This document shows positions 1 through 64,000 of a DNA stretch of 64,000 nucleotides, in pieces. Below the pieces are notes generated by a model. It was not told the origin of the DNA. It worked only from the letters and a program-made list of their open reading frames with translations, and did not search any database. Where the stretch lies: the NCBI GenBank assembly GCA_022829145.1, contig CM040746.1, positions 29,663,832 to 29,727,831 on the forward strand, written 5' to 3'. Position 1 is the first letter of the stretch; every line of letters begins with the position of its first letter. The position numbers and the translations under genes were made by a program. This stretch comes from Albula goreensis. Taxonomy: Eukaryota > Chordata > Actinopteri > Albuliformes > Albulidae.

Positions 1-60
1 CTCGTGCTCAGGTACCACAAGCAGCGAGACAGACAGAGCAGTGCATGCTCATCCACGGTG
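1..60 (+). other. Possible partial exon (juxtamembrane-like)
   Basis: The first bases read open as LVLRYHKQRDRQSSACSST before a possible GT at about position 58. A hydrophobic end followed by a basic stretch is what follows a butyrophilin transmembrane helix, and the next gene ends in a B30.2 domain. The window cuts the upstream part off, so this is only a suggestion. Confidence 0.2.
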
Positions 61-450
61 CATTTTATGTACACATTTGATTCATATTAAAGTGTAGGTT
101 TTGACCATCAGTATATTTAGTGTGTATGTCTTTTAAATGTATTCAGTGTGTATGGTATTTGTCTTGCCAATAATAGCTAGTTGAAATTTAAGTGTTATTG
201 AAATGTGAAAGTGAGGGGAGGTAGAAGGAGGGGATGGGTGACAGGAGAGGATGGAGAGTGTAACTTATCAGACAAATGACTAAAATGGGGGAAATGGCAA
301 GTAGTGTTGGGGTAGTTAAATGCTAAGCTTTGCATAATAACTAAAAGAATTGTGAATTTCTGGGGACTGTGCACTTTATCTCTCCAACTTTACCATTCTT
401 CATCTGTGAATTTCCATGAATTGATTCCATGGATAATCTCTATCTCCCAG

Positions 451-3400
451 CAACACCCCAGACAACAAGGCCTCCAGGATCTGCGCAGCCTGCAGGAGTG
501 TGTGAGGTTCATCAATCACTGGAAGGAGGAGGTCGTGCTTGTCTGTAAGGTAGGCAATGAAACAGGCCAGGCAGTCTAATTTACCCAACAGATTCTGGAG
601 TACAAACTGTATAAATATCAACTTTACAGTGAATAAAAATGGAGGCCAGGGGCCTCTGGTTAGATGTGTCCGGAAGTCTTGCGATTGGCTATGCCATTAC
701 CGGCTATGGCCAGTAGGTCTGGACCTCTTTAGTGATGATAGGCCCATCACACACTGCTGATGACAACAGGCAGTTTGAGATTAGTGGTGCGGCTGCAGTG
801 TGGGAAAGAAGCAAGAGCGGCATTACATGAATCGGGGCAGTCACATACCTATAGCTCACCGTCTAGAGCCAGCAGAATATTTGCTGTGGTTACTTTGGCC
901 AGGGGTTGGGAAAATGAGAGAATAATCGGGGAAAAATGTAATTTTAAAAAAGCTAATGTTGAGAGAAGTGGCCCTCAGATTGGTTATCATTGGTAATCAT
1001 TCCCATGCAGCACTTGCATATAATTTAATGTCTTGTGCATTTCAATTAACTGAACAATCTAATCACTTGCAGCTTTTTTGCATATTAACAGCTATATAAC
1101 TTATAATATCATAAGGAATTTTTACAATCATTCATCATCAACTTGGGGTGCAGCTTGGGGCTTTCCCTTCTTTTCCTTCCTCCTCGTTTTACTCCGTGGA
1201 TGTAGATATTGCTGCTGACAGAGGCAGAAGTTTTATAGCAGGAAACCATATATCATTCAGCAGGGAGTGGAGGAATCATTAAGTGATTATTTTTTCCAAT
1301 GTGACCTTTTATTAACTTAAATAAAGGATAAGAGAAGTCACTTGTGATTGACTTGTGATTACTTCAGTTTTTACAACACAGCAAGATGCAAACTGTGCTG
1401 TGAAATTTGATTTGGGTCCAGGCCAGAATATGTGGTTACATATGATATGAGAGAACAAGAGAGAGCAAGAAAGACAGAGAGAATTTGCCTTAGAAGTGGT
1501 AGCAAAAAGTTAATTTCCTTTTTTGTACCATTTTTAAGGCAAACTGTTTCCACAACTCAGCTTGGAACCTGGAACACATTTGATTAAAATGTATTTGACT
1601 AATCAAGGTTATCATATTCTGAACTAAATTAAATGACATAGATTACATAACTGCCCTCTTAACCATGTCCTTGACTCATCTTAACCTTAACAACCAGCAA
1701 TGACTCAGCATTAGGTGGTAAGAGGCAAAAGGACAAAGTCGAGAGCTTTTGTTTCTCTTTTATGGCATATTGATAACTGTTGCCAAGAGAGACTCATAGG
1801 AGTACGTGTTCAGTATCATGGCATAGCTCTGGTTATTAACATTGCTACTATCCTTCAGAGTGATACTGAATAGCTTATCACAGTTTATAGCCCCACAGTT
1901 TTAATCAAGCCCTATCAAATGTAAGTTATTAAAAATGATCTAAAGGTGGGAAGACTGCTGGTCTCCTGGAAATGCAAGGTTATTGGGATTGGGGGAGTGA
2001 GATTTGGATCAAGTCTGGGGGCAGGATGTGAGGCTGATCTCCTGGTATGTGGTTGTGTGAGGCAGGACCCTGTGGGGCTCCTACCCATCCCTGATTTTCC
2101 TGAAGTTGTACCCTCCATTTTTTTTCCTGAGATGTGAAAAGCCAAGCTAACCCCCTCCACCCCAACAACAAAACCAAAACTGCATCAACCAATCCTAACA
2201 GCCACGCCCCATTTGGTGTCCCCAATTTTTACCAGGCAGGACTAAAATGGACCCATGATCTGTTGTATTACTTCCACCTTAATGGTGCAGCAGGGGCAGG
2301 AGATCTTTGTCTCAACAGAAGGATGTGTTTGTGTGGTTTCAGAGTGGCAAAGATGCTGGAGAGGGCAGCGGTGAGAAGGACAGTCCCCTGACCCCCAAGG
2401 CTGACCCTCGCACTGAGCGCAGCCTGGAGGAAAGCCGGAAACTCATCCTGCAGTGGGCGGACGAGCTCAAAAGCGTGGACATGGTGAGGTATTCTGGGCT
2501 GTTGCATAGAGGTGGGGGAGGGTGTGAGAGACTGACAGACAGTCACCATGACAGCAGTGTAGTGGGAACTAGGTACAGAAAATAGGAAAACTCATTTTGT
2601 AATCAATTACATTAAACCCCTAAAAAAACACTACAAGAAAAAAATATTCAACAAAAACATGACACAGGATATTTTCTTTGGTTTGGATTTAATCATGGTT
2701 AGCATCCCTAGGGTACCAATTTTGCCTTATCCCACCCTCACATGTATCTAATTTGGCTCTAGGAAGTTAAACCTGACCTCCCCTCCAACAGGCAGCGATG
2801 TGCAAGGCTTGAATCCATTAAAGAAGCTCCTAAACAAAGAGGGCCAATTATAAGAGTTCCTCTGCAGGCATAAGTTAACTTTGTGTTCTTCTATTTCCCA
2901 GCTTTTCAAGCAGTGCCCCTGGCGATATGAGAGGGATGAAGTTGTGGAAACAGGGAGCAAAGAGGAGAGTGAGGACCATGACGAGCTGGTGCAGGAAAGG
3001 ATAATGGAATGGGCTAAGGAGCTGCATAGCGTATCAGAGGTAAGAAATACCTCTGCAGAAGTATGCATGTGTTGAGCTTGTTTTACAATCTGTTTTTCAA
3101 GGAATCCATTTCTGATGCCTCTGTGGTAAATTTCTGCTGTAATTCAGGCATTGCCTTTGTCATACTTTTTTTTTTATTTTTGCTGACATGGGTGTTGGTG
3201 CAGTGTGTCACAGTCGGTTTGTCTGTGCAGAGTTGCGGAGTACCAGGGGAAGAGCTAGCTCAGATGCTGCGCATGCTTGGACTGAGGAAGAAGAGGCTGG
3301 TGAACCTTCTCCCTCTCCTTGAGTTCATAACCTGGTCTCTGCTGAAGGAGGACAGCAAGGTTAGTCCAACTGTACTTGCTACTTTGCTCATACACACATG

Positions 3401-5949
3401 CACACATGTGGTCCTTTCTACTCTCTGTAAAAACCCATGTACACAAATGCACAATAAAAGACTAAAGATTGGGCCAGCTATAGTACCCATCATGCTTCTG
3501 AAACACACCTAGCAGCTCTCAGGCATTAATCCTTATATAACCATGGCATGTTAAACAGACTAGAGGGGCCATATTATCAGATCGCAATAGCAACACACTC
3601 GCAAAGTACATGTTTATGATGGTTATATAGCTCTACTTAAGACATTTTCATTTGTGTTGTTTCACCCTAGCTCCTTCAGAGTTCAGGTTAAAGACAGATA
3701 ACATACCTTATTCATAACTGATTTGATGTGCTAAAATAATGTCAGTAAAGATTGATGGCACATTAATTTTCTGACATGAATCGAGACTGGTCAAAATACA
3801 CTAAATTAAGACAGTTTTAATTTTCTGGGCTGAAGCTTATTTAGTGGAAGGGGTAGCTTCTGTAACTTTTAGGTAAAGGCTCAAACTCAACATATCTCTG
3901 TGATATTGAAATCATTTGCAGTGATTAAATATCACTTTGTTTTTGTCTGCTGAGCTGTCCAAAAGTGTTTGACGATAGAAACAGCCATTCATGTTTTATT
4001 TCCATGTTTATTCTCTATCTTGATTGTCTTCACTGACTGTGTTCAAATAACTATCAATGCACAGAGGGCTCAAAATGAGAAACATGATTAATTACATTAA
4101 AAATACAATATAAATAACAGTACATCTTTACCTGATGTTTGATTGTATTTGGCAGGAAAAAAAAAACATGTTTTTGAATGTTTGAGATGACTACTGTGTA
4201 CAATGAACAAAGTTTTTTAAATATTAGGTATTTTAAACCAAATAATATTTGAAATCTGAAATGTGAAATGCAACAATCTTGCTACTGTGTTAGTGGGATC
4301 CTTGATGGTCCAAATACGTTGTTCTCGTTTTATTCTATTAATGATTAATAGCCTCCTCCTGTACTTAAAATTGTAACCATGTGATAAGCCTCCTTAATGT
4401 TATGCCGTAAAACAGGCTTTACAGGACAGAACATACTGCACAGACTGTCACAATGGCATTTTTCTTAGGTCAGGTCAGGGGTCTGTGCTGTTTGCCAAGA
4501 CTAAGGTATCAGGTGTTACGTTATTAGGTGTTGTAAAACTCCACAACTATTTCTGATTCTATGAAATGGCTTGAGAATGAACTACACTGACTGCACTTTC
4601 AAACTGAGATAATAGCAGCTCAAGACGTCATAGTCAGCTGATCCAAGGTCTCAGTTCTGTTTCTCCAAAATTGTTTACTTCATGGACAAACCTTTTATTT
4701 CTGGTGCCTTCACACCTCTGCCTCTTTGGGAATTGGGCTCTGACAACTGATTAAACACCTACCATCTTAACATCCTGACCTTCAGTAGCATAAGGTAAAA
4801 TCATTATCCTTTTCTCAGGGTACTGCACAGTTTTCATGACATGTCTCCAATCTCTGCTTTAGAATGTTGTCCCCCAGCTGTGGCTGTCGGCCAAACAGCG
4901 CACCTGGAAAGCAGGTGAGCTGGTCTTTGGTCTGTTTTAAGTATTGTAGAATGATGCTCTTCTCCATTTCCAGGACAAAAAATCAGAACTGAACAGTTGC
5001 CCTTTAATGATATAACCAGTGTGAAGATTTTTTTTTAATCAAACCTGATTGAAGTTCAGCAGACATTCATAAACATCTACCCAGATACATAGTTAATTTG
5101 TGTCATTTTAACATTTTTCTCATTTTGTTCTTCTTAACAGGGACCCCCAGATACATCCCAAACTCAGGTATTTATGCCTGGATGTATTATTTTAACATCT
5201 GCTCTAAATTATTAATGTTGTCAGTTTCTATGAGCTTGTTTGTTTTTGCTGATGACTGTCGTTTGGTCTCTTCTAGTTTGGAGCTGGATCTGCAGTGCTG
5301 CAGGTACTTATATTCAGGTTCACTCATCACAAAATGCTGTCACTTTTAGTCTTCCTTTGGGAATATTTAGGAGCTTTCAGCTCACTGATGTTTCCCTCTC
5401 CTTCTCTGCTGTGTAGTTGACGTAACCCTGGATCCCATGACCAACCACCCCTGGCTGCTGCTGTCAGATGACCACAAGAAGGTGCAGGAAGCCTTGTGTG
5501 AGATGAATGCTGCCCCCAGCACCCAGCGCTTTGACGTCTGGCCCTGTGTCCTGGGCTGGGAAGGTTTCTCCACTGGCCGCCACTACTGGGAAGTAGACCT
5601 GGCCAACAATGGCTACTGGAGGGTGGGGCTGACCACGGCCACTTCAAAGAGGCGTGGCCGCTTCCCCATGGCCCCGTCACAGGGGTACTGGACCCTGTGG
5701 CGCAGCACCCGACAGTTCTACGCCTGCACCAAGCCCGAGACGCCACTCCCTGTGGGACTGGTCCCGCGCAAGCTTGGAGTCTACCTGGACTATGAGGAGG
5801 GCCAGATTTCTTTCTACAACGTGGAGAACAAGTCGCACATCTACACTTTCACCGACACTTTCAAAGGGAAGCTATACCCTCTCTTTGCTCCACTGGATGG
5901 CCGGACTCTCATCACAGTCTCCTCCCCAAACGCTGTCTCTGAGTTCTGA
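451..5949 (+). CDS. Butyrophilin/TRIM-like protein with C-terminal PRY-SPRY (B30.2) domain, 5' partial
   Basis: Eight exons are supported by AG/GT borders and one continuous frame: 451-549, 2343-2483, 2902-3039, 3231-3359, 4863-4914, 5141-5167, 5277-5303 and 5417-5949 (381 codons plus stop TGA). The last exon is a complete B30.2 domain: PRY start VDVTLDP, then the SPRY motifs GRHYWEVDL, WRVGL, LGVYLDYEEGQISFYNV and LYPLFAP. B30.2 domains bind protein ligands or small phosphoantigens in TRIM and butyrophilin proteins. The two 27-base phase-1 exons just before it resemble the tiny heptad exons of butyrophilins. The first four exons are all multiples of three in phase 0 and carry related helical motifs (WADELKSV in exon 2, WAKELHSV in exon 3), suggesting exon duplication. 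No RING or B-box is visible; the 5' part lies outside the window, so TRIM versus butyrophilin cannot be settled. Confidence 0.85.
640..1000 (+). repeat. Old SINE-like repeat, copy A
   Basis: This stretch inside intron 1 of the B30.2 gene resembles 31590-31760: both share a block reading roughly GATTAG-GGTG-GGC-GCAGTGTGG followed later by CAGCAG-AT-TTGCTGT. Divergence is high, so the ends are approximate. Confidence 0.4.
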
Positions 5950-6078
5950 AGACTGAGTTCAATAAGTGACCCCTGTCCTCCCTTTACTAAACAGGTCAGG
6001 TTCCGACCAAAACACCTGTCATTCACTCCTATCCCTCAGTACCCTCCTCTCGCAGATTGTAACTTCTGTAACTCCACA

Positions 6079-6084
6079 AATAAA
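6079..6084 (+). terminator. Poly(A) signal of the B30.2 gene
   Basis: AATAAA lies 130 bases after the stop codon of the B30.2 gene. A second pair of overlapping AATAAA hexamers lies at 6803-6812, which could serve a longer 3' UTR. Confidence 0.6.
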
Positions 6085-7325
6085 CAAGAGCCCACTGCTG
6101 TCATGTAAAGACCAGTCTTAATACCTGATAACACTGGGAACACACACTTTGAGCATGTGCATGTACACAGACAGTGGAACAAAAACAAAAAAATTTTAGG
6201 GAGATAGTTTTGCACATCACAAAATTTAACAGCACCAGATCTGTTTATTTTCAGACACTATATACCAAAATATATGTGATTCATCTGGTTAACATGCACA
6301 ATATATTAAAAACATAGAGAACAGCTAGCTATGTAATGCTAATTTACCTTTGTAGAGTGTCTGCTATTGTATACTACATGATTATATAAAATCTATTTGT
6401 ATACATTTATATGAGGGAGAGTGAGGCAAATTTGTGTGGATGATCAGTGGCACAGGACTGGTTCAAGAATAGCTGTGATTGCACATAAATATGAGAATAA
6501 TATGTATAGAACACACATACTAGTACAATCAATGTATTACTTAGTGCAACAACAGGCTTTGTGGAATACTGAAACATAATCCAGCAAGATCATGGTAATA
6601 AGTCAACCACAACTACATATATCTATATTTTTGTTAAATACACAGTCAATTTTTTAAATGTGTTACATTTCTTTAAATTTGTGTTCATTTTGCTTGTTTA
6701 CATGATCAAAGAAGCTTAAATTGTTTTGCACATATTTATTCTACAATGTATTTTGTAAGTGGCAAAATTATGATGGATAATAATGCTGGATAATATTTAA
6801 AAAATAAATAAAAAGTCACAGTGGATACATAAGTGTTCTTATGTCAGAAATAATCTCAGGACTAAGAAACAAAATGGCTTAGCCTGGTTTCAGTATCACT
6901 GAACATGGTGCAATGTGCTGCGTGCAAAGAGAATTTGAAAGCCTGAATGCCCTAATTATTTTTGTGGCCTGTTTCTTGCTTCCTCATTAGCCTTTCACAG
7001 CACTGACAAATTTTTCTCAAACTTAGCACACTTGATGAAAGCCATGGTGGTGCATTAAATGTGTGATCTCACATTTGGCACAGTCACCAAGCCTGGACTC
7101 TTGATGAAGCTTGCAGGGTATCGCTCAGTCTCTGGCCACTCCCTACAATAAAATGAACACTTCTGTCACCCCTTGTTGTGGATTTTTTAATTTTTTTTTT
7201 AACAGGTTTTTGTGTATTTTCCAGTAAGTTTAAAAGAACAACTTCATAATTTTCATTTTATGGGGTAAATAGAGTCCTGAACAAAAATTCTTCCAAGAGC
7301 CCTGTGGCTGTCCTGCTGTATCACC
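6085..7325. other. Convergent intergenic region / 3' UTRs
   Basis: AT-rich DNA between the 3' ends of the plus-strand B30.2 gene and the minus-strand lectin gene. Candidate minus-strand poly(A) signals (TTTATT on the plus strand) occur at 6243-6248 and 6735-6740. No coding exon was recognised. Confidence 0.5.
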
Positions 7326-10300
7326 CTAGGGAAAAGTGGAGGACTTGGGGTGCTTTCGGTGGTCCAATTCTGCAGCCCTCTCACACAGCCAAGCTCCGTG
7401 TTCATCACATCTTGCAGCAAACAAACTTCCATCTCCTCTGACATCAGCACAATCTTTTTCATCAGAGTTCCACTGTACTTTCTCCCTGCAACAAACACAT
7501 GTCCATACAGACAAACAAGCTTTCACCTTACTAAAACTGTAACTCTGTGATCAGTCTCACTAATCAGGTACAGGTCAGGCTAGTTTTCCATCCTACATCT
7601 TTGACAAGCTACACAAGCATAGACAATAAAAGGCTGACCCTTTTAAGATATGTGATTATTTTCATGAAATGCTTGTTATCATCAACTCTTACAGGATTTT
7701 AAATTAATTATTAATCAATAAAACAGATAAAACTGCCATTTTATAAATGTACCATGAGTTTGGACTATTAAACTGCAGCCCAAAATGCTATGTATAACAG
7801 GCTTACAGGGTGTAGTTCTGATGGGGTTTTCCATCTTGCCAAACCCATTGTCCCTCCTCCTGGCTGTCCGTCAGCCCCACCCAAAGAAATTTCATCTGTT
7901 GGAACATCCTCATTTCTTCCAGAATGAACTCCTGCAGTAACGTAAGCCACTTGTCATAAATCACTGCAGGTCAACCACAAGACAGATAAAATCACAAGCA
8001 CTTTGTAAAGAAATATCTGTGTTATCTTTGTAACTATCTTGGCTACACTTTTCTTATCAAATTCAAACAGCTTTCAAGCCTGCAGCCCCTCCTGCTCTCT
8101 GCCCCTCCCCTTCCAAATTTCCCATCCTCAAGTAATTTCTTTGATCCACTTCTTAATGCAGTATTCAACTTCCTCCAGCCCTTTTTCCTTTTCCAGTTCC
8201 AAATGTGTCTTGACTGCCTATCTATTCACTCTCAACAGCCTTCTCTGGTTTTATTTTGCCTTTGTCTTCCACACCATCTCTCTGTGATTCCTGATGACTG
8301 CCAGGCTGGCGTTGTGCTGTTCACAGAACTCCAAGCTTTCATTCCACTTGCGTTCTTCTTCCAGGTCAGCAGAAAAAAAGTAACACCTCCCCCAAAACCA
8401 CAACCACCTCTCTGGACACAGGTGGCACCTTCGGTCTGGAGAGTTGGGGGAAAATTGAGGGGACATTAGGCTCTGATGCAAACTACCACATTCAACATCA
8501 CACAAGTTTTATGCAGCAACGTGGTAGAACTTATTCAACAGGCTTGCAAATACCTTTTTCGTGATAATAAACATACCTCAACCACAATGCTTCCTTTTGT
8601 CTGATAGGTGGAATTCTGCTTCGCATAAAGCAGATATCTGTGAGCGCTATTTTTTTGAGGCAATATTATTCCATTTAATAAATTCCATTACATTTCACTT
8701 CTTCAAGACTTGCTCAATGGGTTCCTTACATCTGCTATTATCATGAACAAGGTAGAATAGTTGTCTGTTTACCCTATGATTGGAACACATCAAATCTTGT
8801 CAAAGCTCATTCTGAAAAATTTGTTTTAATTAATGTATGTTTTAATGTAAGATGAGGTATTTGCATTAATTTGGCATGAAATGCCAACTTGCAGTGTACT
8901 CCAGTGAAATGTTACCAGACTGGTCTACTAAGATTACGGGGGAAAATTATTGAGATTGTAAACAACCAGGAAGTTGCTAGCTAAGCAATACATTAAATAT
9001 AATTAGGCAGAAAACTGTTTCCTTATTGATAATTGGAAATAAAGAAAAATACTAAATTGTATCTTAGACAAGCACGTGGGATTATGTAATAGACACCAAT
9101 GGGTTTATATATTTGCTATAGTTATGTTTTCCAGGTTGTTTTGTGAAACGACTGGGAGTGGACGGAGGAGTAAGGATGAGGCCTAAATGAACTGTGATTC
9201 AACGATGCTCATGAGGACATACCAGAGGTAAGGAGACTATACAGGTTCAATATTAAAGGTGATGTCCCTTAAAAAGATCACTTCCTGAGGGGGAAAAACA
9301 GAGAATAACATAGGGCTGGACAGCATGGACTGGGCTAAATCACCTCGACGTAAGCCAAGCAGAAGGAGTGACACTGTCTGCCAATCTGCCTGACACTGTG
9401 ACAGCTGTCCTATTGTCACAGCAGCCTTCCCAGCATCCTCTGCAGTCTGCTGCTGCCCCGGTGTGGCCAGAGGAAACACTGAAAACATACAATCCTTGGA
9501 TCAGGATTAGTTTGGAATCAGATGCCCCACAGCCCACACTTACTTTATATATGCAACTTGACAATCAACAATGGACATCTTTTAAATGTACCTTTCACTT
9601 CCTTAACAAACTAAAGGAGACAGACCAAACACCAAGAAAGGAAAACAAGCTTTCAGTAGCTGTGAACATAATGTAATACTCTCACAGCATTAGCAATGAT
9701 GTAAATGTTTTCTCCAGAGAGCTATCTTTCTGGTCATCAGGAGTGAAAATATGCAGTTTGCAAATGCATGCAAACAAATGATTTTGGCGATCATTAAAAC
9801 AGTTCAGAGGTCTATTTTGGTCTTTACTTTCAATCTCTACCTATCATTACACAACGCTATACTGTGTGCACTCTCCTTACAAGGTCACAGATGGCCATTT
9901 AACTGTAGGTGGCTTCAACAGTGGAGCATTAATAAGAGAAGAAGCAAAAGGGGCTTAAATTACAACTGTGGTGGTTGCAAAAAGAAAAAAAAACTCACAT
10001 GAGATGATCAAGGCCAGCAATGTGGTCTCAGCTAGCACCACAATTAACAGCAAAATGGCCACTCCTCTCAACAGCCAAAAGCAGTCAGCAGGATCTCTCC
10101 CTGCATATGAGAAGTAGTAAGTACATCATGTGTTTCACATTCAGCAGATTTGCCTATGCAGAGCAACTTACATGACTTATATTTACACACATTATCCATT
10201 TAGTGGCTGGATATTTAGTGAAGCAATTGGTTTTAAGAACCTTGTTCAATAGCACAACCACAGTGCCCTCCCTGGGAACTGAACCTTCCAACTCTGATTT

Positions 10301-10708
10301 GGATATCCAGCTCCCGTACTATTATACTACACTGCTGCATACCACCTCCAGTCTATTGAGACACAGTGCTGTAATCAGAAAAGTCTGCAATAAGCACTCA
10401 ATAATACACACACACATAGAAATTTGGCCCTTGCATCCATGAAAAAAACACAAGTAGAAAACATTTTTCAGCTCTCATCTCATGTTTCACCACATTCAAT
10501 TATCAGATTTCTATGGTAGTTAAACTGCCTGTTGTTATTTGATTCTTCTTCAATCATTGACAGACACAATTTACATTTACAGGAGTGACCCTGTTTGGGT
10601 AAATAATTTCTAAAAGTGAGTCATACAGTTTTTTAATGAAAGACATGAAGTACCTGCTTGTACATGAATTTGCTTGTGGTCTTCCAGATGGGAAGACTGC
10701 GCATCCAT
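7326..10708 (-). CDS. Type II membrane C-type-lectin-like receptor (NK-receptor type), 200 aa
   Basis: Five exons read 5' to 3' on the minus strand: 10654-10708, 9999-10100, 8275-8435, 7807-7931 and 7326-7485; phases match at every junction and the CDS is exactly 603 nt. The start ATG has A at -3. Residues 1-30 are a short cytoplasmic tail with no tyrosine motif; residues 31-52 are a hydrophobic helix containing a glutamate (E43). There is almost no stalk: the lectin domain begins at residue 56 with the long-form signature C-x2-C-P-E-R-W. It keeps the fold markers FLWVGL, WVWQDG and AWLCE and six or more cysteines, but has no EPN/QPD and no WND, so calcium-dependent sugar binding is unlikely. 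The three-exon lectin domain is the usual CLEC/KLR layout. The neighbouring minus-strand gene at 20-25 kb also has a lectin domain but a different architecture. Orthology to a named mammalian receptor is not claimed. Confidence 0.85.
9190..9285 (+). repeat. Dispersed repeat, copy 1 (ATGAGGACA block)
   Basis: Contains ATGAGGACATACCAGAGGTA, closely matched at 32801-32825 with similar flanks including a shared GTTCAATATT/GTTTAACATG stretch. It lies in the intron between the transmembrane and first lectin exons. Confidence 0.45.
10139..10345. repeat. Teleost SINE/MITE-like element
   Basis: The block has the familiar fish layout: CAGCAGATTTGCC with AGAGCAACTTACA, then a GGGAACTGAACCTTCCAAC segment and a pyrimidine/purine tail. 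I recognise this pattern from many fish genomes (AGCAGATGCTTTTATCC and GGATTCGAACC forms) but cannot name the family from sequence alone. It sits in the first intron of the lectin receptor gene. Confidence 0.5.
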
Positions 10709-11240
10709 GTTTATCTTCCTTCTCTCCCAAGTTTTAAGTGCTTTCCCAGCTGTTCTTTAACCTTCTGTCGATGTTCTTCATTCACTCTTTTTCAACAAAA
10801 TTCTGTAGTTTTTGTGTTCAGTCAGTGTTCTTTCTCTCTGCCTACCCCACCCCTTCCTCTCAATTGGACAGAGCTGAGCACGAGACTTCTCTAAATTTCT
10901 AACAAATTTAACATTTAGGAAGCATTGTGAGGTATGTGTGATAAGTTCTTCTTTGGGTCTTTCTAACACTTTCTATCAGAAATTATCACAATTGTCAAAG
11001 TCAAAGAGAAAAAAAAGACAACAGCATGTTTTCATTACTTTCATATCTTTTAAAACTTTTTTAAATGACAGACCGCTTAAAAACATAACTCAATATTGTG
11101 AATTAATGTTTTTAAAAGCTGACAAGATAATTATTTTAATGTACAAAAATACACAAAACTGGTATAAAACATATCAGTTCTTAGAATTATTTCCAGGTTT
11201 GTGCATTGCTCTACTGATGACCAACATCTTTAATTTAAAT

Positions 11241-11246
11241 TTTATT
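11241..11246 (-). terminator. Poly(A) signal of the THAP-transposase gene
   Basis: TTTATT on the plus strand (AATAAA on the minus strand) lies about 90 bases after the stop codon at 11334, giving a short 3' UTR. Confidence 0.5.
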
Positions 11247-11333
11247 TGACAGGATTGTCTTCAACAAGGCCTGGTTCCTGGAATAGCTAATAGTTTTGCT
11301 GGGCTTTGCCAATCCCCCACTCTCCCACTCGAG

Positions 11334-14300
11334 CTAGCGAAGGCCCATAGGCTGATGCAGGAGGCAAGCCAGGTAGCAGCACACCTCCCAGGCCCGGTCC
11401 AACTGAGGGGCAGAGCTGTGAGGGTGAACCGCCCTCAGGTAGCGGAACGTCAGCACCTTGTCTGTAAGGCTGCGAACACTGAGGACCTCCCTGGAAGGCA
11501 CACCCACCAGAGGAGGAGAGGCGTCTCCAGTCTTGTGTCCAACCAGGTGAGTGGGCAGGTTCAGTGGGGCAGGCTCAGGCCTGCTGGGATCGGCAGCCCA
11601 GTCCTCCCAGTCCTCCAGGCGCACAGAACTGGAAAAGCCCAGGAAGCCCTCTGGGGAGGCCAGGGCGCAGCCGCGGTGGTGGGACAGGAAGCGGTAGGGC
11701 TGTGAGGACTGCAGCACCCCCTGTGTGTCTCCTGACTTTCCCGCTGCGCGTTGGCGTTCCCGGGAAGAAGCGTCAAACAGCAGGTCGGCACACTCAAGGA
11801 CCAACAGCTCACGGCCAGACCCCAGCGCCAGGGAGTGCTTGGGCTGGAAATAACTGATGTAGCGCTGGCTGCACTTCACTGGGATCTGAAACGGAACAGA
11901 ACGGCAACAGACTGTGTAGCTTTATCACAGTAGAAGTTGGTAAGTTGAATATGAGTATTCCCAGGATAGGCACACAGTTTTACATTTCCTCAAGCAACTA
12001 CAAGCAAATGTACAACATAAACAAACGCACTCTTTAGACAACTGTGCCTGTCATTTTTTAAGTCATACTGACATCAACTGGTTTAAAACTATGTCTTAGG
12101 TAGGTTAAAACAAAAACTGAAGTGCCATGTCATATAGATTTGCTCACCAAAAATTTCTGTTCAAAAGTGACTGAACATCATGGCAAATCAAGACTGGGCA
12201 GGGATGATTAAGTTGTTATCAAACAAGCCTGTTTGAGTTTGGTCTCTCCCACCTGCTGGAGTTTATTCTGCAGTAGCTCCATCCAGTGCACCCATATCCG
12301 TGACACGGTGGACTCTGCTACACGAAAGCGGAAGGCAAGGTCCTGGAGCAGCAGGCCCAGGCGCAGCCGAGTCAGCACCAACAGCAGCTGGTCCTCCGCG
12401 CTCAGCAGGTTTGGGGCACCCCCACCCCCATGGCAGTATCCCATGATCCTAAATCGGACAGACTCTGCAGTCTCTCCTTCGCTGTCCGCATCTCCTGGGA
12501 AGAGAGTGGGGTCTACCTCAGCAATGGGGGTTGAGTCCTTGGAAGTGGAGTAAAAGAAAAAAAAAAAAAGATCAAAATTAATTAAATATCTGACTATTTA
12601 AAAACATTTTTATTGCAGAGCAGGAAGGGGGTACAAGAACTGGAACTATTAAACGAGAAATTTTTAATGTTTATTTTAGGTCCTCTAACTGACTGAAGAA
12701 GAAAATTGTCAGGCTTTGTTGTTGGTTAAATAGCTGCTGACCTGTCCCAGGCTGCTTGAAGCTTGGTTAAAAATTAGTGCAATTTACAAATGAGCTCATA
12801 AACCTGTAGACCACCATCTTAAAGCTGCAAAACAAATCTTAAATTGCAAGATAGCTTGCTGTACAACATGTAAAAGACAGTTTTAACAGCATTACTAGAG
12901 TTGACGGGTCAGGCAAGTTCTCTTCATCCTTCAGGACATCCTGCTCCTCCACTCTGGACTCTGTTCCCACATCCCAGCCCAACCCCGCCCCGTCCCCTCC
13001 TTGCAAGAAGCTTAAGAAGGCCTTGAAGTGGGCATAGGAGTGGAAGCCAGTGTAGAAGCGCAACCACTTTGGGGAGCCTCGGGCCAGAGTGCGGGCGCTA
13101 AGGACAGTAGGCCGAGGCGGAGGCCGGGCCTGCTCCCAGATCTGTGCGTCCAGGGATAGCATGGCCTCAGTGCTGGCTTGTGCTTGCTGCTTGGCCTGCC
13201 GCAGCTCCTCCTGCAGTCCGGCTCCTTCCACTCTCTGCTGCAACAGCTGGTCCTCCAGGGCTCTGATCCTCGAGTCACGGGCAGCGGTCAGTGTGTGCAT
13301 CTCACACTCCCACTGCTTCTGTAGAGACAGACACAGAATAAGTATTGATACTGCAGAGACAGCAAAAGAGAGAGAAGGCAAAGTGGAATGCTCGAAACCC
13401 TGAAAAGGGATTACAGCTTGGCAAAGGAGAAATATAACCATGAAACACACTGATTCACTAAACAGCATATTGTGGCTGTTGAAACATACATCATATGAAG
13501 AAATGAATACTCAGGATACAGATTTGTCAATTAAATGACAATGACACATGACAGGTCATGCTTATGGTGAGATCTTGGCTGGGCCTACACAGCACATTGG
13601 AAGATTTGACCAAGCAAGGGAGGAAAGGGGCTGCAACCACTGTCCTGAGGCAGTGACTGAGGAAGGCCAGTTGGTACTGCTTCACAGACAGGCACTAAGC
13701 CTTATTTGTCAGTAATATTCCTCTATCAACTCTCTGCTATGCTTGTGAAAAGTTTGTCTCTCACCTTCTTCTTCTGCAGTAGCTTTTCCTTCCCCTCCAC
13801 TGCCCTCTGCAGGCTAAGGAGTGCTTGTTCCTGGCGGTGCTGGTCTTTGGCCAGCCCACGCACCATGGCACACAGCCGACCAGGATCAGAGGGGATCGGA
13901 AGGCAGCCATGGTCATTGAGAAAGCCCCGCCGACTCCATACCCCGAGCTGGACCTGCTGCACAGTGTTGCTCACCACCTCCATAAGTTCAGCAGCAAGAG
14001 CCAGGTCCCCCAGTCTGGCGGGAGAGTCTGCTTTCCAATCCAACAGGATGGAGAAAGGGAGATAAGGAAAACAAAGGATAAACAGGAGAGATAAATAGAA
14101 CAGAGAAGGTGATCGGTACTTCACTGTGCCTGTCTTAACCTAGTAGTTGCCAACCTACAACCACTGCTGACAGACACCAGGTCCTGCCTTAACCATGCTT
14201 CAGAGTAATCAAATGAGGCTTGGCAGTCTGTCACAGGCAAATAAAAGGCTTGTTTATTTGTTGCATGAGAAAGCAGAAATTGTTGCATGTCAACAAACTG

Positions 14301-16787
14301 GACAAGATTACAAGCAGAAAAAAAAAAGTCAGTTTTTTTTCCCAATATCGTGCAGCCCTAATTCTGACCCTGTGCGCAGCAAGTAAATTAGCTATGAACA
14401 GGCTCTGTAGGTCAGGTGACTATAGAGCGAATGAGCATTACTCTGTATCAGAGATGAGAGAGCGGATGTCCGTATGATGTATTTGAGCTCTCTGATGGTG
14501 GGAGAGCAGCATAACACCCTACCTGCACTTTGTCCCACCTTCCTGTGCTCACGCTTCCCTCTCCTGCCTTTCTTTGGCCACTCCAAAATCTTTACGCCCC
14601 TCTCTTCCTCCTCTTTTCCTTCTCTCTGTAAGACAGAACATGCAAGCACATGAAAAACACTGAAGTATTTATGATGTAGTTGTAGTGGACTACTAAAAAT
14701 AATATGTTCACAGCAGTGCTTAATTATTACCTTGAATTAAAGGGAGGTTTAATATTCTCCTAAATAACCTCACTGCTCTTCACTTGGAATTCTCCGCAAC
14801 CATAAGATAGTACTGTCATGGTATGATTTGTCATATTCACCTACTTTCAAATAATTTGGAATGTTGGATAATGTGGGATTAATATTTGAAATGAATATTT
14901 GAAGCAAAAACTAAATATTTCAGTGGAGCACATTTCTTTAACAATTAAATAGTAAAACATTGAATACAATATTTTGTCCAAGGTGGAAATTTAATGTGAG
15001 CCGCAAAGTTTATAAATTTATATGAAATTTACTGTCAAACTTCAAAATATTTTTATGTTACGTAACTTCACCAGCAACCTGGTACATACCTAATGTATTG
15101 TACCTGACTCATCTATAATAATAATAATAAACATGTACCTTCCTCTTGCGAAAGTCAAAGAGAGTGGGTATAGCAGAATCGCGCAGGCGCACAGTTTGGC
15201 CAGTGCGGTCGAACATGTCAGGGGTGAAATGCAAACTACAGAGCACGCTGTTCTTGGTGGGCCCCCACAGCTGGTGGTCAGTACTCTGCCTGCGCAGCGC
15301 TGAGCACCACTGCAGCCTGCGCATGGGGTCCTTAGGAAACCTGCAGAAACAACATACCAAGAGAGTACAGCAGACCTTGTGGTTCATGCTATATAATGAC
15401 ATCAGGTTGAGCTGTGTTTAAACAACCCAACTTTCAATTTCAGTTGCAATTTCAGCCACTAATTTGATGATTATTCCCTTTTGAGCGCTTTATGTTTTTA
15501 ACCAATACACAAAGACACATAAAACTACACTAAGTAACATAAATACAGTGTATTAAAACAGATAAGACAAAGACAAAGAGAAATAGAAACAAGCCAGTGT
15601 ATTATAAGGAACTATATGTCCAGCATACATCTTATGCCCTTTCATAAGATTGCAAAATGTATATTTCAATCATCAGGGGTATAACAGATAAAACATCAGA
15701 TACAACATCCATATTTTTTCAATATTTGAAAATTACCATTTTTTATTTGGCTAAATCATATAACCTTATTGTAAGGCTGGAATGTGTGATCAAAATCTAA
15801 ATACGTTAGATGTTCGTTTGCTCACAATTTAACACCTTTTAGCTGCCAAGTACGTGAACATGTTAGTCTCTGCGACGTTCTCATTCAAGATTAAACATTG
15901 GCTGAGCTGTTGCCAAAGTTTTGTTACATAAGGGACATATTATGTATTAATAATATATGACTCTGGTTATCATCTCACCTGTCGTTTTCTTCTTTACTAA
16001 AAAAAAACGTCTAAGGTACTGCTGAACCGGTCACTTAGCCACTTTAACCTATAGCATCTGCGACCCTCGTCCAAAGCAAAACTCATAGTGAAGTTGCATT
16101 AGCCAATGAGAAGCATGTATTTGCAGGCTTCAATCAAATAAGCAATAAGCAATCAAAAGCCTCAAAGGCACAGAGGATACAAAAAAAAAAAAAAAAAAAA
16201 ACACAAAATGGAGCGCAAATAACTTAAGATTGACATTTTAATATTTCTGAGGGTCTTTTCGTGATGAGGCGATAAATAGCATAGCTAATTCCATTAAACA
16301 AAAGGGAACGGTAAGGGAGAAGACAATTTTGCAAGGAGGATGGTTGTGGGCAAGAAGGTTGTTGGCATCCCCCCTCAACTCGAGCCCTGCCTATTTCCAT
16401 CATTTCTATATTTGTATAAAGCGTCATTTCTATATTTTTGTATAATCTTCTATGCTTTTTAAATCATACAACCATGATGAACAACAATCATGATTGTTAC
16501 ATATGTAGGAATCACGAATGTTTACAATCAGAATGTTGGTTGGTTACCTAGAAACCGGAAATCACAGAAAATTGCTCATGACAATTCAGCAACAGGTGAT
16601 ATCAACTGTAGATGTTGCAAACTTTGTTGTGAAGATTCAAATGGCAGCACGTCACACCAGTGGATGCTAATTCCGTGAAGAACATGTGGGGTGGAGGCGA
16701 TCAGTACCTGTGGAATGTAATGCCTTGTTTTAAAGTCTCAGGGCTCCTCTCCACAGAGCAGTTGATGGCCACGCAACTGGAGGGCAT
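11334..16787 (-). CDS. Domesticated transposase: THAP zinc finger + coiled coil + HTH_Tnp_4-like + decayed DDE, 635 aa
   Basis: Seven exons on the minus strand: 16708-16787, 15139-15340, 14523-14625, 13765-14027, 12896-13318, 12253-12537 and 11334-11885; 1908 nt with matching phases. Residues 1-90 are a THAP DNA-binding domain of the C2CH type: C5, C10, C61, H64, the invariant W38 and the closing AIPTLF motif. Residues about 95-125 are very basic (probable nuclear signal); 190-290 form coiled coil. RFYTGFHSYAHFKAFLSFL in exon 5 and LLSAEDQLLLVLTRLRLGLL in exon 6 are hallmarks of transposases carrying the HTH_Tnp_4/DDE_Tnp_4 pair, as in IS4EU/ISL2EU-type elements. The final exon corresponds to the DDE region but the usual LDCTE motif appears as LECAD and most acidic landmarks are missing, so catalysis is probably lost. 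Spread over seven intact exons with a normal promoter, it is a host gene rather than a live transposon. The donors at 12895 (GTAATG) and the acceptor near 14028 are weaker calls. Confidence 0.85.
16181..16201 (+). repeat. Poly(A) tract
   Basis: Twenty-one consecutive A residues in intron 1 of the THAP gene. It could be the tail of an old retroposon, but no body was recognised beside it. Confidence 0.7.
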
Positions 16788-17853
16788 GTCTTCCTCCTCC
16801 TGCGTTAGATGGTCCACTGAGCACTGCTGTGAACGAGTGAACCGTTCGACTTAATCATTTGTTCAAATTCTGCCTCTCGTGGAGCACCACAGGCTATATA
16901 GCAAATTGCGCAAGCAGTTTCACTGTAGGTAATCATAATTGGCACAGTTGTTTGAAATAAAGCGATCCATGCATGTTTTTGTTGAGTATTCGATACGTGA
17001 TAGAAAAGTACATACCATTAGTTAGTGTTTTCAGAAGATCATCTGCACAATCTACATTGATACATTCGACCTGTGCTACAACCAAGCGTCCACCAAAATG
17101 GTGTCCATTAATGATAACATAATTAATATATCTTAAAGCAAACCCCGTCGTGCCCTTTGTTTAGTTCTCAACAAAAGGCTAGGGTACAGCGTTTGACATT
17201 ATAGAAAACATTTAAAGACAATTTAGATGTATCGATAACTATTCTTGTTTGCAAGATACTTGTTGGAATTGGGTGGTATAGATACAGCAAACATTATCTC
17301 GTATATTGTAAACGGTTATAGTCCTTGATTTCCTTTAACACCTGGTAGAAAACTAGATAACGCTACTCTTAAATAAAGTTTGCAAACTATATGGTAAGTA
17401 GATTGCAGTAAAGCGATATTGCTTCTGTATTGGCCTTGGAATCCAGTTCTGTGTTAGTCTGATAAGTGTGAACAAATACGAAATACGAACGTTGGCCATA
17501 TATGATACTAATCCACAAAATAAACCATACAGCATGGCAAGCTTTCTAGGTTGTAGTGATACACCTGCTCATATAACTGTAACTATAGCTAAAGTAATCT
17601 AACTACACAACGTTAACTTAGCTGACGTCAAACCCTGAGCGAATTTTAGAAATAAATAACCGCAAGCTATGACGTTTGGTTAACACAAGCTAGTTTACTC
17701 TTCAGAATGAAGACACTAAAAGTTGAAAAGGTACTCCTGGTAAATTGTTCCACCATTTAAATATTGCCCTGGACAAAATTTAACTTACGTGTATAGCAAG
17801 CTACCATTACCTATTGATTCGAAAACGTACAGGGCAGTCTCTTCACCCGGCAA

Positions 17854-17864
17854 AAGATGGCGGC
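17854..17864 (-). promoter_or_regulatory. YY1-type initiator motif
   Basis: AAGATGGCGGC on the plus strand, i.e. GCCGCCATCTT in the direction of the THAP gene. This is the YY1 consensus commonly placed just inside housekeeping-gene 5' UTRs. Confidence 0.55.
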
Positions 17865-17885
17865 CCTGCAGCAAATCTAGAAGGT

Positions 17886-17893
17886 TGACGTCA
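17886..17893. promoter_or_regulatory. Full cAMP-response element
   Basis: The perfect palindrome TGACGTCA, the CREB/ATF consensus, about 25 bp upstream of the YY1-type motif with respect to minus-strand transcription. Confidence 0.55.
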
Positions 17894-17994
17894 CATTCTC
17901 GTTGGAATCGTTTGTGATAATCGTAGTCGCAGCCCAAAGAAGGGTTACTTCTAAGAAGTGTACTGGATGAACGGCAGGTCCTCACAGTATTGCC

Positions 17995-19655
17995 ATGCGC
18001 AGCCTGACCGATCTAACTTCTTTTCAGAAACAATGTTTTCACATAAAGTCTTGCATTATCCCGCATACTGCAGTCATGCCAAAGTTAGTCCGACAGTGTG
18101 CAAAGGATCTGAGTGTTTCAGATAGTTCCAGTAAACAAACCGAAACATAGATATTAGCTAGGCTACCTGGCAACCAAGCCCCCTGCCGGAGTGTTGAGAG
18201 TAGTGAACCTTATCTTATTAAGTGAATTATGTCAAACCGAATAAAAACTGGTTTGCTGTGTAACTTGCTACAACTATGGTATTTGCTAAATAAAAACAAC
18301 GAGTTTGTTTTAATTACTGGTTTAATTACTGAGTTTTTTTAATTGATGTGGTATATTAATTTGCTGTTAATGTTGTTTGATTTAGTCGTGGCTAACACTG
18401 TGATCTGCGTTTATGTCCGAAAATCGAAAATTAACTTTGACACCCGCCCCCCACCCCCCCAGCCACAAGCGACAAATCAATCATGAGAATGAATCAACCT
18501 CAAAATATGACGAGCATCAATCGGTTTAATCCTGGTACTGGCCCCTCCTCGACCGCTCCAGATTACTACTGCACTCTGTTCAAAAATTCTAGTCAAAGTG
18601 GAAATGTTTGTTTCCCCAGAATATGACTGAAAAACAGTTCTGAGTGTTGCTATACACTATACATGCAGGATCCTTTTAACAGTATAGTTTAATGCTTAGC
18701 TTGAAGACTGATCTCATAAAGGAAATTGAAGAATAAGTACAAGTCCATCACAGATATGATTTGTTACATCAGTAAACATTTATAAAATACAAATATGGCA
18801 TTTTTAACATTGTACCTGCAACAATTTGGGCATGAATGGAAAAGTCATCTGCATTTTTTATCTGCAACTCTCCAGAACTGTGTATTCTCCTTACATCCCA
18901 TCCGCAGAACGGTGCCCATGCTTGTCACAATTTTTCAAGTCCTTTAAGAGGGCAGTGGTAAAGGAGCTGTATTGACTTTAAACTGGATTTGTTCAGAATA
19001 TAGACTCTGGTAATCTGCAATTCTTCATCTGCATTTTTATTATCAATTATCAGAGTCTGGAACTTTATTTTAACCTTAAACTATAGTCAGTCTGAGCAAG
19101 ACCAATTAACTGCACGGAGGCAATACATGTTTGCAATTGTTTTGGAAGATAGTTCCCCAAAGTTTCTTAGCTACACAGCAATCTCCTCATTGTATGAAAG
19201 TGGACTGTCCAGCACAAATATACAGACTTAAAAATTATTTTTTCAGTTGCTAGATTTAAGAAATATGAACAGTTAAAACATGGGTAAATTAAGGGGAAAT
19301 TATAAAAAAATGTATAATTAAAACAAACAATCAGTATTATAATTAGATGGTTGACTTAATGCTAGAGGTGGAGGCAAATTGTTTAAGTGTTAACTTTGTA
19401 ATACGATTAATGCATTTTCACTATTACACTTGAAAGTCATTATTCAACTGTTGCATATTCACTGCTTTACAAGCAAGAAGCTACTTTTACTCTATTTTGA
19501 GTATGCTGTTCTGTTTAGTTCACATAAAATGTGTTAACCTGCCAGTGGTCAACTTAAGTTTTATTGTTTCCTGATCTCCAGTGTCAACATTTTAAATTAA
19601 ATTAAAAATAAACACTGCAGTCAAGCACAAACACTTTTCATGTACCATGATTATG
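17995..19655. other. Intergenic region, no gene recognised
   Basis: AT-rich sequence between the THAP gene promoter and the 3' end of the lectin-FN3 gene. It has a short C-run near 18446-18460 and otherwise no exon, RNA or repeat that I can support. Confidence 0.5.
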
Positions 19656-19661
19656 TTTATT
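19656..19661 (-). terminator. Candidate poly(A) signal of the lectin-FN3 gene
   Basis: TTTATT on the plus strand (AATAAA minus) about 460 bases downstream of the stop codon at 20120. Confidence 0.4.
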
Positions 19662-20119
19662 AAGAACTTATGTAAAGCCTACTGTCATACCTCAGAATTA
19701 AAAACCATTGACATGAAAAACACAAGAACCTGCAGGTTATTAGCACAAGGAAGGTGAAAGAGGATTAGATCACAATACCTATCAACACATCAACTCATTT
19801 GTGGTTTAACTCTGACTCCACTTTGCCACATGTTCATCAAAATCAATTTCATATGCTAACAATGGTATCTGAGATCGCTGCATGTTAAAACTCATAGGTA
19901 TCCAGCTGGAGAGGAGGTTGACAGAGAGGGATTTTGACCATGTGTAAATCTAGTCAATATATCAGCATAAGCATGCCCTTAAGAGGAAATTAGGGCCACA
20001 CAAAAAGATAAACAAAAATATTTTATCATGTGCATCTGTGAGGTTTCCTGAGACTGCATGCCCTGTTGTGTGTTTGTGTATGCATGTGTTTTCTTGCACA
20101 TTAGTGAGGAGGTGGGACT

Positions 20120-23100
20120 TCACTTTTTTCTCCAATTGAGTTTCGAGTATATCTGATCACTCAGCGTCTTCTTCACAATTGCCTTCAACTGTGCAACAGA
20201 GACAGAAAAAGTACTCATTAAGGATATAAAATCTGATGTAAAGTAACAAAGTTTTAGGTGCACAGAGATAAGAATGAAGCTCTCTAACTACTTTTTCATG
20301 CACACATCTGAACACCTAAACCCAAATATACCCATTTAGTTTTACACCTCTTTTACTTTAATACCACAGAAAACAGTCAATGTCCTGTTCAATAATTACT
20401 TCCCAAACAGAGAAATTCAGCTGCATAAACAAATGTGTGAATAAAAGTTGGCTTTTTCACCTTATCTAAGGCACTCTTTTTGACTTCTGGTTTTTCACAA
20501 GACAATGGTGCTTTAGAGGAGCATTGAATCGTCAGGATCAAAGTTGTCTTCACAGGCTCTAGTAATAAAAACAGCCAGAAAGAATTCAAATCTTGCGCAT
20601 CAAAAAGTTTGACTGTTCCATTGATTATGGCAAATTGTTCAGGGCTTTATGAAATGTCTAGGGTAGTGGTTTGGGGAATTGAGCTGGTGTCTGAACCCCA
20701 CATGGGGCACCATTAAGGCAGTAATAATCAAATTGCTTCTTTGAATGTCAGAATGCAAAATATCAGTCAGCCCAGTTGAGGATGTATGCAAGGTAAATCC
20801 TGTAACATACATCCAGTCGTATTTTAACATGAAGTGACTATACCAGCGGACAGACACCTACCTGTTGAACAGGTTGTGGAGATTGGATTGCTTGTAAGAT
20901 TACCAGCCAGTGTTCGTAATTCAAACATGTACTTGGTTCCAGATCTTAAACCTGACAATGTCAAACTCTTTCCCTTTGTCTGCGTACAGTAGGTGTGGTT
21001 CCAGAAACTGCTGTTGTATTTTATTTCAAATGATGCATTGCTGTCTTTCAACTTCGGTGGGATTTCCCACTCGAGGCTGATGCTTGTCTTGCTTGTATTG
21101 AAAACTTTGAGGTTTTCAGGCTTTTCTGGAACTGAAGAGTGGGGTTACACAAAGAAAGAAAGGGCACACGATTCAGTTGTTGCCCATCCCAAACACAGGG
21201 CTCAAACAGACAGATATTTCTGAAAAATGTGTCAAAGGTTCTTCTTTTATTGAAGTGCTTCCTCTGAAATTGAGTGTCAGTAATTGTTTCATACTGACAA
21301 AAGCATTCTTAAAATTGTCAAAGGAAAATATTGTTTTCCTGAGGAAACACGTCAAATAGGCAGACAAACAATGCAGGTGGAATAAGTACAATTAAATTTT
21401 TTAAATTCCAGACAAATAATATAATAACTTGGTTAGCAGGAGAGTTTTGAATCTATTTCATCCTTACATTGATACAGTTTAGCTCATGAATTGTTTCTGA
21501 GTGAAGGGGGAGACTGAAAACTTCACTGATAAAATAGTCTGTAAATATACATTAATGCTTTGGGGGGCGGAATGGATAATACATCTGTCTAATTATATTA
21601 ACTCATTGAATATTTGTTAAAAGTTACAGAGAGAACACCGCAAGTACTCACAAGTGAATTTGGACCCAGACACAGAATCACTCTTCAGAGATCCTTGATC
21701 CACCACTGTACGAATGCTCACAGTGTATTTTACAGCAGAATTCAGGTTTCCAAATGTGTAATTCATTTCTGTGACATAATTGGGCAATGTTTCTCCAGTT
21801 CCATTCTTAAGTATGACTTCATAGAAGTCAAAGTTCCCATCTGGCGGATTCCATGTGGCACTGATTTTGTCACTGGTAGCCATCAGATTTAGACTGGGGA
21901 CAGGGCGGGGCTCTGCAGAGCAGAGACCAAGGGAAATCAAACCAGAAAATGAAGTGATCATGTTTTATTGCATGCCTGTAATTTTTATGAATCCATTATC
22001 ATGAAAAGTTGTCAAAAATCATAACTCACTGGTATAACTCATGACCGTTTTAGCTTCTCCCTCTGCTGACTCATTTGGCATCAGCCTAGCAATAGCAACC
22101 ACACTTAGGCAAAACTTGGTGCCCGCAGTGAGATTTCCCACTGTAAAATTTGTTTTATGCGTGATTGTGTTGAAAATGGTTGTGTTCTTTTCGTCTTTTA
22201 CAACTACCCTGTAGCAACAGGCGTTCCCCACTGGCTTCTCCCATGTTAGTATGATGCTATCCTCAGTGACCTTATGTACAGTCAGATTCCTCACTTCACT
22301 TGGTTCTAGAATAAAGGAAACAGAGCAATTTTGGTATGTCTTAGAGCGTACATGCCTGAAATAACAGAGTAAATGAATGGTTATAAAGAGAAGACAGCTG
22401 GTGCCCATTTGCTCTCAGAGAAAATCACAAGTATCTAAGATCAAAAATAACACAACTGAATCGAATCAATTTATCAACATACACTGGAAAAACATATATC
22501 ATTAGCATATTCTATATTGCAGAGTACCAGAAAATGAGAAGGCAGAGTTGGAGTGAATAATCATTCTCATGGGCAATGCAGAGCAATAGAGGGACAAAAA
22601 TCAGTTAAACCACAGCATAAAATTAACAGGAAAACATTTGTATCTTCTCATTACTATAAGTACTTTTAGTTTACTAGATTAAATTGACTTACATTTATTT
22701 AAAATGTAACCTTTTCAATGACTAATTTAGTGTGTAAAAACCACCAAATCTTGAATGTCACAAGGAAACTCCATTGAATTTATATAACTTAAATATATTG
22801 ATTGTTAACTAGATTTTAAACATATATCTTGCTAATTTATTCTAAAATATTTACACATAATTTTATAATTAAAAAATAATAAATGGGTACTTTTTAATTA
22901 TACTGAAAAGTGTAATATGATATCATTTAAGCTTTAGCAAAAGGTAGCTGAAACAAGTCACACTGAATAGATGAAAGACAACATAAAAATATGAGCAATA
23001 ATGGGAATATATTCAGCAGTTCTGATGTTACAATTATGTTGGGTGTCACTTACTGGTGGTGGTCAAGACTGTCGATGGTTCTCCCTTACGTGACGGGTCC

Positions 23101-25379
23101 TCCACTTCAGCATTGACAGCTATAGTGTAGTTTTGTCCTGGTCTGAGTTTCTCAATGCAGATAGTTTCTTCGGATGTGTTTCTTGTAGAGTGATCAACCA
23201 CATTCACCGTATAGAATCCATGATTTCCCGCTGGTTTCACCCATGACAGACACACTGATTCATTTGTAACATTTTTAACAGTGAGATTTATGATACTGTC
23301 AGCAACTGGAAAAGAAAAACAAAGAGAGGAATGATTGCAGTACATAACATGACTCTCTCTTCCTTTGGAAAATGGTTTGTTTAAATAGTCAAGACATAGG
23401 TGCCTATCATGGTCTGAGGGACAGTGATAAAATAAATCACAATACAAAATTAAAAGACCAGAAACAACACAGTGTAATATTCTCACAAAAAACATTAAGC
23501 TGTTGAATTCAGTTGTTCAAATGATTATTTTATCTCTAATCTCATCCTCTCTGTAAGGTTATATATCATGTACTCAGAGTACCGGACTGATAAAAGTATA
23601 CAATGGAGGACAATATTAAATGTACAAGCCCATTTCCAAGAGTGTGGTAACATGGACTCTGTCAGCCTTCCCTCCAACATGTGTTGGATAATAATGATGC
23701 TGCCATCTTATTCCACTCTCTCATTGTCCACAAACTCACAGGTGTAGAAAGAGACGTTCTGTGGGTTGAGGTCTCTTTCACACTTCACAGGGAACACCTG
23801 GACTCTGTACTCTGTGCCTGCTGTGAGGTTACCGAAGTCCAAGGTGAGGTTGGTTGTGTTCTTGGTCAGGCTCATGTCTCCTCTCACCTCCACCCTGTAC
23901 AAGTCAATGTCTCCAGGCCCAGCCATCCAGTTAATTGTCATGGTATGCAGGGTCACATTGGAGACACTGGCATCGCCATAGAAACGGTCTGCAGATGGAG
24001 AGGCATAACAAGGAATGTTAGAGAGACATTTGGGAATAATTGGTAGAAAAGGTGCACATGAGTGTTTTCACTTGTTACATCAAGTAAAACCCAAACCATA
24101 ACCATGTACCCTGTAACCTCAGAGCTACTCTTCAGTGATGTATTCATCCACTGTGATATATAAAGGATTCTGATTCCTGTGCTGCATTCTTCCATCATTT
24201 TAAGTTGTGGAAATTGCAGAGTACCAGACTCCCTCCATTTGCAAAGCATACACATACCAGAGCATCTGCTTTATATATTTTGACTGTGAAGTAAAAGGTC
24301 AGAAATATGTTCTCATACATTCTACAGTGTCTTCCCCGTCCTTGTTTTAAAATCGTCTCCTTACCTTCATAGCAGATATAGGGCAACAGTTCCGTGCAGT
24401 TCTTCTCAAACCACAAGCCAGATCTGAGGAGAGACACACAAAGTTTCTCCTTTTCTTCCTCTTCCTCAGTAAAATTACGAAGAATCAGAGGTGTACTCAG
24501 AGAAGGGGTGACCTCCGTTGTGTTATTGGTGATGTTCATACACATATCTTCAACCTGGAGGATACATACATTGCCCTCCAAGTCACTATACTCTGTAATA
24601 TTGATGTCATTCCTGCAGAAATCTCCAAGCTGGAGCTTGCACGCATTGGACTGTTGCACTGGAGGTTTTTCTTCAACTTGTTTAGGCTGGCCTGGATACC
24701 AGTTTTGGAAGGTCAGCGGGTCACCATTGGACCACCAGGACCAGGGCAAGGAACTATTCACATCTTTGCGGAGACCGATCCAGTAATCAGAAGTGAGGTC
24801 TTTGGCAATGAGCTGGATGTTGTCAGAGGTGAGGCTGACAAGTTCCTTGTAACATATCTGACAGTGACTTCGGGCTTCCTCCCAGGTGGACTCATTGCCC
24901 TGGGGGAAGTACTGCCGCTCTGCACTGCAGCAAGCACACACTAGAGGTAATGATAAGAGAAGAACATGTCAGCCAAGCTACCAATTTTTGTATGGCGCTC
25001 TGCTCAAGCCAAGCGGCATGTCAGGTACAAAATAAAATTACGGAAGTTTGCTGCAGTAGATCTTCAGTGTGAACTCCACATTTTATCCAGTTTTAGGTAT
25101 CCATGATCCAACCCATTTGGTTTTATTTTCTGTATAAAATCCTGGGGTCTGTAAAATTTAAAAGGACTGAGGTGTATGGGATCATAGATAAGGAAACTGC
25201 CTCTGTTTGGGCACTCGTTTTGCCTCTGTATTTTTTCTTGTTTGATCTTCAATCTTGTGAAACCTCTTGCATGTCCTGTTTCAAATATGATCTTACTCTC
25301 TGTATTTAAAATATTAAAACATTACATTAGTCTCACCTATAAGAAGAAGGATTCCTGTTTTTCCCATCTTCAGACTCAT
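20120..25379 (-). CDS. Secreted C-type lectin domain protein with five fibronectin type III domains, 697 aa
   Basis: Nine exons on the minus strand: 25337-25379, 24365-24940, 23740-23988, 23054-23305, 22030-22305, 21652-21912, 20862-21131, 20461-20558 and 20120-20188; 2094 nt, all phases agree. Residues 1-22 are a signal peptide (GILLLIVCACCSA); the second ATG (M5, AAGATGG) has a better start context than the first. Residues 23-206, one exon, form a C-type lectin domain with YWIGLRKD, NWYPGQP, LW and PYICY and a glycosylated insert; no clear EPN or WND. Five fibronectin III domains follow, one per exon (about 208-289, 291-373, 375-465, 467-552, 554-642), all phase 1-1, each with the central Trp and the L-x-x-G-x-x-Y/F core, and many N-x-S/T sites. 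The last 55 residues contain two cysteines and a basic helix-like end. No transmembrane helix is visible, so secretion is inferred. The FN3 repeats resemble those of PTPRJ/PTPRH-type receptors, but no phosphatase follows. Confidence 0.85.
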
Positions 25380-25822
25380 ACAGTTAAACCTGCAGACAGA
25401 AAGACACACTAACAGATACTGACAGACATGAAGGTCAGATTAAAACATTCCTTAAAAGCGTAGAGTAATGAACAATTTAAAACATACAAATAACATATTT
25501 GAGGGAAACAACAGATCTATATACTGAAAATAGATAAGGAATACCTGAAGGACTTTTAACAGATAAAATTGTTTTATTTTCAGTCTTCTTACATTTAAAA
25601 TAAAATAAACAATTCCCTTAATTCCCATTATAAATGAAGACATTGGGTATATTAAATTCAGCATTTAATTGCCTTTATTGAGTGGATTTTTAAAGGTCAT
25701 GGTAATAGTGATGTTTTTACTTTATATCTACACAAATAAAATATACACAAAGTCAATCAGTTTGACAAAATGGTTAATACAAACATAGAAATGGCTTATT
25801 TGTTCTGAATGATGATACTCAC

Positions 25823-25880
25823 CTGGCTTCTGTCGTCTGTCCAACTCTCCCTTTCCTCAATTCAACTGTATTTGATATGG
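25823..25880 (-). other. Probable 5' UTR exon of the lectin-FN3 gene
   Basis: A consensus donor (minus strand AAGCCAG|GTGAGT) ends a short block at 25823; the next acceptor CTGCAG|G at 25389/25390 opens the ATG-bearing exon. The transcription start is not determined. Confidence 0.4.
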
Positions 25881-25889
25881 CACCTGGAG

Positions 25890-27278
25890 GTGAATATTTG
25901 CATATTTTAACTACGCAGAGCATATTCCTAGTTTACATGTAGCACAAAGAACAGGAAGAGATAAGGAACAGACAGGAAGGGTAATGACGAGCAAAAACGC
26001 AGAAATATGGAAAATAACACAAACAAAATAACACAAAGATTGAATAAAAGATTGCAAGGATATTAAGGAAGTAACGAATAAACATAAATAAGAAGGAAAT
26101 GGGCTGAACCAGAAATAATTCAGAAAAGTGATGATTTACGAAAATTCAGATGATAGATTGAGGCAATAGCTAAAATATAAAGAATAAAATGATCAAGCCT
26201 GTTCGCTCAACACTTGAAAACCTGTCAAACTGTTGATTTGTTATTGAGCTCACCAAAGCTGAACAGGCCTGAACCCTGGCCTGCAAGTAAGTTTATAACC
26301 ACCAATCACACTGTTATTTGAATAATGTTTCTATTTCAAGCAGGGACAAAGGTACACCAGGCCTGGGTGGTTGACCATTATTACTCTAATCATTTTGGTT
26401 TTCAACATCTGATGACCTTTTAATTAAAGCCAACAGAAGAAAAGATGGGGATCAATGCAATATGGATATCTGTGCATCTACAGCAGGTCCAGTCCATGCA
26501 AATCAAATGCGAAGATCTTGGAATAAGTTAACTGATACTTTGGAGTTTTTTTCAGACAGCTTTTTTGCATCATGCAAAACAACTGACAAACAGCCGGGCA
26601 GGAATGTATGAGCTCTAGTAAAATTTTTGGGCTTCATGCTTCATCCTAGAAGAGACTGATAGATTTTGTCATACATTTTCCCAGACCATTGTTAATGTCA
26701 TCCTCGATTTAATGATACATCACTGGTATGCACAAGCCAGCTTCTGGGTTGATGGAGAACACAAGCATACCAGATGATCACATGATTTAATATCCTCAAT
26801 TGCTATATCCATACCCCTTAAACTGTATTTTAACATTACAATTGCCAGGAATGATTAAGCAATAACCCTTCCATTCTTTTTTTGACTTCAGTGTTAATAC
26901 CAGTTGTGTCCATGCTAGTAACATTTCCATAGATCTTATTCATTTGTGCACTGAATGCCTTCTCCCTTAAAAAAAAATGTTCCTCATAAGAGCATACAAA
27001 TTGAACACTTCCAGCTTCAATGATGTACAACCAGTCTTAGAGATTTTAGTCATTGTGAGGTATAATGATGCAAGAGAACCCAACTATAAGGGTTTAGGTA
27101 AAGGTATGGTTTGGCACAACAATAGATGGCTAAAAATTACATCAGTTCTGAACTTAAATCAGGCCTGTATGACATATGAATACATTATAGTGATAAAATG
27201 TACATAACAAAATGGAGACATGAATGTACAAAATTAGCGTTTACAAAAAACACAAAAATCTTGTGGCAGGTATAGAAC
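25890..27278. other. Intergenic region between lectin-FN3 gene and tp53
   Basis: AT-rich sequence without supported exons. It includes the probable promoter of the lectin-FN3 gene at its left end and the tp53 3' end on the right. Confidence 0.5.
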
Positions 27279-27284
27279 TTTATT
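27279..27284 (-). terminator. tp53: Candidate poly(A) signal of tp53
   Basis: TTTATT on the plus strand (AATAAA on the minus strand), about 740 bases after the tp53 stop codon at 28019. Confidence 0.4.
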
Positions 27285-28018
27285 AGTACAATTTTTGTTG
27301 TTTTTAACTGCACAACAAGAAGGAGAAAGAATGCCTTACCTGTGTGTATGACACGACTGGCATGAGAGAGCGATAGTGTCAGCATGTGTGGTTTAGTGCA
27401 AGAATCGTTTAATTAAAGTAAATATACAACTGGTAAAATAAAGTGCTCGCAATTTGAGCTTTTCGATTCAAACAGAAAGCACAGACAAAGTGAAAGAACA
27501 GACTCCTAAGTCATGTCTTTAATCACAGACTAAAATGTCTAAATTGATCCAAGTTTTAAGCAAGAACAAAACCTACACAATACATCAACAATACAAAAAA
27601 GATCATCATAAACAGTGACCCCAAAAATGTCTTAAGGTAGAAAAATATACAGTAAGCTATTATACAATGACCAGGCTGCCAAGAGTCTCCTCCATATCCT
27701 TTTTGGACAGAGAAAGGCAGTATAGTGTGAAAAATGGTAAATGTGGTTGATTCAGTCTGATTTACTCCAGTTTTCATACAAAGCTATATACATAAAGCAG
27801 TGGCTGGCAATAATCTCTGAAAATTCATAATTTCTCATGGAACACCACGAGAGAAATAGCAGCTGAGTCATCACAGAAGCAAAAGCATTTATATTGGGGT
27901 TACAGAAAATAAGTAAAATTGGAAAATAAAACTGAAATTTACAAAGCAGCCAACAGTTTCAGGCTGCTTTTTAGTATAAATAGGCAGCTTGGTCTTATGG
28001 CAGTGAAGCAGACTGGTC

Positions 28019-31000
28019 TCAGTCTGTGTCACTTTTTCCTCCCTTCATCAGCAGCTTCTTCCCTTTTCTTGGTTCAGTTCGTTCACTCTCCCGCTTGCTT
28101 GCACTCTTGGGGATTCTGCAACAAATCAGGAAGGTGACCCATGAATTGTTGCAGCCTGCAGTACTTTCTACAGAAACAGTGTGGGCGGGGGGTGGGGTGT
28201 GGCTGGAAGGCAAAGTGGGCATGTGAGTGTGAAAGCAAGGAAGGGAAGCGTGCATCCTCCACTGCCTTTATAATAGCTAGCCAGCTCCACACAAAGTAGC
28301 TGTGGCTAACCTGCAGCTCAGCCAGCAGACTGGGGAAAATCGGCAGCAGCTGCCAGAGTCTCAGAGAAGTGCAAGCTTGCCCATGCTCTCCAAAACTTGG
28401 TAAGCAAAGCTATGATAACACAGGCTTACATAATAGGTTTTAAAAACCCATGCACACAAGAATCTGGAATGTAGAACTCACAATTTCTGCTTGTATTTCT
28501 CCACATCTGCAGGTGGCACCAAGTCCCCCAGCTCCAGGCTGTCATTTATTTTCTTTAGCATGTTGTATCGCTCTCTCCCTCGGATCTGAAAGCAATGGAG
28601 AGACAAAGCTGGGTTATAACCCAAACACACACGTATTTTAGCCCCACTAAAAACTGACAGGCTCTTGGATGTTTCACATCAACTGTGTAGGAAAACTGAC
28701 ATCCATAAATGAACTCTACAAATGAAGTCTACCCAAGTAAAGTCCATAAATGTTAGGGCACTTACGGCCATATCATACACAGGCCTCACCTCCAATGTGT
28801 AAATCTCATCCTCTAAGCTGATGCTGGTTTTGGTTTTCTTGCTGGCTTCAGACTGAGGGGCTGTCTGGGATACCTCTTTGAAGCCTGAAGGAGGTCAGAA
28901 TGACAGTTTAATAGTGAGGACATTCACCTGCACATCCAACTGGACACACTTCACATGGACATCATTACACCTCAGTGCTGTACCATTCACAAAACGTGCA
29001 CAATGTGTACAAGAACAATGTTCTTATGAATGTTCTATGGACATTTAGGCATTTGTCATTTTTTTCCTTATCTGAATTTGTTCTTTGGTATTATCCATAG
29101 AATCGCTATGTAACATTCAATATTTTTCACCACCTTAGCTTTTCAAACAATACGCTCAATTTTTTAAATCGTTTTGGTGTCTTTGGTTTGTTTTATTCTG
29201 GCCATTCTTCACTCATTTTCCATCAATGAACTTATTACTGTGTATCTGCCTGTGCATCATAGCCTTCGGGCCAAGCAATACATATTAATTAGCAAAGACA
29301 TTAAGCTCTTTTCACTGCCTCACACAGGGAGTAATGTATATAATTCTTATTTGGTTTAAAAAAATACCAAAACATTTTGTTCCTGTCTAATGGTTTTCCT
29401 CTATGGCTTCTTCACAACTGCACAGCTTTTTACAAGACTTTGGTTTTCTCCCTTTATTGAGAGCAGCCAATGGTTTTCTTTTGCCTCAAGCCAATAATGT
29501 GTCAGTGCATCCTATTTCAGACAAAAGATCCATAAATCATTTTAAAACTGCTGACCTCTTGGTCCTCATACCTCCTCTCATTACCCACATCACAATAACC
29601 CCCCCCACCACACAACTCACAGCCCTTTCCCTCTCTTACTGCGCTTGGTCCCACTGGAGCTCTTGGCAGTGGCCTTCTCCTGCTGTTTCAGGAAATTCTC
29701 CTCCTCGGTCTTCCGGTCTCGGCCAGGGCAGGCGCACACACGCACCTCAAAGCAGCTTCGGCCCAGGAGCTGTCCGCTGGAGAGGAAGAGAAACAGAAAT
29801 ATTTCAAAGTGATACACACACAGGAAAAAAGTGAAACAAAGGCTGAGAAGAGTGGTATATACATGACAGACTGACTCACTCTTTGGTCTCCAGGGTAATT
29901 ATTGTTAATATGGGCCGCCGGCTCATTCCCCCCATGCAGCTGGAATTGCACATGTATTTGTATAACACAGTGGTGCACTCCGAGCCGCGCTGTAGGCAAA
30001 AATATAATTCGGTTAATCAGTGCACACGATGCAGTTCAGGACATAAGAAGAGGGTTGGTAAATAGCAAACCTGGGGAGATTCGTAGGGAACCACAACACT
30101 GTGCCTCTTGGTGTTTTCATCCTCCATGTACTGGGCTCTTGTGCAGCCCTCCACCTGAATCAGGTGACTGGGAGGGGCACTGCCTGGAGGTACAGGGGAA
30201 AAGGAGGAAACAAGCACAATTTCCATTTAGTTGAATTCTGGCCAAAACAGTCTTATAAAACAGACATCCATTCCTCCATCTGCCTTAATGAATCGCCTCT
30301 GAAAGATTTCTCACCTTCATTGTGCTCAGCAGCCTTCTCATGGTGGGGGCAACGGTGCACCACTGAGGCCATGTGTTCTGCCTTCTTATACACACAAGTC
30401 GCCCGTACCACAGCACCAGGTGGAGGGGGACGGTCCACCAATATTTGGACTGGACAGGTTTTATCCAGTTGGCAGAACACTTTGTTAAGATCTGGAGAAA
30501 ACTGCACAGGGAAGAGGGGCTCAAGTAGTGCAATCTTCAAATAAACACAGTCTGCCATTTATAACTGCATAATTATAACCTGTGAACATGTATTAAGGAT
30601 TTTCCCAATTTGATTCTGCCTGAGGTGCATTCAACTGCTGTTAAATCAAACAGTACAACCTCAAATACAAAGTAGCAATTTAAAAAGGAATGAAAACATT
30701 GTTTTGAAGTCATTACACATTGAGAAAAATGGAATAAGAAGCAACTGTACAGCTTTTCATTGAAAGCAAATCTAGTATGTGGAGAACAAAGTAAAGACCT
30801 TGAAGACAGACTGATCTGAACATTTTGTACACACAAATATCCCATCTTACCTTCTGTAACCCACTCAGTTCAGGCTTTTGACAGAACACATCAACTTGAG
30901 TCTTTTATTGATATAAATAGCATCCGGTGGATTCATTAAGGTCCAGCCAGTGGATTCATACAGGACTGTAGGCTTCTTCTAATTTTCATTTCACTCTTCA

Positions 31001-34000
31001 TAAAATGTTTATACCTTTCAGCTAATATAAGATTTTCCAAGAGTTTCTGTAAACACACTGCATGATCAAGATGTTCTCTAAACTTATTGGTTGATATTAC
31101 TTCTAGTTCCACCCCCACCCCATTTACAGAAAACAAGTCATGGCATGCCTTAGACCAGAATGCATGCATCAGCACAGACACAAGGGAAGTATGTGTTGTG
31201 TTACTCTCTATTGCAATACACACACACACACAAAGTCGACTATGAAAGTAACCTACATTAATATGTGATCAATTAATCCTTGACTGACATGACTGCCAAT
31301 TAAACTATTTACACAATGGCAGATGATAAAGAAAAAAAATCCATCCATCCACTTTTAAGGGCAATGGCACTTGAGCCACACATTCTCCTGAAGATCGCAC
31401 ATAGTCGCCAAGTTATTGATATAAAAACATAAATCAGCAACCCATCCCGGGCAAATATGCATGTGCCTAAAATAGCTTGTTTGAACATTAAGTGTTGCAG
31501 TTGAAACTACACTAAAATTTTTATCTGAGAGCAAACAACAGGGTCAGACCAGACACCTGCAGTGGTACGAAAGGCATGTATGCTGGTTTCATAGGTGGTG
31601 TGTGATTAGAGGTGAGGCGGCAGTGTGGAGAGAAGCGTTATTGTCCTTGCGTGAATTGGAGGGATTGTGTGCCTACACCTCTACCCCCCTTAGTCAGCAG
31701 GATGCTTGCTGTTGTGATTCAACTAGTTCAGTCAGAATTTGAAAAAACAGGGGGGAGGGAGAAGGAAAAAAAAAAAAAAACAGGAAAAGAAAGTTAATTA
31801 ATCCTCTTGTGAATAAAAAGGGGAGGTGAGAGGTGCCAAAAAGGTGCACAGCTGCCTACTACTGATCAATGTTGCCCAATTCTGAAAGGTTAATAAAATT
31901 CTGACAGACACTTCTTGTGTTCCTTCGTACAAGGATGAAGCTTAATTGTCTTTAATACATCAAACAAACAAGTTCTAGCTTGGTTTTTGGAAATGTATGT
32001 AGAAAAATATGAAATGTTAAAAAAAAGTTATGGATGCTTTCCAAATATGACATGAAAGTGTACTGTTTACATTGCGAAAACTTGCTCCACAATGGGGCAA
32101 GTTGTAACAAGTCGATCAATCACAATTTTGAAATGGAGGGCACGGATTCTGTAGAGAAAACAGTGGTGCCAAGAAGCAAAGTGAGTATCATTAATAGAGG
32201 TTCTTAATAAATACTTTGTGGTCTGCATGGGAATATTTCATACTCTGTCCTGCAAAGCTTCATGACAGTGCCCTCAACAAATAAAATTTGTTATATATAT
32301 CCTCAAGGTTTCCACATGCACAATTGTTAATGAATCTGGTTCAAGATACGTTAATGGGATTTACACATGCTGTACATCGGTTTTCCAAGTTCTTTCATCA
32401 AATACATGCAAGTGAACTTCAGGTTTTGATGCACAGTCTTCAGGTTACGAACATCTGAATTACGTACAACTCATACTTGCGTACAGACTGTCATAAAACC
32501 TATTATATTAAAAATTCCAAGTTAAATACAATGGCTTCGGCAGTTCATCGGCTGTATTTGGAAGTGTTTCTTAAGTGTTTTACATGCATGGTAAGGTTAA
32601 ATATATACTGTATACCAAGACAAACATTTGACTAACTGATGCTAAATACGAACCATACGTATCTGTTCTGACTTGGGTACAAATTCAACGTAAACACAGA
32701 CTTAGGAACGGATCTCGTTCGTAATCTGGGGACAGGCTGTACAAGCACAAGATTCGGGTTGTGTGGGGCACAGGGCCATCAGAAAATGATTCTACCTCAT
32801 TCATGAGGACACACCAGAGGTAAGAAATCTATAGAGTTTAACATGTTACAAACATCAAATGCCCCTTTAACAAATTCAAATGTTTACACATACAAGATGA
32901 TAAAAAAAAATATAGATCTTAGTTCAAATGAAAAATGACAGTGATGTGGTTGAGCCACAAAATTCTAGTATCAAGCGAAGATTGCGTCAGTGCTGACAGT
33001 CCTTATTTGGGAAGCTTATTTGGCTGTAGAATGACCCTGAAAGGGCAGGATTAGACTGGTGCACAATATTTCTGTCCGTTTCCCCATGCACACTACTGAC
33101 CCCCTCTGGTCAACTAGTCCGTTTGGAAAAGCATTTCTGCTAAGTGCCTAAATGCAATTGTACCTACCTACATACAATCTGCCCACACAAAATACACAAG
33201 ATACTCCTTCATCTCTAAATCTGAGTAAGCCCAACTGGGAAACAAAGCAATTTGAGAGGAGAGCTACACTGATTAGCATTTTGTGTTTACAGTGTTATGA
33301 TGAGTTGCCATTTAATTACCATTTGTTCATTTGGCATAGAAGAAACAAGTGATTTTACCAAGATTATGGCCTCTCTTAGAGCAGCAGCTATTCACAAATT
33401 AAATTCTTCTAAATGCATACCAGACAGAGTTTACGGCTTTAGAATGACAGAAATATAGCCATTTGTGGGGTAACAGGGTAAAATCACATGTTCTTGGTGA
33501 AGCTGTTGGTTCAGCAACTTGTTAGTTAGCATTTTAGAGACTTCGTGTCACTGAATGCACGTACAGGAGAATGAGCCACTCTGGGACATGTTGTTTTGGG
33601 TGTTTGTGTATAGTACAATAACAAAAAACTTGGTGAAAGGCAGGATTGAGAGTGTGTACTGCTTGCAGGCACACATGTGAGAAGGTTGGTGAGGGACTCA
33701 CGGTGCAGGTGACAGACTTGGCAGTGCCGGATTTCTGAAAGCGCAGTTGGAAATGCAGCTCTCCCGGGTAGTCAGTGGTGGAAGGCACAGTTGAAGTCAC
33801 GGGGGACTCGCCATCCAGGGCTGACACAGACGGCTGTGGTGGTGGGGGGGCAAGCATGTCAATAACCCCAACATCAAAATTTTCCAGTAGAGGGGTTTCC
33901 GACAACAACTGCAAGTTAAAGACAATGAATGCATTACTCTTTCATGAATAAGGTTGTTCTACACAAAGTTGTTATAAAGTGAAGGCAATACTGTAGCAGA

Positions 34001-34793
34001 GGTTGTTCATTCAAGTAAAACTTTAGGGAAACACTTAGGTAGGACTGGCCCAAAAGGCCTAATGGTCTAACTGGAAGTTTTTGTGTCTTTGGATAGAGCA
34101 AGTTTTGGTTCCCAAAACTCCCCACAGAATTCCTTTCAGTGTGCAAATGCTAAGTGTAGTCCACTATATTGTTCCAGAGCTTTCTCCAGAATGCTCAAAT
34201 AGAAATTAAAAAGTCACCACAAGGTTTGTTTAATATCTGTAAATAAAATAGCTTCAGTTATCTTTGACAGTCTTCTGAGAGAGCTTTTGGTGAAATTGTG
34301 CGTTACAATTTGCCTTGCCATTACTGCAGGATATGGATTTATTGAGAAAACAGGACCAAAACTATGATGATATTAAGCCTTGCCAGAATAAGGATAGCTG
34401 CATTACTGCGTAATCAGGCCAACTTTCTTTATCCAGGGGATCCCATGGCGCATTCACAGTTGAAAGTTCACCGATGGAGGCTGGAGGAAGCCTATGAAAA
34501 CAACAAAGCAAAGAATGTGCTGTACCAAAAAATGACGACATAAAGGCTTTGCTAAATTCAAATTCATAAACATTGAATTTACAGAACAGAGAGGAAAACC
34601 AAAAAATGTGATCTAAAAATAATGACACTTGTGGCTGTTGGGCAGCTCTGTGCAGACAGTCACCTTTGCCCACGTACTTTAGAAGTAGTGGCCCCTGAAG
34701 TAGGTTCCCTCCCGTGGTAGACACTTACATATTCCACAGCGCCTGGAAGGACTCCTGGCTCAGGGGAAGGGACTCGATCTCCTGATCAGTCAT
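28019..34793 (-). CDS. tp53: Cellular tumour antigen p53, 399 aa
   Basis: Ten coding exons on the minus strand: 34729-34793 (ATG; the exon starts at 34860), 34407-34491, 33702-33908, 30315-30501, 30071-30183, 29880-29989, 29640-29776, 28790-28884, 28482-28585 and 28019-28115; 1200 nt, phases match the human gene. The protein is the stress-activated tetrameric transcription factor. Residues 9-22 ([14 protein letters not shown]) are the MDM2-binding activation motif F-x3-W; a proline-rich part follows; the DNA-binding core spans about 90-285 with zinc ligands C170, H173, C233 and C237, DNA contacts R243 and R268, and CACPGRDRK; the tetramerisation helix region is about 328-360 ([14 protein letters not shown]); the basic tail ends KGGKSDTD. 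Conserved positions altered relative to human include A138 to D132, R174 to H168, R196 to Q191 and N247 to S242. Intron 4 is long (3.2 kb) and carries a candidate p53 site. The exon 3 donor (GTAATG) is weak, so that border is the least certain. Confidence 0.97.
30502..30558 (-). other. tp53: In-frame ATG extension upstream of tp53 exon 5
   Basis: Reading back from exon 5 into intron 4, the frame stays open for 19 codons to an ATG at 30558 ([19 protein letters not shown] then exon 5). A transcript started in intron 4 could use it to make an N-terminally shortened p53. Human M133 and zebrafish M113 are not present at the matching sites here (V and I), so this ATG would be a substitute. Confidence 0.35.
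31217..31232 (+). repeat. (AC)n microsatellite
   Basis: A short CA dinucleotide run within tp53 intron 4. Confidence 0.7.
31590..31760 (+). repeat. Old SINE-like repeat, copy B
   Basis: Resembles 640-1000 (see there). This copy lies in tp53 intron 4 and is followed by an A-rich tail at 31767-31782, consistent with a retroposed element. Confidence 0.4.
32078..32104. promoter_or_regulatory. tp53: Candidate p53 response element in tp53 intron 4
   Basis: Half-site AAACTTGCTC (32078-32087) fits RRRCWWGYYY perfectly; after a 7-base spacer comes GGGCAAGTTG (32095-32104), with one mismatch at its last base. Together 19 of 20 positions match. Its place in intron 4 is where the zebrafish internal promoter for the short p53 isoform resides. 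Confidence 0.45.
32434..32739. mobile_element. Non-autonomous DNA transposon (MITE) with terminal inverted repeats
   Basis: The left end reads CAGTCTTCAGGTTACGAAC and the right end, reverse-complemented, CTGTCCCCAGATTACGAAC; subterminal parts also mirror each other (ACTTACGTACAA-like and TAGGAACGGATCTCGTTCG). Length is about 306 bp, with no transposase. This end sequence is widespread in fish genomes; the family is probably Tc1/mariner- or pogo-derived. Confidence 0.55.
32780..32870 (+). repeat. Dispersed repeat, copy 2 (ATGAGGACA block)
   Basis: Matches 9190-9285, with core ATGAGGACACACCAGAGGTA. It abuts the right end of the inverted-repeat element at 32434-32739. Confidence 0.45.
33060..33175. 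repeat. Fragment of a teleost SINE/MITE-like element
   Basis: GGAAAAGCATTTCTGCTAAG followed by TGCCTAAATG is the reverse-orientation form of the same common fish element as at 10139-10345 (AAGCGTCTGCTAAATG type). Confidence 0.4.
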
Positions 34794-35046
34794 TTCTACC
34801 TTCAGTCTTTCACTTTTGCACACACTCTCAGGACAGATGCACCAGGCAAAGCCAGAGGAGCTGAAGAAAGGGCAGAAGCTGTGGTCACTCAATGCAATGT
34901 GCATACCCCCGTAAGTTCAAGGAGTTGCCAGGAAAGGAGAAAAAAGATTTTTTGGCAAATCTCTTTTCTCTGAGCAGATACTGAGCTGTGATATTGGTGG
35001 TATAGGAGGCATGTAGGAAGGGAAGGTTGTTACGGCTGATTGATTT

Positions 35047-35066
35047 AAAAAAAAAAAAAAAAAAAA
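35047..35066 (+). repeat. Poly(A) tract
   Basis: Twenty consecutive A residues in tp53 intron 1. Confidence 0.7.
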
Positions 35067-35289
35067 GAACCAGGAAGGAGCCATTTACCTTTTCATTTTA
35101 ATTACTTACACATTTGACCATATCCATCTCTATAAGCTAGAGTGGACCGGAATTAAATACAAACTTGTTTATGTGGCATAGTTCAATAAGATTAATTTTT
35201 CAAAAACCCATAATTACAGTATTCTAGTACAGAAAAAACAATGATTACAATGAAAAGAAAAAAGTCAGACTACAGTAGCTCTTTCAGGT

Positions 35290-35410
35290 GGTATGCAGGG
35301 CAGTGGTCCCTAACATCAGTCCTGATGCTGGTATGTATGCTGGTTTCTATTCCAACCACAACTGCAACCCAACAATCTTATCAAGCTGTTAATTGTTCAT
35401 AATTGTTCAT
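35290..35410. repeat. Fish dispersed repeat, copy in tp53 intron 1
   Basis: The pattern GGCAGTGGTCCCTAACATCA, then GTCCTGATGCTGGTATGTAT and GCTGGTTTCTATTCCAACCA, is a common teleost repeat style. A related block lies at 62368-62500 (CTCACTCCTGGTCCAGGACA). Confidence 0.35.
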
Positions 35411-36370
35411 GCTTTTCATAGTTAGAGAGATAATGTGTCATTATAGCTATGCATGTCATGAAGGAAAAGTTCCTGTACTCATATTGTGTTAGTGATTTTG
35501 CAAACCCAAATACAGAAAAAAGTATTATAGACTGGGGTGAATCAATACGCTCCTCAAGTCACTGAACAAATGATTAAGCACCTTTTTTCCTTATGCTTAC
35601 CTACACAATGCAGGTTTTGCAAATTATAATTAGCTTTGTCTTTGAATCCTTCATTAGCTACCAAATGGTTAGCTTTAGTGGTCATGTGTCCAGAATCACC
35701 CCAGTCTTGAATACGAGTTAAAACATTGTACTTGTCTTTATGCAGTTACCTACCATATGGCACAATGTGAAATAGGAACTTTTCTTCATGATATCAATGG
35801 CTATAATGGCAAAACATGTCTAATCATGAACAATTACAAGACAACCTCTCATAAAAACCACATTCTCACAGTCACACAGAACCGTACTGACTTAAGATCA
35901 AACGCCATTTAAAGTGAGAGGTAATACGTGCATCAGTATGCAAAAACCGTACTCAAATCAATCCAAACAGCTTCAAACTCTTTTACCCTCCTAAGTGCCT
36001 TCCGAATAACAAATCTGAACATTTTAACTCGAAGCCATTTTAAGACACTACGATAAAACGCAATACAGAGACGTAAAATAGATGACGTTAGTCGACGTAT
36101 GCCTGTTATGCTATGCTAGCTAGCATTCTTATTAGAAATCTTGTTTTTTCTTAACTCCATAATGGGGGTCTGTTTACAAAGATTTCTTCCCCAGTACTTA
36201 TATAGCCCATGTTTAACTAAATAGCTTTTCTAAGACGGATGGGCCCCGAATCAGACCCGCAAGTTAAATCTATCGTGCCTCAAGGTTTTTAACTGTTTAA
36301 TTCACAATGGCTAGCCGGTACCTTAGTAGTGAAACTATTTTGAAGGAGCGACCGATAAATTGATAGCTAC

Positions 36371-36440
36371 CTCTTCTTTTGAAGTCAATCTATGTCCGAT
36401 TTTTCCAGTCTTTCTGAGCTCCCCTGTCGATCTGAGCGTT
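36371..36440 (-). other. tp53: Probable non-coding exon 1 of tp53
   Basis: On the minus strand a short block ends in the donor AAGAG|GTAGCT (36371/36370). It lies in a local CpG-containing zone (36000-36450) 1.5 kb upstream of exon 2. A non-coding first exon is the rule for tp53 in vertebrates; the exact start is not determined. Confidence 0.4.
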
Positions 36441-36443
36441 GGA

Positions 36444-36451
36444 TGACGTAA
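36444..36451. promoter_or_regulatory. tp53: CRE/ATF-like site in the proximal tp53 promoter
   Basis: TGACGTAA, one base off the full CRE, immediately upstream of the proposed tp53 exon 1. Confidence 0.35.
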
Positions 36452-36459
36452 ATATTATT

Positions 36460-39400
36460 CTTAGATAGCTAAGGTAACGTTAGCTAATTAAACATTTGAT
36501 TTTTCAGGGATTTCAGAGCAGCCATGCGGTCTGACTGTCGGAATTCCCCGAAAACTCGTAGGAGGAGCTATATATCGTACAGTTGAAAGTGGATATGTCA
36601 GCTGATCACATATCCGCCAACCAGAGACTGGGCAATCTGATGTGTTTTTCGAATGTGTGTCTGATATGTATAGTCGATAGCATATAGAAAGCAGATATAA
36701 TTGTGTAAATGCAGTTGATAGGAAATCAAAAATAGCAACAAAGTCACTGTGTCGGCCAAATGTTCGGAATGGATTTTGCATTTTTTTCCGATTGAAAAGC
36801 AATATGGCACCTTGGCAGATTTTGAACCGTTATCCCTAAATCTCTTACCGAACCTTTATCACAGATATGAGAGATATCCCAAGTGCCATGCAACGTGAAT
36901 CTGGAAAAAAGGTCCACCTTCAGCCGCTGATTGTAAGGCCCACATTCAGATTGTCAGTGTTATGTGACTCAACCTCACCCTGCGCCATTGGTCACAGGCA
37001 TTGGAACCCTTGCAACCAGCAGGGAAGATTTGTTGAACAGTTCAAGTTGATCAAGTTATAAAACGCTCCAGTTCAGCGGCAGATCAAATTACTAATATGA
37101 CGTTAATGTAGACTTAAAATTTATATTGTTGCAATAGGAAAACCATCAGGAAAGTAGCTCACCTTATGGTTTGTTAGACCAGATTAATATGTATGCATAA
37201 TTAGACAGATATGTTTGTCTAAATCGTCAAAAATTACTCAAAATTTACTGTGTAACTTCGATTAAGGGTGCGTCCAATCAGGTATTTAGGGGCTTGCACA
37301 AAGCTCTTAATAGGGCATGAAAAAGGCTTTAGCCCTATCTGACTTCTCGTGCCTAACCAAGTAATTGAACAAGTCTGAAAAATAGCTATAGGGTACTCAG
37401 CACACTTAATGTGCATATTATGCACCCTTGCCTTTATCCTCCTTCTGAGCGTTAAGTGTTTCTGACATAATTGTTTTGATTCTCTATTTTCGTCCCATAA
37501 ATAAATGGAGTTTCATAGTCAAGAAGACGTACAAGAAAACCTTGTAAGCTATTGATAATCAACACAATATTAATATCACGACATCTAATCTAATGGTAGG
37601 ATGAGGATGCTCAGTTTTTATTACCGTAATTTGATTGTTTGTTGAAGCATCAAATGCTGTCCTGCTTGAAAGGTGTTATATATAAGTACATTAATTGATA
37701 TATTTTGATATATTTCAAGATGTCCAGTTTAAATAGCAAGTGTTTTCACATTAGCAGTAAAATGCAATTCAAGCTAGTATGTTTTGTAGTCAGCAAAATT
37801 GCACTGATTGAGGCATCATGAGGGTGGCACCAAACAAAAAGCCTGTCTCAGTGGACACTGAAAATTCTCCCTCATTCTTACCCCAGGTTTAACCGCTCTG
37901 CTTTTGTTCTGACTTTTACTTAACTGGAAGTGTCACTCCATATGATAAAAATTGGCAATTCAACACAGCACATGGCAATACTGTAAGGTCAGTACTTGCA
38001 TTTATGTCAGTACTTTATTAACCTGATCATTTAGGGAGCATTGGCATACTAATCAGTCCTCCCTGAGATGAAACTTGGATTTGGGACAACGTTTACACAA
38101 CATGGCAACACAAGAATGTACAAAATGATTTGAGCCTAAATTCCATTCTGTATACTTGTGGACTAATTACTTCCATACTCGTGTAATTATACAGGTTACT
38201 CCCAAGCATACTTGTGAGAACATGCACCATTTTTTTTACATTTGGAACCTACTTGACAACATCATTAAGGGCATAAGCACACCTTTTAATTTTTACTTTT
38301 CATGATATATATCATAAGTAACATGAAAAATAGTGTAATTAAGGTGACTGCCTTGTAAATACATTTATGTGTTTACATCTGTGGTTGCTAATGTAAATGG
38401 TGGTTACTGTGTTCTGCAGAATGATCTCTGGGAAGGAAGAGAACATACAAGCATGGGTTGATGCATACTCAAAAATGTGTCCCTGTCCCACACACAAGAG
38501 CATGTTCAGAGATCATGGTATGCACTTGATTTTTCAATACTTGGAAACTGTAACATTTAATGACAGAGACAATGGAAAATGCCTACTTAGTATGCAGAAT
38601 GATGGGCAGGCAAATCTGCCCTATTCAAGGCGGTGTGAGCTGATGTTAAATTGTGAATTTACTTTAAGGTTTTAATGGTATTAAACATAAGCTGCAATAG
38701 TAAGCCAGATAGTGTTTGTGGACAAATAACATGACATAAAAAGAAGTTTATTTCCTCCATTCAGGGTCAGCTAATTTAGCTAACTGCTAGCACATTCTCA
38801 AGTTCAGCACTTTTCTAACTCATTGCAATTTGCACTGGCACTGTTCTCCATTAACTTGCATTAAAACATGGTGATCTTGTAGATTCTACACCATGTTGGT
38901 TGTACCAGTTTCAAAACTGCTGAGCTCTTCAGACAGAAGTTTTTAGTCAATGACTTCATGAGTGCAAGCAGTTGGGTGCTAGTGCCCTCGAGGCAGAAAC
39001 CTTTACAGGTGATTTAAAATCTTGTGGCTGTCAGTTCCAGCTTGGTTCATGTAGGCAGTTATCAGTTGGAATATGTAATTAATTCTGTGCAGTTGCATGC
39101 TGTGGTTGGAGGATGGTGATCAGAACGAACAGGCCATATTGAGCTGCATAATGTGAGAAAGCTCATGCATACTTCCTGAAACCTCCATGCCGTGAACACA
39201 GCCAGCTTGTGTATGCTACAATCACTTCAACCAGCTTTCAAGACAGATTTTTTTTTTTTTTTGGCAAGGGATCACAGCTATGGTAGCTTGATTATCACAG
39301 ACCCATTTCAGAGATCCAGTCCCTGGTGATCATGGGTTTTAGGATGTGTTGGTTTTGAATACCTGAATGTTTAATTGGAATTTGGATACATGAATCAGAA

Positions 39401-42400
39401 AGAAAGAATTGAATGTAACTTGGTTTTTTTTTTAACTTGAATGTGTGTTGTGAAACATTATCTGAAGCTGAAATACATACATATTACAATTCTACATCCA
39501 ATAATGCAAGTTAGGAAATACAAATCAAAATTGATTAATTCAGATTCAACTGCTTTTGGTACTGATTGCATAGACATAACTGCACTCAGAACTTATGCTG
39601 TAGCTGGATGTGTGGGCTTTGCCTCACTTTGTGTCAGGCCGAAAATAGAGCCTTGAAACTGACAGTCATTGTGAAATCTAAAACTCTCCATATTACCACA
39701 ATACAGAAAACAGTTTTTTTAATGTCAGACCACAATTTACAATATCAGGATGCATGCACTCCAGCATACTTCCAGATTGACTGTTTTATGTACTCTGTTA
39801 AATCTGACAAATCGTAGTCTCTCGCTTTCAGAGAAAATATCAGAGAATATTGTATATATTGTGCTAAATATATGTAATATATCTTAAGAACATGAATTAT
39901 TTTCTCTACACAAATTATATATATTCATATGTACAAATTTACATGGGAAATATACAATTTACCAATATGTCTCAAGTTCTGCAAGAAAATATCAATATAC
40001 TGCATTTTGTAATTTGTATTATAAATATAGCTTATATTTGGAATCAAATCAATTATTTAGAATATACATAAGAATTGTGCAAACACAATGTACAGTATGC
40101 ACAATAACATTGGGGAAAAGTTTGACCTTTTCATCAATGCCATGGTGTAGCCAACAGGGACCCACAACAAATATATATCTGACCTGCTGTGACCTAACTT
40201 CTGCCATATAATTAAAAACCAGCCGCCTGTGTACTCAGAGACCAGTCCTAAAACAGCATAGGAAGTGAAGCACCATGTGCTGTGAGTAAGGAGGAGGTGC
40301 CTGCAAGTGTCCTACACCAAGAGAAGCTAAATGCCAACCAGCATGAGTCTTTCCCTAAAAATAATTCCAATGATAACTATAATTCACATATCCTATAAAT
40401 TTATTGTTATTTAAAATACATGTAGAATATGTTAAACACTTTTACAACACCAAATCATTGAATGCATATGCCCAGTGGTTAAGATTATTCAAAAGCATAA
40501 TCACAATGTTGTGCAGGGAAGATGTGCTTGTATATGAGTAATTACTTTGTGCATGTGTCATTGAACCTTTGTCTTATTTATTTTGGGTGCAATTTATCAC
40601 CCACTTATTCACTTTACAGATCAATCCAGATATGTACAAGTAGCAAACAGTTGCATTAGAAAGAAGAGGAAATTGAAAAAGCAGTTGAAAGAGGCAAAAG
40701 CAAATGCTGTTCAGCCATTTTGAAGCATAAAGCAGGCACACTTTCAATTGCGCACATCACCCATTTTCTTGTATACAGTATATAAACAATAAGGCTTCAA
40801 ATACAATCTATCCTGATTGAGCTCGCAAAATTGGTTTAGAAGACTTGGATTTATAAATTTAGCATATCAGACTGCTTTTGTAGTTGGAATTCTAATTGAA
40901 GTAACTTAGCCTTTGTGTGCTGACAGGCAGTGAATATTTCTATTTTTAAATCTTCATTACTTAAATCCATCAAGATTCATTAGAACGATATTATTGAACC
41001 ATGTCTTGGTTTCATTATCTTCTTATTTGATTATATCTTGTACTACATATCTATATCTATAGAGTACAACTACTGTACTTTAGATCTCAACTAACAAGGA
41101 TAACATGTGCATGGATTAGCTTCATGTTTATAGGGATATAAACAGGAGTAGGACAATTATTCACAGTTATGATGGTTTGCAGTTTGAAATGTTTTTCGTT
41201 GTCATGTCCAATGTGACATTCCAGTGAATTTCTCCAATTAACTTACCTGTTGCAATTAAAATAACAATTAAAAATCAACAAAAACAGTATTTGCAAGAAA
41301 AAAAACGTTGTCTGAAGCAAATGACAATTGGCAGAAAAATAAAAAGGATTCCTATTTATACACACCGTTTTAATATAGTTTCCATAAATACATCAAAAGA
41401 TGTGATGTATTTTAAAATATGGGCAACAATGTATGAAATGTAGCTTGCACAATATTGTATTAAAATATATTAGAATATACACAGCACGTAGGAACACTTC
41501 TATTTCATCTATCAATAAACAATGCATATATCTATAGGTTATCTATATTTAATGTATTCCCCTTTAAGTATGGTTTTAAATGCCTTCAAAGGAAGTTTCT
41601 CACAGTAAAAGTAAATCCAAATATAAGCAGAAATAGTAAAATGCTGAGCTACTAATGTATATGGAATGTGAATCTTAATCAGTAAAAATGAAAAAAAGGC
41701 CAAATGCTTACTAAACATTTTATAAGTTATTATAAGTTATGAAATGTAATTTGTATTTTGCAATACATTGCCTGTTCAAGTTAATAAATGATTTACATCA
41801 ACTAATTTATTATTTTACAGAGTGTAATTTATTAAAAACAGACTCAGAGATACTCCTCATGATATTGCAATGAGTTACAGGGGAGAAGGCATGTATAGGC
41901 ATGTATAGTTCTCAAATACTGCTATTTTGAGCTAAATATTGCCTGAAACAAACTGTAAAATTATTTGTAAGCGCTGCAGTATTAAATGGGATATACACAA
42001 AATGGCATCCACCGAAAGCTTCCTGATTGCAGTGTGATGTTGGGTAAATGTTAAAGATTTATATTACGATTTAATCGAAAATAAATATTAATATTTACAT
42101 AAGCATTGATTTTTTTAAGGAATATGTATTCTCTCTTTTCTTGAGAATCAATTCCCTTTGCAAAAAGATCAAAACAATAGATTTGTATGTGTAGATAAAG
42201 GTGTTTTTATAAAGTGAAATACTTGAAACTACCCAAAACTTTAATAAAAAAATAACGATTGTTATAAGAAATAAATTGAGTTATAACCAATCGGAACAAT
42301 ACGTATGTTCAATATTTTCATTGCTAAAAAATATTGATAAAAGCTGTCAAGGCAAATATTGACTGAAAAATGAAACATATATCCTTTATATCGTAAAAAC

Positions 42401-42909
42401 CAGATATATTATAGCAAAAGTGTATTTAAATCGATATCAAAATGTGCTAACGACAAAAGCAAGTCATAAAAATACATTTATTTGTCAAAAAAACAATAAC
42501 TTTGAGATCCTGCTTCCTCACAGTACAACCTGTCCCTTTTACAAACAGAGACTCATAAAATGGCGCTCTTCACACCGAACATAGAACAGAACTTTGTAAG
42601 CTGGTTTCGAAAGATATATAAAACTCCGAATATTATTTTCTTCCAAACTCCAAATATTACTTTTAGGCAAGAATTAACAGTATAGGGTCCTGACAGCTTC
42701 CCCAAAACTGTCATCTACCACATGTTGCTACCAAACAGCTAAATACAACCTTCTTCCCAGGTAATACAACACAAAAGGAAAAAAACGCTTGTTTTAACTG
42801 AGGAAAACTCAACTAAACTGTATAGATACATTGTGTTTCGGGCTTATAATGCCAACATGCAAAACATGGCAAAGCAAGCTGATCAAACTGCAAGTTCTAA
42901 GATGGAGTC
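36460..42909. other. Long AT-rich stretch upstream of tp53
   Basis: About 6.4 kb without a supported exon. It contains short T- and A-runs (39248-39262) and very AT-rich sequence from 39800 to 42500. If the 43 kb exon belongs to tp53, this is part of its first intron. Confidence 0.5.
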
Positions 42910-42915
42910 ACCCAC

Positions 42916-43010
42916 CTTCCAAGGCTGAGGGCTGGAGGTGCCAAGAGTTCTCCCAAATCAGCTTCTAAATTTAACTGACTTTCAAATAACAAATTTAAAT
43001 CCGAATCCAT
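42916..43010 (-). CDS. Isolated first coding exon; candidate alternative N-terminal exon of tp53
   Basis: ATG at 43010 has a near-ideal start context (AAAACCATGG) and opens 31 codons beginning MDSDLNLLFESQLNLEADLG, then LGELLAPPALSLG, before a donor AG|GTGGGT at 42916/42915 (phase 2). The peptide is acidic with hydrophobic clusters (LNLLF, LGELL), like a transactivation domain. No other minus-strand exon was found before tp53 exon 2, whose acceptor at 34860 gives a matching phase: AG joins C to make Ser, then 22 open codons lead directly into the tp53 ATG. That would add 54 residues to p53. Alternatively it is the first exon of an unrelated transcript, or of a gene whose next exon I missed. 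I do not recognise the peptide. Confidence 0.45.
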
Positions 43011-43071
43011 GGTTTTGAGTTTTGGGGACCCAACGTGGGGGTGATTATGCTTATATTGAACTTAAACAAAA

Positions 43072-43199
43072 CCGGAAGGGGAGGTTGTCAGAAATTGGGG
43101 GGATGGGGCATCAAATAAGAGGTAAAAACGTCAGGAAAACGAAAGAAAATTAACCAATGAGAATTCACAAGGAAAACAGGGGTCTAACACGGCGCCAAA
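43072..43199. promoter_or_regulatory. Promoter cluster: ETS, ISRE, CCAAT and E2F motifs
   Basis: Upstream of the 43010 ATG lie CCGGAAG (43072-43078, ETS), GAAAACGAAAG (43135-43145, fitting the ISRE core GAAANNGAAA), CCAAT (43154-43158) and TTTGGCGCC on the minus strand (43191-43199, E2F). On the plus strand a consensus donor ACA|GTAAGT near 43322/43323 hints at a divergent transcript. Confidence 0.45.
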
Positions 43200-43910
43200 T
43201 AGTGTATCTGTGGCCCCAGAATCTATCAGAGCCCTCGCCCCAGAAACATATCACTGAGCCGAGCATCAGCTTTCAAAATAACAGGGAGACCAAGAAAGGA
43301 GAGAAAAGCAGGAAGCACAAGACAGTAAGTCTGATTTAATAATGATTGTAAATTAGCGTTATCTGAGATTAAAAATGATGCTGTTGGTCTGCAAAAAACA
43401 TAAACAATGCCAAAAAGAAAATAATAAACACACCAACCCTCAAAGATGTAACCGACACCTCAGTCCTTTCAGTTCCATTTGACTGGGCTGATTCATTCAT
43501 GCTGACAGCTGGTTTCAAATATAAAAATGTCACATACCCACAGAAAGAAATATTCCAATTCCTGGATCTTCTGCTCATTCACCTCATTACCCAAACTTTG
43601 TTCTGTGTCTCTAACAGTGTTTCACAGTAGTTTGAAATGACTAGCATCACGGAAGTGCTGAGTAATTTGTTTTTTTTTCTCCCGCTCTCTTTCTCATACC
43701 GGCTCATGCTGCATTGACAACTTCCGCCCGCCTTATTTTTTCACTGCCTGGCAGGTATTCAAATTGAATCCACCACATCCCCTGCATGCTTTCTCTCTCC
43801 CTCCCTGTCTTTGTCAGCAGACTTATCAGAATTATCTTTCTCACTTGAGCTCTGTAGATGTTGTCCATTTTATTACAGTTCCCTCTTATTTCAGTGGATC
43901 TTATTCTCTC

Positions 43911-43951
43911 TCACACATACACCCACGCACACGCGCACACACACACACACC
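43911..43951 (+). repeat. (CA)n microsatellite
   Basis: An imperfect CA dinucleotide tract with CG interruptions. Confidence 0.8.
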
Positions 43952-44233
43952 AATCGGATGTGACCCAATTCAACTGAAACAATGGACCAGCTGTTTCTTA
44001 AACACTGCATTTTCTCAGACTTCTTACTGATAAAATATGTGGGTGGGAAGTACACTGAAACATCCCTGTGAATGTACTGTACATTCTGTGTTTTCACTCG
44101 CCATTTTATTACTCAAAGTGATGTGGTCTTGCAGTGCTCATTTCCCCATCCTTTTTGGTTTGTGGGACTTGGATAATATTCAAGTGATACAATATGATGA
44201 CTATGATTATGTGATAAGTTAAATATTGTGCAC

Positions 44234-44235
<2 letters not shown>

Positions 44236-44281
<46 letters not shown>

Positions 44282-44300
44282 GTGAGAGAGAGAGAGAGAA
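44236..44300 (+). repeat. (GA)n microsatellite
   Basis: About 42 bp of pure GA followed by an interruption (ACGAGT) and a further 16 bp of GA. Confidence 0.9.
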
Positions 44301-47300
44301 TTGGCAAAGTTGGGGATACTTGGTTGTGAAAATACATTTCATATGAAAAGCAACTGCTAACATTTTCTAAAAGACAAGGCTATTGTCTGCGTTATGTTTT
44401 AACCTGGTTAAAGGTGGTTTGCCCTGTGTTATTATTTCCGTTCTGCAGTCCTTCAAATGAAGAGAGAAACTGACAGTGAGAGTATTGAAATTAGTCAGTG
44501 TCACACATATGAGGAGAAGCAACGGTAGAGTGCACAGCAACCAATCAAAACCCTGTTGCTGAGGCTGAGGATTTAGACGTCACATCCTCTCCCCACATTT
44601 TTGCATGGCCTCTGTTTGTTGTAATTTCCATCATAAGTTCCTCATTTACAGAAAACAAGGAACAAAAATACAGCATATTCTCATTGGTCCTTGTGAAATT
44701 ATCTAGATATTTCCATCAAAATAAAACCATTTATGAGGTCATATGCAGTTAGATTACTAAATTAATTATTCATAAAGTATGACCATTTCAAAACATTGTC
44801 TTTAATAAATTTGATTTGTGTATTTTGTTTGTTTTTTATCACCTCTGTCAAAAAGCACTTATTTAGTATTACTGTATGTTGAAGTCATCACAGAAATAGA
44901 CTTTTCCTTGCAAAGACAGAGGACTGTAATGTGGTATATAGTTGTATGAGGACACTGAGACATCCTCTGAAATTAAACATATTTCTCGCCTGAGGGGGGC
45001 AACATAGTCCCTTATTTCAAATTCCCTTTACAACAGTGAGAAACACCATTTGCGCCACAGTTTTTGCTTTGAAATGTAGTGTATGCATTGAAGTTCAATA
45101 TACAGCAAGAAAAAGTGACTAGCTGAAATGTGTGAAACATCAAGGAGCTGTAAAATGGTATGAATATGAGTTAAAAAATAGCTGTAAGACCGTATCTCGT
45201 CCTCCTGTACATGGCCACAGGGAGAACATTCACATCATCTGACTTGCTGTCACCTGTTTGACCAGTCACATGGCCTGTGTGTTTGTATGAGCTCATGTGA
45301 CTTTCACTGAAATGCCAGTGATTGTATGGACAACATCACAGGCCTCCAAGGATTTATCTTGGTTTTGAGATGGGGAAAGGAGATGGCATTATCAGTATGT
45401 CACAATAATGTGCATGAGTGAATGCAGGACTGAGGGGAGGGCTTGTCTGTCACAGGGTACAGGAGTGTGAGTGCTGGCTGGGTTTCTTCTGCAGTCTCCC
45501 TCTGCCTCTCTGTTTCACAGTCTGCGCCAGAAAGGACAGCCCGACCTTTCAAACCAAACTGGCACTCAGACAGACAGACAGACAGATTAGGTTTCTGTCA
45601 TCATCCTCATCCAAAAAATTGTATCATTGTTTCATCTCTATATTAATCATCAAATGTGATAATGAAAATGTCATACAGTGAAGCTTTCTTACTTTTTTTA
45701 TTTGTGATGAAAACCAGATACCTAGGTACTTTACTATACTAAATGCTACTATGAGCTGTAAATCATTGAATTGTCTGAACAAATCAAAAGCTTTTACTCT
45801 CATCTGAAAAGAAATGATTGGGTAGCTAAGCCAAGTTTCTGGCTGGCTTCATAGTCAACAGAGAGGAAATACTGGGAAGGTGGAAAAATGCTACTTGATC
45901 AATACATTTACAGTTTTATTCATTTTTGATGCCACATATACAGAACATAGAGCTGGATGATCCAACAAAATCCCAAAATGACAAATAATAGTTTTTTCAT
46001 GATATTGATACCATGATGGTTTTGATGATACCATTTAAGAAACTACTCAAAAGGAAATGTAGTGTAGGGTGAACCTAATCCAGCCAAATGCAAAGTTTTT
46101 ACACTGCAGTGGCCCATCAATTTTCATGATATCCTTATGCAGGCACCCTGACAGTGTTACTTTATCAGTGATTAGTCTGCTAATTTTCTTAATTGTGATC
46201 TGTTTGTATACATTTCTTTCTTTGGCATTTCAGTTTTTCTATGCAGCTAAAAAGAGTGTGCATTTACAATTTTCTTTTCATTTTTTAAGGGATAATAATG
46301 TCTTACATTATTTTGGCAGGCTCTGGGTTCCTCTCCCAGCCATGTACTAAGGCCCAGGGCACTGTTCTATGAGGATTGAGTTTCTCTCCATTTAGTGTGA
46401 GCCACACACATGACTCTGACTGGGGCCCTGGCTTTGGGAGCTGGTGTCAGGTTCAGCCCCTCTTTCTCAATCAGCATCTGCGATCAGTGCATGACAAGAA
46501 GGGGGGCACTGTGGGAAGGACAGACTGGAATGAGGTAGGTGTGTGCTGATCAGGGAGGTTGTGAAGCACAGAGTAGGCATTTTTCCATTACGAGTTTGGC
46601 GAGTTGTATCTAACACGATTGCTGCCCTCTGACAGCATCCCTTTTATCCCCCCTTAAAATCCGCTCCTGTGACACCAAGTTTCTCCACCCTCCCCTCTCT
46701 GACTATCAGAATGGTATACCCTGCCATTCAGGAGCACCTGTTGCCTTGGAGTAGGATTAATCTTTTTCATATGGAATAGGGGAGGGGTGAGGGCTAGGAG
46801 TGGTAGGATAGGTCGAGTGACTGACCCCTTTGGCATGCGTTCTGAAATAGCAGGGGATTTACGACCGATGAAAAGATAGACAATAGCCACCCGGACGGGC
46901 CCAGAACAGACTATGTCCAGAAGTGTTGAGTCACAGCTTCGATTGGCGACGATCACTGGCATTAGTACTCAGGAGACCCCCACAGCACCCTCTCATCTCC
47001 ACACACTGGTATGTCTCCAGGTCCAGTTTACCGCTGCTGGGGTCCTGCACATGCACGTCAATGGGCGTGTGTGAATGGGCGTGGGACGCCTGGGAACTCA
47101 ACCGAGACTTATCCAAGCTGGTGCTCCACATGGCTAGTAAAGGAAACTTGCTAACTCACAGTACTTCCATATGTACTTCCATATGCTACTCATAATAGGA
47201 TTTCACAAGTTCATCAAGTTTCTAATGCAGTTTTAATCACATTTTACATTGCAGTATGCACTGCACATTGCATGCAGTGGGGGCAGTGCTGTCAACAACA

Positions 47301-48353
47301 GCTACCAATGGCTCATTGGTGGCACACTGTCCTTGAATGAGATGATTGCCCCCAACTGCTCTATTGAAATACAGCTGTAGTACATGGTTAATGAGTAAAA
47401 ATTTAAATAATGCAAGTATTTAGTAATTGTTGACCTTGTTGACTGTTTCTCCCTATAATGACTCATTAAAAGTCATGTGATGTAAAATATAGTCTATTAT
47501 TGATCTGAGGTATTCAAAAGGAAACTTTTTTTTCTAGGTTGTGGATGTATTTAATATTTCTGTTTCTTGTCAAAGTATGTGATTAAGCTGCTATTAAATA
47601 ACAGATGGATAGATGATCGGGAAATGTCACTATGGTAGTATGTTATTTGCCTGTCAACCATTACTATACAAATGTAAATACTAATATATTTTTCATGTTT
47701 TCAGACACAGAGGCAAAGTTCTGTGTTTTATCTCACAAAGTTTTTTTATATTTCAATGTTTTACGCTTTCATTTTCTCCCAGTGCAGGAGGCCAAATAAT
47801 ATTTCTCATACAGCTTCATCATTACAACATCCTCACTTCTGCTGAAAGATGACTGCTGCACGCTGCAGACATCGACTTGACCAGATTCGGCTGAAGCTGA
47901 AGCCGCAAACACTAACCCTAACACTTTCTGCGTTTTCATCTTAGCATCATTTTCACCGATGCATTTGGTAGCCTAATTGTATTCATTGTACCGCATTTCA
48001 CGGCCATTGTTAGACGATACAAACCGTTGAAGCATTTTTGAATAGACCGTTTTTTTTATAAACAACCTATATTTTGTGTTCAGTTTACTTGCGTTTGTGC
48101 AATGTATTTCCTCCATTATGGCTAGCTGAGGCGCGATAACTTTATTTCGTGAGTTTTTGAAATTATAATTCAAATATGGAAATTCCAACACAAATTGCCG
48201 TCACCGTAGCCCTAATCTTGAAACTCAGCCGGTTGGTTGAGAGATGTAATTTACTACATTTAAAGTTATCTGAGTAATATACTTTTTTTCTTATTTAATG
48301 GTGTGCCAGTTGAAGAGCCCATGGAAAATAAAGTTCCCAAACACAGTCCCAAA

Positions 48354-48364
48354 CTAAAAAATAA
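48354..48364 (+). promoter_or_regulatory. slc2a4: MEF2-like motif upstream of slc2a4
   Basis: CTAAAAAATAA is the MEF2 consensus with one extra A. The mammalian GLUT4 promoter depends on a MEF2 site at about -470; this one lies roughly 500 bases before the probable start at about 48860. Confidence 0.3.
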
Positions 48365-48826
48365 AAGACGTGGCGGATCGAATGCCTTATGAATAATACC
48401 AGTTGTGTGAAGTAAACTGGTAATGCTAATCTGCAGTCAGCAATCTGAATTTCACGTGGGCGTGATGACTTCACAGTTCGCAGTAAATGAAGGTGACACT
48501 TTTCTTCATGCAGTGATAGGGTACAGTAATGTTAACATTGCCGTTTGCATTGCTCCAAAATATTACAAAATAATTACAATTTAATCCTTTTCAACCTTTA
48601 CACAACACCTAAACTCAGACTGACACTTCAGTCAGTGAGTCATTCGTATTGTATACACATCAAACAAACTCTTTCATCTTTCGACCAATCACAGATAAGG
48701 TCAAGACAAATTTCTGCTTTCGTTTCACCCTGAGGAGTCGACCTCTGTTTTAGGACCTGGAACGAACGGGGTGGTTTGACACCCTCTAGCTCAGTCCTAT
48801 TCCTCCTCCCCTCTCTCTCCCTCTCC

Positions 48827-48833
48827 TTTAAAA
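48827..48833 (+). promoter_or_regulatory. slc2a4: TATA-like element of slc2a4
   Basis: TTTAAAA after a long pyrimidine tract; a start about 30 bases downstream would give a 5' UTR of about 330 nt before the ATG at 49188. Confidence 0.3.
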
Positions 48834-49187
48834 AAAAAAACACGAATGAGGTGTGCGAATGTGTACGCCTGTGTCATTCTATCCTGACCGAACAGACATA
48901 ACTGTAAACTTTAAGTGGACAGGGCAAACGGAACGGTCAATAGAAGTAGTCCAGTTGATTTGGATCCCAGGACTAACTGAAACATCCTTCTAAACGGGGT
49001 TGTAGATATTGGTCACCGTGGTATTGGATTGTATTTTTATTGTCCTTATTGCCATTGAAGTTTTTTTTCCTGTACTTTCTCTACTTGGACTTCTCAACTT
49101 TGGGGGATATCCTTGCTGGTCGGAGACAGGGAAAGCGAGGCACTTCAAAAGCAGGGATAAAGTCAAGTGTCTCGTGCTGTCAAAGTC

Positions 49188-52100
49188 ATGCCGGCTGGGT
49201 TTCAGCAACTCGGAGGGGAGGTAATTTATTTGTATTCCCTTTGAAGTAGCTATGTTATTTACCATATTATGTATTAGAATATTAATATCCTTGTCGAGTC
49301 TGATAATTGCAAGATACTTTATGGGTTGTTATTGCATTTAGTTAATGTTTTAACCTACATCCTGTGTACATTGTCGGCTATAACTGATTAAGTGCAAATA
49401 CGAGTAGCTTCTCTCTGCGACTATAGAAATATATAGACTTTATAGCGTATATTAAATGCAGAAAAAGGTATTAAACTATAAAACATCAGTAGTGGTTGGT
49501 ATCAATTTTATTTCTAGAGATTATTTACTCTTCATACTTAGTGCTGTTCTGTGGACTTTCATTTGATTTTTCCTTTCAGCATATCACATACTATATCTAA
49601 AACTTCTTTTGCCTCATATAGTATGAGTTCTCTTACCTCAGGTGTGGTGCTTTGCTAAACTTATCTGGGACATCACTGGTCTTCCTCTGGGGGTGGAGCT
49701 GTGGTCAGACCAGTACAGTATGATACCTGGTTGAAAATTAGTCATCAAACAATCAACACATTGCTCTTTCACCAGAGGAAATGCATAATTTAAAAAAAAA
49801 TACATAATTAAACTTCTATGTCCAGCAAGTACATTCTTTGTAGTCACACAGGTCACTCATAAATAAAGAGCAGTTTATTTTTCAAACAATATTATGCTGA
49901 GAATGGTACATTTTGCTATAGCTTTGACTGAAAGAAAAAAAGTCTTTCATTGCTTAGTCAGCTGAGAATAAGATAAATCATAAAATCTGGAAGGAACATA
50001 AAAATAACACATATCAACACAATTTGGGGCAGGTAGAGGAAGCCAGAATGTTTATTCTTTGTGGTATGACTGATGATACAATACTGTTATTTCCTTGAAA
50101 GTGATGAGTGGTCACTACTATTTTTTCTGAAATACAATGCCATACTATAACTTTTATGTGTTGCAGTACTTACAAAATATGAATAATATACACACCTCTT
50201 CTGTCTTTCAAAAAACATTGCCTGCATTTATTCATTATTAATAATTTGGTCACTTATTTTGAAATTTGAAGTATCAAAATATATTCTCTACTATTTCAAA
50301 AATCACTTGAGTATTTCTAAAGGATAATAGAAAATGACTGATCTGTAATATCAAAGGTACGTTTTGTAGTATCAGGAGTACTAGATCAAATAGAAGTTAT
50401 CCAGGATTATCCAGACTAGAAGTCTGTTAAAGACAGATCAGATTAAGAGGGACTCTCCTCCCTTTGGAAAAATGCTAATTCACAATCTCAAACATTATTT
50501 CAGATATAACTCTGTTTAATTTGGCCTGAGTATCTGCGTAGGCGACCTTGGCAGGAGACACGTGGCCCAACCGCAAAAAAAAAATCTTAAAGGGTTATGT
50601 CTGAAAAGAGGTTGTGCAGATCTAAGACAAACATTTTCATTAACAAACATTTCGCTGATCTTACTGATGTATTTATTCCTTTTTCATTCATTAATTAAGG
50701 GCATCATATTTATTGCGTCATACAAAAACAAACCCTTTCTGTTAATTTCAATTAGTCATTTCCATTCCTCGTTCTTTGTTGTTTGTTTTGTCTGCCTGGA
50801 ATGATAGCAAAGCCCACATGTCAAGAATCAGGGTATGACTCTGGCCTTTTTCTTTTCATCCTATTGGCACTGTTTTGCACTCTGATTACAAAACAAAAAT
50901 CACCTTCAATCTCACCGTGACAAGGTTACAGTCACAATGCAGACACACCCACTTTTTATCCATAAAATGGAAGCAATTTGTATGAAAAAATGTCCCTTAC
51001 TGTGCATTTTTTTGGCAAAAACTATCTAATTTCTTCAAATTTTATTTGATTTCATCCACTGTAACAGCTATTGTTAACACCCTGAGTATGGCAAAGAATA
51101 AAATGAAGGGAAAACTTAGTGTATATTAATAGATACAAACTCACTTTTAAAGAGTTTTCCAAATGGAAAATTTGCAAAGAACAAAGAATACAAGTCATCA
51201 TCTGTCCATAAACTGAAAAGGCAGTACAGTTAGACAATAATGTTCTACAGTAATTGGGAAACAATATCAGTGAGTATTAATGATAAATACTACAGGGTAC
51301 AATCTGTATACATCTGAATTGAAGCCACTCTATGTTGAGGATAAACAAATGTAAACAGTAGGAAGCTTTGGTCTTTCCCAGATATCCTGTCAGTCAATGT
51401 GGAGACAGGTGTGTGTGGCTCAATGACAGAGGAGGGGGAACTTAAAGTTCAGTCCCTAATCACACGGTGCACAGTAAAGTCCAGACTGCTGTTAAACAGA
51501 TTCTTCGTCATTAGCATCATGGATAAATATAGCAGATATTTGTGTTTGTGTGTGTGTGTGTGTACGCATAAATGTGTCCTTTTTGTCTATGTCTTTTTTG
51601 ATTGATTCATAATGGTTGATTTTATTATGATTAAAAACATAATGTGTTATGCATATATATTGCCCTCTCATCCTGTAGGGGCAAACATCAACAACAAACC
51701 CACAAAAACAGGTGTCAAAGATTCGGCCAGTTAAGTCTAACTTAAGACACTGGAAAGTTACTGAGCTACAAACCAGAGAGTGAGAATAGGAGAGAACAAA
51801 ACAATGAAAGAGCATCAGAATTGCATATAGAAGGATTTTAGAAGTTTTGGGTAGAGAGGAAAGGTAGAGACTTGTTACCTGTATGTATCAAACACACATA
51901 AAGCTATCATGGCTGGTATTGTAGTGTAACATTTTTCACACAATATGCTGATTTTTCTTATCAGCAGAGCTATATCCAGGGCAACATACACTGCATATAT
52001 TACATGCAGTATTAGTCATGTACACAAATTAAATCATGTATCGTTAATGAAGCTATTCAGAATAATCATCCCAAAAATCATCATCCTGTTGCCACTGTGC

Positions 52101-55100
52101 ATCGCTGCAGAGGTCGTTGCAGTCTGGAGTGGGATTCTGTTTAGCTAATGTCTTTAGGTTCGATATGAAAATAGCCTGAATGAAGCCTATGTTTAAAGTA
52201 TCCCCATACCTGTAGCTATGCACAATGGCAGCAGGGTAATGGTTTTAGGCTGCATTGCTCTCTAAGCAGTTCAGGAAAATCTTATCTGACCAAGCCAGCA
52301 TCACAAATCTGATGATCTAGATGTGTGTTTCTGATAGCAGATTTATTACACACAAGTACAATTTGACCAAAAACTAATTTACTGCCTTTTCAACATAGTG
52401 CCAAGAATTTTGAGACATACCTTTAATGAAACATATTTTCTAAACTAAATTATTAGTTTCAATGACATTTTGCATAGCCTATTGGCTATTTTTTATTTTT
52501 TTTGCAAGAATGCCAATAGTTAAGTATTCTGTCTGCATTTAGGCCTTAAAACTGGCACCTGGTTCGTTGAATCAGCTGTAAGCCATTTTGGATGAAAGGC
52601 ATTAGCTTAAATAATTAGCATAAATAAGCCTTTCTTTAAAACTGATTTGTTTTCATCACGGTAAGAATTTGTTCTATTTCCTCAGAGAGTGACTGGAACC
52701 CTTGCCCTTTCAGTGTTCACTGCCGTTTTGGGGTCCCTTGCATTTGGGTACAATATCGGTGTCATCAATGCTCCCCAAAAGGTAAGGTTGTGATGGTATT
52801 GTCTACTGCAATTTATTGTGACAAGTAATAGTTTGGTACTCATGGAAGACTACTATCAGAGATAATTGCACATAGTTGCAAAAATCTTCAAGAGAGAACC
52901 AATGTCTAACCAATTCAATCCTCGTTAAACATCACAATTCATACTCCCGCTGGTAAAGATTGTACTTGCGTTCTCATAAACATGTTGTAGTAAGAGACAC
53001 CATTACATCACTTAAAAAACAGCTGAAAGACAAGAAGCCTGTCATGACAAAACACAACCATCTATACATATCTTAAGTGATGCTGAAAGGCTGTCTGGTA
53101 GCAGGACTGATGGACTGTTTTAAACGGATGGATTTCAATAGAAAGGCAGAGATCACATTTGTGGGGTTACATATAGACATGACATTTGATCAAATGCCCA
53201 GAGCATCAGAGCCTGCAGAGGCTAATCCCATTGTTTCACTGTTTGAGGGAGAGAGGTATGCTCACACATTTCTGACAAATGTCAGCGGCTGCAGCTGTAC
53301 GTATTTAAGCTGTGGGGAATCTAAGATTGGGTCACATAAATGCAATTATAGCTGGAATTAAAGAGTTAATTAAAGTGTCTGGTGAGAACAAGAGCCATGG
53401 AGTAAGTAAAGGGAGAGAGAGACAGCGAGTGAGGTGGCAGTGAGAAGAAGAGTGAGGGTAGAGTAGTCAGAGGAGCATTTCAATAATGTCAACACGAGGG
53501 GGTGTGTGCGCAACGTGCAGTTTGCGGAAACACTGACCAGCCAAAAATATCCAGTAGCCCTCACTCTTCTGCACCGTACCCCCTCTAAATAACCCCCAGC
53601 TCGGGTGTCTGACACAGCTGTGGGTGCAATCGGAGGCAGGAGCAGAGCATTGGTTCTGGTGTCATGGGAAAGAAGGCTATTTTTGGGAATGCACATGAGG
53701 TTCATTTAGGGTTCACACAGTGACACAGACAAGGGGGAGGCTATCACATTCAGACAGTAATGCACAGCGGTGCACATACAATCACATATAGAAGTGCCTA
53801 TATAAACACAACAAGTTTCCCAGGTACCAGAAGACATAGATTACTATAGTTTATTCTGTACTACAGTATAAACTATACTGTGTAATGATGGACATGCTAT
53901 AGAATGGAATTATTCCCAATATTGGTGTGCTGTTGCACCAACAGACAGCAATAGTGTACACTCAGAATTCAAGCAGTCATCTGAGGTCATTATTGATTAG
54001 TATTGATTAGTTATATTTTATCTGTATACTTTCCCTTGTTTTGCTCTTGTATTAATACTGTAAACTTCTGTAATTTTAGATGAGTAACTGTGCTTCAGTC
54101 TAGAGTACATTGCTCTTCACACTGCCCTCACAATTTACACAGTCCATACATGCTGTACATAAGTGAAATCAAGATAGAGTGACTCAGTTTGCTGCAGGTG
54201 ACTGAGGGTAATTCAGTGCCCAGTTCAGTAAATGTGAAGATATAATGATCAAGCCATAGATCATTAGCTGGTCAATTATAGAGGGATAATAACAGGCCAA
54301 TGAAGTCTGTGGGGAGGGGTGGGTATAACTCCACCTGCTCCTTTTGTGCTGAAAATAAAGATTGTGTGTCTTTCTGGTCTGCATCTTTTCTTTGGTCAGA
54401 TCATTGAGCGGGACTACAATGCCACATGGATGCAACGGTATAGTCAGCCCATCCCCCCAGCCACCCTCACGTCCCTGTGGTCCCTGTCAGTGGCCATCTT
54501 TTCTGTCGGAGGTATGCTGTCTTCCTTCTGTGTGGGATTCATCTCCGAGTGGCTCGGCAGGTGAGACAAACGTGAGAGAAAAGAAAAGCTCCCACACACA
54601 TTGCACAATGAACAACACAAGAATAAAGAGCTTATCCTCACCATGAGCAACACCAAAAGTGTAGCTTGACAGATATAGGTGGAAACTTACTGCATTATGG
54701 ACTTAACTGCCTGTAGATACAATGCAGTCAAGTCCATAACGGATGGTTTGACCGTGTAACATGAGCTAGGATATGATCTGGACTGGAGCCCGGAGATCTC
54801 CAATTGTGAAATGGGATGCAGAGATAGAATGAGGTCAGATTAGACCCCCATACAGAATTAGTTACATCAAAGTAATCCTCTGGTGTTTGAGGGCACAGCA
54901 GATGCTTTTGTGGCATGTTGTGTCCACAAAGAAGAACACCCCATACAGTATATCACCCCTCCATTAACTGCACTGGCCTCCATCAGCTTCCTTTCACCTC
55001 CTCACAGGAGCATGGCAGCACTGTATATTACAATGATAATCCACTGACATTACAGTACATTATAGGCATTTTGCAGACACTCTTGTACTCAGCAACACAG

Positions 55101-58100
55101 ACACACACACACACACACACACCAGAGTGACATGTTACAATTGTATCAATAAAAATGTTGTTATTAAAATGAATTGTGTTATACAACTGCCAGCTATCTA
55201 GGAACACAATTTTGCATTATACACCTGTGACTGAATCTTTGATAAAATAAGGCAGTCTCAAACCTGTTATGCAATCACCTCCACTGAAGATAAATTCATA
55301 ATTTCTACATATTGTTGTATCTAATAGGAGGAAAGCAATGCTTATCAACAACCTGACAGCGTTCATTGGTGGAGGCATGATGGGTATGGCTAAGCTCTGC
55401 CAGTCATTTGAGATGATAATTTTAGGCCGTTTCATCATTGGTGCATATTGTGGTAAGTACAGCACCCTGTTCCTTGGTGTTAGAGGAAGCTTTAGTCTCT
55501 CCCTTTCAGACTTTGCCATATCGTGCTTGTGTTTTCTGATCTGCATATTCTATTTCTAAATTTCTGTGGTTCTACTGATGAAATTATCAGGTAATACAGC
55601 AGCTATGAAGGATTAATGAGTTTGCTATGCATTCGCCAGTAGTGTCACTTCATCGTTTGGGTTTAGAGCTGAGATTGTTGGAAATGAAAAATATTGCATA
55701 AGTTAAATATGGATAGATTTGTGTTAGGAGGTATTACATGGAGTAGATAACAGACCTTTGCCAATAGGCTTCCAGGTTTCCAAGCCTAGGCCTGTTGTTC
55801 ATTGAATGTTTTTCCTCTTTTTACCCTTGTCTTTCCGGTTGCCCAAACAAAATTACAGTCATCAGTTATTTTGATGGAATATAACATAGGTAATATTCCA
55901 CGGCCTGACAAAGTTTTAGTCATTCAAATACTACTCAACCAAAGATGCTGGGAGCCTGAAGTCAGGGTCACATATACTATCATTGATACCCTAAAGTCAA
56001 GGCAATGTATGGACATAATATAGCTTGGTGGCAATAATAAATGCCAGCCTACTGGAAACCAGTACTTTGAGCTTCAGCTGTAGCTCTCTTACTCTTGTCA
56101 CAAATTCCATTGCCATTCAGATGTGTCATGCCTAATATTATTGCTGTAATTAGTATGAATGGTATGGTGAATAGGCATAAATGATTGACACATTACCTTC
56201 AAGAGACTGGATTGTACATAATAACAACATAGATAAATGTCATTGTATCCACAGGTGCTGGGTACCTTGTTATAGATCATACCATTGCTGACTATGGCTG
56301 GCAGCCCTGTGTGGTGACACATGAGTGGCTTCAGTGTTGCCCAGAGAGTGAGGGATGTAGTCAGTGGGGTCTGTTTGTTGCATCCAATCCATGCACAGCT
56401 GGTCATGAAGTGTTTTCCTTCAGCTCATGCCTGTGCAAGAGAGGAGACAAGGGGGAAAAGCCTTTTTTTATTTTCTCAGTTGTTTCTCCCAATTCCCTCC
56501 TTCGTGTTAAGGGTTGGCATCGGGGTTGGTTCCCATGTATGTGGGCGAAATTGCACCCACCAGTCTGCGAGGAGCTCTGGGGACACTGCACCAGCTGGCC
56601 ATCGTCACTGGAATATTAATAGCACAGGTACAGCCGTCTGTGTTACAACTGTGCATGGGTGTGTGTGTGCATCACAGGCCCTCCATCAATTACATACACA
56701 CACTCTCTGCTTCTCTCTCCATTTCCACTTTTCCCAGATCTTGGGGCTGGAATCCATACTGGGCAGCGAGGAACTGTGGCCAGTGCTGCTGGGGGTAACA
56801 GTACTGCCCACTGTCCTGCAGATGGCGCTCCTGCCCTTCTGCCCAGAGAGTCCCCGTTACCTCTACATTATCCGCTGCCAGGAGCACCATGCTAAGAGTG
56901 GTGGGGATCCCACACCGGACACACTGAGCACAGACACTAAACACTGCATTAAAGACACACAGAGGACTCCTCATAGAACTAACTGCAGAGCTGAGACTGA
57001 ACACTGGTACAATGTGTATGACACTAGTAACCAGAAATAGGTATATAAACAGCACTTCTAATGCATACAATTCATCATCATTTTAAATGACTGGTATTGC
57101 ATTTTTCCTATTGTAATTCAACTCAATCATTATTTTTGATTCTGTTCAACTTCATGTAAATCTAACCTCATTGCATGTAATGATATTCAGTTATAATCTT
57201 TAAAAATGTAACATTTTCAAGAACAGTGGTAATAATTGTAATTGCTGAATCATATTACATAAGGTTCTATGTTTCTATTACAGTCTAAACATATGGTGCA
57301 ATGTTAAAAGAACTTTAGGATGTTGAATAATTGGTTTCTGTGATATCTGTGCTAAGTTCACTATGCAACACTTTGGAATGTTCCTAGTGCAGCTATGTAA
57401 GTGTTTCAACCTATGTGGTGTGGAACTGACACCACATAGTTTAAAGTAAACACGTCAGCCATTAGTCAAAGTAATACTCTCTCTTTTGACTGTTGCACCA
57501 TGAGCTTGGGCCGTTAAGATAGAGCCCAAAATATCAGTGAAAAATATACGCTCAGGAACAGATGCAGTGTATTTTCTGACCAGTGGGTAGGTTCCAGATA
57601 ACCTCACATTCCAAGCTTATTTCTCTTCACTATAAGCCTGGCAAAACAAATAAAAGTAATAAATCCACTCACATTCGGGATGTAAGCAATGTATCTAAAA
57701 TAATTGCATCAGCTCAGTGAGGGTGGTTAAGAAGTAGGTGGCAATTCAAACAGATACTTAAACCATGAGAAAAAATATCTTCTTGGACTGAATAGCAAGA
57801 GGAGGCATGTGCTGAATACATTGCTCTTCCATGAACCGTCCTCTACAAATTTGACCGATGTTTACACTGCCACGACCCTGGCAGAGCCAGTGGTAACACA
57901 CATGCACATACCCTGACCCATCCCCTCTTCCCTCCCTCCTCAGGCCTCCGGAGGCTAACAGGGCGGCAGGAAGTGGGTGATGCCCTGGCAGAGATGAAGG
58001 AAGAGAAGAGGAGGATGGACATGGAGAGGAAGGTGTCCATTGCTGAGCTCTTCCGTTCTCCACTCTACCGACAGCCCATCATCATTGCCATCCTGCTCCA

Positions 58101-60946
58101 GCTGTCACAGCAACTGTCTGGGGTCAATGCTGTGAGTGATCTGGCCCGAATGATTCAGGAGTCAGTGCTAGACAGCAGCACTGAATGGAAGTACTGAAGT
58201 CTGAGAATCACATTGCTGGACAGGTCTGGGGCTGGAAGTGTAGAACTATCAGCAAAGAATGGCAGACAGTAATGTAGGGTGTGTGATACTACATTGCCAT
58301 TTAGACTGTGTTCCAGTGTTTCCATGCCCCTTGCAAAGCATGTTCCAATGTTTGTATTCCCCATTCTTTCCATCCTCAAGTGTTTCTATTCCCCTTTTAG
58401 AACATTTTCTCGTGTTTCTGTCTAGCTTCTGTGTCCCTGTTCAGTCAGAGTTGCAGTGCTTCTGTCCTATTCCTGTCTCCCACACAGATATTCTACTACT
58501 CCACCAGCATCTTTCAGAAGGCAGGGGTTCAGAGTCCAGTCTATGCCACCATTGGAGCTGGAGCTGTCAACTGTGCCTTCACGGTGGTCTCGGTACGCCG
58601 ACAGTGTGTGACAGTGAAGCCCACTTGCTTTGTCATGATTGATTTTCTTAGTTTTATCTTACATCCTGTAGTTTGAAAATGGTGGTGCAAAATGATCCAC
58701 GTTTAGTAATGGACATGGCAGTGAAAGTGAGTAGTTGCAACAGCCAGATTTATGACTTCCTTCTAAAATTTTCTCCATGTGCCCTAATGCTTTTCCTGCT
58801 TATACTGCAAATATAATGTAGCTACCCCATTCATAAAACTATTAAGCAAATGAAGGTGCTTTGGTTTTATAATTCAGGGAAGTCCTGCATCATCAGTCTC
58901 TGCTTCCATTTTATGAATATTTGTTCAAGTAAAATCAGGACAAGTTTCATTGGAGTGGGTCCTTAACATGCACATATCTTGAATACTGATTTTTATTTCA
59001 CATTAGAGAAGGATACTCAATAAATGTAGCTCTCCAAGATGCAAACACCATGTGATGAGGAGAGGAGTGTTGTTTGTCCTCTAAAACATAGCATGGTCAT
59101 TAATTTTTGGAAGGTTTATGTCATGAAATTCAGTCTCTAAGTAACAAGTGGGAATAAATAAGGAGCATTACATGTCATGTAATTCCTTCATTTTTATGAT
59201 TAATGGTGTATAGATTTAATGAGTGATTTTGACTTCTAAAAGAAATACTAAATTGGAAATGGACAATCCCAGAGAAAAACTAGAAAAATATAAAAAATGT
59301 TATTGAAAAAATGTAAAACCACAAGCAATTATATTTAATGTATAAAAACTATATTTTTCAAGGAATTAATTGAAAAACCATAGAAACCTGTGGCTCCTAC
59401 ATGGCTTATCCTTTTGAGGAAGGTTAAACTGTCTACTTTGTGTTCAAAACCAGAGAAATTAGCTTCACGTTAACCTGCTTGTCTCCTGTGGTTGGACCTG
59501 CAGCTGTTCCTGGTGGAGAAGATGGGTCGGCGCACGCTTCACATGCTGGGACTCGGTGGCATGTGTATATGTGCCATCATCATGACTATGGCTCTGGCTC
59601 TATTGGTCAGTTCAACAAAGGATTCAGGTTATGCTTATGAATGCCATGCAGCTGATACTGCCTGTTGTCCAGTAGTACTTCCTATCCCACTTGTAAGGCT
59701 CCTTTAGCTCAAATCCTTTTGCCACTCTTGTAATTCTCTGTCTCTGCCTCCATGTGTGTGGGTGGCTGTCACTGCCTGTGGAGCTGTGTGGAACAGTAGT
59801 GACTGGATTCTGATAAGATGCACTGGACTAGTACCACATCACATAGTGTTCTTGTCTCAACTCAGAAATGATCTGTGTTCAAATGAAAGTGGAAGCATGG
59901 TGCCATTATAACAACATTTTTATGCAGCACAGGGACAAAAATAAGACAGTGCCTGTTTTTCTTTGGCATGCAAGCCATCATAAGGATGTTAAGCTTTCGT
60001 TTGGCCTGTGCACCAACAAAGAAGTTCTTCTGTGAGGTCCCTCATGAACATTTTAGCATGCTCGTGTTTTAAAAAATAGCAACATGATTGAGTTTTGAAA
60101 TACTGACAACCAACAAAAAAAGAGTGTATTCATAATAATTGTGTTACCCAATCTACTGGTGTTTTTAATCTATCATTGTATTCTTATTTATCCTTGTGCA
60201 TCTGGCCCCGACAGGAAAGCGTCCCCGCGATGAGCTACGTCAGCATGCTGGCCATCTTTGGCTTTGTGGCGTTCTTTGAAGTGGGCCCGGGGCCCATTCC
60301 CTGGTTCTTTGTGGCTGAGCTTTTCTCCCAGGGCCCACGGCCGGCTGCCATGGCTGTTGCCGGCTGCTCCAACTGGACCGCCAACTTTATGATTGGCATG
60401 GGTTTCCAGTACATTGCTGTGAGTACAGGAACGCAACACAATCAGTAATCCCTAGTTTACTGAAAGAAATTCTGTCAACTTTGGTCCCAACACACTACAG
60501 CGCTAGAATATTACTGATACTAGAGGCAGGTGTGTAGGTGTTGATTAGGTATTGAATCAGTTCTCAATTTTCATTTAACAAAGTTAACCTAATTATGAGC
60601 ATAATTCAGTTTCATGCATGAAATTGATCAATAACGTCATGTAGTCTGACATCTTCGCTGTTCATGTATAAATAATCACACACAGGTAATTTCTCCCCCT
60701 CATTCCCCATCTCCATAGGACCTCTGCGGCCCTTACGTGTTCCTCATCTTTGCGGCACTCCTACTCTTCTTCCTACTTTTTACGTTCTTCCGGGTCCCGG
60801 AGACTCGGGGAAAGACCTTTGACCAGATCTCTGCCAGCTTCCAACGCCGCCCAGCCAGCATGATGGACCTGGACCTGGACATGGACATGGGCATGGACAA
60901 GGCCAGCACAGAGCTGGAGTACTTAGGGGAGGGTAGCCTAAACTGA
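49188..60946 (+). CDS. slc2a4: Insulin-responsive glucose transporter GLUT4, 506 aa
   Basis: Eleven exons: 49188-49220, 52686-52781, 54400-54560, 55328-55452, 56512-56627, 56738-56900, 57944-58131, 58488-58592, 59504-59605, 60215-60418 and 60719-60946; 1521 nt, phases agree throughout. The protein is a twelve-helix facilitative glucose carrier of the major facilitator superfamily. Identity as GLUT4 rests on the N-terminal MPAGFQQL (mammalian FQQI sorting motif), RVTGTL and the C-terminal STELEYLG. Family motifs: [14 protein letters not shown]-glycosylation site NATW at N50, [41 protein letters not shown] and VPETRG. Human GLUT4 is 509 aa, so the length is normal. The C-terminal tail differs: the mammalian dileucine is Met-Met, and an Asp/Met-rich insert [13 protein letters not shown] precedes the STELEYL motif. 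Intron 1 is 3.5 kb; the first exon codes for only 11 residues, as in mammals. Confidence 0.96.
51541..51563 (+). repeat. (TG)n microsatellite
   Basis: A short TG run within slc2a4 intron 1. Confidence 0.7.
55101..55122 (+). repeat. (AC)n microsatellite
   Basis: An AC run within slc2a4 intron 3, preceded by a fragment (TTGCAGACACTCTTGTAC) that resembles the common fish SINE/MITE-like element. Confidence 0.7.
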
Positions 60947-61552
60947 GACTGAGGGGGAGGAATGGGGAATACAGCTACAGGGTCAAGAGGGGTAGGATGG
61001 AGTACCTGTTCTATGTGAGGCAGGGGAGTATAAGCCAATGAAAATTGGCAATGATGTTTGGGAGAGAATTGAACATGCTTGTGGATGGGCAGAGGTAGTG
61101 AGGGAAGCAGTGGAAGAGGATGAAGTGACGGGCGACCATGCATAAGGCCAGCTATGAGTTCAACAATTGAACCCGGCTGGGATTTTACACTGTAAGAATG
61201 TACATTAATGTTTAGGAGGGACTGATATTCCTGCACTTTATCCTGCATGTGGCAGATTTTTTCCTCTCAGGAAAGATGTCTGCCCAAAATTAATAGGTAC
61301 AACTATTTCCATATTTATAACACATCTATACTATTTCATCATGGGGCTTAATTGCCAGAAACAAAATGCTTGAGTCTTCAGCTGAGCCAATACAATAAGA
61401 GGCCACACTGCTGAGTTTCACTGGACATGCCGGTACAGGACATTGGTCAGTAAGATCACTCTTGCTGCTAAATTGTCAACGGGGATTTTTTTTTCAGCAA
61501 ATACTGTATTAGGACTCACTGTACAGTATTTGTCAGATTCGTCAGTTCTGGT

Positions 61553-61576
61553 AAAAAAAAAAAAAAAAAAAAAAAC
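61553..61576 (+). repeat. Poly(A) tract
   Basis: Twenty-four A residues in the presumed slc2a4 3' UTR or just downstream of it. Confidence 0.7.
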
Positions 61577-62367
61577 TCCATTAACCATTTCATAATATAG
61601 TTAGGTTGAGTGTCCAGTTTGGCCGTCACAAAATAAGCACTATCCATTTTACAGTTTGTAACTTATACTGAAGATATATTTACAGATATTTGTAGGCTCT
61701 GCTTTGTTTGCCAATTTAAGCATATATGCTGTTTGATGTCTGGTCTGTAATGGTCTGTGTGTCTGTGGTGACTTGTTATATCAACAAAGTGTAAAGTGAG
61801 GACCTTCCATTTATATAAAGTGATACTTGATGAAAAGTCACTTAGTGATGTGTATTTGACAAACCATTCCCCTTTAAGCTAAACGGGAAATCTCCCTTCA
61901 TGCTATGAACAGGGCCCTGCATTTTCAGCAACAACACCTTGATGTAGTTTGGTTAAAATGCATTCTGTTATTACAATTAGAAGATAAATATGAGGCAAAT
62001 ATCTGCAGCCAAGTTGTCATTAAGTAAATATCTACAATGATTCTTGTGCAACTCAAATGGTCACAATACAATGTGTTAGACCTGGAAATTCCTGCCGAGC
62101 AGCGGCGGCAGGAATAGTGCCAGCTTAGTTTGCTGCAGCAGAAGTTTAATACTAAAATCCCCTCTGAGTGCTGCAATGGGATGACTTTCCCCTCAGGCTG
62201 TTTTATGAGCCTGCAATATCAGCCATGTCACAGGGTGTCCAATTACAGGCTGTTAAACCAAGTTGCCAAAACACAGGGCCAATGCCATGAAACTCCAAAT
62301 GTTAGGCAGAAATCTTAATTACTGTAATTGGGTGACGGTGATTTTAACCTCTATGACAAAACACGAA

Positions 62368-62500
62368 AGCAGGGATCCTCACTCCTGGTCCAGGACAGTC
62401 AGTGTATGCAGGGATTTCTGTTAACCTGAAATTCCACAGCAAGTTCAAACCCAATAAACAAGGTGTGATCAATCATTTTAATTAGTCATTAAGTGCTGAG
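62368..62500. repeat. Fish dispersed repeat, second copy
   Basis: GATCCTCACTCCTGGTCCAG and the following GCAGGGATTTCTGTTAACCT block resemble 35290-35410. Both have the common teleost form with a variable spacer. Confidence 0.35.
62453..62458 (+). terminator. slc2a4: Candidate poly(A) signal of slc2a4
   Basis: AATAAA about 1.5 kb after the stop codon. It overlaps the repeat-like block, so its use is uncertain. Confidence 0.25.
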
Positions 62501-62519
62501 TAACAAGCAGAATTAGCAC

Positions 62520-64000
62520 TGCTTTGAAGTCCTTGTGTGGTCATTTAAATGTCATATCACTCCTGGGCACATACAAATGAATATGTATCAAAAAGGTAAT
62601 TTTTTTTGCATAATCAAATACATGTTTTGCATAATTTACCTTCAGCTTTTTGTGCATGACACATTCATGAATTCATATTAATGAACCACAGACTTGCCTG
62701 GCTGATAGTAGTGGTGATTACCCCCCACCAGACCTCAAACTTCAGCTGAGTTTGATACCTCCATGCACAAATACAACAATGCAAGAATCTGCGACTCAAA
62801 CAGAGGGCAAAATTAACAGCACATCAATGGCTCTCCCAAACAAATCAGTCATTTTTAGTTCAACAATCCATTAAGGTTTCCAAGGACAGACAATCGATCC
62901 CAAGTACCTGGTGCTGTTCAGAATATCCACCGATTCCCTAATTTCACTCTTCCCTCCCAATATGGAATGTGCAAATCGCCTCAGTATGCCCGTCCCATCA
63001 CTGCACAATCCTCCATCAACTTGGGAGAGCGCAGACCAGCATGCGCATCCTCCAGCATGCATGCAGCCACCTTGCTTTCCACCAGCCATCATGCTGGAGG
63101 ACCGCATCATTATCAAAGATGGCATGGACAAAGTACAACTTCCTGATCAACCACAAGTGTCACTCTTGCATGATGACAGGCTGAGACCACACTGCTGCAT
63201 GGCACGCCCCTCAGTGTAGCACAACGGCCAAACGTCCCCTCATGGCTCTCAGTGAGCAAGCATCAGGTCTCAGAATCCTAAGCCATATAAGGGATGATTA
63301 AACCGCTACAGGGTCCATGCACACCACTGCAATCCATCGACACTGAACTGATTAGCTTGTTCAAGTGGAATGGTGGAACCTGGGGACATCCAGGAATTAC
63401 CAGAAGGAAGCATGCTCAAAAATGTGCATTTTGATTATCAAACCCAAAACAGAACATGACAGACAATTAACAGAACACAAAGAGGAACACATACATTTTT
63501 GCATACAGGGCCTTTTTAATAGACATTTTATAAACTGACGTTTCATTGCACATAATCCCCTCCAAAGTGCAAACAAAAACAAGACAAACAGAACAAATGG
63601 AAAAAAGGACATTATTAACCAGCTCAGGCCTAGAGTAATAAACGGTGGGGCAGCATTCCTTTAGTCCCTGTAGGTGGTGGACAGGGAGTGGTATGGTCTC
63701 CATGTATAAACCCCCTCCCCCACACTAGACCACCATAACATTGCTTTCCTCATCCCTCATAACTTAAATAGCCAAATAGGCCTGGTTCTCATTTCTTTAC
63801 TGTTCTTTTTAGTACATTAAAGTAAACTGGGGACTGGCCGTCAGTGCAGGTTTATTTATGTATATTTTTTGCTATTTCGATTTCTATCACCCATAAACTT
63901 TTAAATGTACATCTCCACTTTCCTCTCTCTCTGTACGTGCCTATCTGTAGAGTCCGGACAAGACAACACAGTCAGGTGGGGTGGGATGGAAGGTGGGGGA
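62520..64000. other. Right-end intergenic region
   Basis: No supported exon. In human the neighbours of SLC2A4 are CLDN7 and YBX2, so the 3' end of a minus-strand neighbour could lie here, but nothing in the sequence proves it. Confidence 0.4.

Follow-up and report, generated by a model that had tools for sequence, protein, structure and literature searches.

A candidate distal first coding exon upstream of tp53 in the bonefish Albula goreensis

The tp53 gene and its surroundings

The stretch of DNA analysed here (64,000 nucleotides, referred to as the window) comes from the bonefish Albula goreensis and contains tp53 on its minus strand. The identity of the gene is indicated by the presence of both the P53 DNA-binding domain (Pfam, 5.2e-17, in exon 5) and the P53_TAD domain (5e-07), and the traced part of the gene is identical to P0001, the p53 protein deposited for this species (100% identity, with 87% of the query covered). 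Nine exons were traced down to position 28482 (34860-34729, 34491-34407, 33908-33702, 30501-30315, 30183-30071, 29989-29880, 29776-29640, 28884-28790 and 28585-28482), exons 4-10 occupying 28482-33908 and the last exon lying outside the trace. Exon 2, the acceptor of which reads CTTTCTTCAG|C at 34860, consists of a coding part (34729-34793, MTDQEIES..., TAD1), where P53_TAD is found, preceded by a leader (34794-34860) in which one base is followed by 22 open codons that run in frame into the p53 ATG. Exon 3 (34407-34491) provides an alternative acceptor with the same phase as that of exon 2. A non-coding canonical exon 1 is likely to be found near 36.0-36.6 kb, and the usual promoter is putatively placed with it at 36001-36600 (minus strand) from the CpG observed/expected ratio, which is 1.13 in 36001-36500, one of five 500-base intervals with a value >0.75 across the 64 kb.

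Upstream of tp53, a gene-poor stretch is followed by a plus-strand sugar-transporter gene (Pfam Sugar_tr, 2.1e-13; exon near 52746), which we take to be GLUT4. Farther along the window, a PRY/SPRY exon (5389-5946, plus strand) and an open reading frame with a C-type lectin domain (24198-24968, minus strand), both identified with Pfam, point to immune-type genes beside tp53. A transposase-type HTH_Tnp_4 fragment (12211-12597, minus strand, 1.3e-17) and a THAP domain fragment (15112-15417, minus strand, 8.1e-14) were also noticed near lectin/FN3-like genes.

The distal candidate exon and its rarity

An earlier note on this DNA had proposed that an exon far upstream of exon 2, once spliced to it, would generate an N-terminally extended p53. 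As read from the letters, this candidate first coding exon of tp53 (42916-43010, minus strand, 95 bases, phase 2) begins with the ATG at 43010 in the full Kozak context ACCATGG, encodes MDSDLNLLFESQLNLEADLGELLAPPALSLG (31 open codons) followed by two bases, and ends at 42916 with the donor AG|GTGGGT, read as AG|GTGGGTGA. The strong-context ATG, the 31 open codons and the phase-2 donor that had been described are thus all found, and so are the matching phase at 34860 and the 22 open codons leading into the p53 ATG: joining 42916 to 34860 yields AGC (Ser), the 22 codons and then MTDQEIES, in agreement with the 54 extra residues that had been counted. The symmetry of exon 2 and the alternative offered by exon 3 had been overlooked. 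Because exon 2 is 132 bases long and symmetric (phase 2-2), a join of the distal exon to exon 3 is equally possible and would drop TAD1.

A TATAA string that may serve as promoter is present at 43051-43055 (minus strand), 45 bases before the ATG. Further upstream of it, CCAAT-type and E2F-like strings are found (CCAAT at -88, ATTGG at -148 and TTTGGCGC at -189; 43094-43199, minus strand), these being string matches that do not imply function. A (GA)n repeat of 64 bases (44236-44299) lies approximately 1.2 kb upstream of the distal exon.

The description of the encoded peptide as acidic is borne out by its net charge of -6, a value reached by just two of 536 other open 31-codon ATG peptides of the window; three of 537 such peptides, the distal one included, reach six net acidic residues, and 0.4% of 1124 do so once the set is enlarged with 60 kb of Albula DNA from elsewhere. 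The codon usage of the exon does not resemble that of coding sequence, in that 48.6% of 537 null open frames score as high; the test, trained on only 650 codons, is uninformative. A coactivator-type motif (hydrophobic-x-x-hydrophobic-hydrophobic in an acidic context) is present in the Albula peptide and in the upstream starts of the carp, Leuciscus and Rhinatrema p53 models discussed below, as well as in the non-acidic start of Arapaima, and is missing in those of Conger, Brienomyrus and Clarias; it carries no evidential weight because it occurs in 217 of 1124 null peptides.

Among the 13 minus-strand phase-2 ATG exon candidates upstream of tp53 (donor score >=4, 50-170 bases, 34.87-54 kb), the distal exon has the strongest donor and is the only one in full Kozak context. 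The region 34871-46000 contains one phase-2 ATG exon that combines a donor score >=10 with full Kozak context; when this region was shuffled 200 times (dinucleotide shuffles), such an exon arose in one of the shuffles, and one of any phase in five, while 248,000 strand-bases of real Albula DNA (the window and the stretches L022-L027) contain five ATG/phase combinations this strong in four places, the distal exon included, all figures that flatter the distal exon because the thresholds were chosen after it had been seen. Two of the other three places resemble real coding exons when inspected by eye, and one of these carries what we take to be a MutL-like motif. As to the agreement of phase combined with an open leader, the earlier estimate of one time in ten is fair, corresponding, as we estimate it, to 1/3 times about 1/3.

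Leader, upstream starts and paralogues

A protein search with p53 gave 1593 matches, 120 of them listed. In a quick tree of 37 p53 proteins, the gene in the window groups with copies from Aldrovandia, Gymnothorax, Conger and Anguilla (SH-aLRT 99). The leader residues are equal to those of Albula at 19 of 23 positions in the Aldrovandia model, 15 of 23 in Conger and 13 of 23 in Gymnothorax, and the corresponding values for the adjoining TAD are 17, 18 and 17 of 22. Therefore, the leader is probably constrained, as protein or as RNA; its open frame is a biased observation, because these relatives surfaced only through extended models. The similarity of the leader to models outside the elopomorphs is mixed, as judged from the number of null segments (of 2000) that match as well: 2 for Brienomyrus, 15 for Rhinatrema, 87 for Scleropages, 93 for Dallia, 110 for Clarias, 250 for Latimeria, 272 for Arapaima, 879 for Leuciscus and 1013 for Aldrovandia paralogue A.

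With respect to the distal part, the Conger model, which belongs to the same paralogue, has an acidic start, MDSNSVPAFFNIEPKLEGLYATLDLG (MDS...), that enters the exon-2 leader at the corresponding point. The similarity between this start and the Albula distal peptide appears weak. Five of 1002 null peptides, taken from ATG exons of the window, match it as well; it is the only one of the eight reference starts compared to fall below 1% (4.7% for Rhinatrema, 8% for Brienomyrus and 30-97% for the remaining five). When every minus-strand frame in 34.86-54 kb was scanned freely for similarity to the Conger start, the distal exon came 41st among 2382 segments. The Aldrovandia and Gymnothorax models have other starts, basic and unrelated to the distal exon, which count against it and look like annotators' guesses. 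A protein search with the 54-residue extension alone returned nine candidates, none at E<=10.

At least 17 upstream-extended or alternative-start p53 models were noticed. Six of them (Conger, Brienomyrus, Clarias, two carp and Leuciscus) start with MD or ME and are all net acidic, by +2 to +8 in the first 30 residues, the other 11 ranging from -4 to +1; one of the latter, from the caecilian Rhinatrema, contains an internal Met at which an acidic segment, MDLYPEDADTHPFGDLF..., is found. The Clarias and carp starts are closer to each other than any of 1002 null peptides is to either, and the score between those of Brienomyrus and Rhinatrema is reached by 0 and 1 of 1002. The sequence comparisons suggest that the Albula distal exon is tied to this acidic set only through Conger and, feebly, Rhinatrema. 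Since the M[DE] group was selected visually among the 120 listed proteins once the Albula peptide had been seen, and since the two carp and Leuciscus represent one lineage, an ancient shared exon is to be regarded as a hypothesis rather than a result. A composite query of five other N-termini barely widened the set, because the six of 820 candidates returned were the five sources and Leuciscus. As read from the proteins, the acidic M[DE] start is joined to the exon-2 leader in the predicted models of Conger, Clarias, Leuciscus and Brienomyrus, while in the predicted carp models P0038 and P0085 the upstream MDPTYPSTS.../MEPAYPSTS... segment seems to be joined to exon 3, an arrangement that would remove TAD1 and the MDM2-binding helix. 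In all these upstream-start models the similarity to the Albula peptide is weak or absent.

The Albula genome contains two further tp53 genes, one being paralogue A on C2, which falls elsewhere in the tree, and the other, on C21, a close duplicate of the tp53 copy in the window (L025, G000:C21:2738500-2748499, aligned with 27562-35300 of the window; the intron preceding exon 2 is 83% identical and the one following it 79%). Since the match with the C21 copy stops at 35300 on its upstream side, the distal exon and the likely canonical promoter both fall outside it. The exon-2 leader of this copy is frameshifted by the loss of four bases and contains an in-frame stop; such decay fits a leader freed from coding after loss of the distal exon and, equally, one that never coded. 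No convincing counterpart of the distal exon was found in the 24 kb upstream of the C21 gene or in the 19 kb upstream of the C2 gene.

Interpretation and relation to known isoforms

The strength of the start and donor among the candidates of the region, their rarity in shuffled and real DNA, the TATAA at a suitable distance and the acidity of the peptide count in favour of a used exon, together with the absence of a second copy in the genome search, the layout of the Conger model, the leader kept in three orthologues, the acidic MD/ME group and the layout of the TA*p63 exon. On the opposite side are the codon usage, the weak similarity to Conger, the frameshift in the C21 copy and the lack of a convincing counterpart on C21 and C2, along with the deposited P0001 model, which starts at MTDQ with no upstream extension. 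The proposal of a spliced, extended p53 is upheld in part: the exon is the strongest of the 13 candidates, no second copy was found, the leader is conserved and Conger has the expected layout, whereas P0001, the uninformative codon use and the weak match of the distal peptide give it no help. That interpretation is plausible and somewhat strengthened, and unproven.

It is a real possibility, to be given considerable weight while falling short of even odds, that the arrangement is due to chance, with an ATG frame and a GT site that lie unused between genes happening to match the phase of exon 2, and with a leader that owes its open frame to being a conserved 5' UTR. The phase and open-leader match would arise in about one case in ten, codons are used as in random sequence, the distal peptide resembles those of relatives weakly, the deposited Albula model lacks the extension and conservation of the leader could operate at the RNA level; the Aldrovandia and Gymnothorax models also illustrate how annotation can attach unrelated upstream starts to an open leader. 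However, chance accounts poorly for a start and donor that are jointly so strong, for the correctly spaced TATAA and for the unusual acidity of the peptide.

The distal site resembles a self-contained promoter and first exon, and could as such belong to another minus-strand transcript (a long non-coding RNA, a micropeptide or a lineage-specific gene) ending before or beyond tp53, a reading we consider unlikely. The interval from 36.9 to 42.9 kb could hold exons of no known homology, Pfam having covered some of the open reading frames. Yet the nine frames from 36-54 kb that were searched, that of the distal exon among them, gave no Pfam match (a tenth, tp53 exon 2, did), which leaves a further protein gene in this region with no Pfam match among the frames tested; the Rfam search of the window also gave none, and tp53 is the next recognised minus-strand coding gene downstream. 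The same nine frames agree, as far as they reach, with the earlier statement that no other minus-strand exon lies between the distal exon and exon 2; a non-coding exon 1 is likely in this interval.

Donation of exon and promoter by a mobile element is very improbable: LTRs do donate units of this kind, in which a TATA promoter precedes a short leader, and the p53/p63 family offers a precedent in GTAp63, where an ERV9 LTR gave the first exon U1, spliced to p63 exon 2 (PMC6746776), but a 601-base query over exon and promoter, run with a DNA search that passes over very common words, found only itself in the 932-Mb genome, and 40-46 kb showed no direct or inverted repeats >=20 bases. The 54-residue extension, when compared with the genome, matched its two exons in the window and three places at E 0.43-4.0. 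The resemblance to GTAp63 would lie in a distal upstream exon, with a promoter of its own, that adds an N-terminal segment, the p63 exon being LTR-derived and that of Albula showing, within the same search, no repeated or LTR element around it.

By taking all this into account, the reading we prefer, with a probability of roughly 0.4, is that tp53 uses the distal exon as an alternative first coding exon, in the manner of TA*p63. The promoter use, splicing, translation and function of this exon, which we infer from the genomic arrangement, would be as follows. A TATA-type promoter of its own, approximately 6.5 kb upstream of the probable usual tp53 promoter, would start transcription some 20 bases short of the ATG at 43010, and splicing would link 42916 in the transcript to either exon 2 (34860) or exon 3 (34491). 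The former join would lead to p53 extended by 54 residues, with an acidic leucine-rich segment, a Cys-containing leader and the normal TAD1; in the latter, the acidic segment would take the place of TAD1 and its MDM2-binding helix. If the analogy with TA*p63 holds, the added residues may provide a further or replacement activation segment and change the way in which p53 is kept inactive.

In TA*p63, an upstream exon 1 is joined to exon 2, in which a peptide read in the same frame precedes the usual Met and TAD, and the extension stabilizes an inactive dimer and becomes an additional activation domain once this is opened (PMC6746776). Albula shares with it the genomic layout, namely a candidate coding exon upstream of exon 2 and an in-frame leader before the usual Met; the p63 exon has been expressed and tested, whereas that of Albula is known from genomic sequence. 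Zebrafish tp53 also has alternative N-termini, but delta-N-p53 and delta-113-p53 are truncations, produced via intron 2 and an internal start (PMC2958959), in contrast to the extension or replacement of TAD1 proposed here; the N-terminal isoforms considered from reviews are likewise truncations (PMC11169513, PMC8647153, PMC13072146). Among titles and the beginnings of abstracts in the open-access literature, no extended, upstream-exon or alternative-first-exon form of a vertebrate p53 was found. In Drosophila, a longer N-terminal isoform of p53 exists.

A broader and rather doubtful extension of the preferred reading is that tp53 of bony vertebrates anciently had a TA*-type first exon, with an acidic M[DE] segment in frame with the leader, kept in bonefish, conger, mormyrid, catfish, carps and caecilian and lost or overlooked elsewhere, yielding a p53 with a second or swapped activation domain able to bypass MDM2. 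Public fish p53 models already hold similar upstream starts. If the Albula exon is used as proposed, the extended p53, with its extra or replaced activation segment, would share the TA*-type control of p63 and, where exon 2 is skipped, p53 would escape MDM2 through its N-terminus.
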